Assembly: GCA_024663395.1 (NCBI GenBank)
Contig: JANFAH010000003.1
Coordinates: 1,178,001-1,242,000, forward strand
From: Pisolithus tinctorius
Taxonomy: Eukaryota; Basidiomycota; Agaricomycetes; Boletales; Pisolithaceae
Length of the DNA stretch: 64,000 nt
Direction of reading: 5' to 3'
Below are positions 1 to 64,000 of this stretch, one piece after another. The translations under genes were made by a program, and so were the position numbers. Under the pieces are notes generated by a model. It was not told where the DNA came from. It made no database searches and saw nothing but the letters and a program-made list of their open reading frames with translations. The number at the start of each line of letters is the position of its first letter. Position 1 is the first letter of the stretch.

Positions 1-2820
1 CTCTGGACTTTCATTGATGAAAACCTTACTACCAAATTCATTCAGCCTACCTCTTCCCCTTATGCTGCACCAGTCCTCTTTGTCAAAAAGAAGGATGGCT
101 CCCTCCAGCTCTGTGTAGACTTCTGCAGCCTCAACAAGATCACTAAGAAGGATTGCTACCCACTCCTGCTCATCTCTGACCTGTTAGATTCACTGAGCCA
201 AGCCAAGATCTATACTAAAATTGATCTTTGGCATGCCTACCACCTCGTCTGGATTGCTCCAGGCAATGAATGGAAGACCACATTCCGGACTTGGTATGGA
301 TCTTATGAGTGGTTAGTAATGCCTTTCAGCCTCACCAACACACTGGCCACATTCCAATGCTTCGTGAATACCATTTTCAAGGACATGTTGGACATCTGCA
401 TAGTTGTCTACTTAGATGACTTCCTAATCTACTCTGGAGATAAGGAGTCTCACAAGCAGCATGTCTGAGAGGTACTTCCCCAGCTTCAGCTTCATAGCCT
501 TTATGTGAAGCCTGAGAAATGTGAGTTTCACTCAGACTTGGTCGAATACCTTGGATTCCATCTTTCCCCTGCCGGCCTCACGATGTCAAAGGAAAACATC
601 CAGACCATCTGTGATTGGCCTGAGCCTTGCAAGGTCAAAGACATTCAATCTTTCCTTGGCTTCACAGACTTCTATTGCTGGTTTATCTTTAATTATTTGG
701 ACATCATTGTACCACTGACTTGGCTTACCTGCAAGGGGGCTCCTTGGAATTTCTCTGAGGAGTGCCACTGGTCATTCAACAACCTCAAGGCCGCCTTCAC
801 CACTGTGCCGGTCTTAACTCATTTCATCCCTGGAGTCCTCATCACCATCGAGACTGATGCATTGGACTATGCCATCGCCAGCATTCTGTCTATCACATGC
901 AGTGACGGCCAGATCCATCCAGTCACATTCTACTCCTGGACTCTGACAGCCCTGGAGTTGAATTATGATACCCATGATAAGGAATTGCTTGCTATTTTCA
1001 AAGCATTCCAGACCTGGTGCCACTACCTTGAGGGCTTGGCCTCACTGGTCAATGTTGTCACTGACCACAAGAATCTTGAGTACTTCTCTACCTCTAAAGT
1101 ACTCACCTGCCACCAAGCTCACTGGTCTGAATTCCTTTCACAATTCAATATGATCATCAGGTTCAGGCCTGGTAAGCTCGGGGCTAAGCCTGACACCCTA
1201 ACTAGACGATGGGACATCTACCCCAAAGAGGGGGATAGCGGCTATGCCTGAGTGAACCCGCAAAACCTGAGACCAGTCTTCACCCAGGAGCAACTAGTGG
1301 TCTCCCTTCACGCAACCTACCTCGAGTACCCAGTCTTACGAGCAGTCACACTGATGAATATGGAGAAACTTCATAGTGATATCCTGGCCACACTGCCAGA
1401 TGACCTGGTCTCTCAAATCCACCTGTCCAACATGTCTGATCCCTGGTGGTCAGTAGATGACACTGGCCTCCTTCGGCTTGATGGAAGGATCTATGTGCCA
1501 GACTCAAATGACCTTCGCCTTAGGGTCTTGTGCCTTAAACATGATCACCCTCTATCTGGCCATTTTGGCCAGAACCGCACCCTAGACCTCATCTGGCATG
1601 AATATACCTGGCCCAGCCTCAGGACCTTCATCAAGGACTATGTCCGGTCTTGCACGGCCTGTGCTCAGGCTAAGGTTCCCCACCATCAGCCTTACAGCCT
1701 CCTTAAGCAACTTCCAGTGCCAGAGAAGCCATGGAATTCCATCTCTATGGACTTCATTGAGCAACTCCCAGCCTCAACCAGCTTCACAGCCATCCTCATA
1801 GTAGTTGACTGGCTTTCCAAGCAGGCCATATTCATCCCAACCCATGACACCATAACAGCCCCAGAACTTGCCAAGTTATTCCTACTCCATGTCTTTTTGA
1901 AGCACAGAGTACCAGCCCACATAACCTCAGACTGAGGCTTGGAGTTCGTGTCTCATTTCTTCTGGTCACTCAGTAAGGCCTTAGACATGTGCTTACACTT
2001 CACCTTGGGCTACCACCCTGAGGGTGATGGTCAGACCGAGAGGACCAACCAAACCCTTGAGCAATACCTCTGAGTGTACTGCAACTACCAGCAGGACAAC
2101 TGGGCCAACCTACTACCCCTGGCCAAGTTTGCATACAACAATGCCCCTAGTGCTACTACCAGTGTTTCACCATTCTTTGCTAACAAGGGCTACCATCCTA
2201 ATATCTCAGTGTACCCGGAGCATGATCTTACCTCTGCCTGGGCTTGCAATTATGCAGTCAACCTAGACTCACTGCACCAGTTCCTATGTGAGGAAATGAC
2301 CCTTGCACAACAGTGTTATCAAGGACCAGCTGATGCTAAATGCATACCAGCTCCAGACTTCAAGGTTGGTGACCAAGTATATGTCAAAGCCAAATACTTC
2401 CAGTCTGCTCAGCCTTCCAAGAAGCTCTCAGAGAAGAACCTTGGGCCATATCTGGTCATAGCTCAGGCCAGTACCCACTCGTTCACACTGCACCTACCAG
2501 ACTCAATGTGCACAGTGCATCCAGTCTTCCATGTTTCCCAACTTGAGCCAGCCATCCCAAATACCATCCCGAACCAGACTCAACCACCACCCCCACCAGT
2601 TGAAGTTGATGGTGATCTAGAGTTCGAGGTAGCAGAGATCCTCGACTCTAAGGTCAACCGGCATCACTGGTGTTGGCTTCAGTACTTAGTCCGGTGGACC
2701 AGCTACAAAGGGACTGATGAAGACACTACTTGGGTACTTGCTACCAAGCTGGACAATGCCTCTGAACTCATACAAGAGTTCCACTCCCACTACCCCACCA
2801 AACCTGGCCTGTACCAGTGA
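1..2820 (+). pseudogene. pol: Ty3/gypsy pol, 3' part (el.1), broken
   Basis: Reading frame 1 encodes reverse transcriptase (YLDD box near 412-423), RNase H, integrase (HHCC zinc finger near 1540-1670, then the DDE core) and a C-terminal chromodomain (near 2610-2790). The window starts inside RT, so protease and gag lie outside it. The frame is never shifted, but TGA stops interrupt it at 466-468, 1249-1251, 1933-1935 and 2071-2073. At each of these the related el.2 protein (minus strand 7970-11536) has arginine, so each is explained by CGN becoming TGA. The true stop is at 2818-2820. The family is a chromodomain gypsy element that copies its RNA into cDNA and inserts it. This copy cannot make a functional polyprotein. 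Confidence 0.93.
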
Positions 2821-3003
2821 GGTCCGGCTTCGACCAGCCTCGTTGCTCTGTTTCTGTTTTCCTATCAGTATCTAGTGTTCCTTTGATCCTTTACCTACTT
2901 TGTTTTCTTTTTCTTGTTTATTCTCACTTACTATACAAAACTGGACACTGGACACTGGACATGACATTCACAGGAGGAACAACAAAAGCACTACGCTATG
3001 ATT

Positions 3004-4082
3004 CTACTCAGCCTCAGCCATACTCTCGTCCTCCCCCTTGGACTCCTCCTCTTCATCCTTGCCATGGGTATTCAACCACTCTGCTTCCTCACACAACTCA
3101 TCAGAGTCGAGCTTGGACGAGCCCGAGTCCAAAGGGGATACCACCATCCCGAAGCCATATGATTCGTTGAGTAGGGACTCGAGTGCATCAGCAATCTGGC
3201 CTGAGTTCTTGACCACAATTTTGTGAAGCTCAAAGAGGCTGGCCAAGTTGTTGGCAATCAGTCCCATGGCCTTGATCAGTTGCTCGGGCTTGCCCTCCAA
3301 GCCCGAGTATCTGGCCATGCTGGCCTCCTTTACTCCGCTCCCACCAGCCTCAGTCTCATCAAGATCCAAGACCTCAATTGGCCTCGCACTCGTCCTTGCC
3401 CGTTTCTGGTTGCTGGGCCCAGCCTCAGCATTCTCTTCATCGACCTTCTGTTTTTTGCCTTTGTCGGCCTTACTAATGGCCTTGGGCCCGGACTCAGTGT
3501 CCTCCCTGTCCCCAGGCCAGTGACACTTGCCTTTTGATTGGTTGCATCGCACACAGGCAATGCACTTCTTGTTACTGTCTATGACAAATTTGCAGACGAC
3601 TTTGGCCTGGGCACAACGGGTACAACTAAAAGCATTGTCAGGAAGGATATGCACAAAGTTCAGAAAGGTACTCACCCAGGGTCCATAACCACCTTCTTGA
3701 CCTTGCTGGTCTCACTACCACTGGCCCCAGCCTTGCTGCCCTTCCTGGCCTCAGCCTTATGCTATTGCTCGGCCTCCTTTTCCTCCTCGGCCCTGTGCTT
3801 CTCCTCCTCCTCACATGCCCTCTCCTCTTCGGCCTCCCATGCTGCCCTCTCGGCTTCAGCCTTCTCCCTCTCTGCTCTCTCAGCCTCAAGCTGAGCCTGC
3901 TCCTCCCACTGGGCTTGCTCAGCCACCTTTCGCCTTTTCCTCTCCTTCACTTTTGCCCTCATCACCTCCTCTTCATCATCAGTGTCATACCTGATGTCAT
4001 TGTCGGGGACTTGGGCCCAGTCAATGATGGCTTGGCCTTTGTTGTTGTTATCAGTGGCCACGGTCAGTCTTGAGTCAGACAT
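3004..4082 (-). pseudogene. Antisense spliced Zn2Cys6/coiled-coil gene of el.1 (broken)
   Basis: This gene lies on the strand opposite pol, between pol and the 3' LTR. Exon 1 is 4082-3676 (start MSDSRLTV) and encodes an acidic/basic E-R-A-K-rich coiled coil. A 50-bp intron (3675-3626) starts GTGAGT, has a CTGAC branch-like motif and ends TTTTAG. Exon 2 is 3625-3004 and starts at once with a Cys cluster of spacing C-x2-C-x6-C-x12-C-x2-C-x6-C, followed by an acidic C-terminal region. Exon lengths 407 + 622 add to 343 codons, so splicing keeps the frame (phase 2). A premature TAG at 3764-3762 breaks exon 1. Zn2Cys6 proteins in fungi are usually DNA-binding regulators; a role for this one is inference only. 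Equivalent genes lie at 6752, 21303 and 46570. Confidence 0.75.
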
Positions 4083-4202
4083 GATGGTTAGGATGAGAAA
4101 GAAAGATGCAAAAGGCTTAGTGGGCCACAAGTATCATTTTTTCAAACTCAGCCTGCCACTCTTGCAGGGGTCTCATGGGTTTGACCCCTAAGAGGGGGAT
4201 AC

Positions 4203-4727
4203 TGTCATAGTCATGTCTTGACCCTGGCCGGACTCGGCCTCACACTCATCTAGTCTGGCCTTGGCCTCACCTGTCCTCTATCCCCAGATGTCCTAGCATG
4301 GTGAACACTGCTTTGCAGTGTCTGTCACTTCGGTTAAGTCCTGCCCACTCTTGTCCCTGGTCCACTCTGTCCCAGTCTCTGTCACCTTAGTCATACATTA
4401 CTAATCTTCGTCTTACCAATCCTCTTAGCAATCCTTGCAAGACTGGCATTACCAGTCTCCGTACTATAGTTACTTCTAGTATATAAGCTCATAGATACTC
4501 AGCCTGTACCCCTCAGTCTGAAATCAACTAAGTTATCCTGATAACCCCATCTTGGCCTCGGACTTGGACTGAGACCCACACAAGGGAATAGCACTGTATC
4601 CTCAATCACTAAGTCCAATCAGTCCAACCATCTGTGTCTTTGACTCCCCTCCTGATCCCCGACCCCTCAGCCTCACACCCACTTCAGTCTCCAGTCCAGC
4701 CTCAACCCAGAAACCACAAACTTAACA
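4203..4727 (+). repeat. 3' LTR of el.1
   Basis: The 525-bp LTR starts TGTCATAG and ends CTTAACA. It is preceded by a polypurine tract (4190-4200, AAGAGGGGGAT) as expected upstream of a 3' LTR. A TATA box at 4482 lies 33 nt before AGTCTGAAAT (4515-4524), the predicted transcript start. It resembles the 575-bp LTRs of el.2 with CpG sites lost. The flank on the right is GAGTG; the matching left flank is outside the window. Confidence 0.85.
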
Positions 4728-5937
4728 GAGTGATCCAACCTGCTTGAGAGACTAGCCAATTCCTCAGGTACCTCTGCTGGTGATCAGAGGACTTGCCCCT
4801 CACAAACAGACTCAGGCTGGGAAAGAAGTAAGCTACCTTGGGTGTGTTGGGACTAACCCTTTTTGCATCCTTATTCACATCCTTCAGGGCAGCATGCCAT
4901 GCGGACATAGCAGGGGGAATAGCTGGATTGCTGAGGTCTTCCCACAGTTCAGGATTCAGAACAACCAACAGCTTGGCTCCTTTTGAGCCTGCAGGGGGAT
5001 CTGAGCAAAATGTTAAACACACTGAGACAAAATGAATAGGATATGTACATGGCTGATTACATTGTTGAGCCCAATCACTGGGCCTTGTCGAGTGTGCCTG
5101 TGGTGTGATTCACCAGTGTGGTACCAGGCGCTGTGCCATTTCAGCATCTGCCCAACCTCAAAAACCTCAGGATCCATGACTATGTCATGAGGGTGCATAA
5201 TCTCGATGGTCTTCAACACTTGCATGTCTGGGGGTACACGATCAGGTTTCCAGACCATCCAGACAGGCATGCATATTTTGAAAAGGTGCTGGTAAATGTC
5301 AGGGTCTGTCATGAATGCCCTGATCCAGCAGTCAAATGAATCAATGAAAGTGCCTGTAGCAGTGTCAAGGTCTGTGTCCAGATATTCTAGCATGCCAAAG
5401 ACATCTAGGAGGAGGTGTTGACAAAAAGTGACCAATATGACTGTGTCTCAAAACATAAATGGGAATTGCTAGAGAAAATTTTAATTAATGAAATCTGAAC
5501 CAGAAAAAAATCATACCTTCAGATGCAGGAGACATCGCTGACATGACCCCAGCCATGAATTGGGTCTAGAGGACCTTTGTAGTTCTTTAGCCAACCTTGC
5601 AAATGTTTGTCTAGTCAATTATAAATGGTCTCCATTGACTTCCACTTGTCAGCATGAATCCTGCCAACTTTGAAGGCAGACCCTCTTTCCAGCACAAAAT
5701 CTTCCACCACAGCCACTTCCACATTGGGTCATCTCCATAGGCCAATTTCCAAGGGACACATGGACTGCATGTGTAGCATTCTGCGAACAACTGTGGCCAT
5801 TGAAAATAGTCTATATGGCCGAACTGTCCATCGCATAGGGGTGTGATTGTTTCTCCATCAAAGATGAAGGGTTGGGGAATATAGTCAGCATTTGGTGATG
5901 TGATCCAGTGGTCATCACACTTTGCTAGGATGCACAC
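4728..5937 (-). pseudogene. Fragment of a KDZ-neighbourhood gene family of unknown function
   Basis: Three minus-strand coding blocks, 5937-5611, 5435-5013 and about 5022-4728, read in order like exons separated by short non-coding gaps. The first contains the signature DYFQWPQ, the second the segment VWMVWKPDRVPPDM and the third WEDLSNPAIPPAM. The same three signatures in the same order occur in the gene at 43147-45105 (CFQWPQ, PIWLVHSKEYIP and a W-x-x-P-N-L-P-D-I-P segment). I recognise this as a family of unknown function, apparently dispersed with transposons. The 3' part is cut off by the el.1 LTR at 4727. Confidence 0.55.
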
Positions 5938-6045
5938 ATCGAATGCACCCCATCTCCCTGAAAATAATGATAATCAATTTGAGCTGAGTTAGGGACAGTG
6001 AGAACACACCATCGCCAGGGCAGTTGCACAATGATAATTCATAAG
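5938..6045. other. Short flank before el.2
   Basis: No coding signal is seen. The last five bases, ATAAG (6041-6045), form the left copy of the el.2 target-site duplication. Confidence 0.6.
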
Positions 6046-6620
6046 TGTTAAGTCCGGGTCTTTACCGGTCCAAGGCCGGTCCGGAGTCCGGTCGGGGGTC
6101 AGAGGGTAACACGAGATATCGAAGGTTTTGGACTGTTGGACTTAGCGACTGATGACGCAGCGCTATTCCCTTGCATGGGCCGTAGTCCGGTCGAGAAGCA
6201 GAAGACAGATGAACAGGGAGACCGGGTTAAGATGGGAACTAAGTTGATTTCAGACTGAGGCTAGAACAGATTATCCTACAGCTTAAATACTAGAAGTAAC
6301 CTAAGTGTAACGTAGCACCAGAGACCAGTCTGCGCCGGTACAGCGATGATTGGTAAGTAGTGCTACAAAGAATCTTATCAAGCAAAGAGTATGAACAAGG
6401 GATTACTGGGAACCGGGGCAGGAGATGTGGCTGGGCCGGGTGTTACACCGGCCCGGTACTAACTGAGGGGACAACTCGACTGGGCACTGCCTTGCAGTGC
6501 CTCGCAAGCTAACATGTTTCTGGGTCGAAGGATCAAGGCCGGGACCGGGGCAAGGGTTGGACAGGACCGGTCGAGACCAGGGTAGAGCCGGTCTGGGGTG
6601 GTCTAGGCACGGTCATGACA
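6046..6620 (-). repeat. 3' LTR of el.2
   Basis: 575 bp, TGTTAAG to CATGACA on the plus strand. It carries the predicted primer/transcript start (complement of 6247-6256). Confidence 0.93.
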
Positions 6621-6751
6621 GTATCCCCCTCTTGGAGCCAAGCCCACGAGGCTCCAATGAGGACAATGCTGAGATCAAAAATTTTGTGTCTGACCTTGAA
6701 AACCGGGGGACTTAAGACCGGTCCACCTCAGGTTTGTCTCCTCACTTCGAC

Positions 6752-7788
6752 ATGTCTATTCGCCGGTCCAGAACACCATACGACCAAGAACTCCTGCCTG
6801 ACCTGACCCGGGCGACGAGCAAAGAGCTGCGGGTGGGCAGCGACGATGACGATGAGGCCATCCGGGGAAAGCTGGCCGAGCACAAGAGGCGCAAGGCGAA
6901 GGCGCAGGAGGAAGCCCGGTTGGAGGCTGAGAGGCAGGAGCAAGCCCAGCTCGAAGAGGAGAGGGCACGCGCAGAGGCTGAGGCGCAGAGAGTAGAGGCC
7001 GCGCGCAAGGCTGAAGAAGCCAGAAAGGCAGAGGAGAGCCGGCGGGCAGATGCCCTAGTGGGTAGTTCGGCCGGGGCCGGTTCAAACGTCGAGGTGATGG
7101 ACCCTCGGTGAGTACTGTGATGACTACCACCGGTGTTGATAACCAACACTCCACCAGCTGCCTTCGCTGCGCCTGGACCAACACGCCTTGCCTGCGCAGC
7201 ACCGATGGTAAGAAGAAGCGCATGGCGTGTAACCGGTGCAACGAGCTCAAGGAGCGCTGCCGGTGGCCGGTCGAAGGTGAGGCCGGTGCTGGGCTGGCTG
7301 GGGACAAGGGGAAGAGGAAAGCGGATGTGACGTCCCCTCGCACGGGTGAGAAGAAGAGGTCGCGACGTCCATCTGCAAAGGTAACCGAGGGTGCAGGTGA
7401 CGAGGAGGACGATGTAGAGGAGGGGCCTTCGATGAAGAAGACTGGCGCTGAGACCAGGGCCGGTCCTGTTACCAGCGATCAGATGGAGCGCCTGATCAAG
7501 GCGGTAGAGCGCGTGGCCGACAACATGGCCGGTCTTGCGACAGCACAAAAGGAGGTTTCCCGAAACTTCTACCGGTTCGCCTGGTCGTATGAAACCTACG
7601 TCGAAGAGCGCTTCGAATTCCTGGCGCCGGAAGTGCCTTCAGACCAGGACACCACCGACGAGGAAGACAGGGAAGTCGAGGGACTCGACGATGAGTTGGA
7701 GGGGCTGAGGGAGGAAGAGGAGGAAAGCCGGTCCCGGTCTGAGTCAGGTGATCAGGCTGGTGCCGGTTCCGCTGGGTCCCAAGTCTGA
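6752..7788 (+). CDS. Antisense spliced Zn2Cys6/coiled-coil protein of el.2
   Basis: Two exons, 6752-7107 and 7158-7788, join to 328 residues with no internal stop. The 50-bp intron (7108-7157) has GTGAGT, a TTGAT branch-like motif 18 nt from the end, and CACCAG. The start MSIRRSRT was chosen because the el.1 and el.3 versions begin MS at the same place, 120-130 bp inside the LTR. Exon 1 is a charged coiled coil (about residues 45-105). Exon 2 opens with six cysteines spaced C-x2-C-x6-C-x12-C-x2-C-x6-C, which fits the fungal Zn2Cys6 binuclear cluster, and ends in a very acidic tail. It lies antisense to the element, between pol and the 3' LTR. The likely location is nuclear and the function unknown. 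This is the only copy without a premature stop. Confidence 0.78.
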
Positions 7789-7969
7789 GGTCGCATGTGT
7801 GTAGAGTAGTACCTTCCCTTTCTGTACGCTTTGTGAATGCCAATGCCTGGTTCCGGTTCTGAAGTGTGAAAGAAAACAATATAGAGAAAAATAAAGGAAA
7901 TCAAGACATAGTAAGTACTAGATAGGAGAAACAGATAAAGAGGAAAGGAAACTTGAGACCGGTTCTGGA

Positions 7970-10900
7970 TTATTTCTGAAAGGGACCGGGTTTGTGCAGG
8001 TACCGGTCATGATATTCTTGGACGAGTTCTGAAGCGTTGTCCAGCTCTGTTGCTAATACCCAGGTAGTTTCTTCGTCAGTTCCCTCATAACCGGTCCACC
8101 GGACCAGGTACTGCAACCAACACTTTCTGCGCCGGTCGACCTTCGAATCGAGTATCTCTGCTACTTCGAATTCTAAGTCGCCGTCGACATCTACTGGTGG
8201 GGGTGGAGGTTGAGACCGGTTGGGTATGGTATTTGGGATGGCCAGTTCAAGCTGGGAAACGTGGAAGACCAGGTGTACAGCGCGCATAGAGTCTGGTAGA
8301 CGCAGGGTGAATGAGTGAGAGCCGGCCTGGGCTATTATGGGGTAGGGCCCAAGGTTCTTCTCACTTAGTTTCTTGGAGGGCCGGGTCGACCGGAAGTACT
8401 TGGCTTTTACATAGACATTGTCGCCCACTTTGAAGTCCGGGGCCGGCATGCGCTTAGCATCTGCTGGTCCTTGGTAGCGTTGCTGGGCGAGAGCCATTTC
8501 TTCACGTAGGTACTGGTGCAGTGAATCTAAGTCAACTGCATAATCACGAGCCCGGTTGGATGTGAGGTCGCGCTCAGGGAAGACCGAGATATTAGGGTGG
8601 TAGCCCTTATTAGCGAAGAAGGGTGATACCCCGGTCGTAGCGCTGGGTGCATTATTGTAGGCAAACTCAGCTAGTGGTAGTAACTCGGCCCAGTTGTCCT
8701 GCTGATAGTTGCAGTAGACCCGGAGATACTGTTCGAGGGTCTGGTTGGTGCACTCTGTCTGACCATCCCCCTCTGGGTGATACCCGGAGGTGAAATGTAG
8801 ATGCATGTCTAGAGCTTTACCTAGAGACCGGAAGAAGTGGGATACAAACTCTGATCCCCGGTCTGAGGTTACATGGGCCGGTACACTGTGCTTAGAGAAC
8901 ACGTGCATGAGGAAGAGCTTGGCGAGCTCGGGGGCCGTGACGGTGTCGTGAGTAGGTATGAAGATGGCTTGCTTTGATAGCCGGTCGACCACGACGAGGA
9001 TGGCGGTAAAGCCGGTTGAGGCCGGGAGTTGCTCTATGAAATCCATCGAGATGGAATTCCATGGCTTCTCTGGCACGGGGAGCTGTTTGAGCAGGCCGTA
9101 AGGCCGGTGGCGAGGTACCTTGGCCCGGGCACAGGTAGTACAAGACCGGACATAGTTCTTGACAAATGTCCTTAGGCCGGGCCAGGTGTACTCCCGTCGG
9201 ATGAGCTCTAAGGTTCTGTTCTGGCCAAAATGGCTGGATAAAGGATGATCATGTTTAAACTTCAAGACACGGAGGCGAAGGTCATTAGAGTCCGGTACAT
9301 AGATTCTTCCATCTAGACGGAGGAAGCCGGCGTCATCAACTGACCACCGGGAATCTGATGTGTCTGAGAACTGGACTTGGGCGACCGGGTCTGAGGGTAG
9401 GGCTGAGAGAATATCATTATGTAGCTTCTCCACATCCATCAGTGCAACAGCACGTAGGACCGGGTATTCAAGGTAGGTGGCACGCAGGGAGGTGGCTAGC
9501 TGTTCCTGCGTGAAGACCGGTCTGAGATTCTGTGGGTTGACCCGGGCGTAGTCGCTATCCCCCTCTTTGGGGTAGACGTCCCATCGTCTAGTTAGGGCGT
9601 CAGGCTTAGCACCGAGTTTACCGGGTCTGAACCGGATAACCATATTGAACTGTGACAAGAACTCAGACCAGCGCGCCTGGCGCTGGGTTAAAACCTTTGA
9701 GGTGGAGAAGTACTCCAGGTTCTTGTGATCGGTGACAATGTCGACCGGTACTGCAGAGCCTTCTAAGTAATGCCGCCATGTCCGGAACGCCTCGAAGATC
9801 GCGAGTAACTCCTTATCATGGGTGTCATAATTTAGCTCCGGGGCTGTTAAGGTGTGAGAATAGAATGCAACCGGCCGGATTTGACCATCACCACCGGTGA
9901 TGGACAAAATACCAGCTATGGCATAATCAGAAGCATCAGTCTCGACAGTAATAGGAGCTTCTGGGGAAAAGTGAGTTAGGACTGGGGCAGTGGTGAAGGC
10001 CTGCTTGAGTTTGTTGAAAGACCGGTGGCACTCCTCAGAAAAGTTCCAGGGAGCACCTTTGCATGTCAACCGGGTTAGAGGTACCACTATGTCCGAGTAG
10101 TTAAAAATGAACCGGCGATAGAAATTGGCGAAGCCCAGGAAGGACTGAATGTCCTTTACCTTCCGGGGTTCAGGCCAGTCGCAGATAGCTTTGACTTTCT
10201 CTGAAGACATGGTAAGTCCGGCCGGGGACAAGTGGTAACCCAAGTATTCCACAGAGTCCGAGTGGAATTCGCACTTCTCCGGTTTGGCATATAGGCCATG
10301 CAACCGGAGCTGGTGAAGAACCTCCCGGACGTGCTGCCTATGTGATGACTCATCTCCGGAGTAGATTAAAATGTCGTCGAGGTAGACGACGACGCAGACA
10401 TCTAGCATATCCACGAAGATTGAGTTGACGAACTGCTGGAAGGCGGCCGGGGCATTGGTAAGACCGAAAGGCATCACCAACCACTCGTAAGACCCATAGC
10501 GTGTTCTGAAGGCAGTTTTCCACTCATCCCCGGGTGCAATCCAGACGAGGTGGTAAGCGTGCCTTAAGTCGATCTTAGTGTAGATTTTGGCGCGGCTAGG
10601 GGAGTCGAGTAGATCAGATATTAGTGGTAGGGGATACCGGTCTTTCTTGGTGAGCTTGTTAAGGCCCCGGAAGTCAACACATAACCGGAGTGAACCGTCC
10701 TTCTTCTTTATGAAGAGGACCGGTGCAGCATAGGGGGAAGAGGTGGGCCGGATGAAACTGGTAGTCAGGTTTTCGTCGATGAAGGTCCGGAGAGCTTGCA
10801 GCTCGACCGGGGATAGCGAGTAGATGGTTCCTATGGGTGGTGTAGTACCTTCTTCCAATTCGATCTTAAGGTCATACTCCCGATGTGGGGGGAGAGTAGA

Positions 10901-11704
10901 GGCCTTGGCTTTGCTAAAGACGTCAGCAAAGTCGTGGTAGTCCTTTGGTACACCGGCCAGGTCTGGTGGAGGACCGGTGGAAGTAGACCGGGCCAGGACT
11001 GGGTCCAGTGGGCGTAGATGAAGTTGGAATTGGGTAGATCCCTCTAGTTTGCAAGCGTGTACATACGCAGCTGCATTGATCAGGGCGATAGGGGGAGCTT
11101 TCAGGGGGGTGCGAACCGGTGAGTCGACGGATGGTACAGATGGCGCAGGGCCGGGGTTGGGTTGGTCAGTTAGACCGGACTTGGGAAGACCGGTTAAGAC
11201 CGGTGTGGCAGGGGGTGTCGACGGGGTTGGCATTCCTCCTGTAGATGTCCGGAAAGTTAGACTGCTCAATACCCAATCAATCGACAGATTGTAGCGGGTG
11301 AGCCAGTCATGTCCAAGGACTATCTTACATTCAGAATCCAACGGGGCTAGAAACAGGGTTACTGGGGTGACATCGCCGGTCGCAAATTGAACCGAAAGAT
11401 CTACTGCTTGAGTGATGATGAAACTTGATGACCCATCAAAGAGCCGGAGTTGGATAGGGGACACGGGATAAGGGGCAAAGGAGTGTTGATTAACAAAGTC
11501 TTTATCTATGAAACTATGCGTGGAACCGGAGTCCACTAGTGTACGAAACCGGGGTAACTCATGACTGATGATAGAAACGTGGGGGGTTAACGAGTTTGGA
11601 TTAGAAAGAGCGGACGCGTTGAGGCGGGCCTCCGAGGGTGCACAGCCGGAGTCAACGCAGCTCTCAGTCTGTGCGGAGTCCTGAGAGCTGCTACCTATTT
11701 TTTT
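7970..11704 (-). CDS. pol: Ty3/gypsy Pol polyprotein (el.2)
   Basis: An open frame follows gag in the -1 frame. Reading starts at the slippery site (11698-11704). A linker with LNASALSNP (also present in el.4) leads to the protease motif VDSGSTHSF (11536). RT follows with YLDD near 10376-10390, then RNase H (VETDASDYA), the integrase HHCC finger (about 9255-9130), the integrase core (ISMDFIEQ, later VTSDRGSEF) and a chromodomain (about 8180-7990). The 1188 codons from 11536 are uninterrupted and catalytic residues look intact. The track ATG-equivalent at 11536 is GTG, so it is not a eukaryotic start; translation by frameshifting from gag is the better model. The enzymes act in virus-like particles, and the chromodomain would steer integration to marked chromatin. 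Confidence 0.93.
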   Translation of the reverse strand, partial: KKIGSSSQDSAQTESCVDSGCAPSEARLNASALSNPNSLTPHVSIISHELPRFRTLVDSGSTHSFIDKDFVNQHSFAPYPVSPIQLRLFDGSSSFIITQAVDLSVQFATGDVTPVTLFLAPLDSECKIVLGHDWLTRYNLSIDWVLSSLTFRTSTGGMPTPSTPPATPVLTGLPKSGLTDQPNPGPAPSVPSVDSPVRTPLKAPPIALINAAAYVHACKLEGSTQFQLHLRPLDPVLARSTSTGPPPDLAGVPKDYHDFADVFSKAKASTLPPHREYDLKIELEEGTTPPIGTIYSLSPVELQALRTFIDENLTTSFIRPTSSPYAAPVLFIKKKDGSLRLCVDFRGLNKLTKKDRYPLPLISDLLDSPSRAKIYTKIDLRHAYHLVWIAPGDEWKTAFRTRYGSYEWLVMPFGLTNAPAAFQQFVNSIFVDMLDVCVVVYLDDILIYSGDESSHRQHVREVLHQLRLHGLYAKPEKCEFHSDSVEYLGYHLSPAGLTMSSEKVKAICDWPEPRKVKDIQSFLGFANFYRRFIFNYSDIVVPLTRLTCKGAPWNFSEECHRSFNKLKQAFTTAPVLTHFSPEAPITVETDASDYAIAGILSITGGDGQIRPVAFYSHTLTAPELNYDTHDKELLAIFEAFRTWRHYLEGSAVPVDIVTDHKNLEYFSTSKVLTQRQARWSEFLSQFNMVIRFRPGKLGAKPDALTRRWDVYPKEGDSDYARVNPQNLRPVFTQEQLATSLRATYLEYPVLRAVALMDVEKLHNDILSALPSDPVAQVQFSDTSDSRWSVDDAGFLRLDGRIYVPDSNDLRLRVLKFKHDHPLSSHFGQNRTLELIRREYTWPGLRTFVKNYVRSCTTCARAKVPRHRPYGLLKQLPVPEKPWNSISMDFIEQLPASTGFTAILVVVDRLSKQAIFIPTHDTVTAPELAKLFLMHVFSKHSVPAHVTSDRGSEFVSHFFRSLGKALDMHLHFTSGYHPEGDGQTECTNQTLEQYLRVYCNYQQDNWAELLPLAEFAYNNAPSATTGVSPFFANKGYHPNISVFPERDLTSNRARDYAVDLDSLHQYLREEMALAQQRYQGPADAKRMPAPDFKVGDNVYVKAKYFRSTRPSKKLSEKNLGPYPIIAQAGSHSFTLRLPDSMRAVHLVFHVSQLELAIPNTIPNRSQPPPPPVDVDGDLEFEVAEILDSKVDRRRKCWLQYLVRWTGYEGTDEETTWVLATELDNASELVQEYHDRYLHKPGPFQK

Positions 11705-13077
11705 GCCTCAGGGGCAGAGCCCAAGGTTGAGGCCGGTGCTGCCTCAGAGGTGGCCGCAGCGCGGGCTTTGGCTTTCCCGGCTTTCTTGGGGCACTTGTCG
11801 GCAAAATGTCCGGTTCCCCCACAGAACATGCAAAGGTTGTTGTCTCTACGGCGTTTGCACTCCTCCGGTGTCAACTTGCTGTCCTTGCCCAGTTTGTTTG
11901 AGTCCGGCTTGGGTGTGTTAGAGCCGGTCTGACCGGTCGAGGCGGGCTTGGATTGAGTTTGGTTACCAGAGTTGCTATTTCCGGAGTTATTGCCGGTCTT
12001 GGATTTCTCTTGACCGGGCTTAGACTGATTGTTGTGGCCGGGGTTGGGAGTAGGCTTGTTACCAGAGGACGACCCCTGGTGTTTACTAGACCGCTGAACC
12101 TCCTCTTTGCGCTCCCAGTAGCGTGCGTCAATCTCCTGCGCTAGGTGGCGAAGCTCGTGAAGGGTTCTTGGTTTGCCGACCCGGCAGACCTCGTCTTTGA
12201 TATGGTCGGGGAGACCGGTGTAGAAGAAGTGGCGCAGAGCGCCATCACCGTATCCCCGGACTTGTGAGGCAAGCCGGTTGAACTCGACCACGTACTTATT
12301 GACCCGGTGATTATCTTTCATCTGGAGGTGGTCCAGCTGGCTTTCAGCGTCAGCTACCGGGTCGTGAGGTCCGAAAGTTGTTTGAAGTTCTATGATGAAC
12401 TCCTTCCAAGAGTCCATCCAGTAGGGCCGGTCCTCCGGGTCTTCAGTCCCAAGTAGGTCCAGTTCGAACCACTCGAGAGCCATCCCTTTAAGGAATGACT
12501 GCGCGAAAGTGACCTTGGCTTGATCACTTTGAAAGGCCCGGGGCTGGTCTCAGAAGTTGAGTTCGCACTGGATAAGGAATGCGCGCAGCTTCTTTGGGTC
12601 TGTCCCATCGAAGGTGTCTGGTTCGCGCAACTTGGTTCTGGAGGATGATTCAGAGCTGGTGCGAGCATTACGTGCGAGGAGTTCTATGGCTTTGGCAAGA
12701 TTATCGAGCACGGTTACACCAGGCTCGACATCATCCTCTGGGAGGGGTTCTTCATCGTCATTGTCCGGGTCATCTCCCGGCCCGTCGTCGCCAGGACCTT
12801 CATCACCGGGGTCATTACCACCGGGATTGAAGTCATCTGGTTTGTCCGGGTCTGGTTCATCATCTGGATCATTAGTGGGTGCGAGAGGTCGGTTAGGGAT
12901 GGGGGTAGTGGATCTACGGGCTGAGAAGCCCCTGAAGTTGTTGACTTCACCGGGTGATCTTCTGGCTGTCCCTAAGGACACCAGGGCAGCGGCGTGGCGC
13001 AAGTCGACTGCTGAGGCGGAATTTGGGTTGGTGGTAGCATGTGCCCATGCTGCTTGGGTTCTGGTTTGGGTAGGCAT
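11695..13077 (-). pseudogene. gag: Ty3/gypsy Gag, one premature stop (el.2)
   Basis: The single minus-strand frame from MPTQTRTQ (13077) to the stop at 11695 encodes a proline/aspartate-rich N-terminal region, the retrotransposon Gag core (LREPDTFDG, then VTFAQSFLKGMALEWFE) and a zinc knuckle CMFCGGTGHFADKC (C-x2-C-x4-H-x4-C). An in-frame ATG 12 codons upstream (13113) exists, but 13077 matches the el.4 gag start better. TGA at 12552-12550 interrupts the core. The el.4 protein has Gln here, so the ancestral codon is uncertain. Without readthrough no full Gag or Gag-Pol is made. Confidence 0.88.
11698..11704 (-). other. -1 frameshift slippery site, el.2
   Basis: On the minus strand the gag frame reads GCA AAA AAA TAG. 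A-AAA-AAA is a canonical X-XXY-YYZ heptamer in the correct phase, directly before the gag stop (11697-11695). Slipping back one base enters the open pol frame. Confidence 0.75.
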
Positions 13078-13118
13078 GCCGAGGGATGAGCAGAAGGGTG
13101 TTGACCCACACAAGTGTG

Positions 13119-13128
13119 AGTCTGAAAT
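13119..13128 (-). promoter_or_regulatory. Self-primer binding site, el.2
   Basis: Minus-strand ATTTCAGACT, 2 nt outside the 5' LTR. It is perfectly complementary to AGTCTGAAAT at the predicted transcript 5' end in the LTR. It does not begin with TGG, as a tRNA-primed site would. Confidence 0.65.
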
Positions 13129-13130
13129 AC

Positions 13131-13705
13131 TGTTAAGTCCGGGTCTTTACTGGTCCAAGGCCGGTCCGGAGTCCGGTCGGGGGTCAGAGGGTAACACGAG
13201 ATATTGAAGGTTTTGGACTGTTGGACTTAGCGACTGATGACGCAGCACTATTCCCTTGCGTGGGCCGTAGTCCGGTCGAGAAGCAGAAGACAGATGAACA
13301 GGGAGACCGGGTTAAGACGGGAACTAAGTTGATTTCAGACTGAGGCTAGAACAGATTATCCTACAGCTTAAATACTAGAAGTAACCTAAGTGTAACGTAG
13401 CACCGGAGACCGGTCTGCACCGGTACAGCGATGATTGGTAAGTAGTGTTACAAAGAATCTTATCAAGCAAAGAGTATGAACAAGGGATTACCAGGAACCG
13501 GGGCAGGAGATGTGGCTGGGCCGGGTGTTACACTGGCCCGGTACTAACTGAGGGGACAACTCGACTGGGCACTGCCTTGCAGTGCCTCGCGAGCTAACAC
13601 GTTTCTGGGTCGAAGGATCAAGGCCGGGACCGGGGCAAGGGTTGGACAGGACCGGTCGAGACCGGGGTAGAGCCGGTCTGGGGTGGTCTAGGCACGGTCA
13701 TGACA
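13131..13705 (-). repeat. 5' LTR of el.2
   Basis: 575 bp. It acts as promoter for the minus-strand element and is followed on the right by the ATAAG duplication. Confidence 0.93.
13332..13374 (-). promoter_or_regulatory. LTR core promoter and primer start, el.2
   Basis: A TATTTAA box (complement of 13368-13374) lies 33 nt before AGTCTGAAAT (complement of 13332-13341), which is followed by CAACTTAG. The same layout occurs in el.4 and in the LTR at 19141. Confidence 0.6.
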
Positions 13706-13710
13706 ATAAG

Positions 13711-14269
13711 GGCAAACACTAGCTACATTCATCCTGGAAACAAAAGAAGTCAGTCAGTACTTACTTAAATTGACAGAGATGATGATGAGGGGAGAAAAAA
13801 ATGAATCATGCAGCATTAAGGCCAGTGTAACTGAAATGAAACGAGAATGTTGCCCTCGATAGGCCCCAAGCCTATTGAGAACTTGTGAGGCACCAAACCC
13901 CAGAGCACTTGGCAGACAAACACTCTGAACATTTGGCTCTGAGTACAGCATAAGTTGACCAGATGTTTGAAAGAAAGGTATGAATGAAAGAGAATAAAAA
14001 CTTACTTTCAAAAAATGTCTTCTTGACAAAGAGGTGACAATGATTGGTGTATTGACTCTGCATGTGTATAGACTATGTTAATGCCTGAATTTCGATGAAG
14101 AAATGCCCCAGAAACTGTGAGGATAACTCTTGATAGGCCCCAAGCCTATCAAGAACTCATGGGCACCAAACCCCTGAGACCTGATGGATGAATGCTCCAA
14201 ATGTTCATGGAAAGAGTGACTGGGCTGTCTGGAAAAGTAAGATGGAAAAGATAGAGGGAAACTTACCTT
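13711..14269. other. Non-coding flank with duplicated hairpin
   Basis: No credible gene is seen. Two diverged copies of one segment lie about 270 bp apart. Each contains a hairpin with 9-bp arms around CCCAA (13856-13878 and 14130-14152), followed by a shared stretch reading GGCACCAAACCCC. Confidence 0.5.
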
Positions 14270-14340
14270 GCATGGATTGAAGCAACCTCTTAGGTGTTAA
14301 CCAGGTGCTCTGACTGCTCAGTTGTGTATATTGTCTAGGT
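14270..14340 (-). repeat. tRNA-derived SINE head (degenerate)
   Basis: Read on the minus strand, a tRNA-like segment has a weak A-box (CAGAGCACCTGG) and a B-box-like GCTTCAATCC. Four relatives lie at 15179, 15547, 15900 and 16318 in the same orientation. Confidence 0.5.
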
Positions 14341-14534
14341 GATAGCATCAGTAGCATGGGGCATGGACCAGTGATGTGGGAACAAAACTATGTGGAGTGC
14401 AATGCACAGAATACACCATTTCCAACATGGTCCTTCAATCTGGGAATTTTTGGAGTGCAACAAGGGTGCATGCCTCCTATGATCATGCAAATGGTCTGAT
14501 AGCATTTTGGCCTTGTGTTATGTGGAGAGTGGTG

Positions 14535-15160
14535 TGGGACATCTGGCCAGACAGGGGGGTGGGACATCCCAACTTAGCCTTAGAGGCTGCTGTGGGACAT
14601 CCCACTGCTGGCCAGATGGTGGGGAGGGATGTCCCAATGTAGGTGTAGGGGCTGTTGTGGGACATCCCACTGGTTGGCAAAGGGGAGGGTGGGATGCCCC
14701 AATGTAGCCTCAGAGGCTGTTGTGGGACATCCCACTGCTTGCCAGAGGGGGAGAGGGATATCCCAATGTAGCCTTAGAGGCTATTGTGGGACATCCCCCT
14801 GGTTGCCAGAGGGGGGGAAGGAATGTCCCAATGTAGCCTTAGAGGCTGTTGTGGGACATCCCACTGCTTGCCAGAGGGGGGGGAGGGATGTCCCAATGTA
14901 GCTTTAGAGGCTGTCATGGGACATCCCACTGCCTGCCAGAGGGGGGGAGGGATGTCCCAATGTAGCTTTAAAGGCTGTCATGGGACATCCCACTGCTTGC
15001 CAGAGGGGGGGAGGGATGTTCCAATGTAGCCTTAGAGGCTATTGTGGGACATCCCACTACTTGCCAGATGGGAGGGAGGGATATCCCAATGCAGCTTTAG
15101 AGGCTGTTGTGGGACATCCCACTGCTTGCCAGAGGGGGGGGAGGGATGTCCCAAAGGAGC
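14535..15160. repeat. 65-bp minisatellite, array A (about 9-10 units)
   Basis: Occurrences of GGGACATCCC start at 14593, 14659, 14724, 14788, 14853, 14918, 14982, 15046 and 15111, giving a period of 64-66 bp. Each unit also holds GGGATGTCCC, the exact reverse complement, about 20 bp away, so every unit can form a 10-bp-stem hairpin with a G-rich loop (GGGGGGGAGGG). Open frames repeating MGHPTACQRGG are translations of the repeat, not genes. Confidence 0.9.
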
Positions 15161-15178
15161 CTTATGAGGAAAATGTGA

Positions 15179-15245
15179 TCAGTCCTAAGATTGAACCAGC
15201 GAGCTCCTAGATGTTCACCAGGTGCTACAACCACTGGACTGTCTG
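15179..15245 (-). repeat. tRNA-derived SINE head
   Basis: A tRNA-like segment on the minus strand with a B-box-like GGTTCAATC. It is joined by a short linker (TTTTCCTCATAAGGCT) to the 65-bp repeats of array A. Confidence 0.5.
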
Positions 15246-15546
15246 CTGGAGAGTGGGGTGGGATGAGCCAATATAACCCAAGAGGGTGTTCTGGGACATA
15301 GCCTCAGCTAGTGTTGCTGTGGCTCAGCTCCAAAGGCTGACCTGCTCAACAACAAGCAGCTTAGTCGCTATGACAACTATTACCAAATACCAAATCCACA
15401 ATAATTATTTTAATACTCAATAATATAGATGTGGTATGGCCCTTGGCTTAGGACAGCTCCCTGAGCCACAGCAGCACTATCCCCAGCTGCCAGAGGGGGA
15501 AGTGGGATGTCCCAATGTAGCCTTTTGATGGAAATGTGACCAGAGC

Positions 15547-15605
15547 TGGGATTGAAGCAACCTCTTAGGTGATAACCAGTGCTCTAACAGTTGAGCAAAT
15601 ATATA
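15547..15605 (-). repeat. tRNA-derived SINE head
   Basis: A minus-strand tRNA-like segment ending in GCTTCAATCCC. It is followed by a short linker and one GGGACATCCC-type unit toward 15480. Confidence 0.45.
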
Positions 15606-15699
15606 TTGTCCAGGTACTAATATCAGTAGCATGGGGGTAAACCAGTGACATGGGAACAAGACTATGTGAAGAGCAATGCACCATTCCCCACTTGCTCAG

Positions 15700-15890
15700 A
15701 GGCTGCTGTGGGACATCCCACTGCTTGCCAGAGGGGGGGGGGATGTCCCAATGGAGCCTTAGAGGCTGTTGTGGGACATCCCACTGCTTGCCAGAGGGGG
15801 GGGAGGGATGTCCCAATGTAGCTTTAGAGGCTGTCATGGGACATCCCACTGCCTGCCAGAGGGGGGGAGGGATGTCCCAATGTAGCCTTA
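15700..15890. repeat. 65-bp minisatellite, array B (3 units)
   Basis: GGGACATCCC starts at 15710, 15773 and 15838, with the same unit as array A. The array ends in the same TTATGAGGAAAATGTGA linker that joins a tRNA-like head. Confidence 0.85.
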
Positions 15891-15899
15891 TGAGGAAAA

Positions 15900-15975
15900 T
15901 GTGACCAGTCCTAAGATTGAACCAGTGACCTCCTAGGTGTTTACCAGGTGCTGCAACCACTGAGCCATATGGTCT
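15900..15975 (-). repeat. tRNA-derived SINE head (best preserved)
   Basis: Minus strand: A-box-like ATGGCTCAGTGGTTGCAGCA, then B-box-like GGTTCAATCTT. It sits directly 5' of array B in the SINE orientation. Confidence 0.6.
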
Positions 15976-16317
15976 GGGTACTAGTGTCAGTAGCTTGGGG
16001 GCTTAGACTAGCACTGTGGGACATATCTCCATGAAGTTAATGCATAGAATGCACCATCTCCAATGTGGTCCCTCCATCTGGCCACTTTTGGAGTGTAAAA
16101 ACAGTGCACACCCCCTAGGGTCATGCAAATGGTCTGATTGCCTTTTGACCTTGTGTCATGTGATGGATCAGGATTTACTGCTGTGTTTCCAGGAGACCTT
16201 ACTATCAGCCACCTTGTGTCCATGTAACTCACATGATCTGGACTTACTAAGGATGCTGCATGACCCATTGTACTGAGCATGCATGGGTTCCAGCTGCAGC
16301 TCATAACCTGATGAAAA

Positions 16318-16395
16318 TGTGACCAGAGCTGGCATTGAGCCAGGACCCTCTCAGTGTCAAGCAGCTGCTCTGACCACGGAGCTACCTTGCATTGG
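16318..16395 (-). repeat. tRNA-derived SINE head
   Basis: Minus strand: A-box-like GTAGCTCCGTGGTCAGAGCA and B-box-like GGCTCAATGCC. A CAGGTTATGAGCTGCAGC segment follows. Confidence 0.55.
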
Positions 16396-16440
16396 ATTCT
16401 CTATGGTGCTTGTAGGATTAGTGCAGATTACTACTTCAAC

Positions 16441-16640
16441 ACCTTAGAGGCTGTGTTGGGACATCCCTCTGGTTGCCAGAGGGGAGGGTGGGATGTCCCA
16501 ATATAGCCTTAGAGGCTGTTGGGGGACATCCCACTGGTTGGCAAAGGGGAGGGTGGGATGTCCCAATGTAGGCTTAGAGGCTGTTGGGGGACATCCCACT
16601 GGTTGGCAGTGGGGAGGGTGGGATGTCCCAATGTAGATGG
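16441..16640. repeat. 65-bp minisatellite, array C (3 units)
   Basis: GGGACATCCC starts at 16458, 16523 and 16588. The units are diverged from array A but keep the inverted GGGATGTCCC arm. Confidence 0.85.
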
Positions 16641-17336
16641 CACATCCTCCTAAGTTACCTTTGCAGACCAGCACAATGCCCCATGACAACCTCAGAGGCT
16701 CATCTGGGACATTCTGCCCTCTGCAGATGGTGTTGCAAAGGTGACCAACACCATGTTCTATGTGGGGGACTTTGAGATATTGGCTTGTCACACAAGTGTT
16801 CAAAAACCATTCACTTCTTCCTTCATACAGTACAAATTGCATGAGGTATAGACACAAATTGATTGAATTTATTATTGCAATTTTCATGGCAAATGTGGAG
16901 GCCCAGGTGGGTCATCCCCCTGGCAACTAGTGAGATGTCCCAATACAGCAGAATCACACTGCAAAGATGTACATGAAAAGTACTATTGTATACTACCATG
17001 CATGGTGGGATGGGAGGGGATGTATAGGTCAAAGGATACTTTGTGGATTAAATCTGTCAGAGGAGCAAGGGGGCTAGGATTTCTGCAGCTATTTCAATGC
17101 TAATATAAGCTGCACTTTCAGGAGTAGGGACCCCAGTCACCCAAGGCAGTCTTGGGACATCCCAAATAATTGCATTTGAATGGATGGCTATGTGGGAAAT
17201 CCCATCTGTCCCAGGGCCTAAAAATCTGCATAGCCCTGGGACATGACCAGATGTCCCTGGGCAGACCTTGGTCTGGGAGGCTATTAGGCTGGATGGTTTG
17301 GAGAAACTATTCAGCCTAAATGCTTATGAAAAATGG
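16641..17336. other. Non-coding, scattered minisatellite relics
   Basis: No gene is supported. Isolated GGGACATCCC and GATGTCC motifs near 16920, 17150-17180 and 17240 suggest decayed repeat units. Confidence 0.4.
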
Positions 17337-17596
17337 TTACCTGAAGTGGTAATTCAACTCTGGGGCAGTTAGAGTCTGGGAGTAGAAGGCAACCAGATGT
17401 ATCTGGCCATTGCCACAGGTAATGGAGAGGATGCCAGAAATGGCATAGTCCGATGCATCAGTCTCAACAGTGATGGGGACCCCAGGGATGAAGTGGGCTA
17501 GGACTGGTGTGGTAGTGAAGGCAGCCTTGAGGTTATTGAATGACTGGCAGCACTCCTCAGAAAAGTTCCAAGGGGCACCTTTGCAAGTAAGCTGGA

Positions 17597-18418
17597 TGTC
17601 AAAGTCACACAACACCCCTGACTTCCTCTTAGGGTGCAGTAGGAGTGGGTTGGGCTGTGGAGTACAGTGGTCAAAGTCCAAAGCAAATCCAACCACTGGG
17701 TGGCAAGATATTCAACAAACAGTGAGCAGAGGGGTATGGAGGAAAGTTTCAGAGACAGGAATTGGAGTTGGAGGTCAGAGGTCAGATGAGAGGGCATTGG
17801 GTTCAGCTAGTGTGCTGCCCCCTTGCACAAGCTTGGCCCTCATATTTCAGAGGCAGAGCAGACTCAGAGGGAGTCAGCAGTGGGGACTTTATTGTCAATA
17901 TTCATACTGATTACATCAGAGTACTATGTGGCTTTATATATGATGTAGGTCAAGGGCAAGGCAGTGTAGAATGCAAGCCAATAAATGTATAACAGGTTAG
18001 TGGTACCTCTGACACAAGGGATAGAGGATAGGGATGATGGGGACCTTAACTGAGACAAGGAAACTACTACAACAAGGGAGAGAGGGTAAATACTGAAGGA
18101 GTGGAAGAACAGAGAAAAACTGACACAAGGGTGGAACCCTATCTGGGACACAGGGTCACAAGTCTGACAACCTGCTGAGCCAACCAAGGTCTTGGAGGAG
18201 GCACAGATGAAGGTCTGGCCTTCACATGACTGGGCTGAGAGCAGAGGTAGGCAGAGTTGGTTGGAATATGGACCAGGGACCTTGGAGAGGTGTGGAGATG
18301 TGTCAGAAGGGTTGGAGGAACATGGGAATACATCAGAAGAGGGTGGAGAAAGGTTCCCAGGGTGCAGAAGAGGGCAGAGTAGATGTTAGGGGCCTATGCC
18401 AATGTCATGGTCATGACA
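17597..18418 (-). repeat. Solo LTR in gypsy pol
   Basis: An 822-bp TG...CA segment flanked by CTGGA (17592-17596) and CTGGG (18419-18423), a target duplication with one transition. On the minus strand a TATATAAAG box lies about 30 nt before AGTATGAATAT, like the el.4 LTR primer. Confidence 0.75.
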
Positions 18419-18605
18419 CTGGGTCAGTGGTATGATGATGTCTGAATAGTTGAAAATGAACTGGCAATAGAAGTTAGCAATGCCAAGGAGAGATTGTATG
18501 TCCTGGACCTTGCAAGGCTTGGGCCAATCACAGATGGTCTGGACCTTTTCCTTCAACATTGTGAGGCTGGCAGGGGAGAGATGGAAGCTGAGGTATTCCA
18601 CTGAG

Positions 18606-19123
18606 TGTTAAGTCTGTGATGTCCAGGTTGAGTCTGGACTGGAGACTGAGACAGGTGCAAGGCTGAAGGGTTGGGATCAGAGGGGGAGCAAAGGTACAGA
18701 GGTGGACTGATTGGACTTAGCAACTGGAGATGCAGCACTATTCCCTTTTGTGGGTAGCAGTCCAAGTCCAAGGCCAAGGTGGGGTTATCAGAGTAGACTT
18801 AGTTGATTTCAGACTGAAGGAGTACAGGCCAAGTATCTATGGGTTTATCTACTAGAAGTGACTATAGTACAGAGACTGGTAATGCTGGTCTCACAAGGAT
18901 TGCTAAGATGATTGGTAAGAATGGTATTAGTAAGGTATGACTAAGGTGACTGGAGACCAGGACAGGGCAGACCAGGGACAAGGCCAGGCAGAGCTCAACC
19001 AAAGTGACATGCACTGCAAAGCAGTGTTAACCACACTAGACCAACTGGGGGTAAGGGATTGGTGAGGCCAGACTGGATGAGTGTGAGGCCAAGTCCAGCT
19101 GGGGTCAAGGCATGGTCATGACA
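18606..19123 (-). repeat. Solo LTR, el.1/el.2 family
   Basis: A 518-bp segment from TGTTAAG to CATGACA with a perfect duplication CTGAG (18601-18605 and 19124-19128). It is a CpG-poor relative of the el.2 LTR. Confidence 0.85.
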
Positions 19124-19140
19124 CTGAGTCTGAGTGGAAC

Positions 19141-20002
19141 TGTCATGTCCATGACTCTTGGACTGAATCCCAGTCTGGTCCGGACCCCCTAGCCCCTATC
19201 TCTGGTCAAGTCTGGTCCTAGTCCAACTTGGAAAACCCAACTCCAGCCCTAGAAAACCCAACTCCAGTCTAGATAACTCAAGTCCGGTGTTTTACCCCTA
19301 TCTCCAGTCCACTCCAGCCTCCTGGCCTTGTGCTGCTCCACCCCAGTCCTCCCAGGTCCATGTCTGGGTGACCCAGACATAACTCCAGTCTGTTTTCTGA
19401 TGTTTGTACTATATTTTGTCTAGCCCTCTCATCTGGACTTTGCTTACTGTACAAAACCTGTGTCCAACTCTGGTCATGCCAGTCACCTGGACTTTGACTA
19501 TTAGTCTCAGCACAGCCTCTGTGGCTGTCCTCTCTTGCTAATCACCTTGCTAATAGCTTATTAACAAGTCTGACTCTATGTTCATTATCTCAGACTGGCC
19601 TTGTGTATTTAATCCCTGTACATACTTTGTAGCACCCCAGTCAGAATATCAACTAAGAATTACCCTCAGCTCTGTACTACACTCCAAGTCTACTAAATAG
19701 CTAAGGCCAAGCCTAAGCTATCCTTGGCCCCTGTCCTTGACCTCTCCCCAGCTTGCATAAGGGTACAGCACATAAGCTAAGACCAAGGGAAGTAGATCCA
19801 ACCCAAGACTGGCTTCCCCCTGTGCATGCTCCAAGACCAGTCACTTTCCCATGCTACCAGCCTTGTTCCCATGCTCCCAGCCTTAACTCCAGTCCAACTG
19901 GGCTTAGCCCCTGTCTCCTGGCCTTGACTCTAGTCAACCAGACTAAGCCCCTGACACCTGGTCTTGAAGCCCAGTCACCTGAGGGTAAACCCATACTTCA
20001 CA
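19141..20002 (+). repeat. 5' LTR of another gypsy family
   Basis: An 862-bp LTR from TGTCATGTCC to ACTTCACA. TATTTAA (19606-19612) lies 33 nt before AGTCAGAATAT (19639-19649), which is followed by CAACTAAG. The LTR is followed by 32 bp of its own leader, which includes the matching primer-binding site, and is then cut off by the next LTR at 20035. A related, more CpG-rich piece lies at 35937-36203. Confidence 0.75.
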
Positions 20003-20004
20003 GT

Positions 20005-20015
20005 ATATTCTGACT
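20005..20015 (+). promoter_or_regulatory. Self-primer binding site after the 19141 LTR
   Basis: ATATTCTGACT, 2 nt outside the LTR, is perfectly complementary to AGTCAGAATAT at 19639-19649. Confidence 0.65.
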
Positions 20016-20034
20016 GACACTTGTGCAAGTCACT

Positions 20035-20657
20035 TGTCATGACCATGTGTTCATTCTAGTTCCTCACTCCACACCCATTTCTGCCAGTCATTTGCTTACT
20101 CCACACCAACTCTGCCCACCTTCTGTTGTTTACAAGCCATCTCTGCTCTGACTGCTGTCAGACTTGCATTGCTCTCCTACTGGACCATGTGGACTGTTCT
20201 CTGAGGGGTCATGTGACTACCCTTTGGACTTCTCCCTGACAGTGTGCAGTCAGGTACTGCACAGCATGTGCACCACATGGTCCAGCACCTGGACTGTTTC
20301 CTTTTTGGGTTGTTCTATGTTACCCATTCATATGTCCTCCATCTACCCTTCATTCATTGTCTAGGAAGTTTTACTTGAAAATTTATGAGTCTCTGTATGT
20401 CAGTTCCAATTCCAGTTACTGTACCTCCATAGTAGTATAAAAAGCATGTATCATACTCTGATGTTCTTCAGTATGAATATCGACTTAGTTCCTACTCCCT
20501 CTGTCTTCAAATTCTGCCTGTCAGAGTTATCTCTGACTCTCTGTCTGTACTCTCCCTCTGAAATATGAGGGCTGCAATCATGCAAGGGGGTAGCACATGA
20601 GCTAAACCCAACACCCTCATTCTGCTCTGCCTTCATCTTGGCAGACTTCATTCCTGC
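20035..20657 (+). repeat. Truncated LTR, el.4-like
   Basis: Starts TGTCATGACC and resembles the reverse complement of the el.4 LTR, but stops at 20657 where the el.3 LTR begins. Confidence 0.75.
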
Positions 20658-21182
20658 TGTCAAGTTCATGGGTTGTCCAGGTTGAAGCTGGACTGGAGAC
20701 TGAAGCAGGCATGAGGCTGAGGGGCTGGGATCAAGAGGAGAGACAAAGGTACAGATGGGTGGACTGATTGGACTTAGCGACTGAGGTTACAGTGCTATTC
20801 CCTTGCATGGGTCTCAGTCTGAGTCCAAGGCCAAGGTGGGGTTATTGGGATAACTTAGTTGATTTCAGACTGCAGACTACAGGCCAAGTATGTACGAATT
20901 TATATACTAGGGACAACTATAGTATGGAGACTGGTAATGCCAGTCTCACAAGGATTGCTAAGGTGATTGGTAAGACAAGTATTAGTAAGATATGACAAAG
21001 ACAACAGAGACTGGGACAAGTGGACTGGGGACAGGACTGGGCAGAATTCAACTGAAGTGACAGGCACTGCAAAGCAGTGTTCACCATGCTAGACCAACTG
21101 GAGATATGGGATTGGCAAGGCTGAGGCCAGACTGAGTGAGTGCAAGGCCAAGTCCGGCTGGGGTTGAGGCATGACTATGACA
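20658..21182 (-). repeat. 3' LTR of el.3
   Basis: 525 bp, the same length as the el.1 LTR. It runs from TGTCAAG to ACTATGACA and is followed by the polypurine tract complement GTATCCCCCTCTTAG. Confidence 0.85.
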
Positions 21183-21302
21183 GTATCCCCCTCTTAGGGG
21201 TCAAACCCATGAGACCCCTGTGAGAGTGGTAGGCTGAGTTCGAAAAATTGATACTTGTGGCCTGCTAAGCCCTTTGTGTCTTTCATTCACATTTTCTTCA
21301 TC

Positions 21303-22350
21303 ATGTCCAATCCAAGACTGACCATCACTGCTGACAACAACAACAAAGACTGAGTCATTGTTGACTGGGGCCAAGTCCCTGATAACAACATCAGATATGA
21401 CACTGACAATGAAGAGGAGGTGATGAGAGCGAAGGTGAAGGAGAGGAAGAGACAAAAGGCAGCTGAGCAAGCCTGGTGGGAAGAACAGGCTTGGCTTGAG
21501 GCCAAGAGGGCAGAGAGAGAGAAGGCTGAAGCTGAGAGGGCAGTGCGGGAGGCTGAAGAGGAGAGGGCACACGAGGAGGAGGAGAAGTGCAGAGCCAAGG
21601 AGGAGAAGGAGGCTGAGCGAAAACATAAGGCCGAGGCTGGTAAGGGTGATGAGGCCGGGGGGGAGGTGAAGAAAGTGGTCATGGACCCTGGGTGAGTGGC
21701 TTTTTAACTTTGTGTGTATTCCCCTTGACAACCCCTTTAGTTGTACTTGCTGTGCCTGGGCCAAAACTGTCTGTGAGTTCATCATAGATGGTAACAAGAA
21801 GTGCATTGCCTGTGTGCGATGCAATCAATCAAAAGGCAAGTGTCACTGGCCCAGGGATGGGAAGGATGCCGAGGCCAGTCCCAAGGCTGTCAAAGGCAAG
21901 AAGAGGAAAGTCAACAAGGAAAATGCCAAAGCTGGGCCCAGTATGCAGAAATGGGTGAAAATGAGTGTGAGGCTGACCGAGGTCTTGGACCTTGATGAAC
22001 CTGAGGCTGGCAGGAGCAGGGAGAAGGAGGCCAGCATGGTGTGCTCCTTGGGCTTAGAAGAGAAGCTCAAGTGGCTGATCAACACTGTGGGAATGATAGC
22101 CAACAACTTGGCAGGTCTCTTTGAGCTCCAAGAGGCTGCAGTTGAAAATTCAGGCTGTATTGCCAATGCCCTCAAGTTGCTAATCAATGAATCATACAGC
22201 TTTGGAATGGCAGTGTCCCCCTCGGATTTGGGCTCATCTGAGCTCGACTCTGACAAGCTGTGCAAGGAGGCCAAGTGGCTGAAAACCCATGGCGAGGACG
22301 AAGAGGAGGAGACCAAAGGGGAGGATGAGGACATGGCCGAGGCCAAGTAG
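21303..22350 (+). pseudogene. Antisense spliced Zn2Cys6/coiled-coil gene of el.3 (one stop)
   Basis: Exon 1 (21303-21691) encodes MSNPRLT and the charged coiled coil. The 49-bp intron (21692-21740) has GTGAGT, a TTGAC branch-like motif and TTTAG. Exon 2 (21741-22350) starts CTCCAWAKTVC, with the same six-cysteine spacing as el.1 (C-x2-C-x6-C-x12-C-x2-C-x6-C). Total 333 codons, phase 2. TGA at 21351-21353 interrupts exon 1. At the same codon el.1 has CAA, and both are the two possible CpG-decay products of CGA. The protein is otherwise open to its acidic end. Confidence 0.75.
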
Positions 22351-22540
22351 CCCATAGCATAGGGTCTTGTAGTTTTCTCCTCTGCAAATGTCATGTGTCC
22401 AGCATCCAGTGTCCAGTCTTCTATAGTAAAGTAAGAGAAAACAAGAAGGAAACAAGGTAAAGTGTGGAATCAAAAGAAACTATATACTGGTAGAGAATAG
22501 AACAGAAACTGAGGCTGGTCGAAGCCAGTCCTCATTGGAA

Positions 22541-22691
22541 AGGGCCAGGTTTATTAGGATAGCTGGAGTGAAACTCTTGTACAAGTTCAAACATGTTGTC
22601 CATCTCTGTAGCGAGTACCCAAGTGGTTTCTTCATCAGTCCCCTCATAGCCGGTCCACCAGACTAAGTATTGGAGCCAACACCAACAACAC
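22541..22691 (-). pseudogene. pol: Gypsy pol C-terminus (chromodomain), el.3
   Basis: The minus strand encodes the end of the chromodomain (WTGYEGTDEETTWVLAT) and the stop. It is separated from the rest of pol by the 22692-23128 insert. Confidence 0.8.
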
Positions 22692-23128
22692 CAGTGTAGG
22701 GAATAAGTACTCCCTACTGAGGTGATTTAATTATTTTATCTTTTCTATTGTGTTTTTGCTTTGATTTACATTAGTGATACTTAGCCTACCTTTGTGGCGC
22801 ATTTTTGGTGGCTTAGTCAGCATTTTTGCGCACTAGTGTAGGTCTACAGTACACAACAAAAAAAGGAGGAACCAGACTGCAAAGACTGCAAAATCGAAGA
22901 CTGCAAAAGAGAGACTGCAACAAGCCCTTGCTGAGGCACTCCCAGACGACCTCCAGACGCCTTTACTCACTCATTTCCCCACTCCATTTGTTTTGACCAA
23001 CTCCAGTCACTCCTTCACCCTCTTTCCTCAATCCAAGCTCAGAGTCCCTTTGGGTCAAACTAGACCCATTCCTATCAAGCCCTAGGAGTCCCCTGCACTC
23101 CCTAGGTTTGCTTTATACCTAACTTACA
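22692..23128. mobile_element. Unidentified insert of about 435 bp
   Basis: A non-coding block splits pol exactly between two segments that are adjacent in the copy at 36421. Its ends read CAGTGTAGGG and, inverted, CAGTGTAAGTTAGG, so a 7-bp terminal inverted repeat is possible. The target duplication cannot be fixed. It could be a MITE or a solo LTR. Confidence 0.45.
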
Positions 23129-23852
23129 CTGGTCAACCTTGGAGTCAAGGATTTCAGCCACCTCGAACTCTAGTTCACCACCAACTTTGACTGGTGGGGG
23201 TGGTGGCTGAGTCTGGTTCAGGATGGTATTAGGGATGGCCAGTTCGAGTTGGGAGATGTGGAAGACTGGATGTACTGCATGCATTGAGTCCAGCAGGTGC
23301 AGTGTGAACGAGTGGGTACTGGCCTGAGCTATGACTGGATACAGTCCAAGGTTCTTCTCTGAGAGCTTCTTGGAAGGCTGAGTAGACTGGAAGTATTTGG
23401 CTTTGACATATACTTGGTTGCCAACCTTGAAGTCTGGAGCTGGCATGCATTTAACATTGGCCAGTCCTTGATAACACTGTTGTGCGAGGGTCATTTCCTT
23501 GCATAGGAACTGGTGCAGTGAGTCTAGGTCAACTGCATAATTGTGAGCCTGGGTGGAGGTAAGATTGTGCTCCAGGTACACCAAGATATTAGGATGGTAG
23601 CCCTTGTTAGCAAAGAAGGGTGAAACACCAGTAGTAGTGCTAGGGGCATTGTTGCAAGCAAACTCAGCCAGGGGTAGTAGGTCAGCCCAGTTGTCCTGCT
23701 GGTAGTTGCAGTACACTTGGAGGTATTGCTCAAGAGTTTGGTTGGTCCTTTCAGTCTGACCATCACCTTTGGGGTGGTAGCCCGAGGTGAAGTGTAAGTG
23801 CATGTCTAAGGCCTTACTGAGTGACCGGAAGAAATGAGACACAAACTCCGAG
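23129..23852 (-). pseudogene. pol: Gypsy integrase/chromodomain region, el.3
   Basis: The minus strand encodes the integrase second half (ALDMHLHFTSGYHPKGDG, then NQTLEQYL) up to ILDSKVDQ at the chromodomain start. It is cut at 23852 by the solo LTR. Confidence 0.85.
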
Positions 23853-24221
23853 TGTCATGACTGTGCATTCATCCTGCATCATCACTAACTCCGCACCCTT
23901 TTCTGCTGGTCATTCACTCACTCCACACCAACTCCGCCCATCTTCTGTTGTCTACAAACCATCTCTGCTCCAACTGCTGTCGGACTTGTGTTGCTCTCCT
24001 ACTGGACCAGGTGGACCATTCTCTGAGGGGTCATGTGACTACCTTCGGACTTCTCCCTGACAGCACGCAGTCAGGTACTCCGCAGCACGTGCACCGCATG
24101 GTCCAGCGTCTGGACTGTTTCCTTTTCTGGATATTCTATGTTACCCATTTGTATGTCCTCCATCTACCCTTCATTCATCATCTAGGAAGTTTTTACTTGA
24201 AATTTTCTGGGTCCCTGTATG

Positions 24222-24969
24222 TGTTGCAATAAATGCGACCAGACAGGGGATTGAACCCTGGACCTCCCAGGTTTTGACCAGGTGCTCTAACCACTGAGCT
24301 ATTTGGTCAAGGTATCTTGGCTTACTTGGTGTGGTTTAACCACCAAGTGCTAGTAGGGACTAGCGTTGCTGAGTGCTGGAGTACTACACTTGCAACAGCC
24401 TCCCCTAATCCAGTGCACAGCAACAAGGCGCAAGCGTGGGAATTCATTGCCTAAAGTAGCCATTGCCTCATCCAAGGTCTTACAGCATGTTGCCTCCTGC
24501 AAAGGTCTTACAAGGCTCAGGGGCCATTGCCTTAATTGGTAGGGCTTACACATGTTGCCTCGGTCCAGGTCTTATCAGGCACCACTAGGTCTTATCAGTG
24601 AAAACCCACCGTGGGAATCCATTGCCTTAAGCTGAAAGGACTTATCAGGACAGTCCCACAAGCACCCGGGGCTCATAACCGGTTTAGATATCCACTTTGC
24701 TGAGGCCCTTGTGCCCAGTGTAAGAGACTATTATTGAGGAAAATACTACAGACAACATACCTTGTGCCCAGTGTAAGAGACTGAAGAAAATTTCACTGGG
24801 CACACAGCAGTAAGTGCGCAAAAATGATAAACAAAGGTAAATAGTAAACAAACACAAACCAAGGGCACTTAGAGCGAAGCTAAGTGTCCACTATAAGTCT
24901 GTAGTGTGAGAGAAGAACATAATAAAGGATAAACTGCGAAATGAGGTGCACAGGCACCACATATGAACA
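24222..24969 (-). mobile_element. Chimeric TRIM: one TRIM LTR, one copia LTR
   Basis: Flanked by GTATG on both sides (24217-24221 and 24970-24974). In the minus orientation it reads: copia-type LTR (24969-24681, about 289 bp), primer site GGTTATGAGCCCCGGG (24680 leftward), a non-coding TRIM body (24660-24398), a purine tract, and the 176-bp TRIM LTR (24397-24222). The two LTRs are unrelated, which normal reverse transcription does not produce. There is no coding capacity. Confidence 0.75.
24237..24308 (-). other. tRNA-like cloverleaf inside TRIM LTR
   Basis: 72 nt that fold as acceptor 7 (one mismatch), D-stem GCTC/GAGC, anticodon stem with two G-T pairs, 5-nt variable loop and a perfect T-stem CAGGG/CCCTG. 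The A-box (TAGCTCAGTGG) and B-box (GGTTCAATCCC) look intact. The anticodon loop TCAAAAC lacks the usual U33. Confidence 0.7.
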
Positions 24970-25343
24970 GTATGTTGGTTCTGATTCCGGTTACTGTACC
25001 TCTGTAACAGTATAAAAGCATGTATCGTACTCCGCTGTTCTTCAGTACAAATATCAACTTAGTTCCTACTCCCTCTGATTCTGTCTTCTGCCTGTCGGAG
25101 TTATCACTGACTCTCCTCCATCTGTACTCTCCCTCTGAAATACGAGGGCTGAGATCGTGCAAGGGGGTAACGCACGAGCGTAACCCGACACCCTCACTCC
25201 ACTCCACCTTTGTCTCAGTGGTCTTTGTTCCTGCCGACACTCTGCTAGTCGGAGTTCTGTTCTTCTGTGTCAGACTTGCTTCCAAACCCTTCTCTAGACC
25301 TTGTTAAGCATCAGAGTTGGTCAGAGTAGGCACAGACTTGACA

Positions 25344-25796
25344 CCAAGCCTTGGTCTGAGGTTACATGGGCCAGCACTCTGTGCTTCGAAAAGACATGGA
25401 GTAGGAATAGTCCAGCAAGTTCTGGGGCTGTTATGGTGTCATGGGTGGGGATGAATATGGCCTGCTCAGAAAGCCAGTCAACTACTATGAGAATGGCTGT
25501 GAAGCTGGATGAGGCTGGGAGCTGCTCGATGAAATCCATAGATATGGAATTCCACAGTTTCTCTGGTACTGGGAGTTGCTTGAGGAGGCTGTAAGGCCAA
25601 TGGCAGGGAACCTTAGCCCAAGCACAGGCCATGCAAGACCAGACATAGTCTTTGACAAATGTCCTGAGGCCAGGCCAGGTATACTCATGCTGTATGAGTT
25701 CCAGTGTGTGGTTTTGGCCAAAATGGCTGGGCAAGGGGTGGTCATGCTTAAGCTGCAAGACCCTGAGGCAGAGATCATCTGAGTCTGGCATGTAGA
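25344..25796 (-). pseudogene. pol: Gypsy integrase N-terminal region, el.3
   Basis: Minus strand: HHCC finger (HDHPLPSHFGQNHTLELIQH to CMACAWAK) and integrase core start (ISMDFIEQLP). It is interrupted on the left by the copia solo LTR and on the right by the el.4-like LTR. Confidence 0.85.
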
Positions 25797-26030
25797 TGTT
25801 CATATGTGGTGCCTGTGCACCTCATTTCGCATTTTATCTTTTATTATGTTCTTTTCTAACTCTACAGACTTGTAGTGGACACTAGACTTCGCTCTAAGTG
25901 TCCCTGGTTTGCTTTTGTTTACTATTTACATTTGTTTATCATTTTTGCGCACTTACTGCTCTGTGCCCAGTGATATTTTCTTCAGTCTCTTACACTGGGC
26001 ACAAGGCCTACTGAGTGGGATATTTTAACA
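25797..26030 (+). repeat. Copia solo LTR
   Basis: 234 bp, TGTTCATATG to ATTTTAACA, with a perfect target duplication GTAGA (25792-25796 and 26031-26035). The length equals the 5' LTR of the copia element at 35689-35922. Confidence 0.92.
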
Positions 26031-26722
26031 GTAGATCCTTCCATCAAGATGAAGGAAGCTGATGTCATCTACTGACCACCAGGGATCAGACACGTCAGAC
26101 AGACAGATTTGTGAGACCAGGTCATCCAGCAGTGCAGTCAGGATATCACTGTGGAGCTTCTCTATATCCATTAAGGCAACTGCTCATAAGACCAGGTACT
26201 CGAGGTATGTCACGTGAAGGGAGACTGCTAGTTGCTCTTGGGTGAAGACTGGTCTCAGATTTTGTGGGTTCACCCAGGCATAGCCACTATCCCCCTCTTT
26301 GGGGTAGACATCCCATCGTCTAGTTAGGGCATCAGGCTTAGCCCTGAGCTTACTGGGCCTGAATCTGATGATCATATTGAACTGAGAAAGGAATTCTGAC
26401 CAGCAAGCTTGGCAGCAGGTGAGTACTTTAGAGGTAGAGAAGTACTCAAGGTTCTTGTGGTCAGTAACACCGTCGACCAGTGAGGCTGAACCCTCAAGGT
26501 AGTGGCGCCAGGTCTGGAATGCTTTGAATATAGCAAGCAATTCCTTGTCATGAGTATCATAATTCAACTCCAGGGCGGTCAGAGTTCAGGAGTAGAATGC
26601 AACTGGATGAATCTGTCTGTCACTGCAGGTGATAGAGAGGATGCCAGTGATGGCATAGTCCGATGCAGTGATGGGGGCCCTGGGGATGAAATGAGTTAAG
26701 ACTGGCATGGTGGTGAAGGTGG
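26031..26722 (-). pseudogene. pol: Gypsy RNase H region, el.3
   Basis: The minus strand encodes the RNase H end (ELNYDTHDKELLAIFKAF) and connection domain, with stops and a short deletion around 26650-26680. It is truncated at about 26722 by the copia fragment. Confidence 0.8.
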
Positions 26723-27110
26723 GATTTGACACCAGCCAGATGGTGGTGGGCAAGTCTCCTGTGCCATAGGTTGAGATCCAGAGGCAGGGTAGTTGCTGCT
26801 GAGGCATACTCAGTGAGGGGAACAGTCTCACCCTCCAGCAAGGCTGAGTTGTTCTCCGAAATTCGCGCAATGAAGAGGGGATGTCGAGAGCGCAGTCTAA
26901 AGGCCATCTGCGAAGAGTTGATGCTCACAGTGAAGTCCCTGGTGCGACAGAGAAATAACACAGATAATAGATTATTCCGAAGATCAGGGACATGAAGGAC
27001 ATTGCTAAACTCGATAGCACGACGCTTTTGACCTCCCACCACAGGCTCACAGACCCAATCCCAGCTGAATAGACAATTTTGTTGTCTGCGAGCTTGATAG
27101 GAACACATTT
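26723..27110 (-). pseudogene. Copia protease/GAG-pre-integrase fragment
   Basis: The minus strand matches the 34060-34455 part of the copia element: EPVVGGQKRRAIEFSNVLHV, VPDLRNNLLSVLFLCRTRDF and LWHRRLAHHHLAGVKS. A frameshift near 27050 and sharp ends on both sides show it is a relic. Confidence 0.85.
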
Positions 27111-27837
27111 TTGGTCATATGTGACCAAAGGCAATATTATGGGCCAGATGGAAGCACAGGACTCTGCTCCATGGCAGTTCAGTAGCATATCCTTCTGATG
27201 ACACCCAGGGGTAAAGAGGAATTTGTCTTGCCCTAACTTCCATACCACTGTCCCTGTGCCAGAAATGCATTGGTTGAGAGGGGATTTGTTTGTACATCAT
27301 GTTCTGAAGTGCCAGATTGACCTCCATAACATTTTCAGCCTTCCAAGTACTGATTAGTCCCAGAACACATCAGGCATGGGGGGGAAACAGTCCAGGAAAT
27401 GACTGACAGCAGGTTTTTTAAGGGACTGATGGTTCTGAGAGCATGTTATACTGATGGCACTGTGGTGGCCACCAGTATTTGATAAGAATTCCTTGAGAAA
27501 ATGACCATGTGAGCTAGAGAGATGATTTCATGAGTTGTGGTAAAAGAGGGAGGATTAATGGTACAAGTCCAATGTTTGTCATTGTTTACATGCTGACAAA
27601 TCATCTGGATGATCATGTGGTGTATTATGTAATCATATTTTCCCATCCTTCATGCCCTCAATCCCATCAAAAGGTCACTATTCACTATTTCACCAGTCAG
27701 GGACAAAAGCATTGCAATGCACTTTTCAGAAAGAATAGGGTGTATCTTGGCATGTATTGCTTTGTTTGCACTAATCCTTAGTGCTCTGGAAAGCTTCAAG
27801 TAACCCCTTTCCAATGGTATAGGTATCATGATTATCT
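27111..27837. repeat. Diverged copy of the 63-kb inverted-repeat sequence
   Basis: 27255-27640 resembles the arm at 63640-63990 (shared phrases such as GTACTGATTAG and GACAAATCATC). No intact gene is seen. The rest is unassigned. Confidence 0.5.
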
Positions 27838-27914
27838 GTGCTGAGTAGCCCAAGCTACATCAGCAACAAGTCACACCTCACAAACATTGCAACACTTTTG
27901 TCCCTCACTGTAGG

Positions 27915-28299
27915 TGAGGGGCCATCAACATCAAAGAAGACCAGTGCTGAGGTCAAGGCCAGTCTGGTGACCAGTGCCCAAATGGAGCACTTGAGCAAAG
28001 CAGTCAAGCATGTTGCTGACAGCATGGCTGGCCTTGTGATGGTGCAAAGAGAGGTCTCCCAAAACTTCTACTGGTTCACCTGGTCATATGAGACCTACAT
28101 TGAAGAGCACTTCGAGTTTTTGGTGCTGGAAGTGCCTTCAGACTGGGACACCACTGATGAGGAGGACAGGGACATCAAGGGGCTTGATGATGAGTTGGAG
28201 GGGCTGAGGGAGGAAGAAGAGGAAAGCCAGTCCCAGTCTGAGTCAGGTGACCAGACTGGTGCCGGTCCTGCTGGGTCCCAAGCCTCAGTTCACATGTAG
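27915..28299 (+). pseudogene. Detached exon 2 of the el.2-type antisense gene
   Basis: The plus strand encodes the C-terminal half of the el.2 antisense protein (HVADSMAGL, then EVPSDWDTTDEEDRD and an acidic tail), with many Arg-to-Gln/His/Trp and Pro-to-Leu changes typical of CpG loss. The Zn2Cys6 motif and exon 1 are absent. It ends at a TAG equivalent to the el.2 stop and is followed by el.2-like 3' sequence to about 28375. Confidence 0.75.
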
Positions 28300-28389
28300 T
28301 GTAGTGTTGTTTTTTCTGTATGCTTGTGAATGCCAACTCCCAGTTCTGGTTCTGAAGTATGAAACAAAGCAAATGAAAGTGGAATGAAT

Positions 28390-30933
28390 GAAAATGCGAA
28401 CAGAGGTGCAGAGGCACCACTGTAACACTCCCCCCTGATGCGCCAAGTCCTAGCATCTTGCAGAATTCCATGACTTTGGTGCGGTGTAGCGGTTTGGTGA
28501 GGAGATCAGCAGCCTGGTGGGTTGTAGAGACAACAACAGGCGAAATCACGTTTGCCTGGACTGCATCTCTCAGCCAGAAGTAGCATAAGTCAAGCTGCTT
28601 CATCCTCCCATGATGCTCTGGGTTTTTCGCCACAGAAATCGCAGAGTGGTTGTCCATGCGCAAGGAAGAAGGATTAGGGAGAGAAAGACCAATTTCTTGG
28701 AGGAGATTTCGCATCCACTTGATTTCCTTGCCAGCTTGGACTGCAGCCATGTATTCTGCCTCAGTAGTGGACAGAGCGACGACTCCCTGCAGCTTAGAGG
28801 ACCATGAAACCGCACCAGTGCCCATTTTCACAACATAACCACCTGTAGAGCGACCAGTATCCTTGCATCCACCATGATCTGCATCAGAGAAGGTGGTGAT
28901 AGGTGATGGAGTAGTCCAGAGTGCCCTTTAGATAGCGCATAAGGTGCTTGACAGCAAGCCAGTGAGCCCAGCCTGGGTTGGAGTTGAATCTGGCCAGAAC
29001 TCCGACAGTATAGGCAATATCTGGGCGAGTGGTGGTGGCTAGGTACATTAGAGCCCCCAAAGCAGAGAGATAAGGAATTGTGCGCATAGTTTCAATCTCC
29101 TCAGGTGTTGTTGGGGATTGCTGGCGAGATAGGCGCAGGTTGGGCTCCATAGGGGTGGAAATGGGCTTACAGTCTGCCATTCCAAATCGCTCCAGGATAT
29201 CTAGACAGTATTGGCGCTGGGATAGCGAAATCGAGCGATTGGGGCGGTCCCTGTCAATTTTGATGCCTAGGAGTTGAGTGGTAGGCCCCAGGTCGCGGAT
29301 TTTGAAGTGCTGGCTCAGTTCTGAGACGGAGGAGTCGATGGCTTTAGCAGAGCGCGAGGCGAGGGTCATATCATCGACAAACACAGGTAGAATGATGGTA
29401 ACATCATTTTGGGAATAGATGTAGATGCTGGCATCTGAATAGGTTTGCCTGAAGCCAAGAGACTCAAGGACAGAGCGCATCTTCTTGTTCCAGCGGTTTC
29501 CACCCTGTTTACTGCCATAAATCGCTTTCTGTAACAGACACACCTGAGATCTGGAGTCTCCCTCAACAAATCCTTCTGGTTGCGCCATATACACCTCGCA
29601 GTCCATCTCTCCATTTAGATATGCATGAGAAACATCAACAGAGCGCAGATGGAGGTCCTGGAGAGCTGCTAAGGCCAGAATGACTCTGATAGATGCAAGG
29701 CGAGCTGTAGGGGCGAATACTTCAAGGTAGTCGAAGCCAGGGCGCTGGTTATATCCCTTGGCCACCAAGCGAGCCTTGTATCGGTCTATAGAGCCATCAG
29801 CATTGCGCTTCACCTTGAACACCCACTTGGAGCCAATAACTTTGCTCCCAGCTGGCCTAGGGACCAGTTTCCAAGTGCCATTGCTCTGGTGGGCTGCTAA
29901 CTCCTCCAAGGAAGCTTCTCGCCATTTCTCAGCATCAGGGCGTCGCATAGCCTCTGCAAATGTGAGTGGCTCATCAGGAAGCGATGCAGACATAGCCAGT
30001 TCATCATCACTCTCTTCCATGTCCTCCACATCATCCAATTGCGCAGGGGAGAGCTTCCACCAGTCTCTAGGCTTCTGAATGGGGTCTGGATCAGCACCTA
30101 CAGATTCAACATCTCCCCCTTGATCCAGTACACCATCAGATTCGCTGTCAGAGTCCAGGTCTCAAGCAGGGTGGTAGTACTCATGATTAGGAGTCGATGA
30201 GGGCGATGAAAGTGGTTTTGACGAAGGTTTGGGTGAACTTGGAAGGTCAGGAATGTCTGGAGAGGGACTAGTAGGGCGAGGGGACATGGGGAAGTACCTC
30301 TCATCGAAATCAGCCCTTTCTGAGATCACTGTGCGCTTTGTAGTGGGATTGTAGAACTTCCAGCCTTTGTAGCCTTCAGGGTACCCAATGAAGACACATT
30401 TCTCCATGTGGGGGTCTAGAGGTCGCCTCTTGTCCTTCTGGATGTGTACATAGGCTGTACAGCCCCAAACTCGAAGGTGGGACACATCTGGCTTTCTCCC
30501 ATGCCAGAGCTCATAAGGGGTCGCATTCTGGACCGCTTCAGTAGGGCATCTGTTCCCCACATGGACCAGGGGAGGCGAGGCACTCGCCCCAGAAGGCCTT
30601 AGGCAGGCCAGACTCGTCCAACATGGTGGTAATTCGCTCAGAAAGCAGTCTGTTGGCTCGCTCTGCAACTCCATTCTGCTGAGGTCGATTTCTGACTGTG
30701 TGCTGGCGCAGGATACCGCACTGGGTGGTAAAATCATCGAATGCCTTGCTCATGTACTCCCCTCCTTTGTCATCGCGCAAAATCTTGATTTTTCGCTCTG
30801 TCTGGTTCTCAGCAAAGGCTTTGACGGTCTTAAAGGCCTCAAAGACATCAGACTTCGTTTTTAGAGGCAGAACAAAGCGAAAGCGAGAGAAATCATCGAT
30901 GAAGGTGACCCAATACTTGTAGCCAGAGAAGGA
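28390..30933 (-). pseudogene. pol: Ty1/copia element A, pol part, broken
   Basis: Minus strand from integrase core (30780, RDDKGGEYMSKAFDD) through RT (SKWVFKVKRNADGS, FVDDMTLASRS) to RNase H (LSTTEAEYMAAVQAGKE, end near 28436). Lesions are a 1-bp insertion in a G run near 30570 (frameshift), TGA at 30164-30162, and a deletion of about 35 bp near 28880. A short LTR remnant lies at about 28390-28432. The 5' half is replaced at 30934 by the next copia element. Confidence 0.88.
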
Positions 30934-31221
30934 TGTTTAAATCACCCAACCTGAAGGCCTTGTGCCCAGTGTAAGAGACTAATATTGAAGTAAATACTAC
31001 ATGGAGACATACCTTGTGCCCAGTGTAAGAGACTGAAGAAAATATCACTGGGCACAGAGCAGTAAGTGCGCAAAAATGATAAACAAATGTAAATAGTAAA
31101 CAAAAGCAAAGCAAGGACACTTCGAGCGCAGCTAAGTGTCCACTACAAGTCTGTAGGGTGAGAACAGCACATAATAAAAGACAAACTGCGAAATGAGGTG
31201 CACAGGCACCACATATGAACA
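30934..31221 (-). repeat. 3' LTR of copia B (288 bp)
   Basis: Runs TGTTTAAAT to TATGAACA on the plus strand. The tandem copy of CCTTGTGCCCAGTGTAAGAG and neighbours explains the 54-bp excess. Confidence 0.88.
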
Positions 31222-31248
31222 CTTCCCCCTGATTGTGCACCTCTGCAG

Positions 31249-34200
31249 TCAAGAACTTCCCCCTGATGCGCCAAGTCCTAGCATCTTGCAGAATTCAATG
31301 ACCTTGGGGCGAGGCAGCGCTTTGGTGAGGAGATCTGCAGCCTGGGAGGTGGTAGGAACGAAAACAGGTGAGATAAGACTCTCCTGCACTGCATCTCTGA
31401 GCCAGTAGTGGCAGAGATCAAGTTGCTTCATCCTCCCATGGTGTTCAGGGTTCTTTGCGACAGAAATCGCAGATTGGTTGTCTATGAGGAGAACAGAAGG
31501 CCCAGGGAGTGAAAAACCGATTTCCTGGAGTAGGTTTCGCATCCACTTGATCTCCTTGCCAGCTTGGACAGCTGCCATGTATTCTGCTTCAGTGGTTGAT
31601 AAAACGACGACTCCCTGCAGCTTGGATGACCAGGAGACAGCTCCAGTACCCATCTTGACCACATAACCACCTGTGGAGCGACCAGAATCCTTGCAGCCAC
31701 CATGATCTGCATCAGAGAAGGTGGTAAACAGTTCAGAAGTCGAAGGATCAGGGGAATATGTGAGGGAGTGGTCCAGAGTACCCTTCAAATAGCACATTAG
31801 GTGTTTGACAGCCAGCCAGTGAGCCCAGCCAGGATTAGAATTAAACCTGGCTAGAACTCCAACAGTATATGCAATATCTGGGCGAGTTGTGGTGGCTAGG
31901 TACATCAAAGCACCTACAGTAGAGAGATAAGGGACTTTGCGCATGGTTTCGACTTCCTCAGGGCTCTGGGGTCACTGCTGGCGCGATAGGCGAAGATTGG
32001 GCTCCATTGGAGTTGAAATGGGCTTGCAGTCAGCCATTCCAAATCGCTCCAGGATGTCTAGGCAGTATTGGCGCTGAGATAGTGAGATTGAGCGATTGGG
32101 GCGGTCCCTGTCAATTTTGATGCCTAGGAGCTGAGTGGTAGGGCCCAGGTCGCGGATTTTGAAGTGCTGGCTGAGTTGTGACACGAAGGAGTCGATGGCT
32201 TCTGCAGAGCGCGAGGCAAGGGTCATATCATCGACAAACACAGGTAGAATGATGGTGACATCATTTTGGGAGTATATATAGATGCTGGCATCAGAGTAGG
32301 TCTGTCTGAAGCCAAGGGACTCCAGTACAGAGCGCATCTTCTTATTCCACCGGTTTCCGCCCTGTTTGCTGCCATAAATCGCTTTTTGTAGGAGACACAC
32401 CTGAGATCTGCCATCTCCCTCCACAAATCCCTCTGGTTGTGCCATATAAACTTCGCAATCCATCTCCCCATTCAGATATGCATGGGAGACATCAATGGAG
32501 CGAAGGTGAAGGTCCTGGAGGGCTGCAATAGCCAGGATGACTCTAATGGATGCAAGGCGAGCTGTAGGAGCGAATACTTCGAGATAATCAAAGCCAGGGC
32601 GCTGATTATAGCCCTTGGCGACCAATCGAGCCTTGTAGCGCTCTATGGATCCATCAGCATTGCGCTTCACCTTGAATACCCACTTGGAGCCAATAACTTT
32701 GCTTCCAGGAGGCCTAGGGACGAGTGTCCATGTCCCATTGCTCTGGTGCGCTGCTAACTCTTCCAGGGCAGCATCTCGCCACTTTTCAGCATCAGGGCGT
32801 CGCATAGCCTCTGCATATGTGAGTGGCTCATCAGGGAGAGATGCAGACATGGCCAGTTCATCATCACTATCATCCATGTCCTCCACATCATCCAATTGGG
32901 CTGGAGATAGCTTCCACCACTCTCTAGGTTTCTGTCTGTGCCTCCTGGGAAGTCTGGCACCTATTCCGACAGGGCTAGGCGCACGAGGGGGTGGTACAGG
33001 TGATGGGGTGCGAAGAGGAGGTGCAGGAGGTTCTGGGGGAGGAAGCTGAGGCTGAATGGGATCTGGATCAGCACCTATTTGCTCAATATCACCCCCTTGA
33101 TCCAGCATGTCATCAGACTCGCTTTCAGAGTCCAGATCTGGAGTGGGGTGGTAGTGGGTGCAATCAGGAGTTGGTGAGGCGATTTGGGGCGCCTTGGGTG
33201 GTTCTGGGGTGTCCAGAGATTGTGTAGAAAGGCGAGTGGATAGAGGGAAGTACCTCTCATCGAAATCAGCCCTCTCAGAGATCAGGGTGCGCTTTGTGGT
33301 CGGGTTATAGAATTTCCATCCTTTGTAGCCCTCAGGATAACCAATAAACACGCATTTCTCCATGTGGGGATCTAGGGGTCGCCTCTTGTCCTTCTGGATG
33401 TGCACATAGGCTGTACAGCCCCAAACTCGAAGGTGGGACACATCAGGTTTCCTCCCATGCCATAGCTCATATGGGGTCGCATTTTGGAGTGCTTCAGTAG
33501 GGCATCTGTTCCACACATGGACCAGGGAGGCGAGGCACTCGCCCCAGAAGGCCTCAGGCAGGCCAGACTCGTCCAACATGGCTGTAATTCGCTCAGACAG
33601 CAGTCTGTTAGCTCGCTCTGCAACTCCATTCTGCTGGGGTCGGTTTCTGACTGTGTGCTGGCGCAGGATGCCGCATTGGGTGGTGAAATCATCAAATGCC
33701 TTGCTCATGTACTCCCCTCCTTTGTCATCGCGCAAAATCTTGATTTTTCGCTCTGTCTGGTTCTCAGCAAAGGCTTTGAAGGTTTTGAAGGCCTCAAAGA
33801 CATCAGACTTCGCTTTTAGAGGCAAAACAAAGCGAAAGCGAGAGAAATCATCGATGAAGGTGACCCAATACTTGTAGCCAGAAAAGGAGGGGTGTCCCAC
33901 ATGGTGTACATCGCTGTGGACGAGTTCCAGAGGCCATGAGGCGTGCCAGGGCGAGGTAGGAAAGGGATTTGCATGCATTTTGCCAGCCAGGCAAGGTTCA
34001 CAGACAGGGTCAGGTGTAGACTTTGAGTCTATGGCCATTCCAGTCACCAGTTTTCGCTGTAGGAGTGATTTGACACCAGCCAGATGGTGGTGGGCGAGTC
34101 TCCTGTGCCATAGGTCAAGATCCAGAGGCAGGGTAGTTGCTGCTGAGGCATACTCAGTGAGGGGAACAGTCTCACCCTCCAGCAAGGCCGAGTTGTTGTC

Positions 34201-35505
34201 CGAAATTCGCGCAATGAAGAGGGGATGTCGAGAGCGCAGCCTAAAGGCCATCTGCGAAGAGTTGATGCTCACAGTGAAGTCCCTGGTGCGACAGAGAAAT
34301 AACACAGATAATAGATTATTCCGAAGATCAGGGACATGAAGGACATTGCTAAACTCGACAGCACGACGCTTTTGACCTCCCACCACAGGCTCAAACAGCA
34401 CAGACCCCATCCCAGCTGAATAGACAATTTTATTGTCTGCTAGCTTGATAGGAACGCGTTTTGGGCTGTAATTTCGCAGCCAATGGCGATGGGGCGTCAT
34501 ATGAGCAGTGGCCCCCGAGTCTGCGATCCAATGGACATCAGCATCGAGTTGGAGAGGGCAGAGCAGGGAGGAGGGGTCAGGGAAGCGAAGACTTGCATTT
34601 CCAGCGAATTCTACCGCTTGGGCTGCGCTCTGGCTTGATGAGGAGGTTGTTGGCGCTGTCCCAGTTGCTGGGGAGGAAGCAGAAGGCGAGGATGCTTGAT
34701 TTGCGGTGTTGGCAGGTTTCTTGTCCTTCTTATTCTTCCTAGAGCGGTAGAAGGCCTTAGACCTTTCCATCCTTTCGCATTTATGGATACAGTGGCCTTG
34801 ATAATCACAGAACGAGCAAGGGGACGAAGTTGGGCACTTGCAATTCGCGGAGGAGGTGAATAACGCGTGGTCCGATCCGCCTGCATCAGGGCGCCGCTTC
34901 CGCTGCGATTCTTCGGCCAGAAAAGCTTCTTTTAGCTTTTCCTTGTCCAGGGAGTGGAAGAGCAGGAGTGATGACGCAAAATGGGCATATTCCTCACCCA
35001 GGGAGCGCACCATAGCCATACATACAAGCTCATTGTCCAGATCCTTGATGGAATAGGGCTTAGAAGTCTCTGTGGGGCGAAGTTCTTGGATTCTAGACAT
35101 AGAATCTTCGATTCTAGCGATGAGGGAGCTCAGGGACTCGTCTGGCTGCTTCCTGATCGAAAAGAAGTCATCCCAGGCATTAAAACGAGCTCCTGGACGT
35201 TGTTGGAGGTGGATGGAAGCCAGGGTGGACCAGATTTGTACAGGATCATCCTGTACAGCGTCTACATGGGTCCTTTGCTCACTAGAAAGCGCCAGGTAGA
35301 GTTCTCCAGCTGCCTTGTCCGCTCTGAGGTCCCATTTGGTCTGAGCTTCGAGTTTAGAGTCATCAGGGCGCTTCTCAGTGCCACTGACAATGGTCCAGAG
35401 GCCCTTGGTGCGAAGGAAAGCCTTCATCTCACCCTTCCAGGTGTTATAGTTGGTGGAGGTGAGTTTTGACACAGTGGTCGACGAGTGCGAGTGGTCTTCG
35501 GCCAT
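31249..35505 (-). pseudogene. Copia Gag-Pol polyprotein, one stop
   Basis: One long frame. The start MAEDHSHS (35505) is preferred to the upstream 35574 because it directly precedes the Gag domain (TSTNYNTWKGEMKAFL). Order: Gag, zinc knuckle CSFCDYQGHCIHKC (about 34830-34780), protease (IADSGATAHMTP), GAG-pre-integrase, integrase core (LELVHSDVHH, RDDKGGEYM, NGVAERAN), RT (FVDDMTLAS instead of YVDD) and RNase H (WSSKLQGVVVLSTTEAEY). The only break is TGA at 31974-31972 just after RT, where copia A continues. The single-ORF layout is normal for copia. It would be functional but for one codon. Confidence 0.92.
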
Positions 35506-35666
35506 CAGGGCGATTTTCGAGCAGAAAGGGCAAGCAGGGAATGGATGGGGTGAGTCTCGAAGTTTCGGGTGCAAGGAAAATGCGGTAGAGGCCGAGGAAG
35601 TGGGTGTAGCGGGTCGAAAATTTGCGCAGTGACTGATGACGTGTCGTATGATGTGTCCAGAAAGTC

Positions 35667-35688
35667 CTAGAGCGCGGGGCTCATAACC
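35667..35688 (-). promoter_or_regulatory. Half initiator-tRNA-Met primer binding site, copia B
   Basis: Plus-strand AGCGCGGGGCTCATAACC abuts the 5' LTR and matches the 5' half of eukaryotic initiator tRNA-Met up to the anticodon loop. The same motif abuts TRIM LTRs at 24661-24680 and 41506-41525. Confidence 0.7.
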
Positions 35689-35922
35689 TGTTTAAATAAC
35701 CCAACCTGAAGGCCTTGTGCCCAGTGTAAGAGACTGAAGAAAATATCACTGGGCACAGAGCAGTAAGTGCGCAAAAATGATAAACAAATGTAAATAGTAA
35801 ACAAAAGCAAAGCAAGGACACTTAGAGCGCAGCTAAGTGTCCACTACAAGTCTGTAGGGTGAGAACAGCACATAATAAAAGACAAACTGCGAAATGAGGT
35901 GCACAGGCACCACATATGAACA
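35689..35922 (-). repeat. 5' LTR of copia B (234 bp)
   Basis: TGTTTAAATAAC to TATGAACA on the plus strand. It is the same length as the solo LTR at 25797. Confidence 0.9.
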
Positions 35923-36203
35923 GAGGCACCACTGTAACAGAGACCAAGGGAGGTAGATCCAACCCTGAACCAGCTTCCCCCCTGTGCGCACCCAAGACCA
36001 GTCAGTTTCCCACGCTACCGGTTTTATTCCCATGCTCCCGGCCTTAAGTCCAGTCCTCCGGACTTAGCCCCTGACCTCCGGCCTTAACTCCGGTCCCACC
36101 GGACTTGGCCCCTGTCTCCCGGCCTTGATTCTGGCCACTCGGACTTAGCCCCTGTCACCCGGTCTTGAAGCCTGGTCACCTGAGGGTAAACCCATACTTC
36201 ACA
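35923..36203. repeat. Copia LTR stub and LTR fragment
   Basis: 35923-35939 (GAGGCACCACTGTAACA) matches the start of the copia A LTR. 35937-36203 matches the last 220-odd bp of the LTR at 19141-20002 but keeps many CCGG sites, giving a CpG-rich reference for that family. Confidence 0.6.
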
Positions 36204-38789
36204 GTAACTATGAGATAGGAGAAACAGATAAGGAGAAAAGAAACTCGAGACTGGTTCTAGTTCATTTCTTGAAAGGACCAGGTTTGTCTGGGTACTGGTC
36301 ATGATACTCTTGGACAAGTTCAGAGGCATTGTCCAGCTCTGTTGCTAGTACCCAGGTGGTTTCCTCATCAGTTCCCTCATAACCAGTCCACTGGACCAGG
36401 TACTGCAACCAACACTTCCTGCACTGGTCAACCTTTGAATCAAGTATTTCTGCTACCTCAAATTCTAAGTCACCATTGACATCTACTGGTGGGGGTGGAG
36501 GTTGAGTCCAGTTGGGTATGGCATTTGGGATGGCTGGTTCAAGTTGGGACACATGGAAGACTGGGTGTACAGCACACATAGAGTCTGGTAAATGCAGGGT
36601 GAATGAGTGAGAGCTGGCCTGGGCTATTATGGGATAGGGCCCAAGGTTCTTCTCACTCAGCTTCTTGGAGGGCCAGGTTGACCAGAAATACCTGGCTTTT
36701 ACATGGACACTGTTGCCCACTTTGAAGTCTTGGGCCAGCATGTGCTTAGCATCTGCTGGTCCTTGGTAGCATTGCTGGGTAAGAGCCATTTCTTCACAAA
36801 GGTATTGGTGCAGTGAATCTAAGTCAACTGTGTAATCACAAGCCTGGTTGGATGTGACATCATGCTCAGGGAAGACCAAGATATTAGGGTGATAACCCTA
36901 ATTAGCAAAGAAGGGTGATACTCCAGTCATAGCACTGGGTGCATTGTTGGTAAGCAAATTCAGCCAATGGTAGTAACTTGGCCCAGTTATCCTGTTGGTA
37001 GTTACAGTAGACCTGGAGATATTGTTCAAGGGTCTGGTTGGTGCACTCTGTCTGACCATCCCCCTCTGGGTGATACCTGGAGGTGAAATGTAGATGCATG
37101 TCTAGAGCTCTACCTAGAGACCAGAAGAAGTGGGACATGAACTCTGATCCCTGGTCTGAGGTTACATGGGCTGGTACACTGCTTAGAGAACATGTGCATG
37201 AGGAAGAGTTTGGTGAGCTCAGGGGCTGTGATGGTGCTGTGAGTAGGTATGAAGATGGCTTGCTTTGAAAGCCAGTTGAGGCTGGGAGTTGCTCTATGAA
37301 ATCCATCGAGATGGAATTCCATGGCTTCTCTGGCACAGAGAGTTGTTTGAGTAGGCCATAAGGCCAGTGGCAGGGTACCTTGGCCTGGGCACAGGTAGTA
37401 CAAGACTGGACATAGTCTTTGACAAATGTCCTTAGGCCAGGCCAGGTGTACTCACACCAGATGAGTTCTAGAGTTCTGTTTTGGCCAAAGTGGCCAGACA
37501 AGGGGTGATCATGTTTAAACCTCAAGACATGAAGGCAAAGGTCATTAGAGTCCAGTACATAGATTCTTCCATCTAGGCAGAGGAAGCCAGTGTCATCAAC
37601 TGACCACCAGGAATCTGATGTATCTGAGAACTGGACTTGGGCGACTGGGTCTGAGGGTAGGGCTGAGAGGATATCATTGTGTAACTTCTCCACATCCATC
37701 AGTGCAATAGCATGTAGGACTGGGTACTCAAGGTAGGTGGCATGCAGGGAGGTGGCTAGTTGTTCCTGCATGAAGACCAGTCTGAGATTCTGTGGGTTGA
37801 CCCAGGCATAGTTGCTATCCCCCTCTTTGGGGTAGATGTCCCATTGTCTAGTCAGGGCATCAGGCTTAGCACCAAGTTTACCAGGTCTGAACCAGATAAC
37901 CATATTGAACTGTGACAAAAACTCAGACCAGCACACCTGGCACTGGGTTAATACCTTCAAGGTGGAGAAATACTCCAAGTTCTTGTGATCAGTGACAACA
38001 TCAACCAGTACTGCAGATCCTTCTAAGTAGTGCCACCATGTCCAGAAAGCCTTGAAGATCGTGAGTAGTTCCTTATCATGGGTGTCATAATTTAGCTCTG
38101 GGGCTGTTAAGGTGTGAGAGTAGAATGTGACTGGCTGGATTTGACCATCACCACCAGTGATGGACAAGATGCCAGCTATGGTGTAGTCAGACACATCAGT
38201 CTCAACAATAATAGGAGCATCCAGGGAGAAATGAGTTAGGACCAGGGCAGTGGTGAAGGCCTGCTTGAGTTTGTTGACAGACTGGTGGCACTCCTCAGAA
38301 AAGTTCTGGGGAGCACCTTTGCATGTCAACTGGGTGAGAGGTACCACTATGTCCAAGTAGTTGAAAATGAACTGGCAATAGAAATTGGCAAAGCCCAGGA
38401 AGGACTGAATGTCCTTTACCTTCTGGGGCTCAGGCCAGTCACAGATAGCTTTGACTTTTTCTAAGGACATGGTGAGGCCAGCCAGGGACAAGTGGTAACC
38501 CAAATATTCCACAGAGTCTGAGTGGAATTCACACTTCTCCAGTTTGGCATACAGGCCATGCAACCAGAGCCAGTGAAGAACCTCCCAGACATGCTGCTTG
38601 TGTGATGGCTCATCTCTGGAGTAGATTAAGATGTTGTTGAGGTAGATGATGACACAGACATCTAGCATATCTGCAAAGATCGAATTGATGAACCACTGGA
38701 AGGTGGCTGGGGCATCAGTAAGACCAAAAGGCATCACCACCCACTCAGAAGACCCATAGCATGTTCTAAAGGCTGTTTTCCACTCAAAT
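36204..38789 (-). pseudogene. pol: CpG-depleted gypsy pol copy (el.2 family)
   Basis: The minus strand follows el.2 pol from RT (KTAFRTCYGS, 38789) to the chromodomain and stop (36262). Nearly every CpG of el.2 is TpG or CpA here. The catalytic YLDD is changed to YLNN (codons 38638-38633), both by CpG transitions. A deletion of about 30 bp near 37278 and a 1-bp insertion near 36945 break the frame. The 5' part is missing beyond 38789. Confidence 0.9.
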
Positions 38790-38812
38790 TGCACCAGGGG
38801 GTGCTTTCCCAA

Positions 38813-38972
38813 GTCATATCATACCCATAAGCTCATCACAGAGGGTGTTGTAGCTAGTGACAAGTTTTGATATATGACAGGCTCTTGTCATTTTATGGAT
38901 GACTTCACATGTGACTGTAAATTATTTTCTACCACAGATGTTATTGAAAATAGCAGGCAGAAAGAACACCCT
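38813..38972. other. Non-coding junction
   Basis: Sequence between the gypsy copy and the KDZ gene. No feature is recognised, and the KDZ element end may lie here. Confidence 0.4.
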
Positions 38973-41081
38973 CTACTTACCATTAATAGAGTTCTTGGAT
39001 GACTGTTCTAGCTGCTCAAATTCAAACTTGTGCTGATGAAGGCACTCCCTGATTTGAACTTTCAGTGCCTGTGCATTAGTTTGGGTTTGGAGCCACTTGT
39101 TGTTCCTCAGGAGATAGAGGTCAGTTTGCACTGAGACTCCTAATGCACTTTTTTTTTGTCTCAAAGCCTGAGTTGCCTTTGAGAGTGAAGCTTGTGCTGC
39201 AGTAAGTTGTAAATTGAAGTCAATGATGTCATTGACACAATCATTGTGAAGATCCATTTCCAGCTGATCCACATGGCTCTGGTGGTTCTGAACAGATTTT
39301 TCCAGGGCAAGTATAAGTGCCAACTGTTCAGCACCCTTCTTCTTTGACTGCCCTATGTGTGTATGGTGAGCAACATGATGGCAAACATAGGAAAAAGACT
39401 AACGAGGTAGAGGCTGAGTCTGTGAGTGCACCTGTGCAGCCCACTCCTCTTGTAGAGTCTGCATGTCAACATGCAATGCATGGAGGGCCCCCAAAGCCAT
39501 GGTTTTCTTGCTTTTGCAGAGGGACCACTTTTTGTTCAGCCACTGGCCAAGAGCAGTAAAAGACTTCTTGTCAAAGTGATGAATCTGATTATCAAGAACA
39601 AATAGCCTCTGATGGTACTAAGGAGGAAATTAACATTGGAATCATACTACAGGAAAATGAATGCTTACACCAGACACTTGGAGGATAGGAATGAGCATCT
39701 TCAGAGAACTCCATAACTGCTCACACCCCTCACCATCTGACAAACCAAAGCCCACACATTTATGTGGGTGATATACTATCTGACATGGCCACTGATGACC
39801 ATAAGCATGGAAAACAGAGATGCCAAACTTCAATCTGGAGAGTATCCCCTCATCAAGTAGTTTCCACTTGCAGCAACTACGTTCCAGTTGACAGCCAATG
39901 TCATATAAGAGGCCAACAGTTGTGGTGGTAGGCAGATGTTCAAAGAGATGTTTCAATAGCACCAAGGCATAGTGCTGCTTTTCTCCTGCAGATGTCATAT
40001 TGACCAGCCAGAGAACATGATCATGGCAACAAAGCAAAGCCATCAGCCCTGTGTCTGCAAAAAAAGTGGGTGCTTGCTTTCTCGCGCTTTTCATCTGCTG
40101 CATGGAAAGAATCCCCACACCCATCCAGCACTGAGATGGGCACTCTCATCCCATCCTCAAAACTGTCCCCTTGTTTTTGATGTGAAGAATGATGGTGATC
40201 AGATGGAAGAGATCGCTGTTTCTCAATGAACATTTCCATAGCCTTCACCTCTGATTCAGGAATGAATACAGTGTTGGTAGGATTGGAAGGGTCATGGCCA
40301 GCAGAGTCCTTATTTGTTTGCTTCTGGGTGAAACACGCATCCAAGCAGACAATGCAGTCAAGGCTTTTGGAGGTCAGAATTAGGTTGGCATCAATAAACT
40401 TGCCATTGACTCACTCATCCTGCTCAGCATTAGCTCTCTGTGGCACACCTCCCCCAAAACATAGTGGACAGTGAGCACATAGGTAGTCACTTGGTTGAGA
40501 CCTAGTGTCTTGTTGAACAGAGGCTTGGGAGGAGTGAACCAGGCCAGTAATATGGTCCTCCATGTATATTGTTAACACATTATACCAATGGTATGCATTG
40601 CTGAATTGTTGTCGAAAGTTATCCTGATGATTGCATGGTAAGAATTCCTTATACAGCCATGAAGAGATAGATAGAAGTGTTTAACTAGTAGATATTGGTA
40701 CTTCAATAGGACAATATATAAGGGGTGTGTGTGGTATGGGAGCACATAAGGGGGACAGATAATATAATGATTATCCTATGAATACAACATACCTTGGACT
40801 GCAGCTTGTACCCTTGGGCATCTAGAAAACTTTCAAGTGCTTCACACCATGCAGTTGTGTTGGGGGTCAACTGCACAAAGAGTTTCCTCACAAACTCCAC
40901 CACTCGAAGATCAGCTGCAAGAGTGGGAGAGATAGGGGAACATGCAAATAGACCATGTCCCATGAGGTGTATAGGAGCTGGGGTGCATGCACAATAGCTT
41001 ATCTCAATTTCCTCCAAACCTGGTATGTGTGAGCATGACATAAGCACAATGATGGGGTCATGTATGTGTTGCAATAAATGC

Positions 41082-41153
41082 GACCAGACAGGGGATTGAA
41101 CCCTGGACCTCCCAGGTTTTGACCAGGTGCTCTAACCACTGAGCTATTTGGTC
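41082..41153 (-). other. tRNA-like cloverleaf in TRIM 3' LTR
   Basis: The 72-nt cloverleaf described at 24237, with intact A- and B-boxes. It is oriented like the element, so an RNA polymerase III promoter would read along the TRIM. Confidence 0.7.
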
Positions 41154-41540
41154 AAGGTATCTAGGCTTACTTGGTGTGGTTTAACCACCAAGTGCTAGTA
41201 GGGACTAGTGTTGCTGAGTGCTGGAGTACTACACTTGCAACAGCCTCCCCTAATCCAGTGCACAGCAACAAGGCGCAAGCGTGGGAATTCATTGCCTAAA
41301 GTAGCCATTGCCTCATCCAAGGTCTTACAGCATGTTGCCTCCTGCAAAGGTCTTACAAGGCTCAGGGGCCATTGCCTTAATTGGTAGGGCTTACACATGT
41401 TGCCTCGGTCCAGGTCTTATCAGGCACCACTAGGTCTTATCAGCGAAAACCCACTGTGGGAATCCATTGCCTTAAGCAGACAGGACTTATCAGGACAATC
41501 CCACAAGCGCCCGGGGCTCATAACCTGTTGCAATAAATGC

Positions 41541-41612
41541 GACCAGACAGGGGATTGAACCCTGGACCTCCCAGGTTTTGACCAGGTGCTTTAACCACTG
41601 AGCTATTTGGTC
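41541..41612 (-). other. tRNA-like cloverleaf in TRIM 5' LTR
   Basis: Second copy in the same element, nearly identical (one C-to-T difference in the D-loop/stem region near 41591). It starts 89 nt inside the 5' LTR. Confidence 0.7.
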
Positions 41613-42199
41613 AAGGTATCTTGGCTTACTTGGTGTGGTTTAACCACCAAGTGCTAGTAGGGACTAGCGTTGCTGAGTGCTGGAGTACTACACTTGCAAC
41701 AGTATGGTCAAAGAAAAGACAGCAAACAGTGAGTGAATGCACCACACAAGTGGGACATCCACTTAGATGGTGAGCCAGGGGATCTACCACCACCCGAAGG
41801 CTTTGTGATGCTTGGAGGTACCACAGGTAGGGCTTCAGAAGCACAGGGATAACATCTTGTGACCACCATTGCCATTGGTTTTGTCGCTTCTGCAAACTGC
41901 TCAGGCCCAAGGGAGAACTGCCCTCCTCATTGAAATGAAGGCTATCCACAAGATCAAAAACATCAGACCTGCAAGGAGGTGAGCTGCAATGTTGATCTGG
42001 TACAGCATTGGCATCTTGTGCAAGGTGCTGGTGACCTGGAAGGATGAAGAGAGGTGGGGGTGCAGGGAGGTAGAGTCCTTTCATACCATAGGGCTGGTGG
42101 TGACAAGCTGATGGATGTGGAACAAACAATGACTGAGGGTCCTAGCCAGGTGTAAGTATGTGCAAGTTCTGCTAGAGGGAAAAGACATACCAAATGACT

Positions 42200-42660
42200 A
42201 GGCATCACCTGAGTATCTGATGATGATGTCAGTGGAAGGGAGTTCGAGACTGCACTCTCCAGCTGGCTAGTTGAAGCCAACGTGTCAGGGGGACCCTGTA
42301 GGGATAAGCTGATGCAAAGATTGGTTTTCAGAGTAAAATCCAAATACCGAAGGAATATGAAGGGATGCTTGATTATTGGATGAGAGCAAGGGGGGGGGGT
42401 GCAGTTATGTTGGGCAGCTGACTAGTTGATGCCAGTACGACAGAGGGGCCCTGTGGGGAAGACAAACTGATTGGAAAAATATTTTGCAGACAAAATCTGA
42501 CATACTGAGGGTGGAGGAAAGCGAAATGAAGCCTGATGATCAGATGGGGTCGAGGGGTGGGGGCAATGCTGGGCATCTGACTAGTTGAAGGAGATGTGAT
42601 GGAGGAACTCTGCAGGAAGATAAGCCAACATGAATATAAGGAAGTTCACAACAATGAGAA
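42200..42660. repeat. Three imperfect tandem repeats of about 157 bp
   Basis: Segments with CTGACTAGTTGA-like phrases start at 42263, 42418 and 42577 and share a following CCCTGTGGGGA-like stretch. A poly-G run lies at 42391-42400. They sit upstream of the KDZ coding region, and no protein is supported. Confidence 0.55.
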
Positions 42661-43146
42661 AAACTTACAAGGTCAGAGCCATCATCCAATGCATGATGCT
42701 GGGAAGAGGAAGCACCATGATTCCTCCGAGGTTTCAGGCAGTGGACTCCCATTTGGTAACTGAACACTGTGACACAAAGTCAATAGTGTATATGCAGGAC
42801 TCGAAGTCACTACTAAGTGTCTGAGACCCAAAGTCACCAGACTCTGGGTCAGTACAATAGGAAAGAGTGGCTACACAGCTGAAATGAAAATTTGACAGCA
42901 ACGTAGGCCAAGACAAGTGCACAGTCAGGAACAAGGATGTGATAAGTGATGACAAGAACAGAGAGAGCTGTCTGCTGGAGGTGAATGGCATGGATGGAGA
43001 TGAATGAAGTTACTATCTGAAAAAAGTGAGCATACAAATCTGGGATGATTTGAATCAAGGTTCAGCCAAAAATGATTTCATCGATTATGATTCAGCCCAA
43101 ACATTGTATTACATAATTGTCAGGACTGCATGCAGAGAAATATATT
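42661..43146. other. Non-coding stretch
   Basis: No coding signal or repeat is recognised. It lies between the KDZ gene and the next minus-strand gene. Confidence 0.4.
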
Positions 43147-45105
43147 CTAAATGAATTGAAACATGCACAGGAGGGATGGTTGTTGCCTGAGGAAGTCAAA
43201 TGCAGTTTGCACATAAAATCCACATGCCAAAGAAAAAACAGCATACACCTCCTTATCATCCTGATCTTTCATCTCGACCAGGTATTGCAAACAGGCAGGT
43301 GCTCCTGGCCACATGGACAACAAGTGACAGAACTTGTTGATGTATGGTAGTGCAGTCAGCACATCAGTAGCACACAGGCCTAACTCATGTGAGTCCTGCA
43401 GTAAAGACTCTGACCACATAACAAGACTGGACTCTCCAGGGAAGATGCTATAGAGGAGAGTCTGGCAGGTTAACCGCATTTCATCTGATGAAGTCCAGAG
43501 ATTGGGGACAAGGGCCTGATCAAGCATGTAAAGCTCATAGCAGAAGTTGAGTTCATACAGTTCACACAAAAGGGACTGTATGAACCAGAGAGGGGATTCA
43601 AGAGAGACGAAATTTTAACCTGCACAATGGATGAATACAGAGAGACAGGGCGAAAACAGATGTAATATTCACCTGCATTCCTTGCCATGTAATTTCCTCT
43701 GGGCCCCTGCCAAACCCTGGGCTGAGTTAATGATACCTTCCCCCAAAATATCCTGTACAGCTGACTTCCTTAATGTGGTCTGTGTCAAGGGGAGAGGGTC
43801 AGTGTTGATAGTATTCAAAAAGTCCCTCCACATCTGAGGGGAAGGGAACCTTGAGGGCAAGCACAGATCAACCTGACTAATCCAGAGTGCATGAGCAGAC
43901 AGCCAATTGAAGAGGTAAATCTTCTTTCACTCCAGCATAGACACATTGACAAAAAGCGTTGGCTTTGGGAAGCAATAGCCTGGGTCCACAAGACCAGATG
44001 AGACTCTCTGCAAATTCTTGTCAGCTTCTCTCCAAGCAACTGCAAACACACTATGGGGTTTCGGAATATCTGGCAGGTTAGGTTCCTCCCATTTTGACTC
44101 TCCACCTGCTGATGATGATGCTGCAGGGCAGTTAAAAACAAGGAAAGGGAGACCTGAGAATTACGTACCTCAAGAAGGGCCTGCAGAGGCTCTGTCCCTC
44201 ACAGTTCTGGATTGTCTTGTAGCAGGCTGTCTCCCACTACTAGAGGATGGGCGTGACAAGGAAGGATATGATATGGGTAGGCACTCAGGCACATCAGTGA
44301 GGGTACCTTCATAGCCACAGCAGGTATGGTATTGATGGAGGGCATTGCTTGGACCTCACCAGATGGAAGGGAAGGGCTTTGCCACACTGTTCTCCATATA
44401 CATAGACCTGACAATACCATCAGGGTATGTTAATCGTACTGAGCATACAATGTTCATAGTCAGGGGAATATATTCTTTGCTATGAACAAGCCAGATGGGC
44501 ACCCCTGCAAAATACAGAGCTTTGCATACTTCAGTGGCCCTAACAAAGCAACCCATCCATGTGGAGTTGGCTTGTGGAGGGCATGATGGAGGGTTTAGGA
44601 GAAGTGGGTAGACATATTCAATATTCTCAAGTAATGCATAGATGTCAAGTATTTTATGCTGAAGCTGTGCAACAAACATGATGAGGTCTCAGAAAAGTAG
44701 GGGATGTTGTCAAAGATGCATGACCTTGTGTTGAGCCAAACACATCAGAGTGCACAGAGCATCTTGACCAACAGGTCAATCTTGAAGGGTGTGGTGGCAG
44801 CTGCACAAACTTTGAAGTGCCTCTTTGAATGCTGTGACTTTCGCACTCTGAAGTGTGCCCACTGCAAACTGGGAGCTGGTTGGAACAACAAAGTCACTGG
44901 GAGTTGGATCATACCATGCAATCTGGAGAGTGGGGATGGAGTGCTTTTGAGGGATGCAGATCAAATACTCGTATTGTTTCTCGTGTGTCTGTGGCCATTG
45001 AAAGCAGTCAACTACCCCAAGATGACCATCAGCATGGCAACAAAGTTCTTCCTCCTCAAAAATATATGGTTCTTTGACAAAATCCATGTTAGGTGATGTG
45101 ATCAC
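43147..45105 (-). pseudogene. Multi-exon gene family of unknown function near KDZ
   Basis: Minus-strand blocks in order: 45105-44776 (VDCFQWPQTHEKQYEY), 44679-44356 (STWMGCFVRATEVCKALYFA, PIWLVHSKEYIP), about 44110-43860 (PNLPDIPKPHS-like segment and an internal TGA), 43860-43669 (WRDFLNTINTDPLPL) and 43569-43147 (CELYELNFCYELYMLDQALV, FYVQTAFDFLRQQPSLL). The same order occurs in the fragment at 4728-5937. I recognise it as a family of unknown function in mushroom-forming fungi that travels near transposons. Frames change between blocks at likely introns. The TGA, from a probable CGA near 43930, suggests decay. Confidence 0.6.
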
Positions 45106-45662
45106 CCAGTTCTCCTTGCATGCAACTGCTCATGCATTGAGCAAAGTAATTGTAGCTGCAGATGTAAGTTAGCCCAGAAAACAAAAAATAGCACATACCA
45201 TCCTGGGGCCAAAGGTACAGTTTGAAAGAGGCTGGGCTGGATGCCATAGAGGACACTTGAGGGAATCTTCAAGGTTGAAGTAGAGCCAGTGAGGAGAAAG
45301 GGTCAAGAAATGAAATATAACCACAAAAGAACACACCAATGCGAGTATGAAGCGGGTCCTTGAGGTGTTGAACCACACTAACAATTGGGAATCCACAACC
45401 TCAGTGACACAAGGTCAACAGAGTGCAGATTGAAGCAACACAAAGTTAGCTTCAGTATAGCAAGTGGCACGAAGCCAACTCAGAGGCAAATTGGAGTGGT
45501 AGTGTGGAAATAGGACCTAAAAAACACAATTGTCAAAGCCAAGTTCAAGTAATAACAAATAGGCAACACCTGAAACACCATTGAATGAATGTTGAGGAGT
45601 GGTGACAACAGCGGCAAGGACAACAAAGGAAGAACTCAATTGTTTGTTGTTGTTGTGTGCAT
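45106..45662. other. Upstream flank, no clear gene
   Basis: A GTATGTGC splice-like motif on the minus strand near 45200 suggests intron or 5' exon sequence of the preceding gene, but no protein can be assigned. It ends in TGCAT (45658-45662), the left target duplication of el.4. Confidence 0.4.
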
Positions 45663-46376
45663 TGTCAAGTCCGGGCCTACTCCGACCAACTCCGACACTT
45701 AACAAGGTCTAGAGGAGGGTTTGGAAGCAAGTCCGACACAGAAGAACAGAACTCCGACTAGCGGAGTGTCGGCAGGAACGAAGACCGCCGAGGCAAAGGC
45801 GGAGCGGAGTGAGGGTGTCGGGTTTAGCTCGTGTGCTACCCCCTTGCACGATCTCAGCCCTCGTATTTCAGAGGGAGAGTACAGATGGAGAGTCGGAGAT
45901 AACTCCGACAGACAGAAGACGGAATCAGAGGGAGTAGGAACTAAGTTGATATTCGTACTGAAGAACAGCGGAGTACAGTACATGTTTTTATACTACTATG
46001 GAGGTACAGTAACCGGAATCGGAACTGACATATGGAGACTCATAAGTTTTCAAGTAAAATTTCCTGGACGACGAATGAAGGGTAGATGGAGGACATACGA
46101 ACGGGTAACACAGAACATCCAGAAAAGGAAACAGTCCAGGCACTGGACCACGCGGTGAGCGCGCTGCGGAGTACCTGACTGCGAAGGTAGTCACATGACC
46201 CCTCAGAGAACGGACTGCTCGGTCCGGTAGGAGAGTAACACAAGTCCGACAACAGTCGGAGCGGAGATGGTTCGTAGACGATAGAAAGTGGGCAGAGTTG
46301 GTGCGGAGTGAGCGAATGACCGGTGGAAAAGGTTGCAGAGTGAGTAAAGACCTATGACGAATGCGCGGTTATGACA
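45663..46376 (-). repeat. 3' LTR of el.4 (714 bp)
   Basis: TGTCAAGTCC to GTTATGACA. It contains the TATA box (complement of 45985-45992) 33 nt before the primer AGTACGAATAT (complement of 45949-45959). Confidence 0.93.
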
Positions 46377-46569
46377 GTGCCCCCCCCTTAGGGCCTGAAC
46401 CCCTGAAGGCCGTATGTACGGAACGAGATCAACACGAGTTGATCATTTGAAATTACTTTGATGCCTCGAGGATAATGGCTTTAGCCGCGGCGGAGCTCCG
46501 TTGGAGTTCGAAGTACCGCTTAAAAACACGTGTTAGGGTACTGAACCTTTGTCCTTTCCTCCCATCATC

Positions 46570-47812
46570 ATGCCTTCCCAGCGCCAGAGCAACACCCCCC
46601 AGCCAACCCCCGGCCACGTCCGCGACTATTCTCAAGTCGCGGATGAAGAACTGGTCGTCCTCACCGACGACTCCACTGACACCGAGTGGGAGAAGTCTGC
46701 GGAGAAGGCGCGCCAATGAGAGGAGACCGAGCGGAGAGAGAGAGAACGCGAAGCAGAGCGCAAGGCCAAGCGTGAGGAGGCCAAGAGGCAGAAGGCGGAG
46801 GAGGAGAGGTTGGAGGCGGAGCGGAGGAAGAGAGCGGAGGAGGAAGAGGAGGCTCAAAGGAAGAAGGCGGCAGAGGAGGAGGCAGAAAGGCAGAGGCAGA
46901 GGGCCTCTGCGGAGAGGGCCCAGGCCAGGCGAGACGAGGCCGCACAGAGGTGAGTGGCGGAGTACCGTGAGTCAGGCGGAGCTGACTCAATTTTTATTTT
47001 TTTATGTTTTGACCTTACCCTACCTCAGGTTAACCGGCACGGTGTACGACGTCAACACCGCCCAGAAGGTCCCAGGGGCCTCTGTGGTGGTCACCACGAC
47101 CAGAAGGGCCCCCTGCACTCGCTGTATAGCGAGTCTGACAGCGGGGCAGTGCGAGCCGGGACAAGGTAAAACCAGGGCCTGCGTGCCCTGTCACAACAAG
47201 AAGAAGACCTGCAGTTGGACGCAGGAAGAGGCGGCGGCAGGACCTTCGCGGAAGAGGGCAGGGACAGGGAGCTCCCGAGGGGAGAAGAAGAAGAAGCCGC
47301 GAGGGAAGGGGAAGGCGAGGGCGATGGAGACGGAGGAGGCAGATGACGCGCGGGAGGTAGGCGGAGAAGAGGACGAGCCTGCGACCCCACTCGAGGGTCC
47401 CTCGGGTGCGGGAGTCCACACGCGGTGGGCGGAGTGGGAGCGCGAGCGACAGCTGCAAGCCATGGAGAGGCAGGCCGAAGCGCACGAGACCGCTGTGCTG
47501 GCCTTCGAGAGGATGGCAGAGGCAGCAGAGCGGATGGCGGAGGCTGCAGAGCGGACCGCTGATGAGTGGGCGCTGTACCGCGCCTGGGCAGAGTGGGCGG
47601 AGATGAGGAGAAGGGAGGATGCGTGTGAGGCCAGAGTGGCCGAGTTCAAACGCGCAGGAGGAGGATGGAAGAGGCCGCAGTCGGAGGTGGCGGAGGACCA
47701 GCGAGAGGAAGCAGATGAAGGTGCGGAGGGGGATAATGAGGAAGAAGTCGAAGGAGAGCAGGAAGGCGGTGAAGAACAGGAGGGTGGTGGAGAGCAAGCG
47801 ATGGAAGAGTAG
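46570..47812 (+). pseudogene. Antisense spliced Cys-cluster/coiled-coil gene of el.4
   Basis: Exon 1 (46570-46949) starts MPSQRQSNTP and runs into a long R/E/A/K coiled coil. TGA at 46717-46719 interrupts it. The intron (46950-47028, 79 bp) has GTGAGT, a pyrimidine tract, TTGAC and CTCAG. Exon 2 (47029-47812) gives a cysteine set C-x2-C-x8-C-x9-C-x2-C-x6-C, slightly off the Zn2Cys6 rule, then a second helical E/R/A-rich region with repeated RMAEAAER and an acidic end. 388 codons, phase 2 as in the other copies. Protein sequence is strongly diverged from el.1 to el.3 while architecture, position and splice phase are kept. Confidence 0.72.
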
Positions 47813-48011
47813 AGTAGTTTTGTTTTCTTTTTGTTTTCTTTTTTTTTTTTTGTCTTTAGTTTGTATATTTTGTATTACTACGAGATAGGCTTGTGATTTT
47901 GTTTGTGACTCTGAGAAGTGAAACGGATAAGCAGAGAAAATTCTAAAGTACTTAAGATAGTTCAGTAAGAGGCGGAGTTGGCCCGCGGAGGAAGTTTATG
48001 TAGGCAGAGTA

Positions 48012-51000
48012 TTATGGCGGAGGTTGATACGGGCCAGGTTTGTGTGGATAGCGTTCATGGAAAGCGGACACTATGTCGGAAGCGTGATCTAGCTCAGTTG
48101 CAAGCAACCAAGAGGTTTCTTCGTCGGTGTTCTCGTAACCAGCCCAGCGGACTAGATACAAGAGTTGACATTGGCGGCGACGGCGGTCCACCTTAGAGTC
48201 GAGTATCTCTGATACTTCGTACTCAAGGTCACCATCGACATCTACTGGCGGAGGCGGAGGTTGTTGTTGGTTTGGGAAAGGGTTAGCCACTGCGGCTTCC
48301 AGTTGTGAGACATGGAAGACCGGATGTACCGAGCGCATAGAGTCAGGGAGCTTAAGGGTGACAGAATGCGTACCTGGCCTGGCCAGGATGGTGAACGGAC
48401 CTAAGTACTTTTCGGAGAGTTTTTCCGAAGGACGAGTGGAGCGGAAGTACTTGGCTTTGACATAGGCCTGTTCTCCGACCTTGAACTCAGGCGGAGGTAT
48501 GCGTTTAGCATCTGCTGGACCCTGGTAGCGCTGTTGAGCGGTGGACATTTCGGAGTGGAGGAAGTCATGAAGGGCGGAGAGCTCGACGACATAGTCATGA
48601 GCCCTTGGAGAAGTGAAGTCTTGGTCAGGGACCACAGACAGGTTTGGATGGTATCCCTTGTTAGCGAAGAAGGGAGAAACTCCAGTTGTCGCACTTGGTG
48701 TGTTGTTGAAAGCGAACTCCGCTAGAGGTAACAGCTCAGCCCAGTTGTCTTGTTGGTAGTTACAGTAAACACGAAGGTACTGTTCGAGGGTCTGGTTCGT
48801 TCGCTTGGTCTGGCCATCGCCTTCTGGGTGGTAACCCGAAGTGAAGTGAAGACGCATATCAAGGGCCTTTCCTAGGGAGTGGAAGAAGTGTGAGATGAAC
48901 TCAGGACCTCTGTCGGAGGTAACATTAGCTGGTACTCCATGCTTGGAGAAGACATGGGCTAGGAAGAGCTTAGCGAGTTCGGCGGAGGTGACGGAGTCGT
49001 GGGTGGGGATGAACACCGCTTGCTTTGAGAGGCGGTCCACTACCATGAGTATGGCGGAGTAGCCATCGGAGTTGGGGAGGTGTTCGATGAAGTCCATGGA
49101 GATGGAGTTCCAAGGTCTCTCTGGGACGGGGAGTTGCTTCAGTAGACCATAAGGGCGGTGACGCGGAGTTTTGCTCCATCCACAGGCAGTGCAAGACCTG
49201 ACGTACTCCTTTACGTCGGAGCGGAGGTTGGGCCACATGTAGTCCCTGCGGACGAGTTCTAAGGTGCGGTTTTGCCCGAAATGGCCTGCTAGAGGATGAT
49301 CATGCTTGAACCGAAGCACTCAGAGGCGGAGGTCATCAATGTCAGGGACAAAGATATGACCGTCAAGGCGGAGTAGACCGTCGGAGTCCAAGGACCACCG
49401 AGGCTTAGTCGGAGTTGGGAGATGGCTGGCGGAGACAGGATCGGAGGGTAGGGCGGAGATGATGTCGGAGTGCAAGCACTCAACATCGAAGACCATGGTG
49501 GCATGGAGCACAGGTGCCATGAGGGTGGTGGTACGGAGGGACGACGCGAGTTGCTCCTGTGTAAACATAGGGCGGAGATTGTGAGGATTTACCTGCGCAT
49601 AGTCCCTATCCCCCCCTTTTGGGTAGACATCCCAATGTCGCATAAGTGCGTCGGGTTTGGCTCCTAGGCGGCCAGGTCGGAAGCGGATGGAAAGATTGAA
49701 CTGGGAAAGGTACTCCGACCAGCGGGCCTGTCGACGAGTGAGAACCTTAGAGGTAGAAAAGTACTCAAGGTTTTTGTGGTCCGTCACCACGTCGACAGGT
49801 AAGGCGGAGCCTTCTAAGTAATGCCACCAATGGTGGAAGGCCTCGAAGATAGCCAACAGCTCCTTGTCGTGGGTATCATAGTTGAGTTCTGGCGCGGTCA
49901 TGGTGCGGGAGTAGAAAGCGACTGGGCAGAGTTCACCGTCGGAGCAGGTGATCGACAAAATGCCAGCAATGGCATAGTCGGAGGCGTCAGTTTCCACTGT
50001 AAGCGGAGCATCAGGGACCCAATGAGTGAGAATGGGAGCGGAGCTGAAGGCATCCTTCAGGCGGAGGAAAGCGGAGCGGCACTCCTCAGAAAAGTTCCAA
50101 GGAGCACCCTTTTGCGTGAGGCGAGTGAGCGGAACGACGATGTTGGAGTAGTTATTAATGAATCGTCTATAGAAATTTGCGAAACCAAGGAAAGACTGGA
50201 TGTCTCGCACCTTCCACGGCTCAGGCCAGTCGCGGACTGCCTGAACCTTCTCGGCGGACATGGTGAGACCGGAGGGAGAAAGGACATAACCGAGGTACTC
50301 GACGGAGTCGGAGTGAAACTCGCACTTCTCCGGCTTGGCATAAAGGCCATGCTTTCGAAGGCGGCGGAGTACCTCTTTTACGTGTTCGCGATGCAACTCC
50401 ATGTCCTGCGAATAGATTAAGATGTCATCGAGGTACACCACGACGCAGACATTGAGCATGTCTGCAAAGATGCTATTGACGAATCACTGGAAGGCTGCAG
50501 GCGCGTTAGTCAGACCGAACAGCATTACCCGCCACTCGTAAGAACCATAACGAGTGCGGAATGCTGTTTTCCATTCATCTCCGTCTGTGATGTGGACCAG
50601 ATGATAGGCATGGCAGAGGTCAATCTTGGTATAGACTTTAGCGCGGCTTGGGGAGTCGAGTAGGTCGGAGATGAGCAGCAGCGGATAGTGGTCTTTTTTC
50701 GTGATTTTATTGAGTCCTCGATAATCAACGCAGAGGCGGAGTGAACCGTCCTTCTTCTTCACGAAGAGGACAGGGGCACCGTGAGCGGAGGTGGACTGCT
50801 TGATGAAACCGTAGCCAAGATGCTCGTCAATGAAGGTGCGGAGAGCTTCAAGCTCTGGCGGAGAAAGAGAGTAGATCGTGCCAATGGGCGGAGAAGCTCC
50901 TTCCTCGAGGTCGATCTTGAGATCGAACGAGCAGTGTGGCGGAAGTTCTGTGGCCTTGTCTTTACTAAAGACATTGGCGAACTCGTGATACTCAGGAGGA

Positions 51001-51737
51001 ACTGAGGAGAGGTCAGGAGGCGGAGAGGAAGCGGAGGATGCACGAAGCTTCACATCATCAGTGGAGAGCTGTAAGTGGAACTGTCTAGAGCCAGGGAGAG
51101 CACAGGCTCTGACATATGCAGCAGCATTGATGAGTGAGACGAGCGGAGCGGAGCACGGCGAGTCTGTCAGAGGTGCAGTCGGAGCTGCAAACGGAGCGGA
51201 GGGTGTCGGATCCGGAGCGGAGGTCGCAGTGGAAGGTGACGAAGGCGCCTGGGGTGTCGGCATTCCCTGTAGCGATGGTTTGAATGATATACTGCCCAGT
51301 ACCCAGTCAATCGATGGATTGAAGCGGGTGAGCCAGTTGTGTCCTAATACCAGCGAACATGAAGAATCCAACGGAGTAACATAAAATGAAACGGAATTGA
51401 CATCGCTGGAAGGGAAGCGGAGGGAAAGATCTACCTTTTGGGAAATGACAGCATTTGTACTACCATCAAACAAGCGGAGCAGAATTGGCAGAGAGACGGA
51501 GGAAACAGGAATGGCATATCTTTTGATTATAGACGGGTCTACGAAACAATGAGAAGAGCCGGAATCGATCAACGCAGAAACAGTATCAACAGAATAATCC
51601 GGAAGAGTTACAGACAGAAGTAAAGAGTTGGGACTAGAAAGAGCGGACGCATTGAGTCAGATGTCCGGTGGCGCACAGTTGGGTTCAACGCTTCCTCCAG
51701 GCTGTGCGAGCTCCCTGGAGGAGCGGACTAATTTTTT
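48012..51737 (-). pseudogene. pol: Ty3/gypsy Pol (el.4), three stops
   Basis: One minus-strand frame entered by -1 frameshift at 51731-51737. Linker LNASALSSP, protease [11 protein letters not shown] with intact YLDD (near 50430), RNase H, integrase HHCC (HDHPLAGHFGQNRTLELVRR) and core, and chromodomain (EYEVSEILDSKVDRRRRQ). TGA codons at 51659-51657, 50486-50484 and 49322-49320. At the first and third el.2 has Arg; at the second other copies have Gln, Cys or Trp, consistent with an ancestral CGG/CGA. The 435-codon end segment (49319-48012) is open. Confidence 0.92.
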
Positions 51738-53014
51738 GACTCTGCCTTCTCCTCAGTCGGAGTAGGCGGAGTTCCAGCCATAGCTGCACGGGCTTTGGCT
51801 GCGCGAGAGGTGGACTTGGGACAGTCCTTGGCGGAGTGGCCAGCCTCGCCACAGAAGAGGCAGAGGTTGTTCTTCATCCTACACTGGCACTCAGCGGAGG
51901 TGAGTTTGCCATCTTTACCCAGAAGGTGGGCAATATCGGACTTAGACGCGTCGGACTTGGGTGGATCTTTCTGTTTGCCCTTGCCCTTGGTGTTGGACTT
52001 TGGAGCGGAGGACGAGGAGGACGACAATTTAGTTTTGTTGTCGGAGTTGGAAGACTGCGACTTGTCAGAGGCAGACTTGGTGGTGCGCGAGATCTCTGCT
52101 TTGCGCTCCCAGTAACGCGCATCGATGGTCTGAGCGAGTTCGCAGAGTTGTGCGAGGGTAGAAGATTTTCTGACGCGAGCGATCTCGTCCTTGATGCGGT
52201 CTGGAAGTCCACTATAGAAGCAGTGGCGCAGTGCACCAACACCGTAGTCCTTGACCTGTGAAGCCCAGCGATTGAACTCCACGACGTATTTAGTAATTCG
52301 AGACCCATCTTTCATGGTTAGGTTCTCGAGTTGTTGGACGGCATCCGCTATGGCATCATGCGGACCAAAGTTAGTTGTGAGCTCTTGTAAGAACTCATGG
52401 TAGTTGTCCATCCAGAGCGGGCGGTCATAGTTGTCGGGGTTTAGCAAATCTGGCTCGAACCAAGCCAGGGCCATACCCTTGAGATAAGATTGAGCGAAGG
52501 TAACCTTTGCTCTGTCGGAGCGGAATGCGCGAGGGTGGTCCTGGAAGTTCAACTCGCATTGTACGAGGAACTCGTGGAGCTTCTTAGGGTTGGAGCCGTC
52601 GAAGGTGTCAGGCTCGCGGACTTTGGTTTTCGGAGCGGAGTCCCCAGTGTGCGAACTAGACCGCACAAGTGCATGGACAGCTCTAGCAAGAGCTACGAGG
52701 GGATCCTCTGGCGGCTCAGCCAGGTCTTCGGGGATATCCCCGTCACTGCTGCCCCCGCCATCGGGATCACCATCAGGATAGTCAGGGTCGGGATCAGGTC
52801 CATCATCTCGGTTACGAGGAGATGGAGTGTGGAAAGCTGTTGGGTGGAGGTTGGAGCAACCAGCCTGTGAAGCGCTTTCGCCTTCAGCGCGAGAGCAGCG
52901 TCGAGTGGAGAAGGATTGGAATTGTTCGACAATGGAAGGAAGCTGACGCGGATTGGCTAGCGTTGCAGCGAGGTTCTCAGCGACCTCTCTTTGGGATTGA
53001 GCTCGAGTTCTCAT
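51728..53014 (-). CDS. gag: Ty3/gypsy Gag (el.4), intact
   Basis: 428 residues with no stop. The start MRTRAQSQ is the first ATG after the leader. It has an Asp/Pro-rich N-terminal part, a Gag core (VREPDTFDGSNPKKLHEFLV, VTFAQSYLKGMALAWFEP) and a zinc knuckle CLFCGEAGHSAKDC. The stop TAG follows directly on the slippery heptamer. Gag forms the particle that holds the RNA and Pol enzymes. It is about 40% shorter at the N-terminal acidic region than would be needed for exact alignment with el.2 but is otherwise colinear. Confidence 0.92.
   Translation of the reverse strand: MRTRAQSQREVAENLAATLANPRQLPSIVEQFQSFSTRRCSRAEGESASQAGCSNLHPTAFHTPSPRNRDDGPDPDPDYPDGDPDGGGSSDGDIPEDLAEPPEDPLVALARAVHALVRSSSHTGDSAPKTKVREPDTFDGSNPKKLHEFLVQCELNFQDHPRAFRSDRAKVTFAQSYLKGMALAWFEPDLLNPDNYDRPLWMDNYHEFLQELTTNFGPHDAIADAVQQLENLTMKDGSRITKYVVEFNRWASQVKDYGVGALRHCFYSGLPDRIKDEIARVRKSSTLAQLCELAQTIDARYWERKAEISRTTKSASDKSQSSNSDNKTKLSSSSSSAPKSNTKGKGKQKDPPKSDASKSDIAHLLGKDGKLTSAECQCRMKNNLCLFCGEAGHSAKDCPKSTSRAAKARAAMAGTPPTPTEEKAESKN
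51731..51737 (-). other. -1 frameshift slippery site, el.4
   Basis: The gag frame reads TCA AAA AAT TAG. A-AAA-AAT fits X-XXY-YYZ in phase, and the stop follows at once, as in el.2. Confidence 0.7.
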
Positions 53015-53062
53015 AATGGCATAAGTTTTTCAGAGGACAGAAAATGAGATCGTACAAGTGTG

Positions 53063-53073
53063 AGTACGAATAT
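53063..53073 (-). promoter_or_regulatory. Self-primer binding site, el.4
   Basis: Minus-strand ATATTCGTACT, 2 nt outside the 5' LTR. Perfect 11-nt complement of AGTACGAATAT in the LTR. Confidence 0.7.
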
Positions 53074-53892
53074 ACTGTCAAGTCCGGGCCTACTCCGACC
53101 AACTCCGACGCTTAACAAGGTCTAGAGGAGGGTTTGGAAGCAAGTCCGACACGGAAGAACAGAACTCCGACTAGCGGAGTGTCGGCAGGAACGAAGACCG
53201 CCGAGGCAAAGGCGGAGCGGAGTGAGGGCATCGGGTTTAGCTCGTGCGCTACCCCCTTGCACGATCTCAGCCCTCGTATTTCAGAGGGAGAGTACAGATG
53301 GAGAGTCGGAGATAACTCCAACAGACAGAAGACAGAATCAGACACTGGAAGCATTTCTCAATTTCTTTGCTAAAAACATTTTAAAAAAAGATTGAAAAAT
53401 GAGACTCTTTAATTTGGGATGTTTTTGTGACAAATATTGTAAAAACATATAGGATTTCTATTGTCTACCATGCCTCACAAAATATTATCAGAAAAACTTA
53501 AATTGTTGCATATAAAATAATTATGGATGTTCAGCAGAATGATTTTGAGTACAATATGTGTGATACATTGTAAATAGTTCTCCAATATATCTCACTTTTT
53601 TTTTGATTTAACAATCTGCTTTTTTGTGAGCAGAAAGTTTAAAAGGTAGGAAGTATTTACTTAGCCCAAATATTGTACTGCAATAATGAATTGTGTGCTA
53701 AAGCTCATCTGAAAAACATTCTGCCTTTTTTATGCACAAACATGTAATATGCAGTGAAATATTTTTCAACAAAAAATCAAATCAGATATAAAGTCTTTCC
53801 ACATGAAAATCATAGATCAAAACATCAAAAATTACTTCTGGATGAAATATTGAGTATATTATTACATGTTCCAGGCTGTCATTGTCATCATG

Positions 53893-53926
53893 TGGTGGTG
53901 GTGGTGGTGGTGGTGGTGGTGGTGGG
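53893..53926. repeat. GGT microsatellite
   Basis: About eleven GGT/GTG units just inside the left TIR of the CACTA-like element. Confidence 0.9.
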
Positions 53927-54116
53927 TTGGTACTGATAATGGTAGTTGAGTGTTGTTGTAGAGCTCACAAATTATGCTGATATAATCATGCAATGCATCC
54001 AGTCCTCTGGCCTCTGCCTTCCATCCCTCTGAATCTCCCCTCTCCCCTCTCACCATTCTAACACTCTTCCAACCTCCACTCTGAAATCTGAAGGCTGAGC
54101 TTGTACAAGGGATGCT

Positions 54117-54842
54117 TCAAGAGCAACAACTCACTGTAGTCCTAGGAGTGCTTGAGATGGAGCATGTGACCCAAGCATCAACACTCACTGTGTTCCACTT
54201 CACATTAATTTCTGGGTGGTCCCAGCTGAGATGCTTGTGAAGCACTGTGTGGTTGTTGAATGTACCATGCAAATCACACATGACACAAGACCATGACTGA
54301 ACAGTGGTCCTACTGGTAGTGGATGCCACTTCCTGCTCTTCAGTGCCATTGGGGGGGGGCATGGACATGTGATAGAAATGGGATGTGCCAGTGATGACTG
54401 GATTAATCCCAAGCATCTTGCATCTGACTTTGAATCCTTTTTGTACATTGCACCAGAGGAAGGGGAATCTTGATTGAGCAGAGTAAGTTGGTTCCTCCAT
54501 GACATCATCATCTGCTATATCATGCACTGTGCTGTGATCTGCAGTGTCATACAAAGACATGTTCTCTTCTTCTGAGTCATCACATAGGTTCTTGTGCTGC
54601 TGCTCATCTTGGGGTGCTGTGCACTTCATATCCACTTTAGGCTGACCAGATTTGACACCAAACTGTAATTTTCTTGCAGCCTTGAAACCCACCTTTGGCT
54701 GCCTACAAGACTTGAGCAGCACACAAGCTGAACCCAATGCCTTCACTCCACTTCTGCCTCTTGGCTTTGTCAGACTTCCTCTGCACTTTGATTCTAGCCC
54801 TCTGGCAGTGTCAGAGTTTGTCAGAGTGAGTGGTCCTGACAC
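54117..54842 (-). CDS. Open frame in CACTA-like core, unknown
   Basis: 241 codons without a stop. The C-terminal part has CVMCDLHGTFNNHTVLHKHL followed by SWDH, a C2H2-like zinc-finger pattern, preceded by FPFLWCNVQKGFKVRCKMLG. The first 45 or so codons run through sequence resembling the gypsy LTR end (54710-54842, ending CCTGACA), so the true gene part is probably 54117 to about 54700 and lacks its own start. It is best read as captured gene sequence in a transposon, not as a transposase. Function unknown. Confidence 0.35.
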   Translation of the reverse strand: MSGPLTLTNSDTARGLESKCRGSLTKPRGRSGVKALGSACVLLKSCRQPKVGFKAARKLQFGVKSGQPKVDMKCTAPQDEQQHKNLCDDSEEENMSLYDTADHSTVHDIADDDVMEEPTYSAQSRFPFLWCNVQKGFKVRCKMLGINPVITGTSHFYHMSMPPPNGTEEQEVASTTSRTTVQSWSCVMCDLHGTFNNHTVLHKHLSWDHPEINVKWNTVSVDAWVTCSISSTPRTTVSCCS

Positions 54843-54849
54843 ATAGGTT

Positions 54850-55640
54850 TTGACCTCAAGGCACTTAAATTGGTACTAAGCTGTATTTAAAGAAGAGCTG
54901 TAGGGGAAGCATGTGCACTTGGTATAGGGAGGCTCAGACCATGCATGGGACAACCACTGGCAGGAGCAGCAGGATGAGGATGAGGGGGAGCCACAATTGT
55001 AATTACAAACACTGCAAAATTAGTTCCATCACCACCCACAGGCCACTATATCCATGCACCCCCATTTCAAAATTGGCCACTCATTTTGCCAGATACTCAG
55101 ATGACACTCAGATGGTAGTCTGATCAGCTTGGCTTGAAGTGGCAATGCACTTGAAAGCAATGGCAGTCACAAGATCTACAACTATACAGTAGTCCACTAC
55201 TTAATACTACATACTGTGTGCATTGAATGACCTGTGTTCAAAGACTCCTTTGTGCCTCTCAAAGGGACTGATTCAATATCTTAGAACAATGTAACCACAA
55301 GCATCAATATATGTTGCCTCAACTCAATATAGGCATTCATGCTCTCTTTCAGTTATAATGCATGAAAATAAATTCAGTACTACAATTACAATAGGCATCA
55401 AGTACAGGCATCCATACACCAGGATGCTTGAGCCAGGAGATCATGGGCAAGTAGGTTGAGAGGCAGGCAAAGCCTTGAAAGCAATGGGACTCAGAGAATC
55501 ATCAAATTCACATTTAAATTTGTTTACTATTTTTCTTTTTTCAATTAAATCTTTTCCCTTACTTACAGAGCCTCAGTCAATCTTGTCATCACTAAGGTAT
55601 ATCTTATCACTTACTTTCTTATTTATACTGTACCAATTGC
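54850..55640. other. CACTA-like core, non-coding
   Basis: No protein or known repeat is recognised between the LTR-like relic and the right TIR. Confidence 0.4.
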
Positions 55641-56189
55641 TCTTGTAATAATATATTCAATATTTCATCCAGAAATCATTTTTGATGTTTTGATCTATGT
55701 TTTTCATGTGGAAAGACTTTATTTCTGATTTGATTTTTTCTTGAAAAATATTTCACTGCATATTACATGTTTGTGCATAAAAAAGGCAGAATGTTTTTCA
55801 GATGAGCTTTAGCACACAATTCATCATTGCAATACAATATTTGGGCTAAGTAAATACTTCCTACCTTTTAAACTTTCTGCTCACAAAAAAGCAGATTGTT
55901 AAATCAAAAAAAAAGTGAGATATATTGGAGAACTATTTACAATGTATCACACATATTGTACTCAAAATCATTCTGCTGAACATCCATAATTATTTTATAT
56001 GCAACAATTTAAGTTTTTCTGATAACATTTTGTGAGGCATGGTAGACAATACAAATCTTATATGTTTTTACAATATTTGTCACAAAAACATCCCAAATTA
56101 AAGAGTCTCATTTTTCAATCTTTTTTTAAAATGTTTTCAGCAAAGAAATTGAGAAATGCTTCCAGTGAGAGGGAGTAGGAACTAAGTTG

Positions 56190-56233
56190 ATATTCGTACT
56201 GAAGAACAGCGGAGTACAGTACATGTTTTTATA
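56190..56233 (-). promoter_or_regulatory. LTR core promoter and primer start, el.4
   Basis: TATAAAAA (complement of 56226-56233) lies 33 nt before AGTACGAATAT (complement of 56190-56200), which is followed by CAACTTAG. Confidence 0.6.
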
Positions 56234-56617
56234 CTACTATGGAGGTACAGTAACCGGAATCGGAACTGACATACGGAGACTCATAAGTTTTCAAGTAAAA
56301 TTTCCTGGACGACGAATGAAGGGTAGATGGAGGACATACGAACGGGTAACACAGAACATCCAGAAAAGGAAACAGTCCAGGCACTGGACCACGCGGTGAG
56401 CGCGCTGCGGAGTACCTGACTGCGAAGGTAGTCACATGACCCCTCAGAGAACGGACCGCTCGGTCCGGTAGGAGAGTAACACAAGTCCGACAACAGTCGG
56501 AGCGGAGATGGTTCGTAGACGATAGAAAGTGGGCGGAGTTGGTGCGGAGTGAGCGAATGACTGGCGGAAAAGGTTGCGGAGTGAGTAAAGACCTATGACG
56601 AACGCGCAGTTATGACA

Positions 56618-56701
56618 TGCATGGTTGCCATTGGGAAAGTCATTGCCACGTGGATGGAGAATTCCCAAGGGAAAATAACCTAAGTCACAGGATGCTGTCC
56701 A
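56618..56701. other. Short flank between el.4 and el.5
   Basis: 84 bp of older sequence. It begins with TGCAT (el.4 duplication) and ends with GTCCA (56697-56701, el.5 duplication). Confidence 0.8.
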
Positions 56702-57073
56702 TGTGACAAGACCTAAACAACAGGGTTTGTTGTAGGCTCACACCAAGAACTAACAGAAGAGAAGAGAGAGGAGGGAGGGGAAACAGCTTAGAAGCAGGCG
56801 GATTTAGGACTCGAAGACCTAAATGAACTAGCTTAGAGCTAGTTGGGTGATTGAGCAAGGGTACTTATAGTAAAATACATGAGGCAACAGCAAGGCATAC
56901 ATGAGGTCCGTGACATCATAGTGGGACGGAACATACTAGAAGGAGAAAGCACAGCGAAGGTGAGGCGAGGTCTAGGTCAGAGCCCAGGCTGAGACCAAGA
57001 GATAAGATAAGATGAAAAGATTAGATAAGACAAAAAGAAAAGAGAAGAAAGGAGAAGAGTACATATTGTAACA
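56702..57073 (-). repeat. 3' LTR of el.5 (372 bp)
   Basis: TGTGACAAG to ATTGTAACA, followed by the complement of a polypurine tract (CTATCCCCTCCTTAG). TATAAGTA (complement of 56862-56869) lies 35 nt before AAGCTAGTTCA (complement of 56824-56834). Confidence 0.92.
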
Positions 57074-57084
57074 CTATCCCCTCC

Positions 57085-60000
57085 TTAGAAATCGACTTCC
57101 AGGCGATTAAAGGTAGGGATAGTGTCAGTAAAGTTCTCCAGGGGCTTAAAGAGGGAGGAAAAGAGGGAAGAGTCCATGCCGCGGAGTTTTCGAGGGGCAG
57201 AAGGATTTCGATGATGGAAGTCCCTGACAGTGGCAGGGGCAGACTTCAAAGTGGACTCAGGTTCCCAGGTGCAATCCTCATCATGATACCCCTTCCAGTG
57301 GACAAGGTACTCAAGTCTTCCTCTCTTTAGATGAGAGTCGGTAACATAGTCCACCTCAAACTCTTCATCGCCTTCATGTCCCACCACCGGTCCTGGGCGA
57401 GTGACGGTCTGGCCCTCCAAAGGTCCTCTATACAGTTTTACCCGAGAGACATTAATGACCAGGTGGATTTTGAGGGTCTTTGGAAGTTTCAATTCTACCG
57501 CATTGGGTTTGAGTGAAACAACCCTGTAAGGGCCAATCCACTGTTCTGTGAGTTTTCTGGAGGGGCGACCAGAGAGGGAGATGCGGGAGGTTTCCAACCA
57601 AACCATATCGCCAACCGAGTAGGAAGGAGCGTCAGAGCGAGACACGTCTGCAGACACCTTCATTCGTTCTGTGGCTTTGTCTAAAGCCTTTTTTGTGTCC
57701 TCCAAAACTTTAGCAAGGTTGACGGCATGGTCCATGGCCACTTCTGCTTTAGAGAGGAAGGGCTCCACTCCCATTCTGGGGGTATAGGAACGAGTGATTG
57801 AGAAGGGACTCTTGCCAGTAGACTCCTGTCGTTTATTATTGTAGGAGAACTGGGCGATCTTAAGCCATGAAGGCCAAGAGCCCTGACGATCATTGACAAA
57901 GAGGCGGAGATACTGCTGCAGGTCCTGGTTAAGCCATTCCGTTTGACCATCTGTCTGGGGGTGAAAGGCGGTGGAAAGCTTGGGCTTGACCCCAAGCATC
58001 CTGCAGAGCTCACTAGTGAATGCACTGGCAAACTGGGGGCCATGATCAGAGATAATGGAAGAGGGTAACCCATGCTGAGTCCACACGTGATCCCGAAAGA
58101 GCTCTGCTGTCTGTAGCGAGGAAACCCCTTTTGTGGTAGGGGCAAAGACCACCTCTTTTGAAAACCTGTCCACCACTACCATGACGTTATCGAAGCCCTG
58201 CGCCTCTGGTAGCTCCATGAAGTCAACCGAGATGTCAGTCCAGGGATGCTCTGGAATGGGGTTTGGAAGGAGTTTTCCTGCAGGAGGAACCCTAGAACTT
58301 TTAGCCATTTGGCAACAGTGACATGCTGAGACGTAGTCTCTAACAGTGGCAGTCATTCCTGGCCAGACATAATTGTGAGAGACGAGTTCCAAAGTTTTCT
58401 TCCATCCAGGGTGTCCCACAAGCGGGGTGTCGTGGTGCTTTTCAAGACAATGGACTCTGATGGCAGGCGGGACATAAACCTTCTCCTGACAGATGTACAG
58501 TCCCTCTCTGAGGACGGAGCCTTCCGGTTGTGGTGTCACTGAGGAGGCAGACTTCAGAGCGAGGATGAGGTCAACGTCCTCTCCTATCACCAAGGTAGCT
58601 GCCACTCTAGAGGGATCGAGTAACGTGACCCCCTGGTTGTCCGATCCCTTTGGTTCGTGATCCTCTCTCCTAGAAAGGGCATCAGCCTTAGCCATTGACG
58701 ACCCGGGCTTGTACACCAGCTTGTAGTTGAACCAGGAGAGATATTGGGCCCAGCATGCCTGTCGACGATCTAGATTCTGTGCCCTCATGAAGTACTGGAG
58801 ATTCGAATGATCCGTCCAGACTTCAAACTGATAAGGGGTGGCCTCGAGGTAGTGCTGCCACGTTTCCAAGGCCCGGATTATGGCTAACATTTCTTTGTCG
58901 AAGACCTGGTAGTTTCGCTCGGGGGGAGACATGGAGTGGGAATAAAAGGTGACAGGTCTCCAGAGGTCGTCTTTACATTTCATGGAGAGTACAGCTCCAG
59001 TGGCAAAGTCCGAAGCATCCGTTTCCAAGTGGAACTCTCTATCTTGATCTGGAAAAGCGAGGATGGGAGCAGTGGTGAAGGCGAGTTTCAAGGCATCGAA
59101 GGCTTGTTGTTCTCGAGGCCCCCAGGTCCAGAGTTGGTCCTTTCTTGTGAGGTCATTGAGGGGTCGAGCGATCTGTGCAAAGTCTTTGATGAAGTGGCGA
59201 TAGAAGTTTGCTAGTCCCAGGAAGGCTCGTACTGAGCGGACCTTCGTAGGGATCGGCCACTCGGTTATGGCTTTGACCTTGTTTTCATCCATGCTGACCC
59301 CCTCAGTTCCAACTACCATGCCCAGAAACTCTACCTGTTTTTGCTTGAAAAAGCACTTCTCTGGTTTGACGAAGAGGTCATTTTCTTCTAGCCTCCTTAA
59401 CACCTCTAGGACAATCCTGTCATGCTCCTTTTCATCGTCTGTTTTTGTGAAGATCATCAGGTCGTTGATATAGACCACAAGGATGTCCTCCATGTCACCG
59501 AAGATGTCATTCATCATGTTCTGGAAGGTAGATGGCGAGTTGCAGAGACTGAAGTACATGACCAGTGGCTCATATGCCCCTTTATGAGTGATGAAGGCAG
59601 CTTTCCACTCGTCTCCTTCCTTTACGTGAACATTGTTGTACCCCCATCAGAGATCCATCTTGGTGAAGAGCTTACAGCCCTTGAGCTTATCGACAAGCTG
59701 AGAAATGAGAGGGAGAGGGTACGCATTCCTGACCGTATGTTCATTAAGATACCGGTAGTCCTGTACCATATGCTTCTTCCCATCTTTCTTTGGGACGAAG
59801 AACTCCAGGGAGGTCTGTGGTGATTTCGAGGGGTGGATGTACCCTTTACGCAGTTGGTCTTCAAGGAAGTCCGACACCTCTTTCTGTTCTTCTACAGAGA
59901 GCGGAATGAGACAACCGCGTTTGGGAGTGAAGGTTCCCTTGAGGTCGATGGCATGATCCCACGGTTTACGGTGCGGCATCCTTTCTGACTCTTCCTTCGA

Positions 60001-60792
60001 GAAGACCTTTAGGTACTGATGGTACTCCTTTGGGACGAGCTCCTCAGTAGTACTGGTTTGAACTCTGGTGGAACAAAGCTTCAGGTAGAGGTACTCCATG
60101 TCCTGCGCTTCTTGCTCTTCAGCTATTCTTTCTGCCCTTGTCCTTGGGGCAAGATCGTGGCACTCGCAGGGGCAATGGGACAACTTCACCTGTTTGGTCT
60201 CCCAACACACCTCCAGGTTGTGTTTTCGTAGCCAGTTGTAGCCAAGTATGAGGGGATGCGTGCCGAGTGTGGTGACCTGAGCCCAGACAGACTCTCAGTG
60301 TCCTCGATAGTTCATGACAAGGGAGGCAACATGTGTGATTTTTCCTGCCACATTAGGGGTTCCATCAACATTGAGGACAGCAATGGGTTGACCAAGCTTG
60401 ATCAAAGGGACGTCATTTTCATCAGCCCACTTCTTGTCCAAGAAGGTATTGTTGGCTCCCAAATCCACTAACACTTTTACACTCCACCTCTTTTCTTGTC
60501 CTTCCAACACTACCTCCAACTCCAACTTGGCCTTTGGATCTGCTGTTCTTATTTTCAGGGTTTGTTTCGTTTTCTGGATAGGCGTATTTTTATTTTTATT
60601 GCAAGAGGAATTAAGCACCGGTAGTTTTACATCCGTGGCTGGGCCCACTGGGGTTGCCTCTTCAGATGGTACAGTAGTCTCTGAGTTAAATATATCCTGC
60701 TCGGTAGAGAAATTGTCAACGCCTAAGACAGAAAACTTATTGTAAATGTAGCCAGTGGAGACCCAATCCTCTACTGGCCGAACTCTTTTCCC
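57085..60792 (-). pseudogene. pol: Ty3/gypsy Pol (el.5), inactive
   Basis: One minus-strand frame in -1 phase to gag. Protease (LVDLGANNTFLD, where the family has D-S-G-A), RT (NMMNDIFGDMEDILVVYIND, where Y-x-D-D is expected), RNase H (LETDASDFATGAVL), integrase (HHCC then ISVDFMELPEAQGF, SDHGPQFAS) and chromodomain (FEVDYVTDSHLKRGRLEYL). TGA stops at 60297-60295 and 59649-59647, the latter at the DLRWGYNNV arginine. Ser-to-Leu (TTG at 60462-60460) and Asp-to-Asn (AAC at 59466-59464) both fit single CpG transitions. It is more like other fungal gypsy elements than el.1 to el.4. Confidence 0.92.
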
Positions 60793-61829
60793 TGCGCCTT
60801 CATTTCGTTAATCTGTTTGTCATAAAAGAAAGCCTGCATTTCTTCGAATGACATCTGATGGAGGGCAGACTCTTGTGCCTCCTGGGTCACCTCCCATATG
60901 TTGGGCTTAGCGGGGTTCTTTCCTTTGGTACGGGGGCAATCACGCTTGTAGTGGTTCCCCTGGCAGTCGAAGCACTTAATGTGGGAAGGGACGGGGCGAG
61001 GAGGGAAACGAGCAGCGCCAATTTCCATGGGAGCACCACGGCCGGGTTGAGTACCAGTAGGAGTGAAGCGGGGAGAGTATGAGGGGCGGTTATATGAGGA
61101 TCGGGGAGTGGGTTCGTCGGGGTAGTGATTATATAGGAGCTTAAAACGATCCCTAGCAAGGGCAGCCTCCCAGAATGTGACTGTCATCCGAAGGTAGTTG
61201 CCCTGGGTGTATCCCCTCCTTAGGGCCTCCTTTACGATGGCGGGATGAACAGCATTCTCCAGAAGGAAGCTGGCAGTTTCGTCAGTGACTCGTCCCTGAA
61301 CCTTTAGGGACTCAAACTTCGCATAGAACTCCTCATACCGAGAGTTCCCCTGGCGCATAGTGCGCATCTGGGCTTTGGCCCATTCTATGTCAGTTTGAGG
61401 AGCAAAGAACGTGTCGATATCCTCGATCATCTCGGCCATATCAGGCCATACTCCTGTGACGATAGCAAGTGAGAACTTGGCCTGAGTGAATCTTCCAGCT
61501 ACAGGCCCTGTCATGCGGGACCATACTGCAGTGCACTTATCTTGGGCGGTTGGTAGGGCGGTCCTATTCTGCGCAACCCATACCTTCATCTTCACCCACC
61601 ATTCTGAGAACTTGGCACAATCACCGGCATACTGACCCAGGTCAGCCATCACTTCTATCCTCCTCTGGATCACATCTGCAGGGAGGGCATTCCATTGGTT
61701 TCTCTGTTCCTCAATGGTTGCGATCATTCCTTGAGCGTTTCTTAGCTCGTTGTTTAACCTGTAGTTTTCGTCATGGAGGGTGTCGAGGGCATTGCGGAGG
61801 TCGGTGAGCTGGTCCTGGATGCCTTCCAT
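60771..61829 (-). CDS. gag: Ty3/gypsy Gag (el.5), intact
   Basis: 352 residues, start MEGIQDQLTD. N-terminal coiled coil (residues 5-45), Gag core (ARDRFKLLYN preceded by an R-R-G-Y-T segment) and a zinc knuckle CFDCQGNHYKRDC with spacing C-x2-C-x3-H-x4-C, one residue shorter than the knuckle in el.2 and el.4. No stop before TAG at 60773-60771. Confidence 0.9.
   Translation of the reverse strand: MEGIQDQLTDLRNALDTLHDENYRLNNELRNAQGMIATIEEQRNQWNALPADVIQRRIEVMADLGQYAGDCAKFSEWWVKMKVWVAQNRTALPTAQDKCTAVWSRMTGPVAGRFTQAKFSLAIVTGVWPDMAEMIEDIDTFFAPQTDIEWAKAQMRTMRQGNSRYEEFYAKFESLKVQGRVTDETASFLLENAVHPAIVKEALRRGYTQGNYLRMTVTFWEAALARDRFKLLYNHYPDEPTPRSSYNRPSYSPRFTPTGTQPGRGAPMEIGAARFPPRPVPSHIKCFDCQGNHYKRDCPRTKGKNPAKPNIWEVTQEAQESALHQMSFEEMQAFFYDKQINEMKAQGKEFGQ
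60786..60792 (-). other. -1 frameshift slippery site, el.5
   Basis: The gag frame reads CAG GGA AAA GAG. G-GGA-AAA is a canonical in-phase X-XXY-YYZ heptamer four codons before the gag stop. The -1 frame continues openly as RVRPVEDWVSTGY into protease. Confidence 0.65.
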
Positions 61830-62123
61830 AGCGATCTGGACATCTTAGGGTGTGACGGGGGCGAAGGTTGTAATGGGGTTGCTGTGGTTCAGCGGGGAGT
61901 GAGCAGGGGAAGACGGATTTGATGGAGAAAGGGTAAGAGGGAAAAGGTGGAAGGGGGTAAAGGTTGTGATCGAAGAGCGGGGTGAGCGAACAACGCTCAG
62001 GGATGTACAGGACGAAGAGATTCGGGTCAGGTTCTGAGGCTGGGGGACTTGGCGAGTACACCCATGAGCCTTCGCAGAGGAAGTGAGGAATGGTGACGGA
62101 CGGTGCGAGGGTACAATGATAAG
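61830..62123 (-). other. Leader of el.5
   Basis: Untranslated leader between the primer site and the gag start. No gene is supported. Confidence 0.6.
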
Positions 62124-62134
62124 AAGCTAGTTCA
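62124..62134 (-). promoter_or_regulatory. Self-primer binding site, el.5
   Basis: Minus-strand TGAACTAGCTT, 2 nt outside the 5' LTR. Perfect 11-nt complement of AAGCTAGTTCA in the 3' LTR. Confidence 0.65.
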
Positions 62135-62136
62135 AG

Positions 62137-62225
62137 TGTGACGAGACCTAAACAACAGGGTTTGTTGTAGGCTTGCACCAAGAACTAACAGAAGAGAAGA
62201 AAGGAGAAGAGTACGTATCGTAACA
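62137..62225 (-). repeat. 5' LTR of el.5, internally deleted (89 bp)
   Basis: Both LTR ends are present (TGTGACGAG and GTATCGTAACA), but about 283 bp in the middle are missing, including TATA box and primer. The deletion joins two AGAGAAGA-like repeats, suggesting slippage or recombination between them. Confidence 0.88.
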
Positions 62226-62230
62226 GTCCA

Positions 62231-62900
62231 CACTGTCCATGGCACTGTTCTCCACCTCATTGCTGTTCTCACCACTTTTCAGTGTCATCTTTTGTCTCTG
62301 TCAACCTCCAAGGCCCTTCCTCTGTTCCCTCCACCACCTTCTGCCATCCATCGATTTCATTACAAAACCCTGTAGGTCTGCCCACCAAGCTGGCTTCATG
62401 CCACTCAAACATCTTGAAGTTGACTTCATGTCACTGAGGTTGCCATGTATTCATATCTTTTTCTGTTCTTGTGAATTTCACTGATATTCCTGAGGTGTGC
62501 ATGATCTTATCAAAGAGGGAGAACCATCCTAAAGCAGAGTGATGCCTACATTGATGCAGAAGAGATAAGTTCTTTTACCATTTCTACTCTCCTGAACATC
62601 TCGCTGATATTTCCCAGTTGGCTAGCATTTTTCTCATCTTATCCACTTCATCTCATACAGTGGCTCAAAAAACTGACCGCATGTTTGTATGTTTTACATT
62701 AGTTATGACTAAACACAATAACCCCTAACCCTAGCCCTAAACCATGAGTGTATGAAATAGGGTACTTACTCTTGGCTTTCTATTGGTCCATGAATCAAGT
62801 AGTTTGGATAGGAATTGATAGAATAGCAGCCATTTGAAAATGACATGTCATGTGGTCAGTTTGTTGACTTTAAGTTTTGATTACATAGTTTTGAGTTTAA
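62231..62900. other. Unassigned flank
   Basis: No protein family is recognised. It holds a short telomere-like motif at 62721-62743. Confidence 0.4.
62721..62743. repeat. Interstitial telomere-like repeat
   Basis: About three units of CCCTAA/CCCTAG in a row (ACCCCTAACCCTAGCCCTAA), matching the TTAGGG telomere repeat of basidiomycetes. Confidence 0.6.
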
Positions 62901-63263
62901 CAAAGTTTAAAATGCTGTGAGGTGCTTACTAATGCTTACATGGTATATCACATGGTCTATTTGATGATTTGTCATCATACAAACAATGCCAAACAATGAA
63001 TTGGGACCATCAAGGCTCCCTCTTCTACCCCAACTCATGAAACCATCCTCCTGGTCCATCTGGGCCATTTTCTCAGAGTAATCCCCATAAATATTGGTGC
63101 CCACTACAGTAATGTCATCAGGGTATATGTCCAACACAATCAAACCCTTAAAAAATCTGCTTTCAGTCATCCCTGTGCTGTTTCCCCCACCCATACCTGA
63201 TATGTTCTGCAACTAATCAGTACTGAGACAGCTGGAAATGCCATGGAGGTCAATCTGGCACAT
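62901..63263 (-). repeat. Left arm of large inverted repeat
   Basis: It pairs base for base with 64000 back to about 63640 (positions sum to 126901 over most of the arm). A 101-codon frame (63212-62907) begins MQNISGMGGG. It is probably an end of a DNA transposon or foldback element. Confidence 0.75.
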
Positions 63264-63639
63264 CAGAAAATGATGAACAAACAAAACACCTTTTAACCAG
63301 TACATTTTCACCACAGTACAATTAGTTTCAATGCTGGGGTGAGACAAAACATTCCTGTGCACTTCAGGTGGCATGGGAAGCATGGCTAGACTGTGCTCTC
63401 AGCTCTCTCAGCTGACTGTGGATGACTGGGAATGGGTGATTTGGTCATATAAGAACATAGGTAATACCCAGGCCTAGATGGATTGATGGAATCTCCTTCC
63501 TAGCAGTTCAGTGGACTATCCCCCCCAGGGCACCTGGACTGTAATGAGGGTTTTCAGCTCACCCTAGCCCTCAACCCAGCACCCTTGAGGTGGAAACCCA
63601 CTGGATAAGAGGTGATTGGATTGTTGGTCATGTTTTAGA
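63264..63639. other. Spacer of the inverted repeat
   Basis: Non-coding loop region between the two arms. No feature is recognised. Confidence 0.5.
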
Positions 63640-64000
63640 GTGCCAGATTAACCATCATGGCTTTTTCAGCATTCTCAGTACTGATTAGTTGCGGAACATA
63701 TCAGGTATGGGTGGGGGAAACAGCACAGGGATGACTGAAAGCAGATTTTTTAAGGGTTTGATTGTGTTGGACATATACCCTGATGACATTACTGTAGTGG
63801 GCACCAATATTTATGGGGATTACTCTGAGAAAATGGCCCAGATGGACCAGGAGGATGGTTTCATGAGTTGGGGTAGAAGAGGGAGCCTTGATGGTCCCAA
63901 TTCATTGTTTGGCATTGTTTGTATGATGACAAATCATCAAATAGACCATGTGATATACCATGTAAGCATTAGTAAGCACCTCACAGCATTTTAAACTTTG
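63640..64000 (+). repeat. Right arm of large inverted repeat
   Basis: Reverse complement of 62901-63263, with the same 101-codon frame (63689-63994) differing at residue 2 (Arg for Gln, a CpG change). The arm reaches the window edge. A diverged third copy lies at 27255-27640. Confidence 0.75.

Follow-up and report, generated by a model that had tools for sequence, protein, structure and literature searches.

Antisense genes lying between pol and the 3' LTR have been described in plants (Grande, RIRE2, Retand and PvRetro13) and in the Botrytis element Boty (PMC7264820, PMC11963269, PMC8365987), and where these papers discuss them their function is called unknown. Among the plant genes of this position, known as aORF-3R (Grande gene23, RIRE2, Retand TRP28), the Grande protein is nuclear, DNA binding is predicted for that of Retand, and the genes are kept in most copies; the word "intron" does not occur in the text of the two sources (PMC7264820, PMC11963269), one of which urges a search for antisense and spliced transcripts (PMC7264820). 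In fungi, the described case is brtn of Boty, from Botrytis cinerea and Sclerotinia (Zhao et al. 2011, cited in PMC7264820 and PMC8365987). Proteins encoded by other mobile elements are also described: VANC of Arabidopsis VANDAL is a fast-evolving element-encoded protein with short, dense motifs in the DNA of its own element (PMC5735166, PMC10398659), those of VANC21 being arrayed in one orientation (PMC5735166), and TET/JBP dioxygenases are encoded by fungal DNA transposons (PMC12730594).

The gene family analysed here comes from the ectomycorrhizal host fungus Pisolithus tinctorius. Like brtn, it is an extra gene of a gypsy element in a fungus, placed antisense between pol and the 3' LTR, and it resembles the plant aORF-3R genes in position and orientation (PMC7264820, PMC11963269). 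Unlike the present case, Boty is an ascomycete element, and the descriptions of brtn, on which the comparison is based, mention no zinc cluster, intron or motif; the plant aORF-3R proteins carry other domains, and no element-wide motif is described for them in the consulted parts of PMC7264820 and PMC11963269. The gene is antisense like HBZ of HTLV-1, which has a spliced form and a regulatory role, but HBZ is a bZIP protein of an animal retrovirus and no sequence kinship is claimed. By analogy, VANC would come nearest in the way it acts, although it is an unrelated protein of a DNA transposon, its motifs lie in noncoding tandem repeats, and its binding and a methylation loss have been demonstrated (PMC5735166, PMC10398659), whereas for the Pisolithus protein both would be predictions. 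In literature drawn mostly from outside subscription journals, including PMC10066745 and PMC5689174 on Pisolithus and other Boletales, we found no description of an antisense zinc-cluster gene in the LTR elements of basidiomycetes, nor of CGG words like these in them.

A two-exon antisense gene in three gypsy families

The window is a stretch of 64,000 nucleotides, bases 1178001-1242000 of contig C3, in a P. tinctorius assembly of 92.5 Mb and 221 contigs, which was also the genome searched. Family A is represented by el.2, family B by el.1 and el.3, and family C by el.4. The parts of el.2 are as follows.

6046..13705, minus strand: the family A element el.2, a complete Ty3/gypsy copy with gag-pol on the minus strand, recognised by two LTRs and a target-site duplication
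6046..6619, minus strand: 3' LTR, 574 bp, from LTR comparison
6620..6640, minus strand: region of the polypurine tract, of the AAGAGGGGGATAC type, next to the 3' LTR, read in the sequence
6752..7107, plus strand: exon 1 of the antisense gene, with start codon and long charged helix
7108..7157, plus strand: intron of 50 bp, phase 2, GTGAGT...CAG
7158..7788, plus strand: exon 2, which holds the cluster of six cysteines and then a basic linker, a second helix, an acidic tail and the stop, the layout being taken from the related protein P0001
7159..7260, plus strand: cluster C-x2-C-x6-C-x12-C-x2-C-x6-C
7970..11536, minus strand: pol, a single ORF of 1188 aa in which Pfam recognises protease, RT, RNase H, integrase and chromodomain; convergent with the antisense gene
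11695..13113, minus strand: gag, read as two ORFs that share a frame and are separated by a stop, from the ORF list, with Pfam for the 11695-12483 ORF
13131..13705, minus strand: 5' LTR, 575 bp, from LTR comparison

The target-site duplication ATAAG flanks the element at 6041-6045 and directly past 13705. The LTR pair shows 15 mismatches and one gap; all 15 mismatches are transitions, a pattern as in methylated-cytosine decay. With the LTR ending at 6619, the gene at 6752-7788 and pol ending at 7970, the order is that of an aORF-3R between pol and the 3' LTR. Further copies in the window, and the element carrying one of them, are:

3004..4082, minus strand: el.1 gene copy, family B, one stop in exon 1
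21303..22350, plus strand: el.3 gene copy, family B, one stop in exon 1
27838..28299 (approximate), plus strand: fifth gene copy, truncated, family A-like, amid copia sequence, from the ORF list and a genome match
45663..53342, minus strand: el.4 element, family C, with 110 CGGAG/CTCCG sites
46570..47812, plus strand: el.4 gene copy, family C, one stop in exon 1, intron at 46950-47028

The coordinates and orientation of a two-exon antisense gene in el.1 to el.4, with a GTGAGT donor and a phase-2 intron, were confirmed as given in the initial annotation, and its observation that the exon lengths sum to a multiple of three in all four elements was reproduced. The introns of el.1 to el.4 measure 50, 50, 49 and 79 bp, and the reading frame is open in el.2 only, each of the other three having a single in-frame stop in exon 1. 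Against a proposed range of 120-195 bp, the gene of el.2, the element measured, starts 132 bp inward of the 3' LTR. The six cysteines said to open exon 2 were seen near its start, in el.4 about 30 codons in. The truncated fifth copy matches exon 2 residues 86-208 (C3:1205910-1206281). Elsewhere in the window, an array of approximately 65-bp repeats (family D1) occupies 14489-16641, with more copies at two later places, and three tRNA gene matches on the minus strand (24236-24308, 41081-41153 and 41540-41612) lie within a repeated stretch (family D7).

Searches of the genome with exon 2 gave at least 151 matches for el.2 (150 of 527 candidates scored) and at least 150 for el.4 (150 of 558 candidates scored). 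The copies were located via the antisense gene itself, and counts therefore refer to gene-bearing copies. Sixty-two such loci (30 of family A, 20 of B and 12 of C) were fetched from among the best matches and hence lean to well-kept copies. The same exon/intron plan, with GT-AG borders and phase 2, was modelled in 58 of them (29 A, 20 B, 9 C), and in the remaining four (L024, L067, L069, L070) donor and acceptor are legible by eye; the acceptor was called too far downstream in several C copies, so that codon numbers near the junction are approximate for that family. In all 58 modelled copies pol runs antisense to the gene, 175-230 bp past the gene stop. A CTRAY branch-site match is present in 24 of the 29 modelled A copies and absent from the el.2 intron. 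The presence of the gene in other copies of these families, on which its initial description had been made to depend, is thus borne out by the 62 fetched loci that carry the plan, and the idea that antisense orientation lets the intron survive retrotransposition fits all of them (62/62). The gene offers a clear case of an intron outlasting retrotransposition because the gene runs antisense.

Related public proteins were compiled in lists of 70 for A, 120 of 173 for B and 71 for C, and all those listed are named as Pisolithus (P. tinctorius, P. orientalis and P. microcarpus); the search depends on common exact words, and remoter relatives may exist. Public gene models place the junction identically in 51 of the 70 A proteins and 105 of the 120 listed B proteins.

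A cysteine cluster with reversed halves

Structure models were made for one A and one B protein, and their overall confidence is low (mean pLDDT 64.3 and 65.1, pTM 0.30 and 0.29). They show a long helix in exon 1, which in P0001, related to the el.2 protein, spans residues 31-104 with block-mean pLDDT of 87-98. In the cluster each CxxC is followed by a short helix, and beyond the cluster come a linker without order and a second helix of about 50 residues, followed by an end that is acidic by its sequence charges; confidence within the cluster is moderate (block means 58-75). As modelled, the layout is transcription-factor-like. In GAL4-type Zn2Cys6 regulators the cluster is followed by a linker, a coiled coil and an acidic region, and the same order is found here. 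The cluster spacing C-x2-C-x6-C-x12-C-x2-C-x6-C is likewise that of GAL4-type proteins (PF00172); unlike them, the Pisolithus proteins have the halves of the cluster reversed, a profile score under the cut-off and a long coiled coil in front.

The Zn2Cys6 spacing is C-x2-C-x6-C-x5-12-C-x2-C-x6-8-C. The spacing 2-6-12-2-6 occurs in 52 of the 70 A and 108 of the 120 listed B public proteins, and 20 of the 71 C proteins have 2-7/8-9-2-6, the first half of which falls outside this pattern. The PROSITE pattern PS00463 matches none of the 70 A, 81 of the 120 listed B and none of the 71 C proteins. Pfam returned no family for el.2 exon 2. Compared with Zn_clus (PF00172), 15 of 54 aligned proteins appear at E values up to 10, the best E being 0.055. 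Native sequences align best over part of the profile, residues 2-23 of A matching profile positions 18-38, and residues 25-38 of B and 26-39 of C matching positions 1-14, while swapping the halves by hand makes A, B and C align in one stretch. Scores for the native and swapped forms are 15.6 and 17.0 bits for A, 19.3 and 17.9 for B, and 13.5 and 12.6 for C, a gain for A only. The order expected from Zn_clus, basic half first, is not that of these proteins, whose halves are reversed.

Of the initial assignment to Zn2Cys6, the spacing therefore stands; membership of the family does not, since the halves are in reversed order and the Zn_clus gathering score of 21 bits was never reached, cut-out cluster segments giving at most 19.3. 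Because of this reversal and of the score below the cut-off, we label the cluster Zn2Cys6-like, with apparently permuted halves, and place it outside Zn_clus membership. A profile search of solved structures gave 20 weak matches (best E 0.073), none named as a zinc-cluster regulator.

Separately, a repeated gene with an open frame of 275 aa and a Zn_clus match above the Pfam cut-off was seen at five places of the genome (G000; C7:1597710, C25:850238, C13:691659, C18:312066 and C48:450171; loci L002, L003 and L005 were read). It is possibly another element-borne zinc-cluster gene.

CGG-core words and the candidate role of the protein

The usual half-site of Zn2Cys6 proteins is CGG. Counted on both strands, this triplet reaches 49.8 per kb in el.2 (A), 53.8 in a B element taken as two pieces with approximate ends, and 35.9 in el.4 (C). 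Elsewhere it amounts to 20.4 per kb in a host sample of 34.9 kb that is small and non-random (L001-L008, L072, L073), and to 13.1 in a gypsy element without the gene (56600-62800) and 6.1 in copia sequence (31000-35922), two controls whose counts are lowered because they are CpG-poor (observed/expected 0.5). L074, an undecayed locus of the gypsy lineage without the gene, has 22.3 CGG per kb and no antisense six-cysteine frame within 2.2 kb.

The flanks of the triplet differ, without being strictly family-specific. In family A, C precedes CGG in 81-88% of cases, and ACCGG, at 16.7 per kb, exceeds the dinucleotide expectation 6.8-fold. Family B prefers CGGNCT and also uses ACCGG, at 8.3 per kb in one element (3.5 times expectation) and at 11.0 and 12.1 per kb, respectively, in the LTRs and pol of this family. 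Family C uses CGGAG/CTCCGC, CTCCGC reaching 8.7 per kb (11 times expectation) and ACCGG only 1.0. Word flanks thus vary by family, being partly common to A and B and distinct in C, with a clear break between A/B and C. The distribution in el.2 is:

6046..13705, unstranded: 128 ACCGG/CCGGT sites across the whole of el.2, 3-11 per 500 bp, out of 164 in the window

The flanked words exceed what synonymous-codon shuffling predicts. In 300 synonymous-codon shuffles of el.2 pol, ACCGG was expected 20.9 times and observed 57 times (z 8.4), and CGGNCT was expected 11.4 times and observed 25 times (z 4.4); ACCGG in el.2 gag gave z 4.2, and CGGAG in four coding segments of el.4 gave z 4.6, 6.3, 5.3 and 2.2. 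Neither the gypsy element without the gene nor copia showed any word excess under the same shuffles. Bare CGG lies barely above expectation (z 2.1 in el.2 pol and 1.5 in gag; -1.2, 0.5, -0.3 and -3.3 in the el.4 segments), and it follows that the signal is the flanked word. Beyond their LTRs, the fetched loci have CTCCGC at 2.0 per kb, 9.2 times expectation, an excess that perhaps stems from nearby C elements.

As for the motifs of VANC, the words are short, dense in their own element and rare elsewhere, here relative to the 34.9-kb host sample. Unlike those motifs they are not confined to noncoding tandem repeats: they spread through LTR, gag, pol and the antisense gene, and no tandem repeats were seen. 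Likewise, no fixed spacing between CGG half-sites was seen, and a dimer reading with fixed half-site spacing was dropped on that ground. Compared with other CpGs, those within motifs are better kept in the LTRs of A and of B and in B pol, less well kept in A pol, and about equally well kept in C; with results so mixed across regions, shielding of motif CpGs from decay is not claimed.

Since CGG-core words saturate the elements, the suggestion of the initial annotation that the protein may regulate the LTR or chromatin becomes more likely. The reading we prefer, with a confidence approaching but not reaching even, is that of a nuclear protein that would bind the CGG-core words of its own element and control transcription or chromatin, by anti-silencing or autoregulation, in the manner of VANC. 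Transcription of the accessory gene would begin on the side of the 3' LTR and run toward pol, the transcript would be spliced, and the gene product would enter the nucleus as a DNA-binding protein composed of an N-terminal charged coiled coil, a Zn2Cys6-like cluster with swapped halves, a basic linker, a second coiled coil and an acidic tail. The cluster would recognise CGG-core words, repeated about 100 times along the element, and the bound protein would locally alter transcription or silencing of that element. Antisense transcription and splicing, nuclear location, word binding and the effect on silencing are all predicted steps. More tentatively, and as something we consider rather doubtful, the system may be one of anti-silencing self-recognition, in which a permuted zinc-cluster protein would co-evolve with an element-wide CGG-core code that includes coding DNA, the A/B and C groups each reading their own kind and gene-less relatives of the L075 type being served in trans.

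L075 (G000:C1:5721700-5723900) is a single locus of a sister family to C, 83% identical to it in the integrase region, and belongs to a pol class with many long open frames. Its open pol end is followed directly by the polypurine tract and LTR, with no antisense gene there, and CGGAG nevertheless occurs at 16.4 per kb in this one locus. Because A, B and C carry homologous versions of the gene, its loss in the L075 line would be the simpler history. Use of C's protein in trans by the L075 family is possible by analogy, since VANC6 affects a non-VANDAL repeat (PMC5735166). Alternatively, whatever gave L075 its words could have nothing to do with the gene.

This last point bears on another explanation, according to which the gene is an accessory regulator of the HBZ or Grande gene23 type acting mainly via protein partners or on the host genome, the CGG words having some other cause. 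The occurrence of C's word in the gene-less L075 agrees with it, as do the acidic tail and coiled coils, a position and orientation that match known antisense accessory genes (PMC7264820, PMC11963269), and the use of ACCGG in common by A and B despite a gene identity of 35%. It leaves unexplained, however, why CGG-core words are found in just those examined lineages that have the Zn2Cys6-like gene or are sister to a lineage with it, and we regard it as unlikely, if still worth weighing.

Strand counts speak to a different possibility, namely that the words act at the RNA level (in Gag or reverse-transcription recognition, or in RNA structure) or that a host factor reads them. The protein would then have a separate task, such as that of a nucleic-acid chaperone or RNA binder. 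Relative to the element, CTCCG of family C counts 97 on the gag-pol strand against 13 for CGGAG, and CGGNCT of family B counts 83 on the gag-pol strand against 25 for AGNCCG; this bias has a parallel in the single orientation of the VANC21 motifs (PMC5735166) and also fits an RNA-level role, as do the presence of words throughout the coding RNA and in L075 without the gene. Yet A's word is near-palindromic and about equal on both strands (67 and 61), and the LTR flanks differ between A and B (CTCGG at 0.1 and 9.6 per kb, respectively) in spite of pol sequences that are 93% identical. A role of the words at the RNA level or as targets of a host factor seems to us improbable, slightly more so than the protein-partner explanation.

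Selection and pace of change

Stop-free copies (22 A and 17 B) have intron lengths of 49-52 bp in A and 47-56 bp in B, falling into two (A) or three (B) classes modulo three, and in all of them exon 1 leaves phase 2 and the coding length is a multiple of three. Once CpG-type changes are masked, divergence per site in the intron interior is 0.25 (A) and 0.37 (B), and at codon positions 1, 2 and 3 it is 0.046, 0.033 and 0.171 in A and 0.090, 0.079 and 0.257 in B. The 110 bp upstream of the start codon are well kept (divergence 0.060 in A and 0.061 in B). Among stop-free copies dN/dS is 0.124 (A) and 0.154 (B) for the whole gene, and 0.119 and 0.060 for the cluster alone; in the set that includes copies with stops, with CpG-type changes masked, it is 0.168 (A, n=24), 0.162 (B, n=19) and 0.103 (C, n=8). 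The purifying selection for which the initial annotation had proposed a CpG-masked comparison is thus evident within families, and the cysteines, whose neutral evolution would have spoken against the claim, are constrained: even with damaged copies counted, all six are retained in 28 of 29 copies of A and in all 20 of B. Judged by these patterns, the antisense gene is genuine, under selection and built like a spliced gene.

At the amino acid level the gene is 35% identical between A and B and 29-32% between C and A/B; for pol, the last 420 residues are 91% identical between A and B and 75-78% between C and A/B. A comparison of the A/B profile with that of C (probability 98.5, E 3.5e-15) indicates that the three genes are homologous. 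The dN of the gene exceeds that of pol about 11-fold within A (0.056 and 0.005) and about 17-fold between A and B (0.508 and 0.029), as expected of a factor changing its target. Gene and pol distances are correlated within families (Mantel r 0.61, 0.36 and 0.72). Synonymous divergence within A is 0.33 for the gene and 0.10 for pol, and the gene, its intron and the stretch after it are generally more divergent in A and B than pol and the part adjacent to the polypurine tract; exchange between lineages and constraint on the flanks are both possible causes. In the same copies of A and B, synonymous divergence of the gene was seen to be two to three times that of pol, and the intron to be more divergent than the LTR.

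Retroelements do capture genes, and the fast divergence between families (A and B at 35% amino acid identity) might suggest a captured host zinc-cluster gene carried as a functionless passenger; this is very improbable, given dN/dS values of 0.10-0.17, a frame held while introns drift, six cysteines kept and three homologous families, and a neutral passenger is ruled out by the codon-position, intron and dN/dS tests. These same tests rule out chance ORFs or an annotation artefact, of negligible probability even though repetitive charged sequence readily opens frames, as do the codon-position pattern, intron lengths that vary modulo three beside a coding length always a multiple of three, and the public gene models with the same junction.

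For the antisense genes of gypsy elements, the reading of a nuclear protein that binds CGG-core words of its own element offers a concrete, testable answer to the question of function: a CGG target is what one would expect for a protein of this type, and CGG-core words abound in the elements. If true, element-encoded self-recognition of the VANC type would have arisen independently in fungal retrotransposons, and this would help explain how several close gypsy families are found together at high copy number in one mycorrhizal genome.
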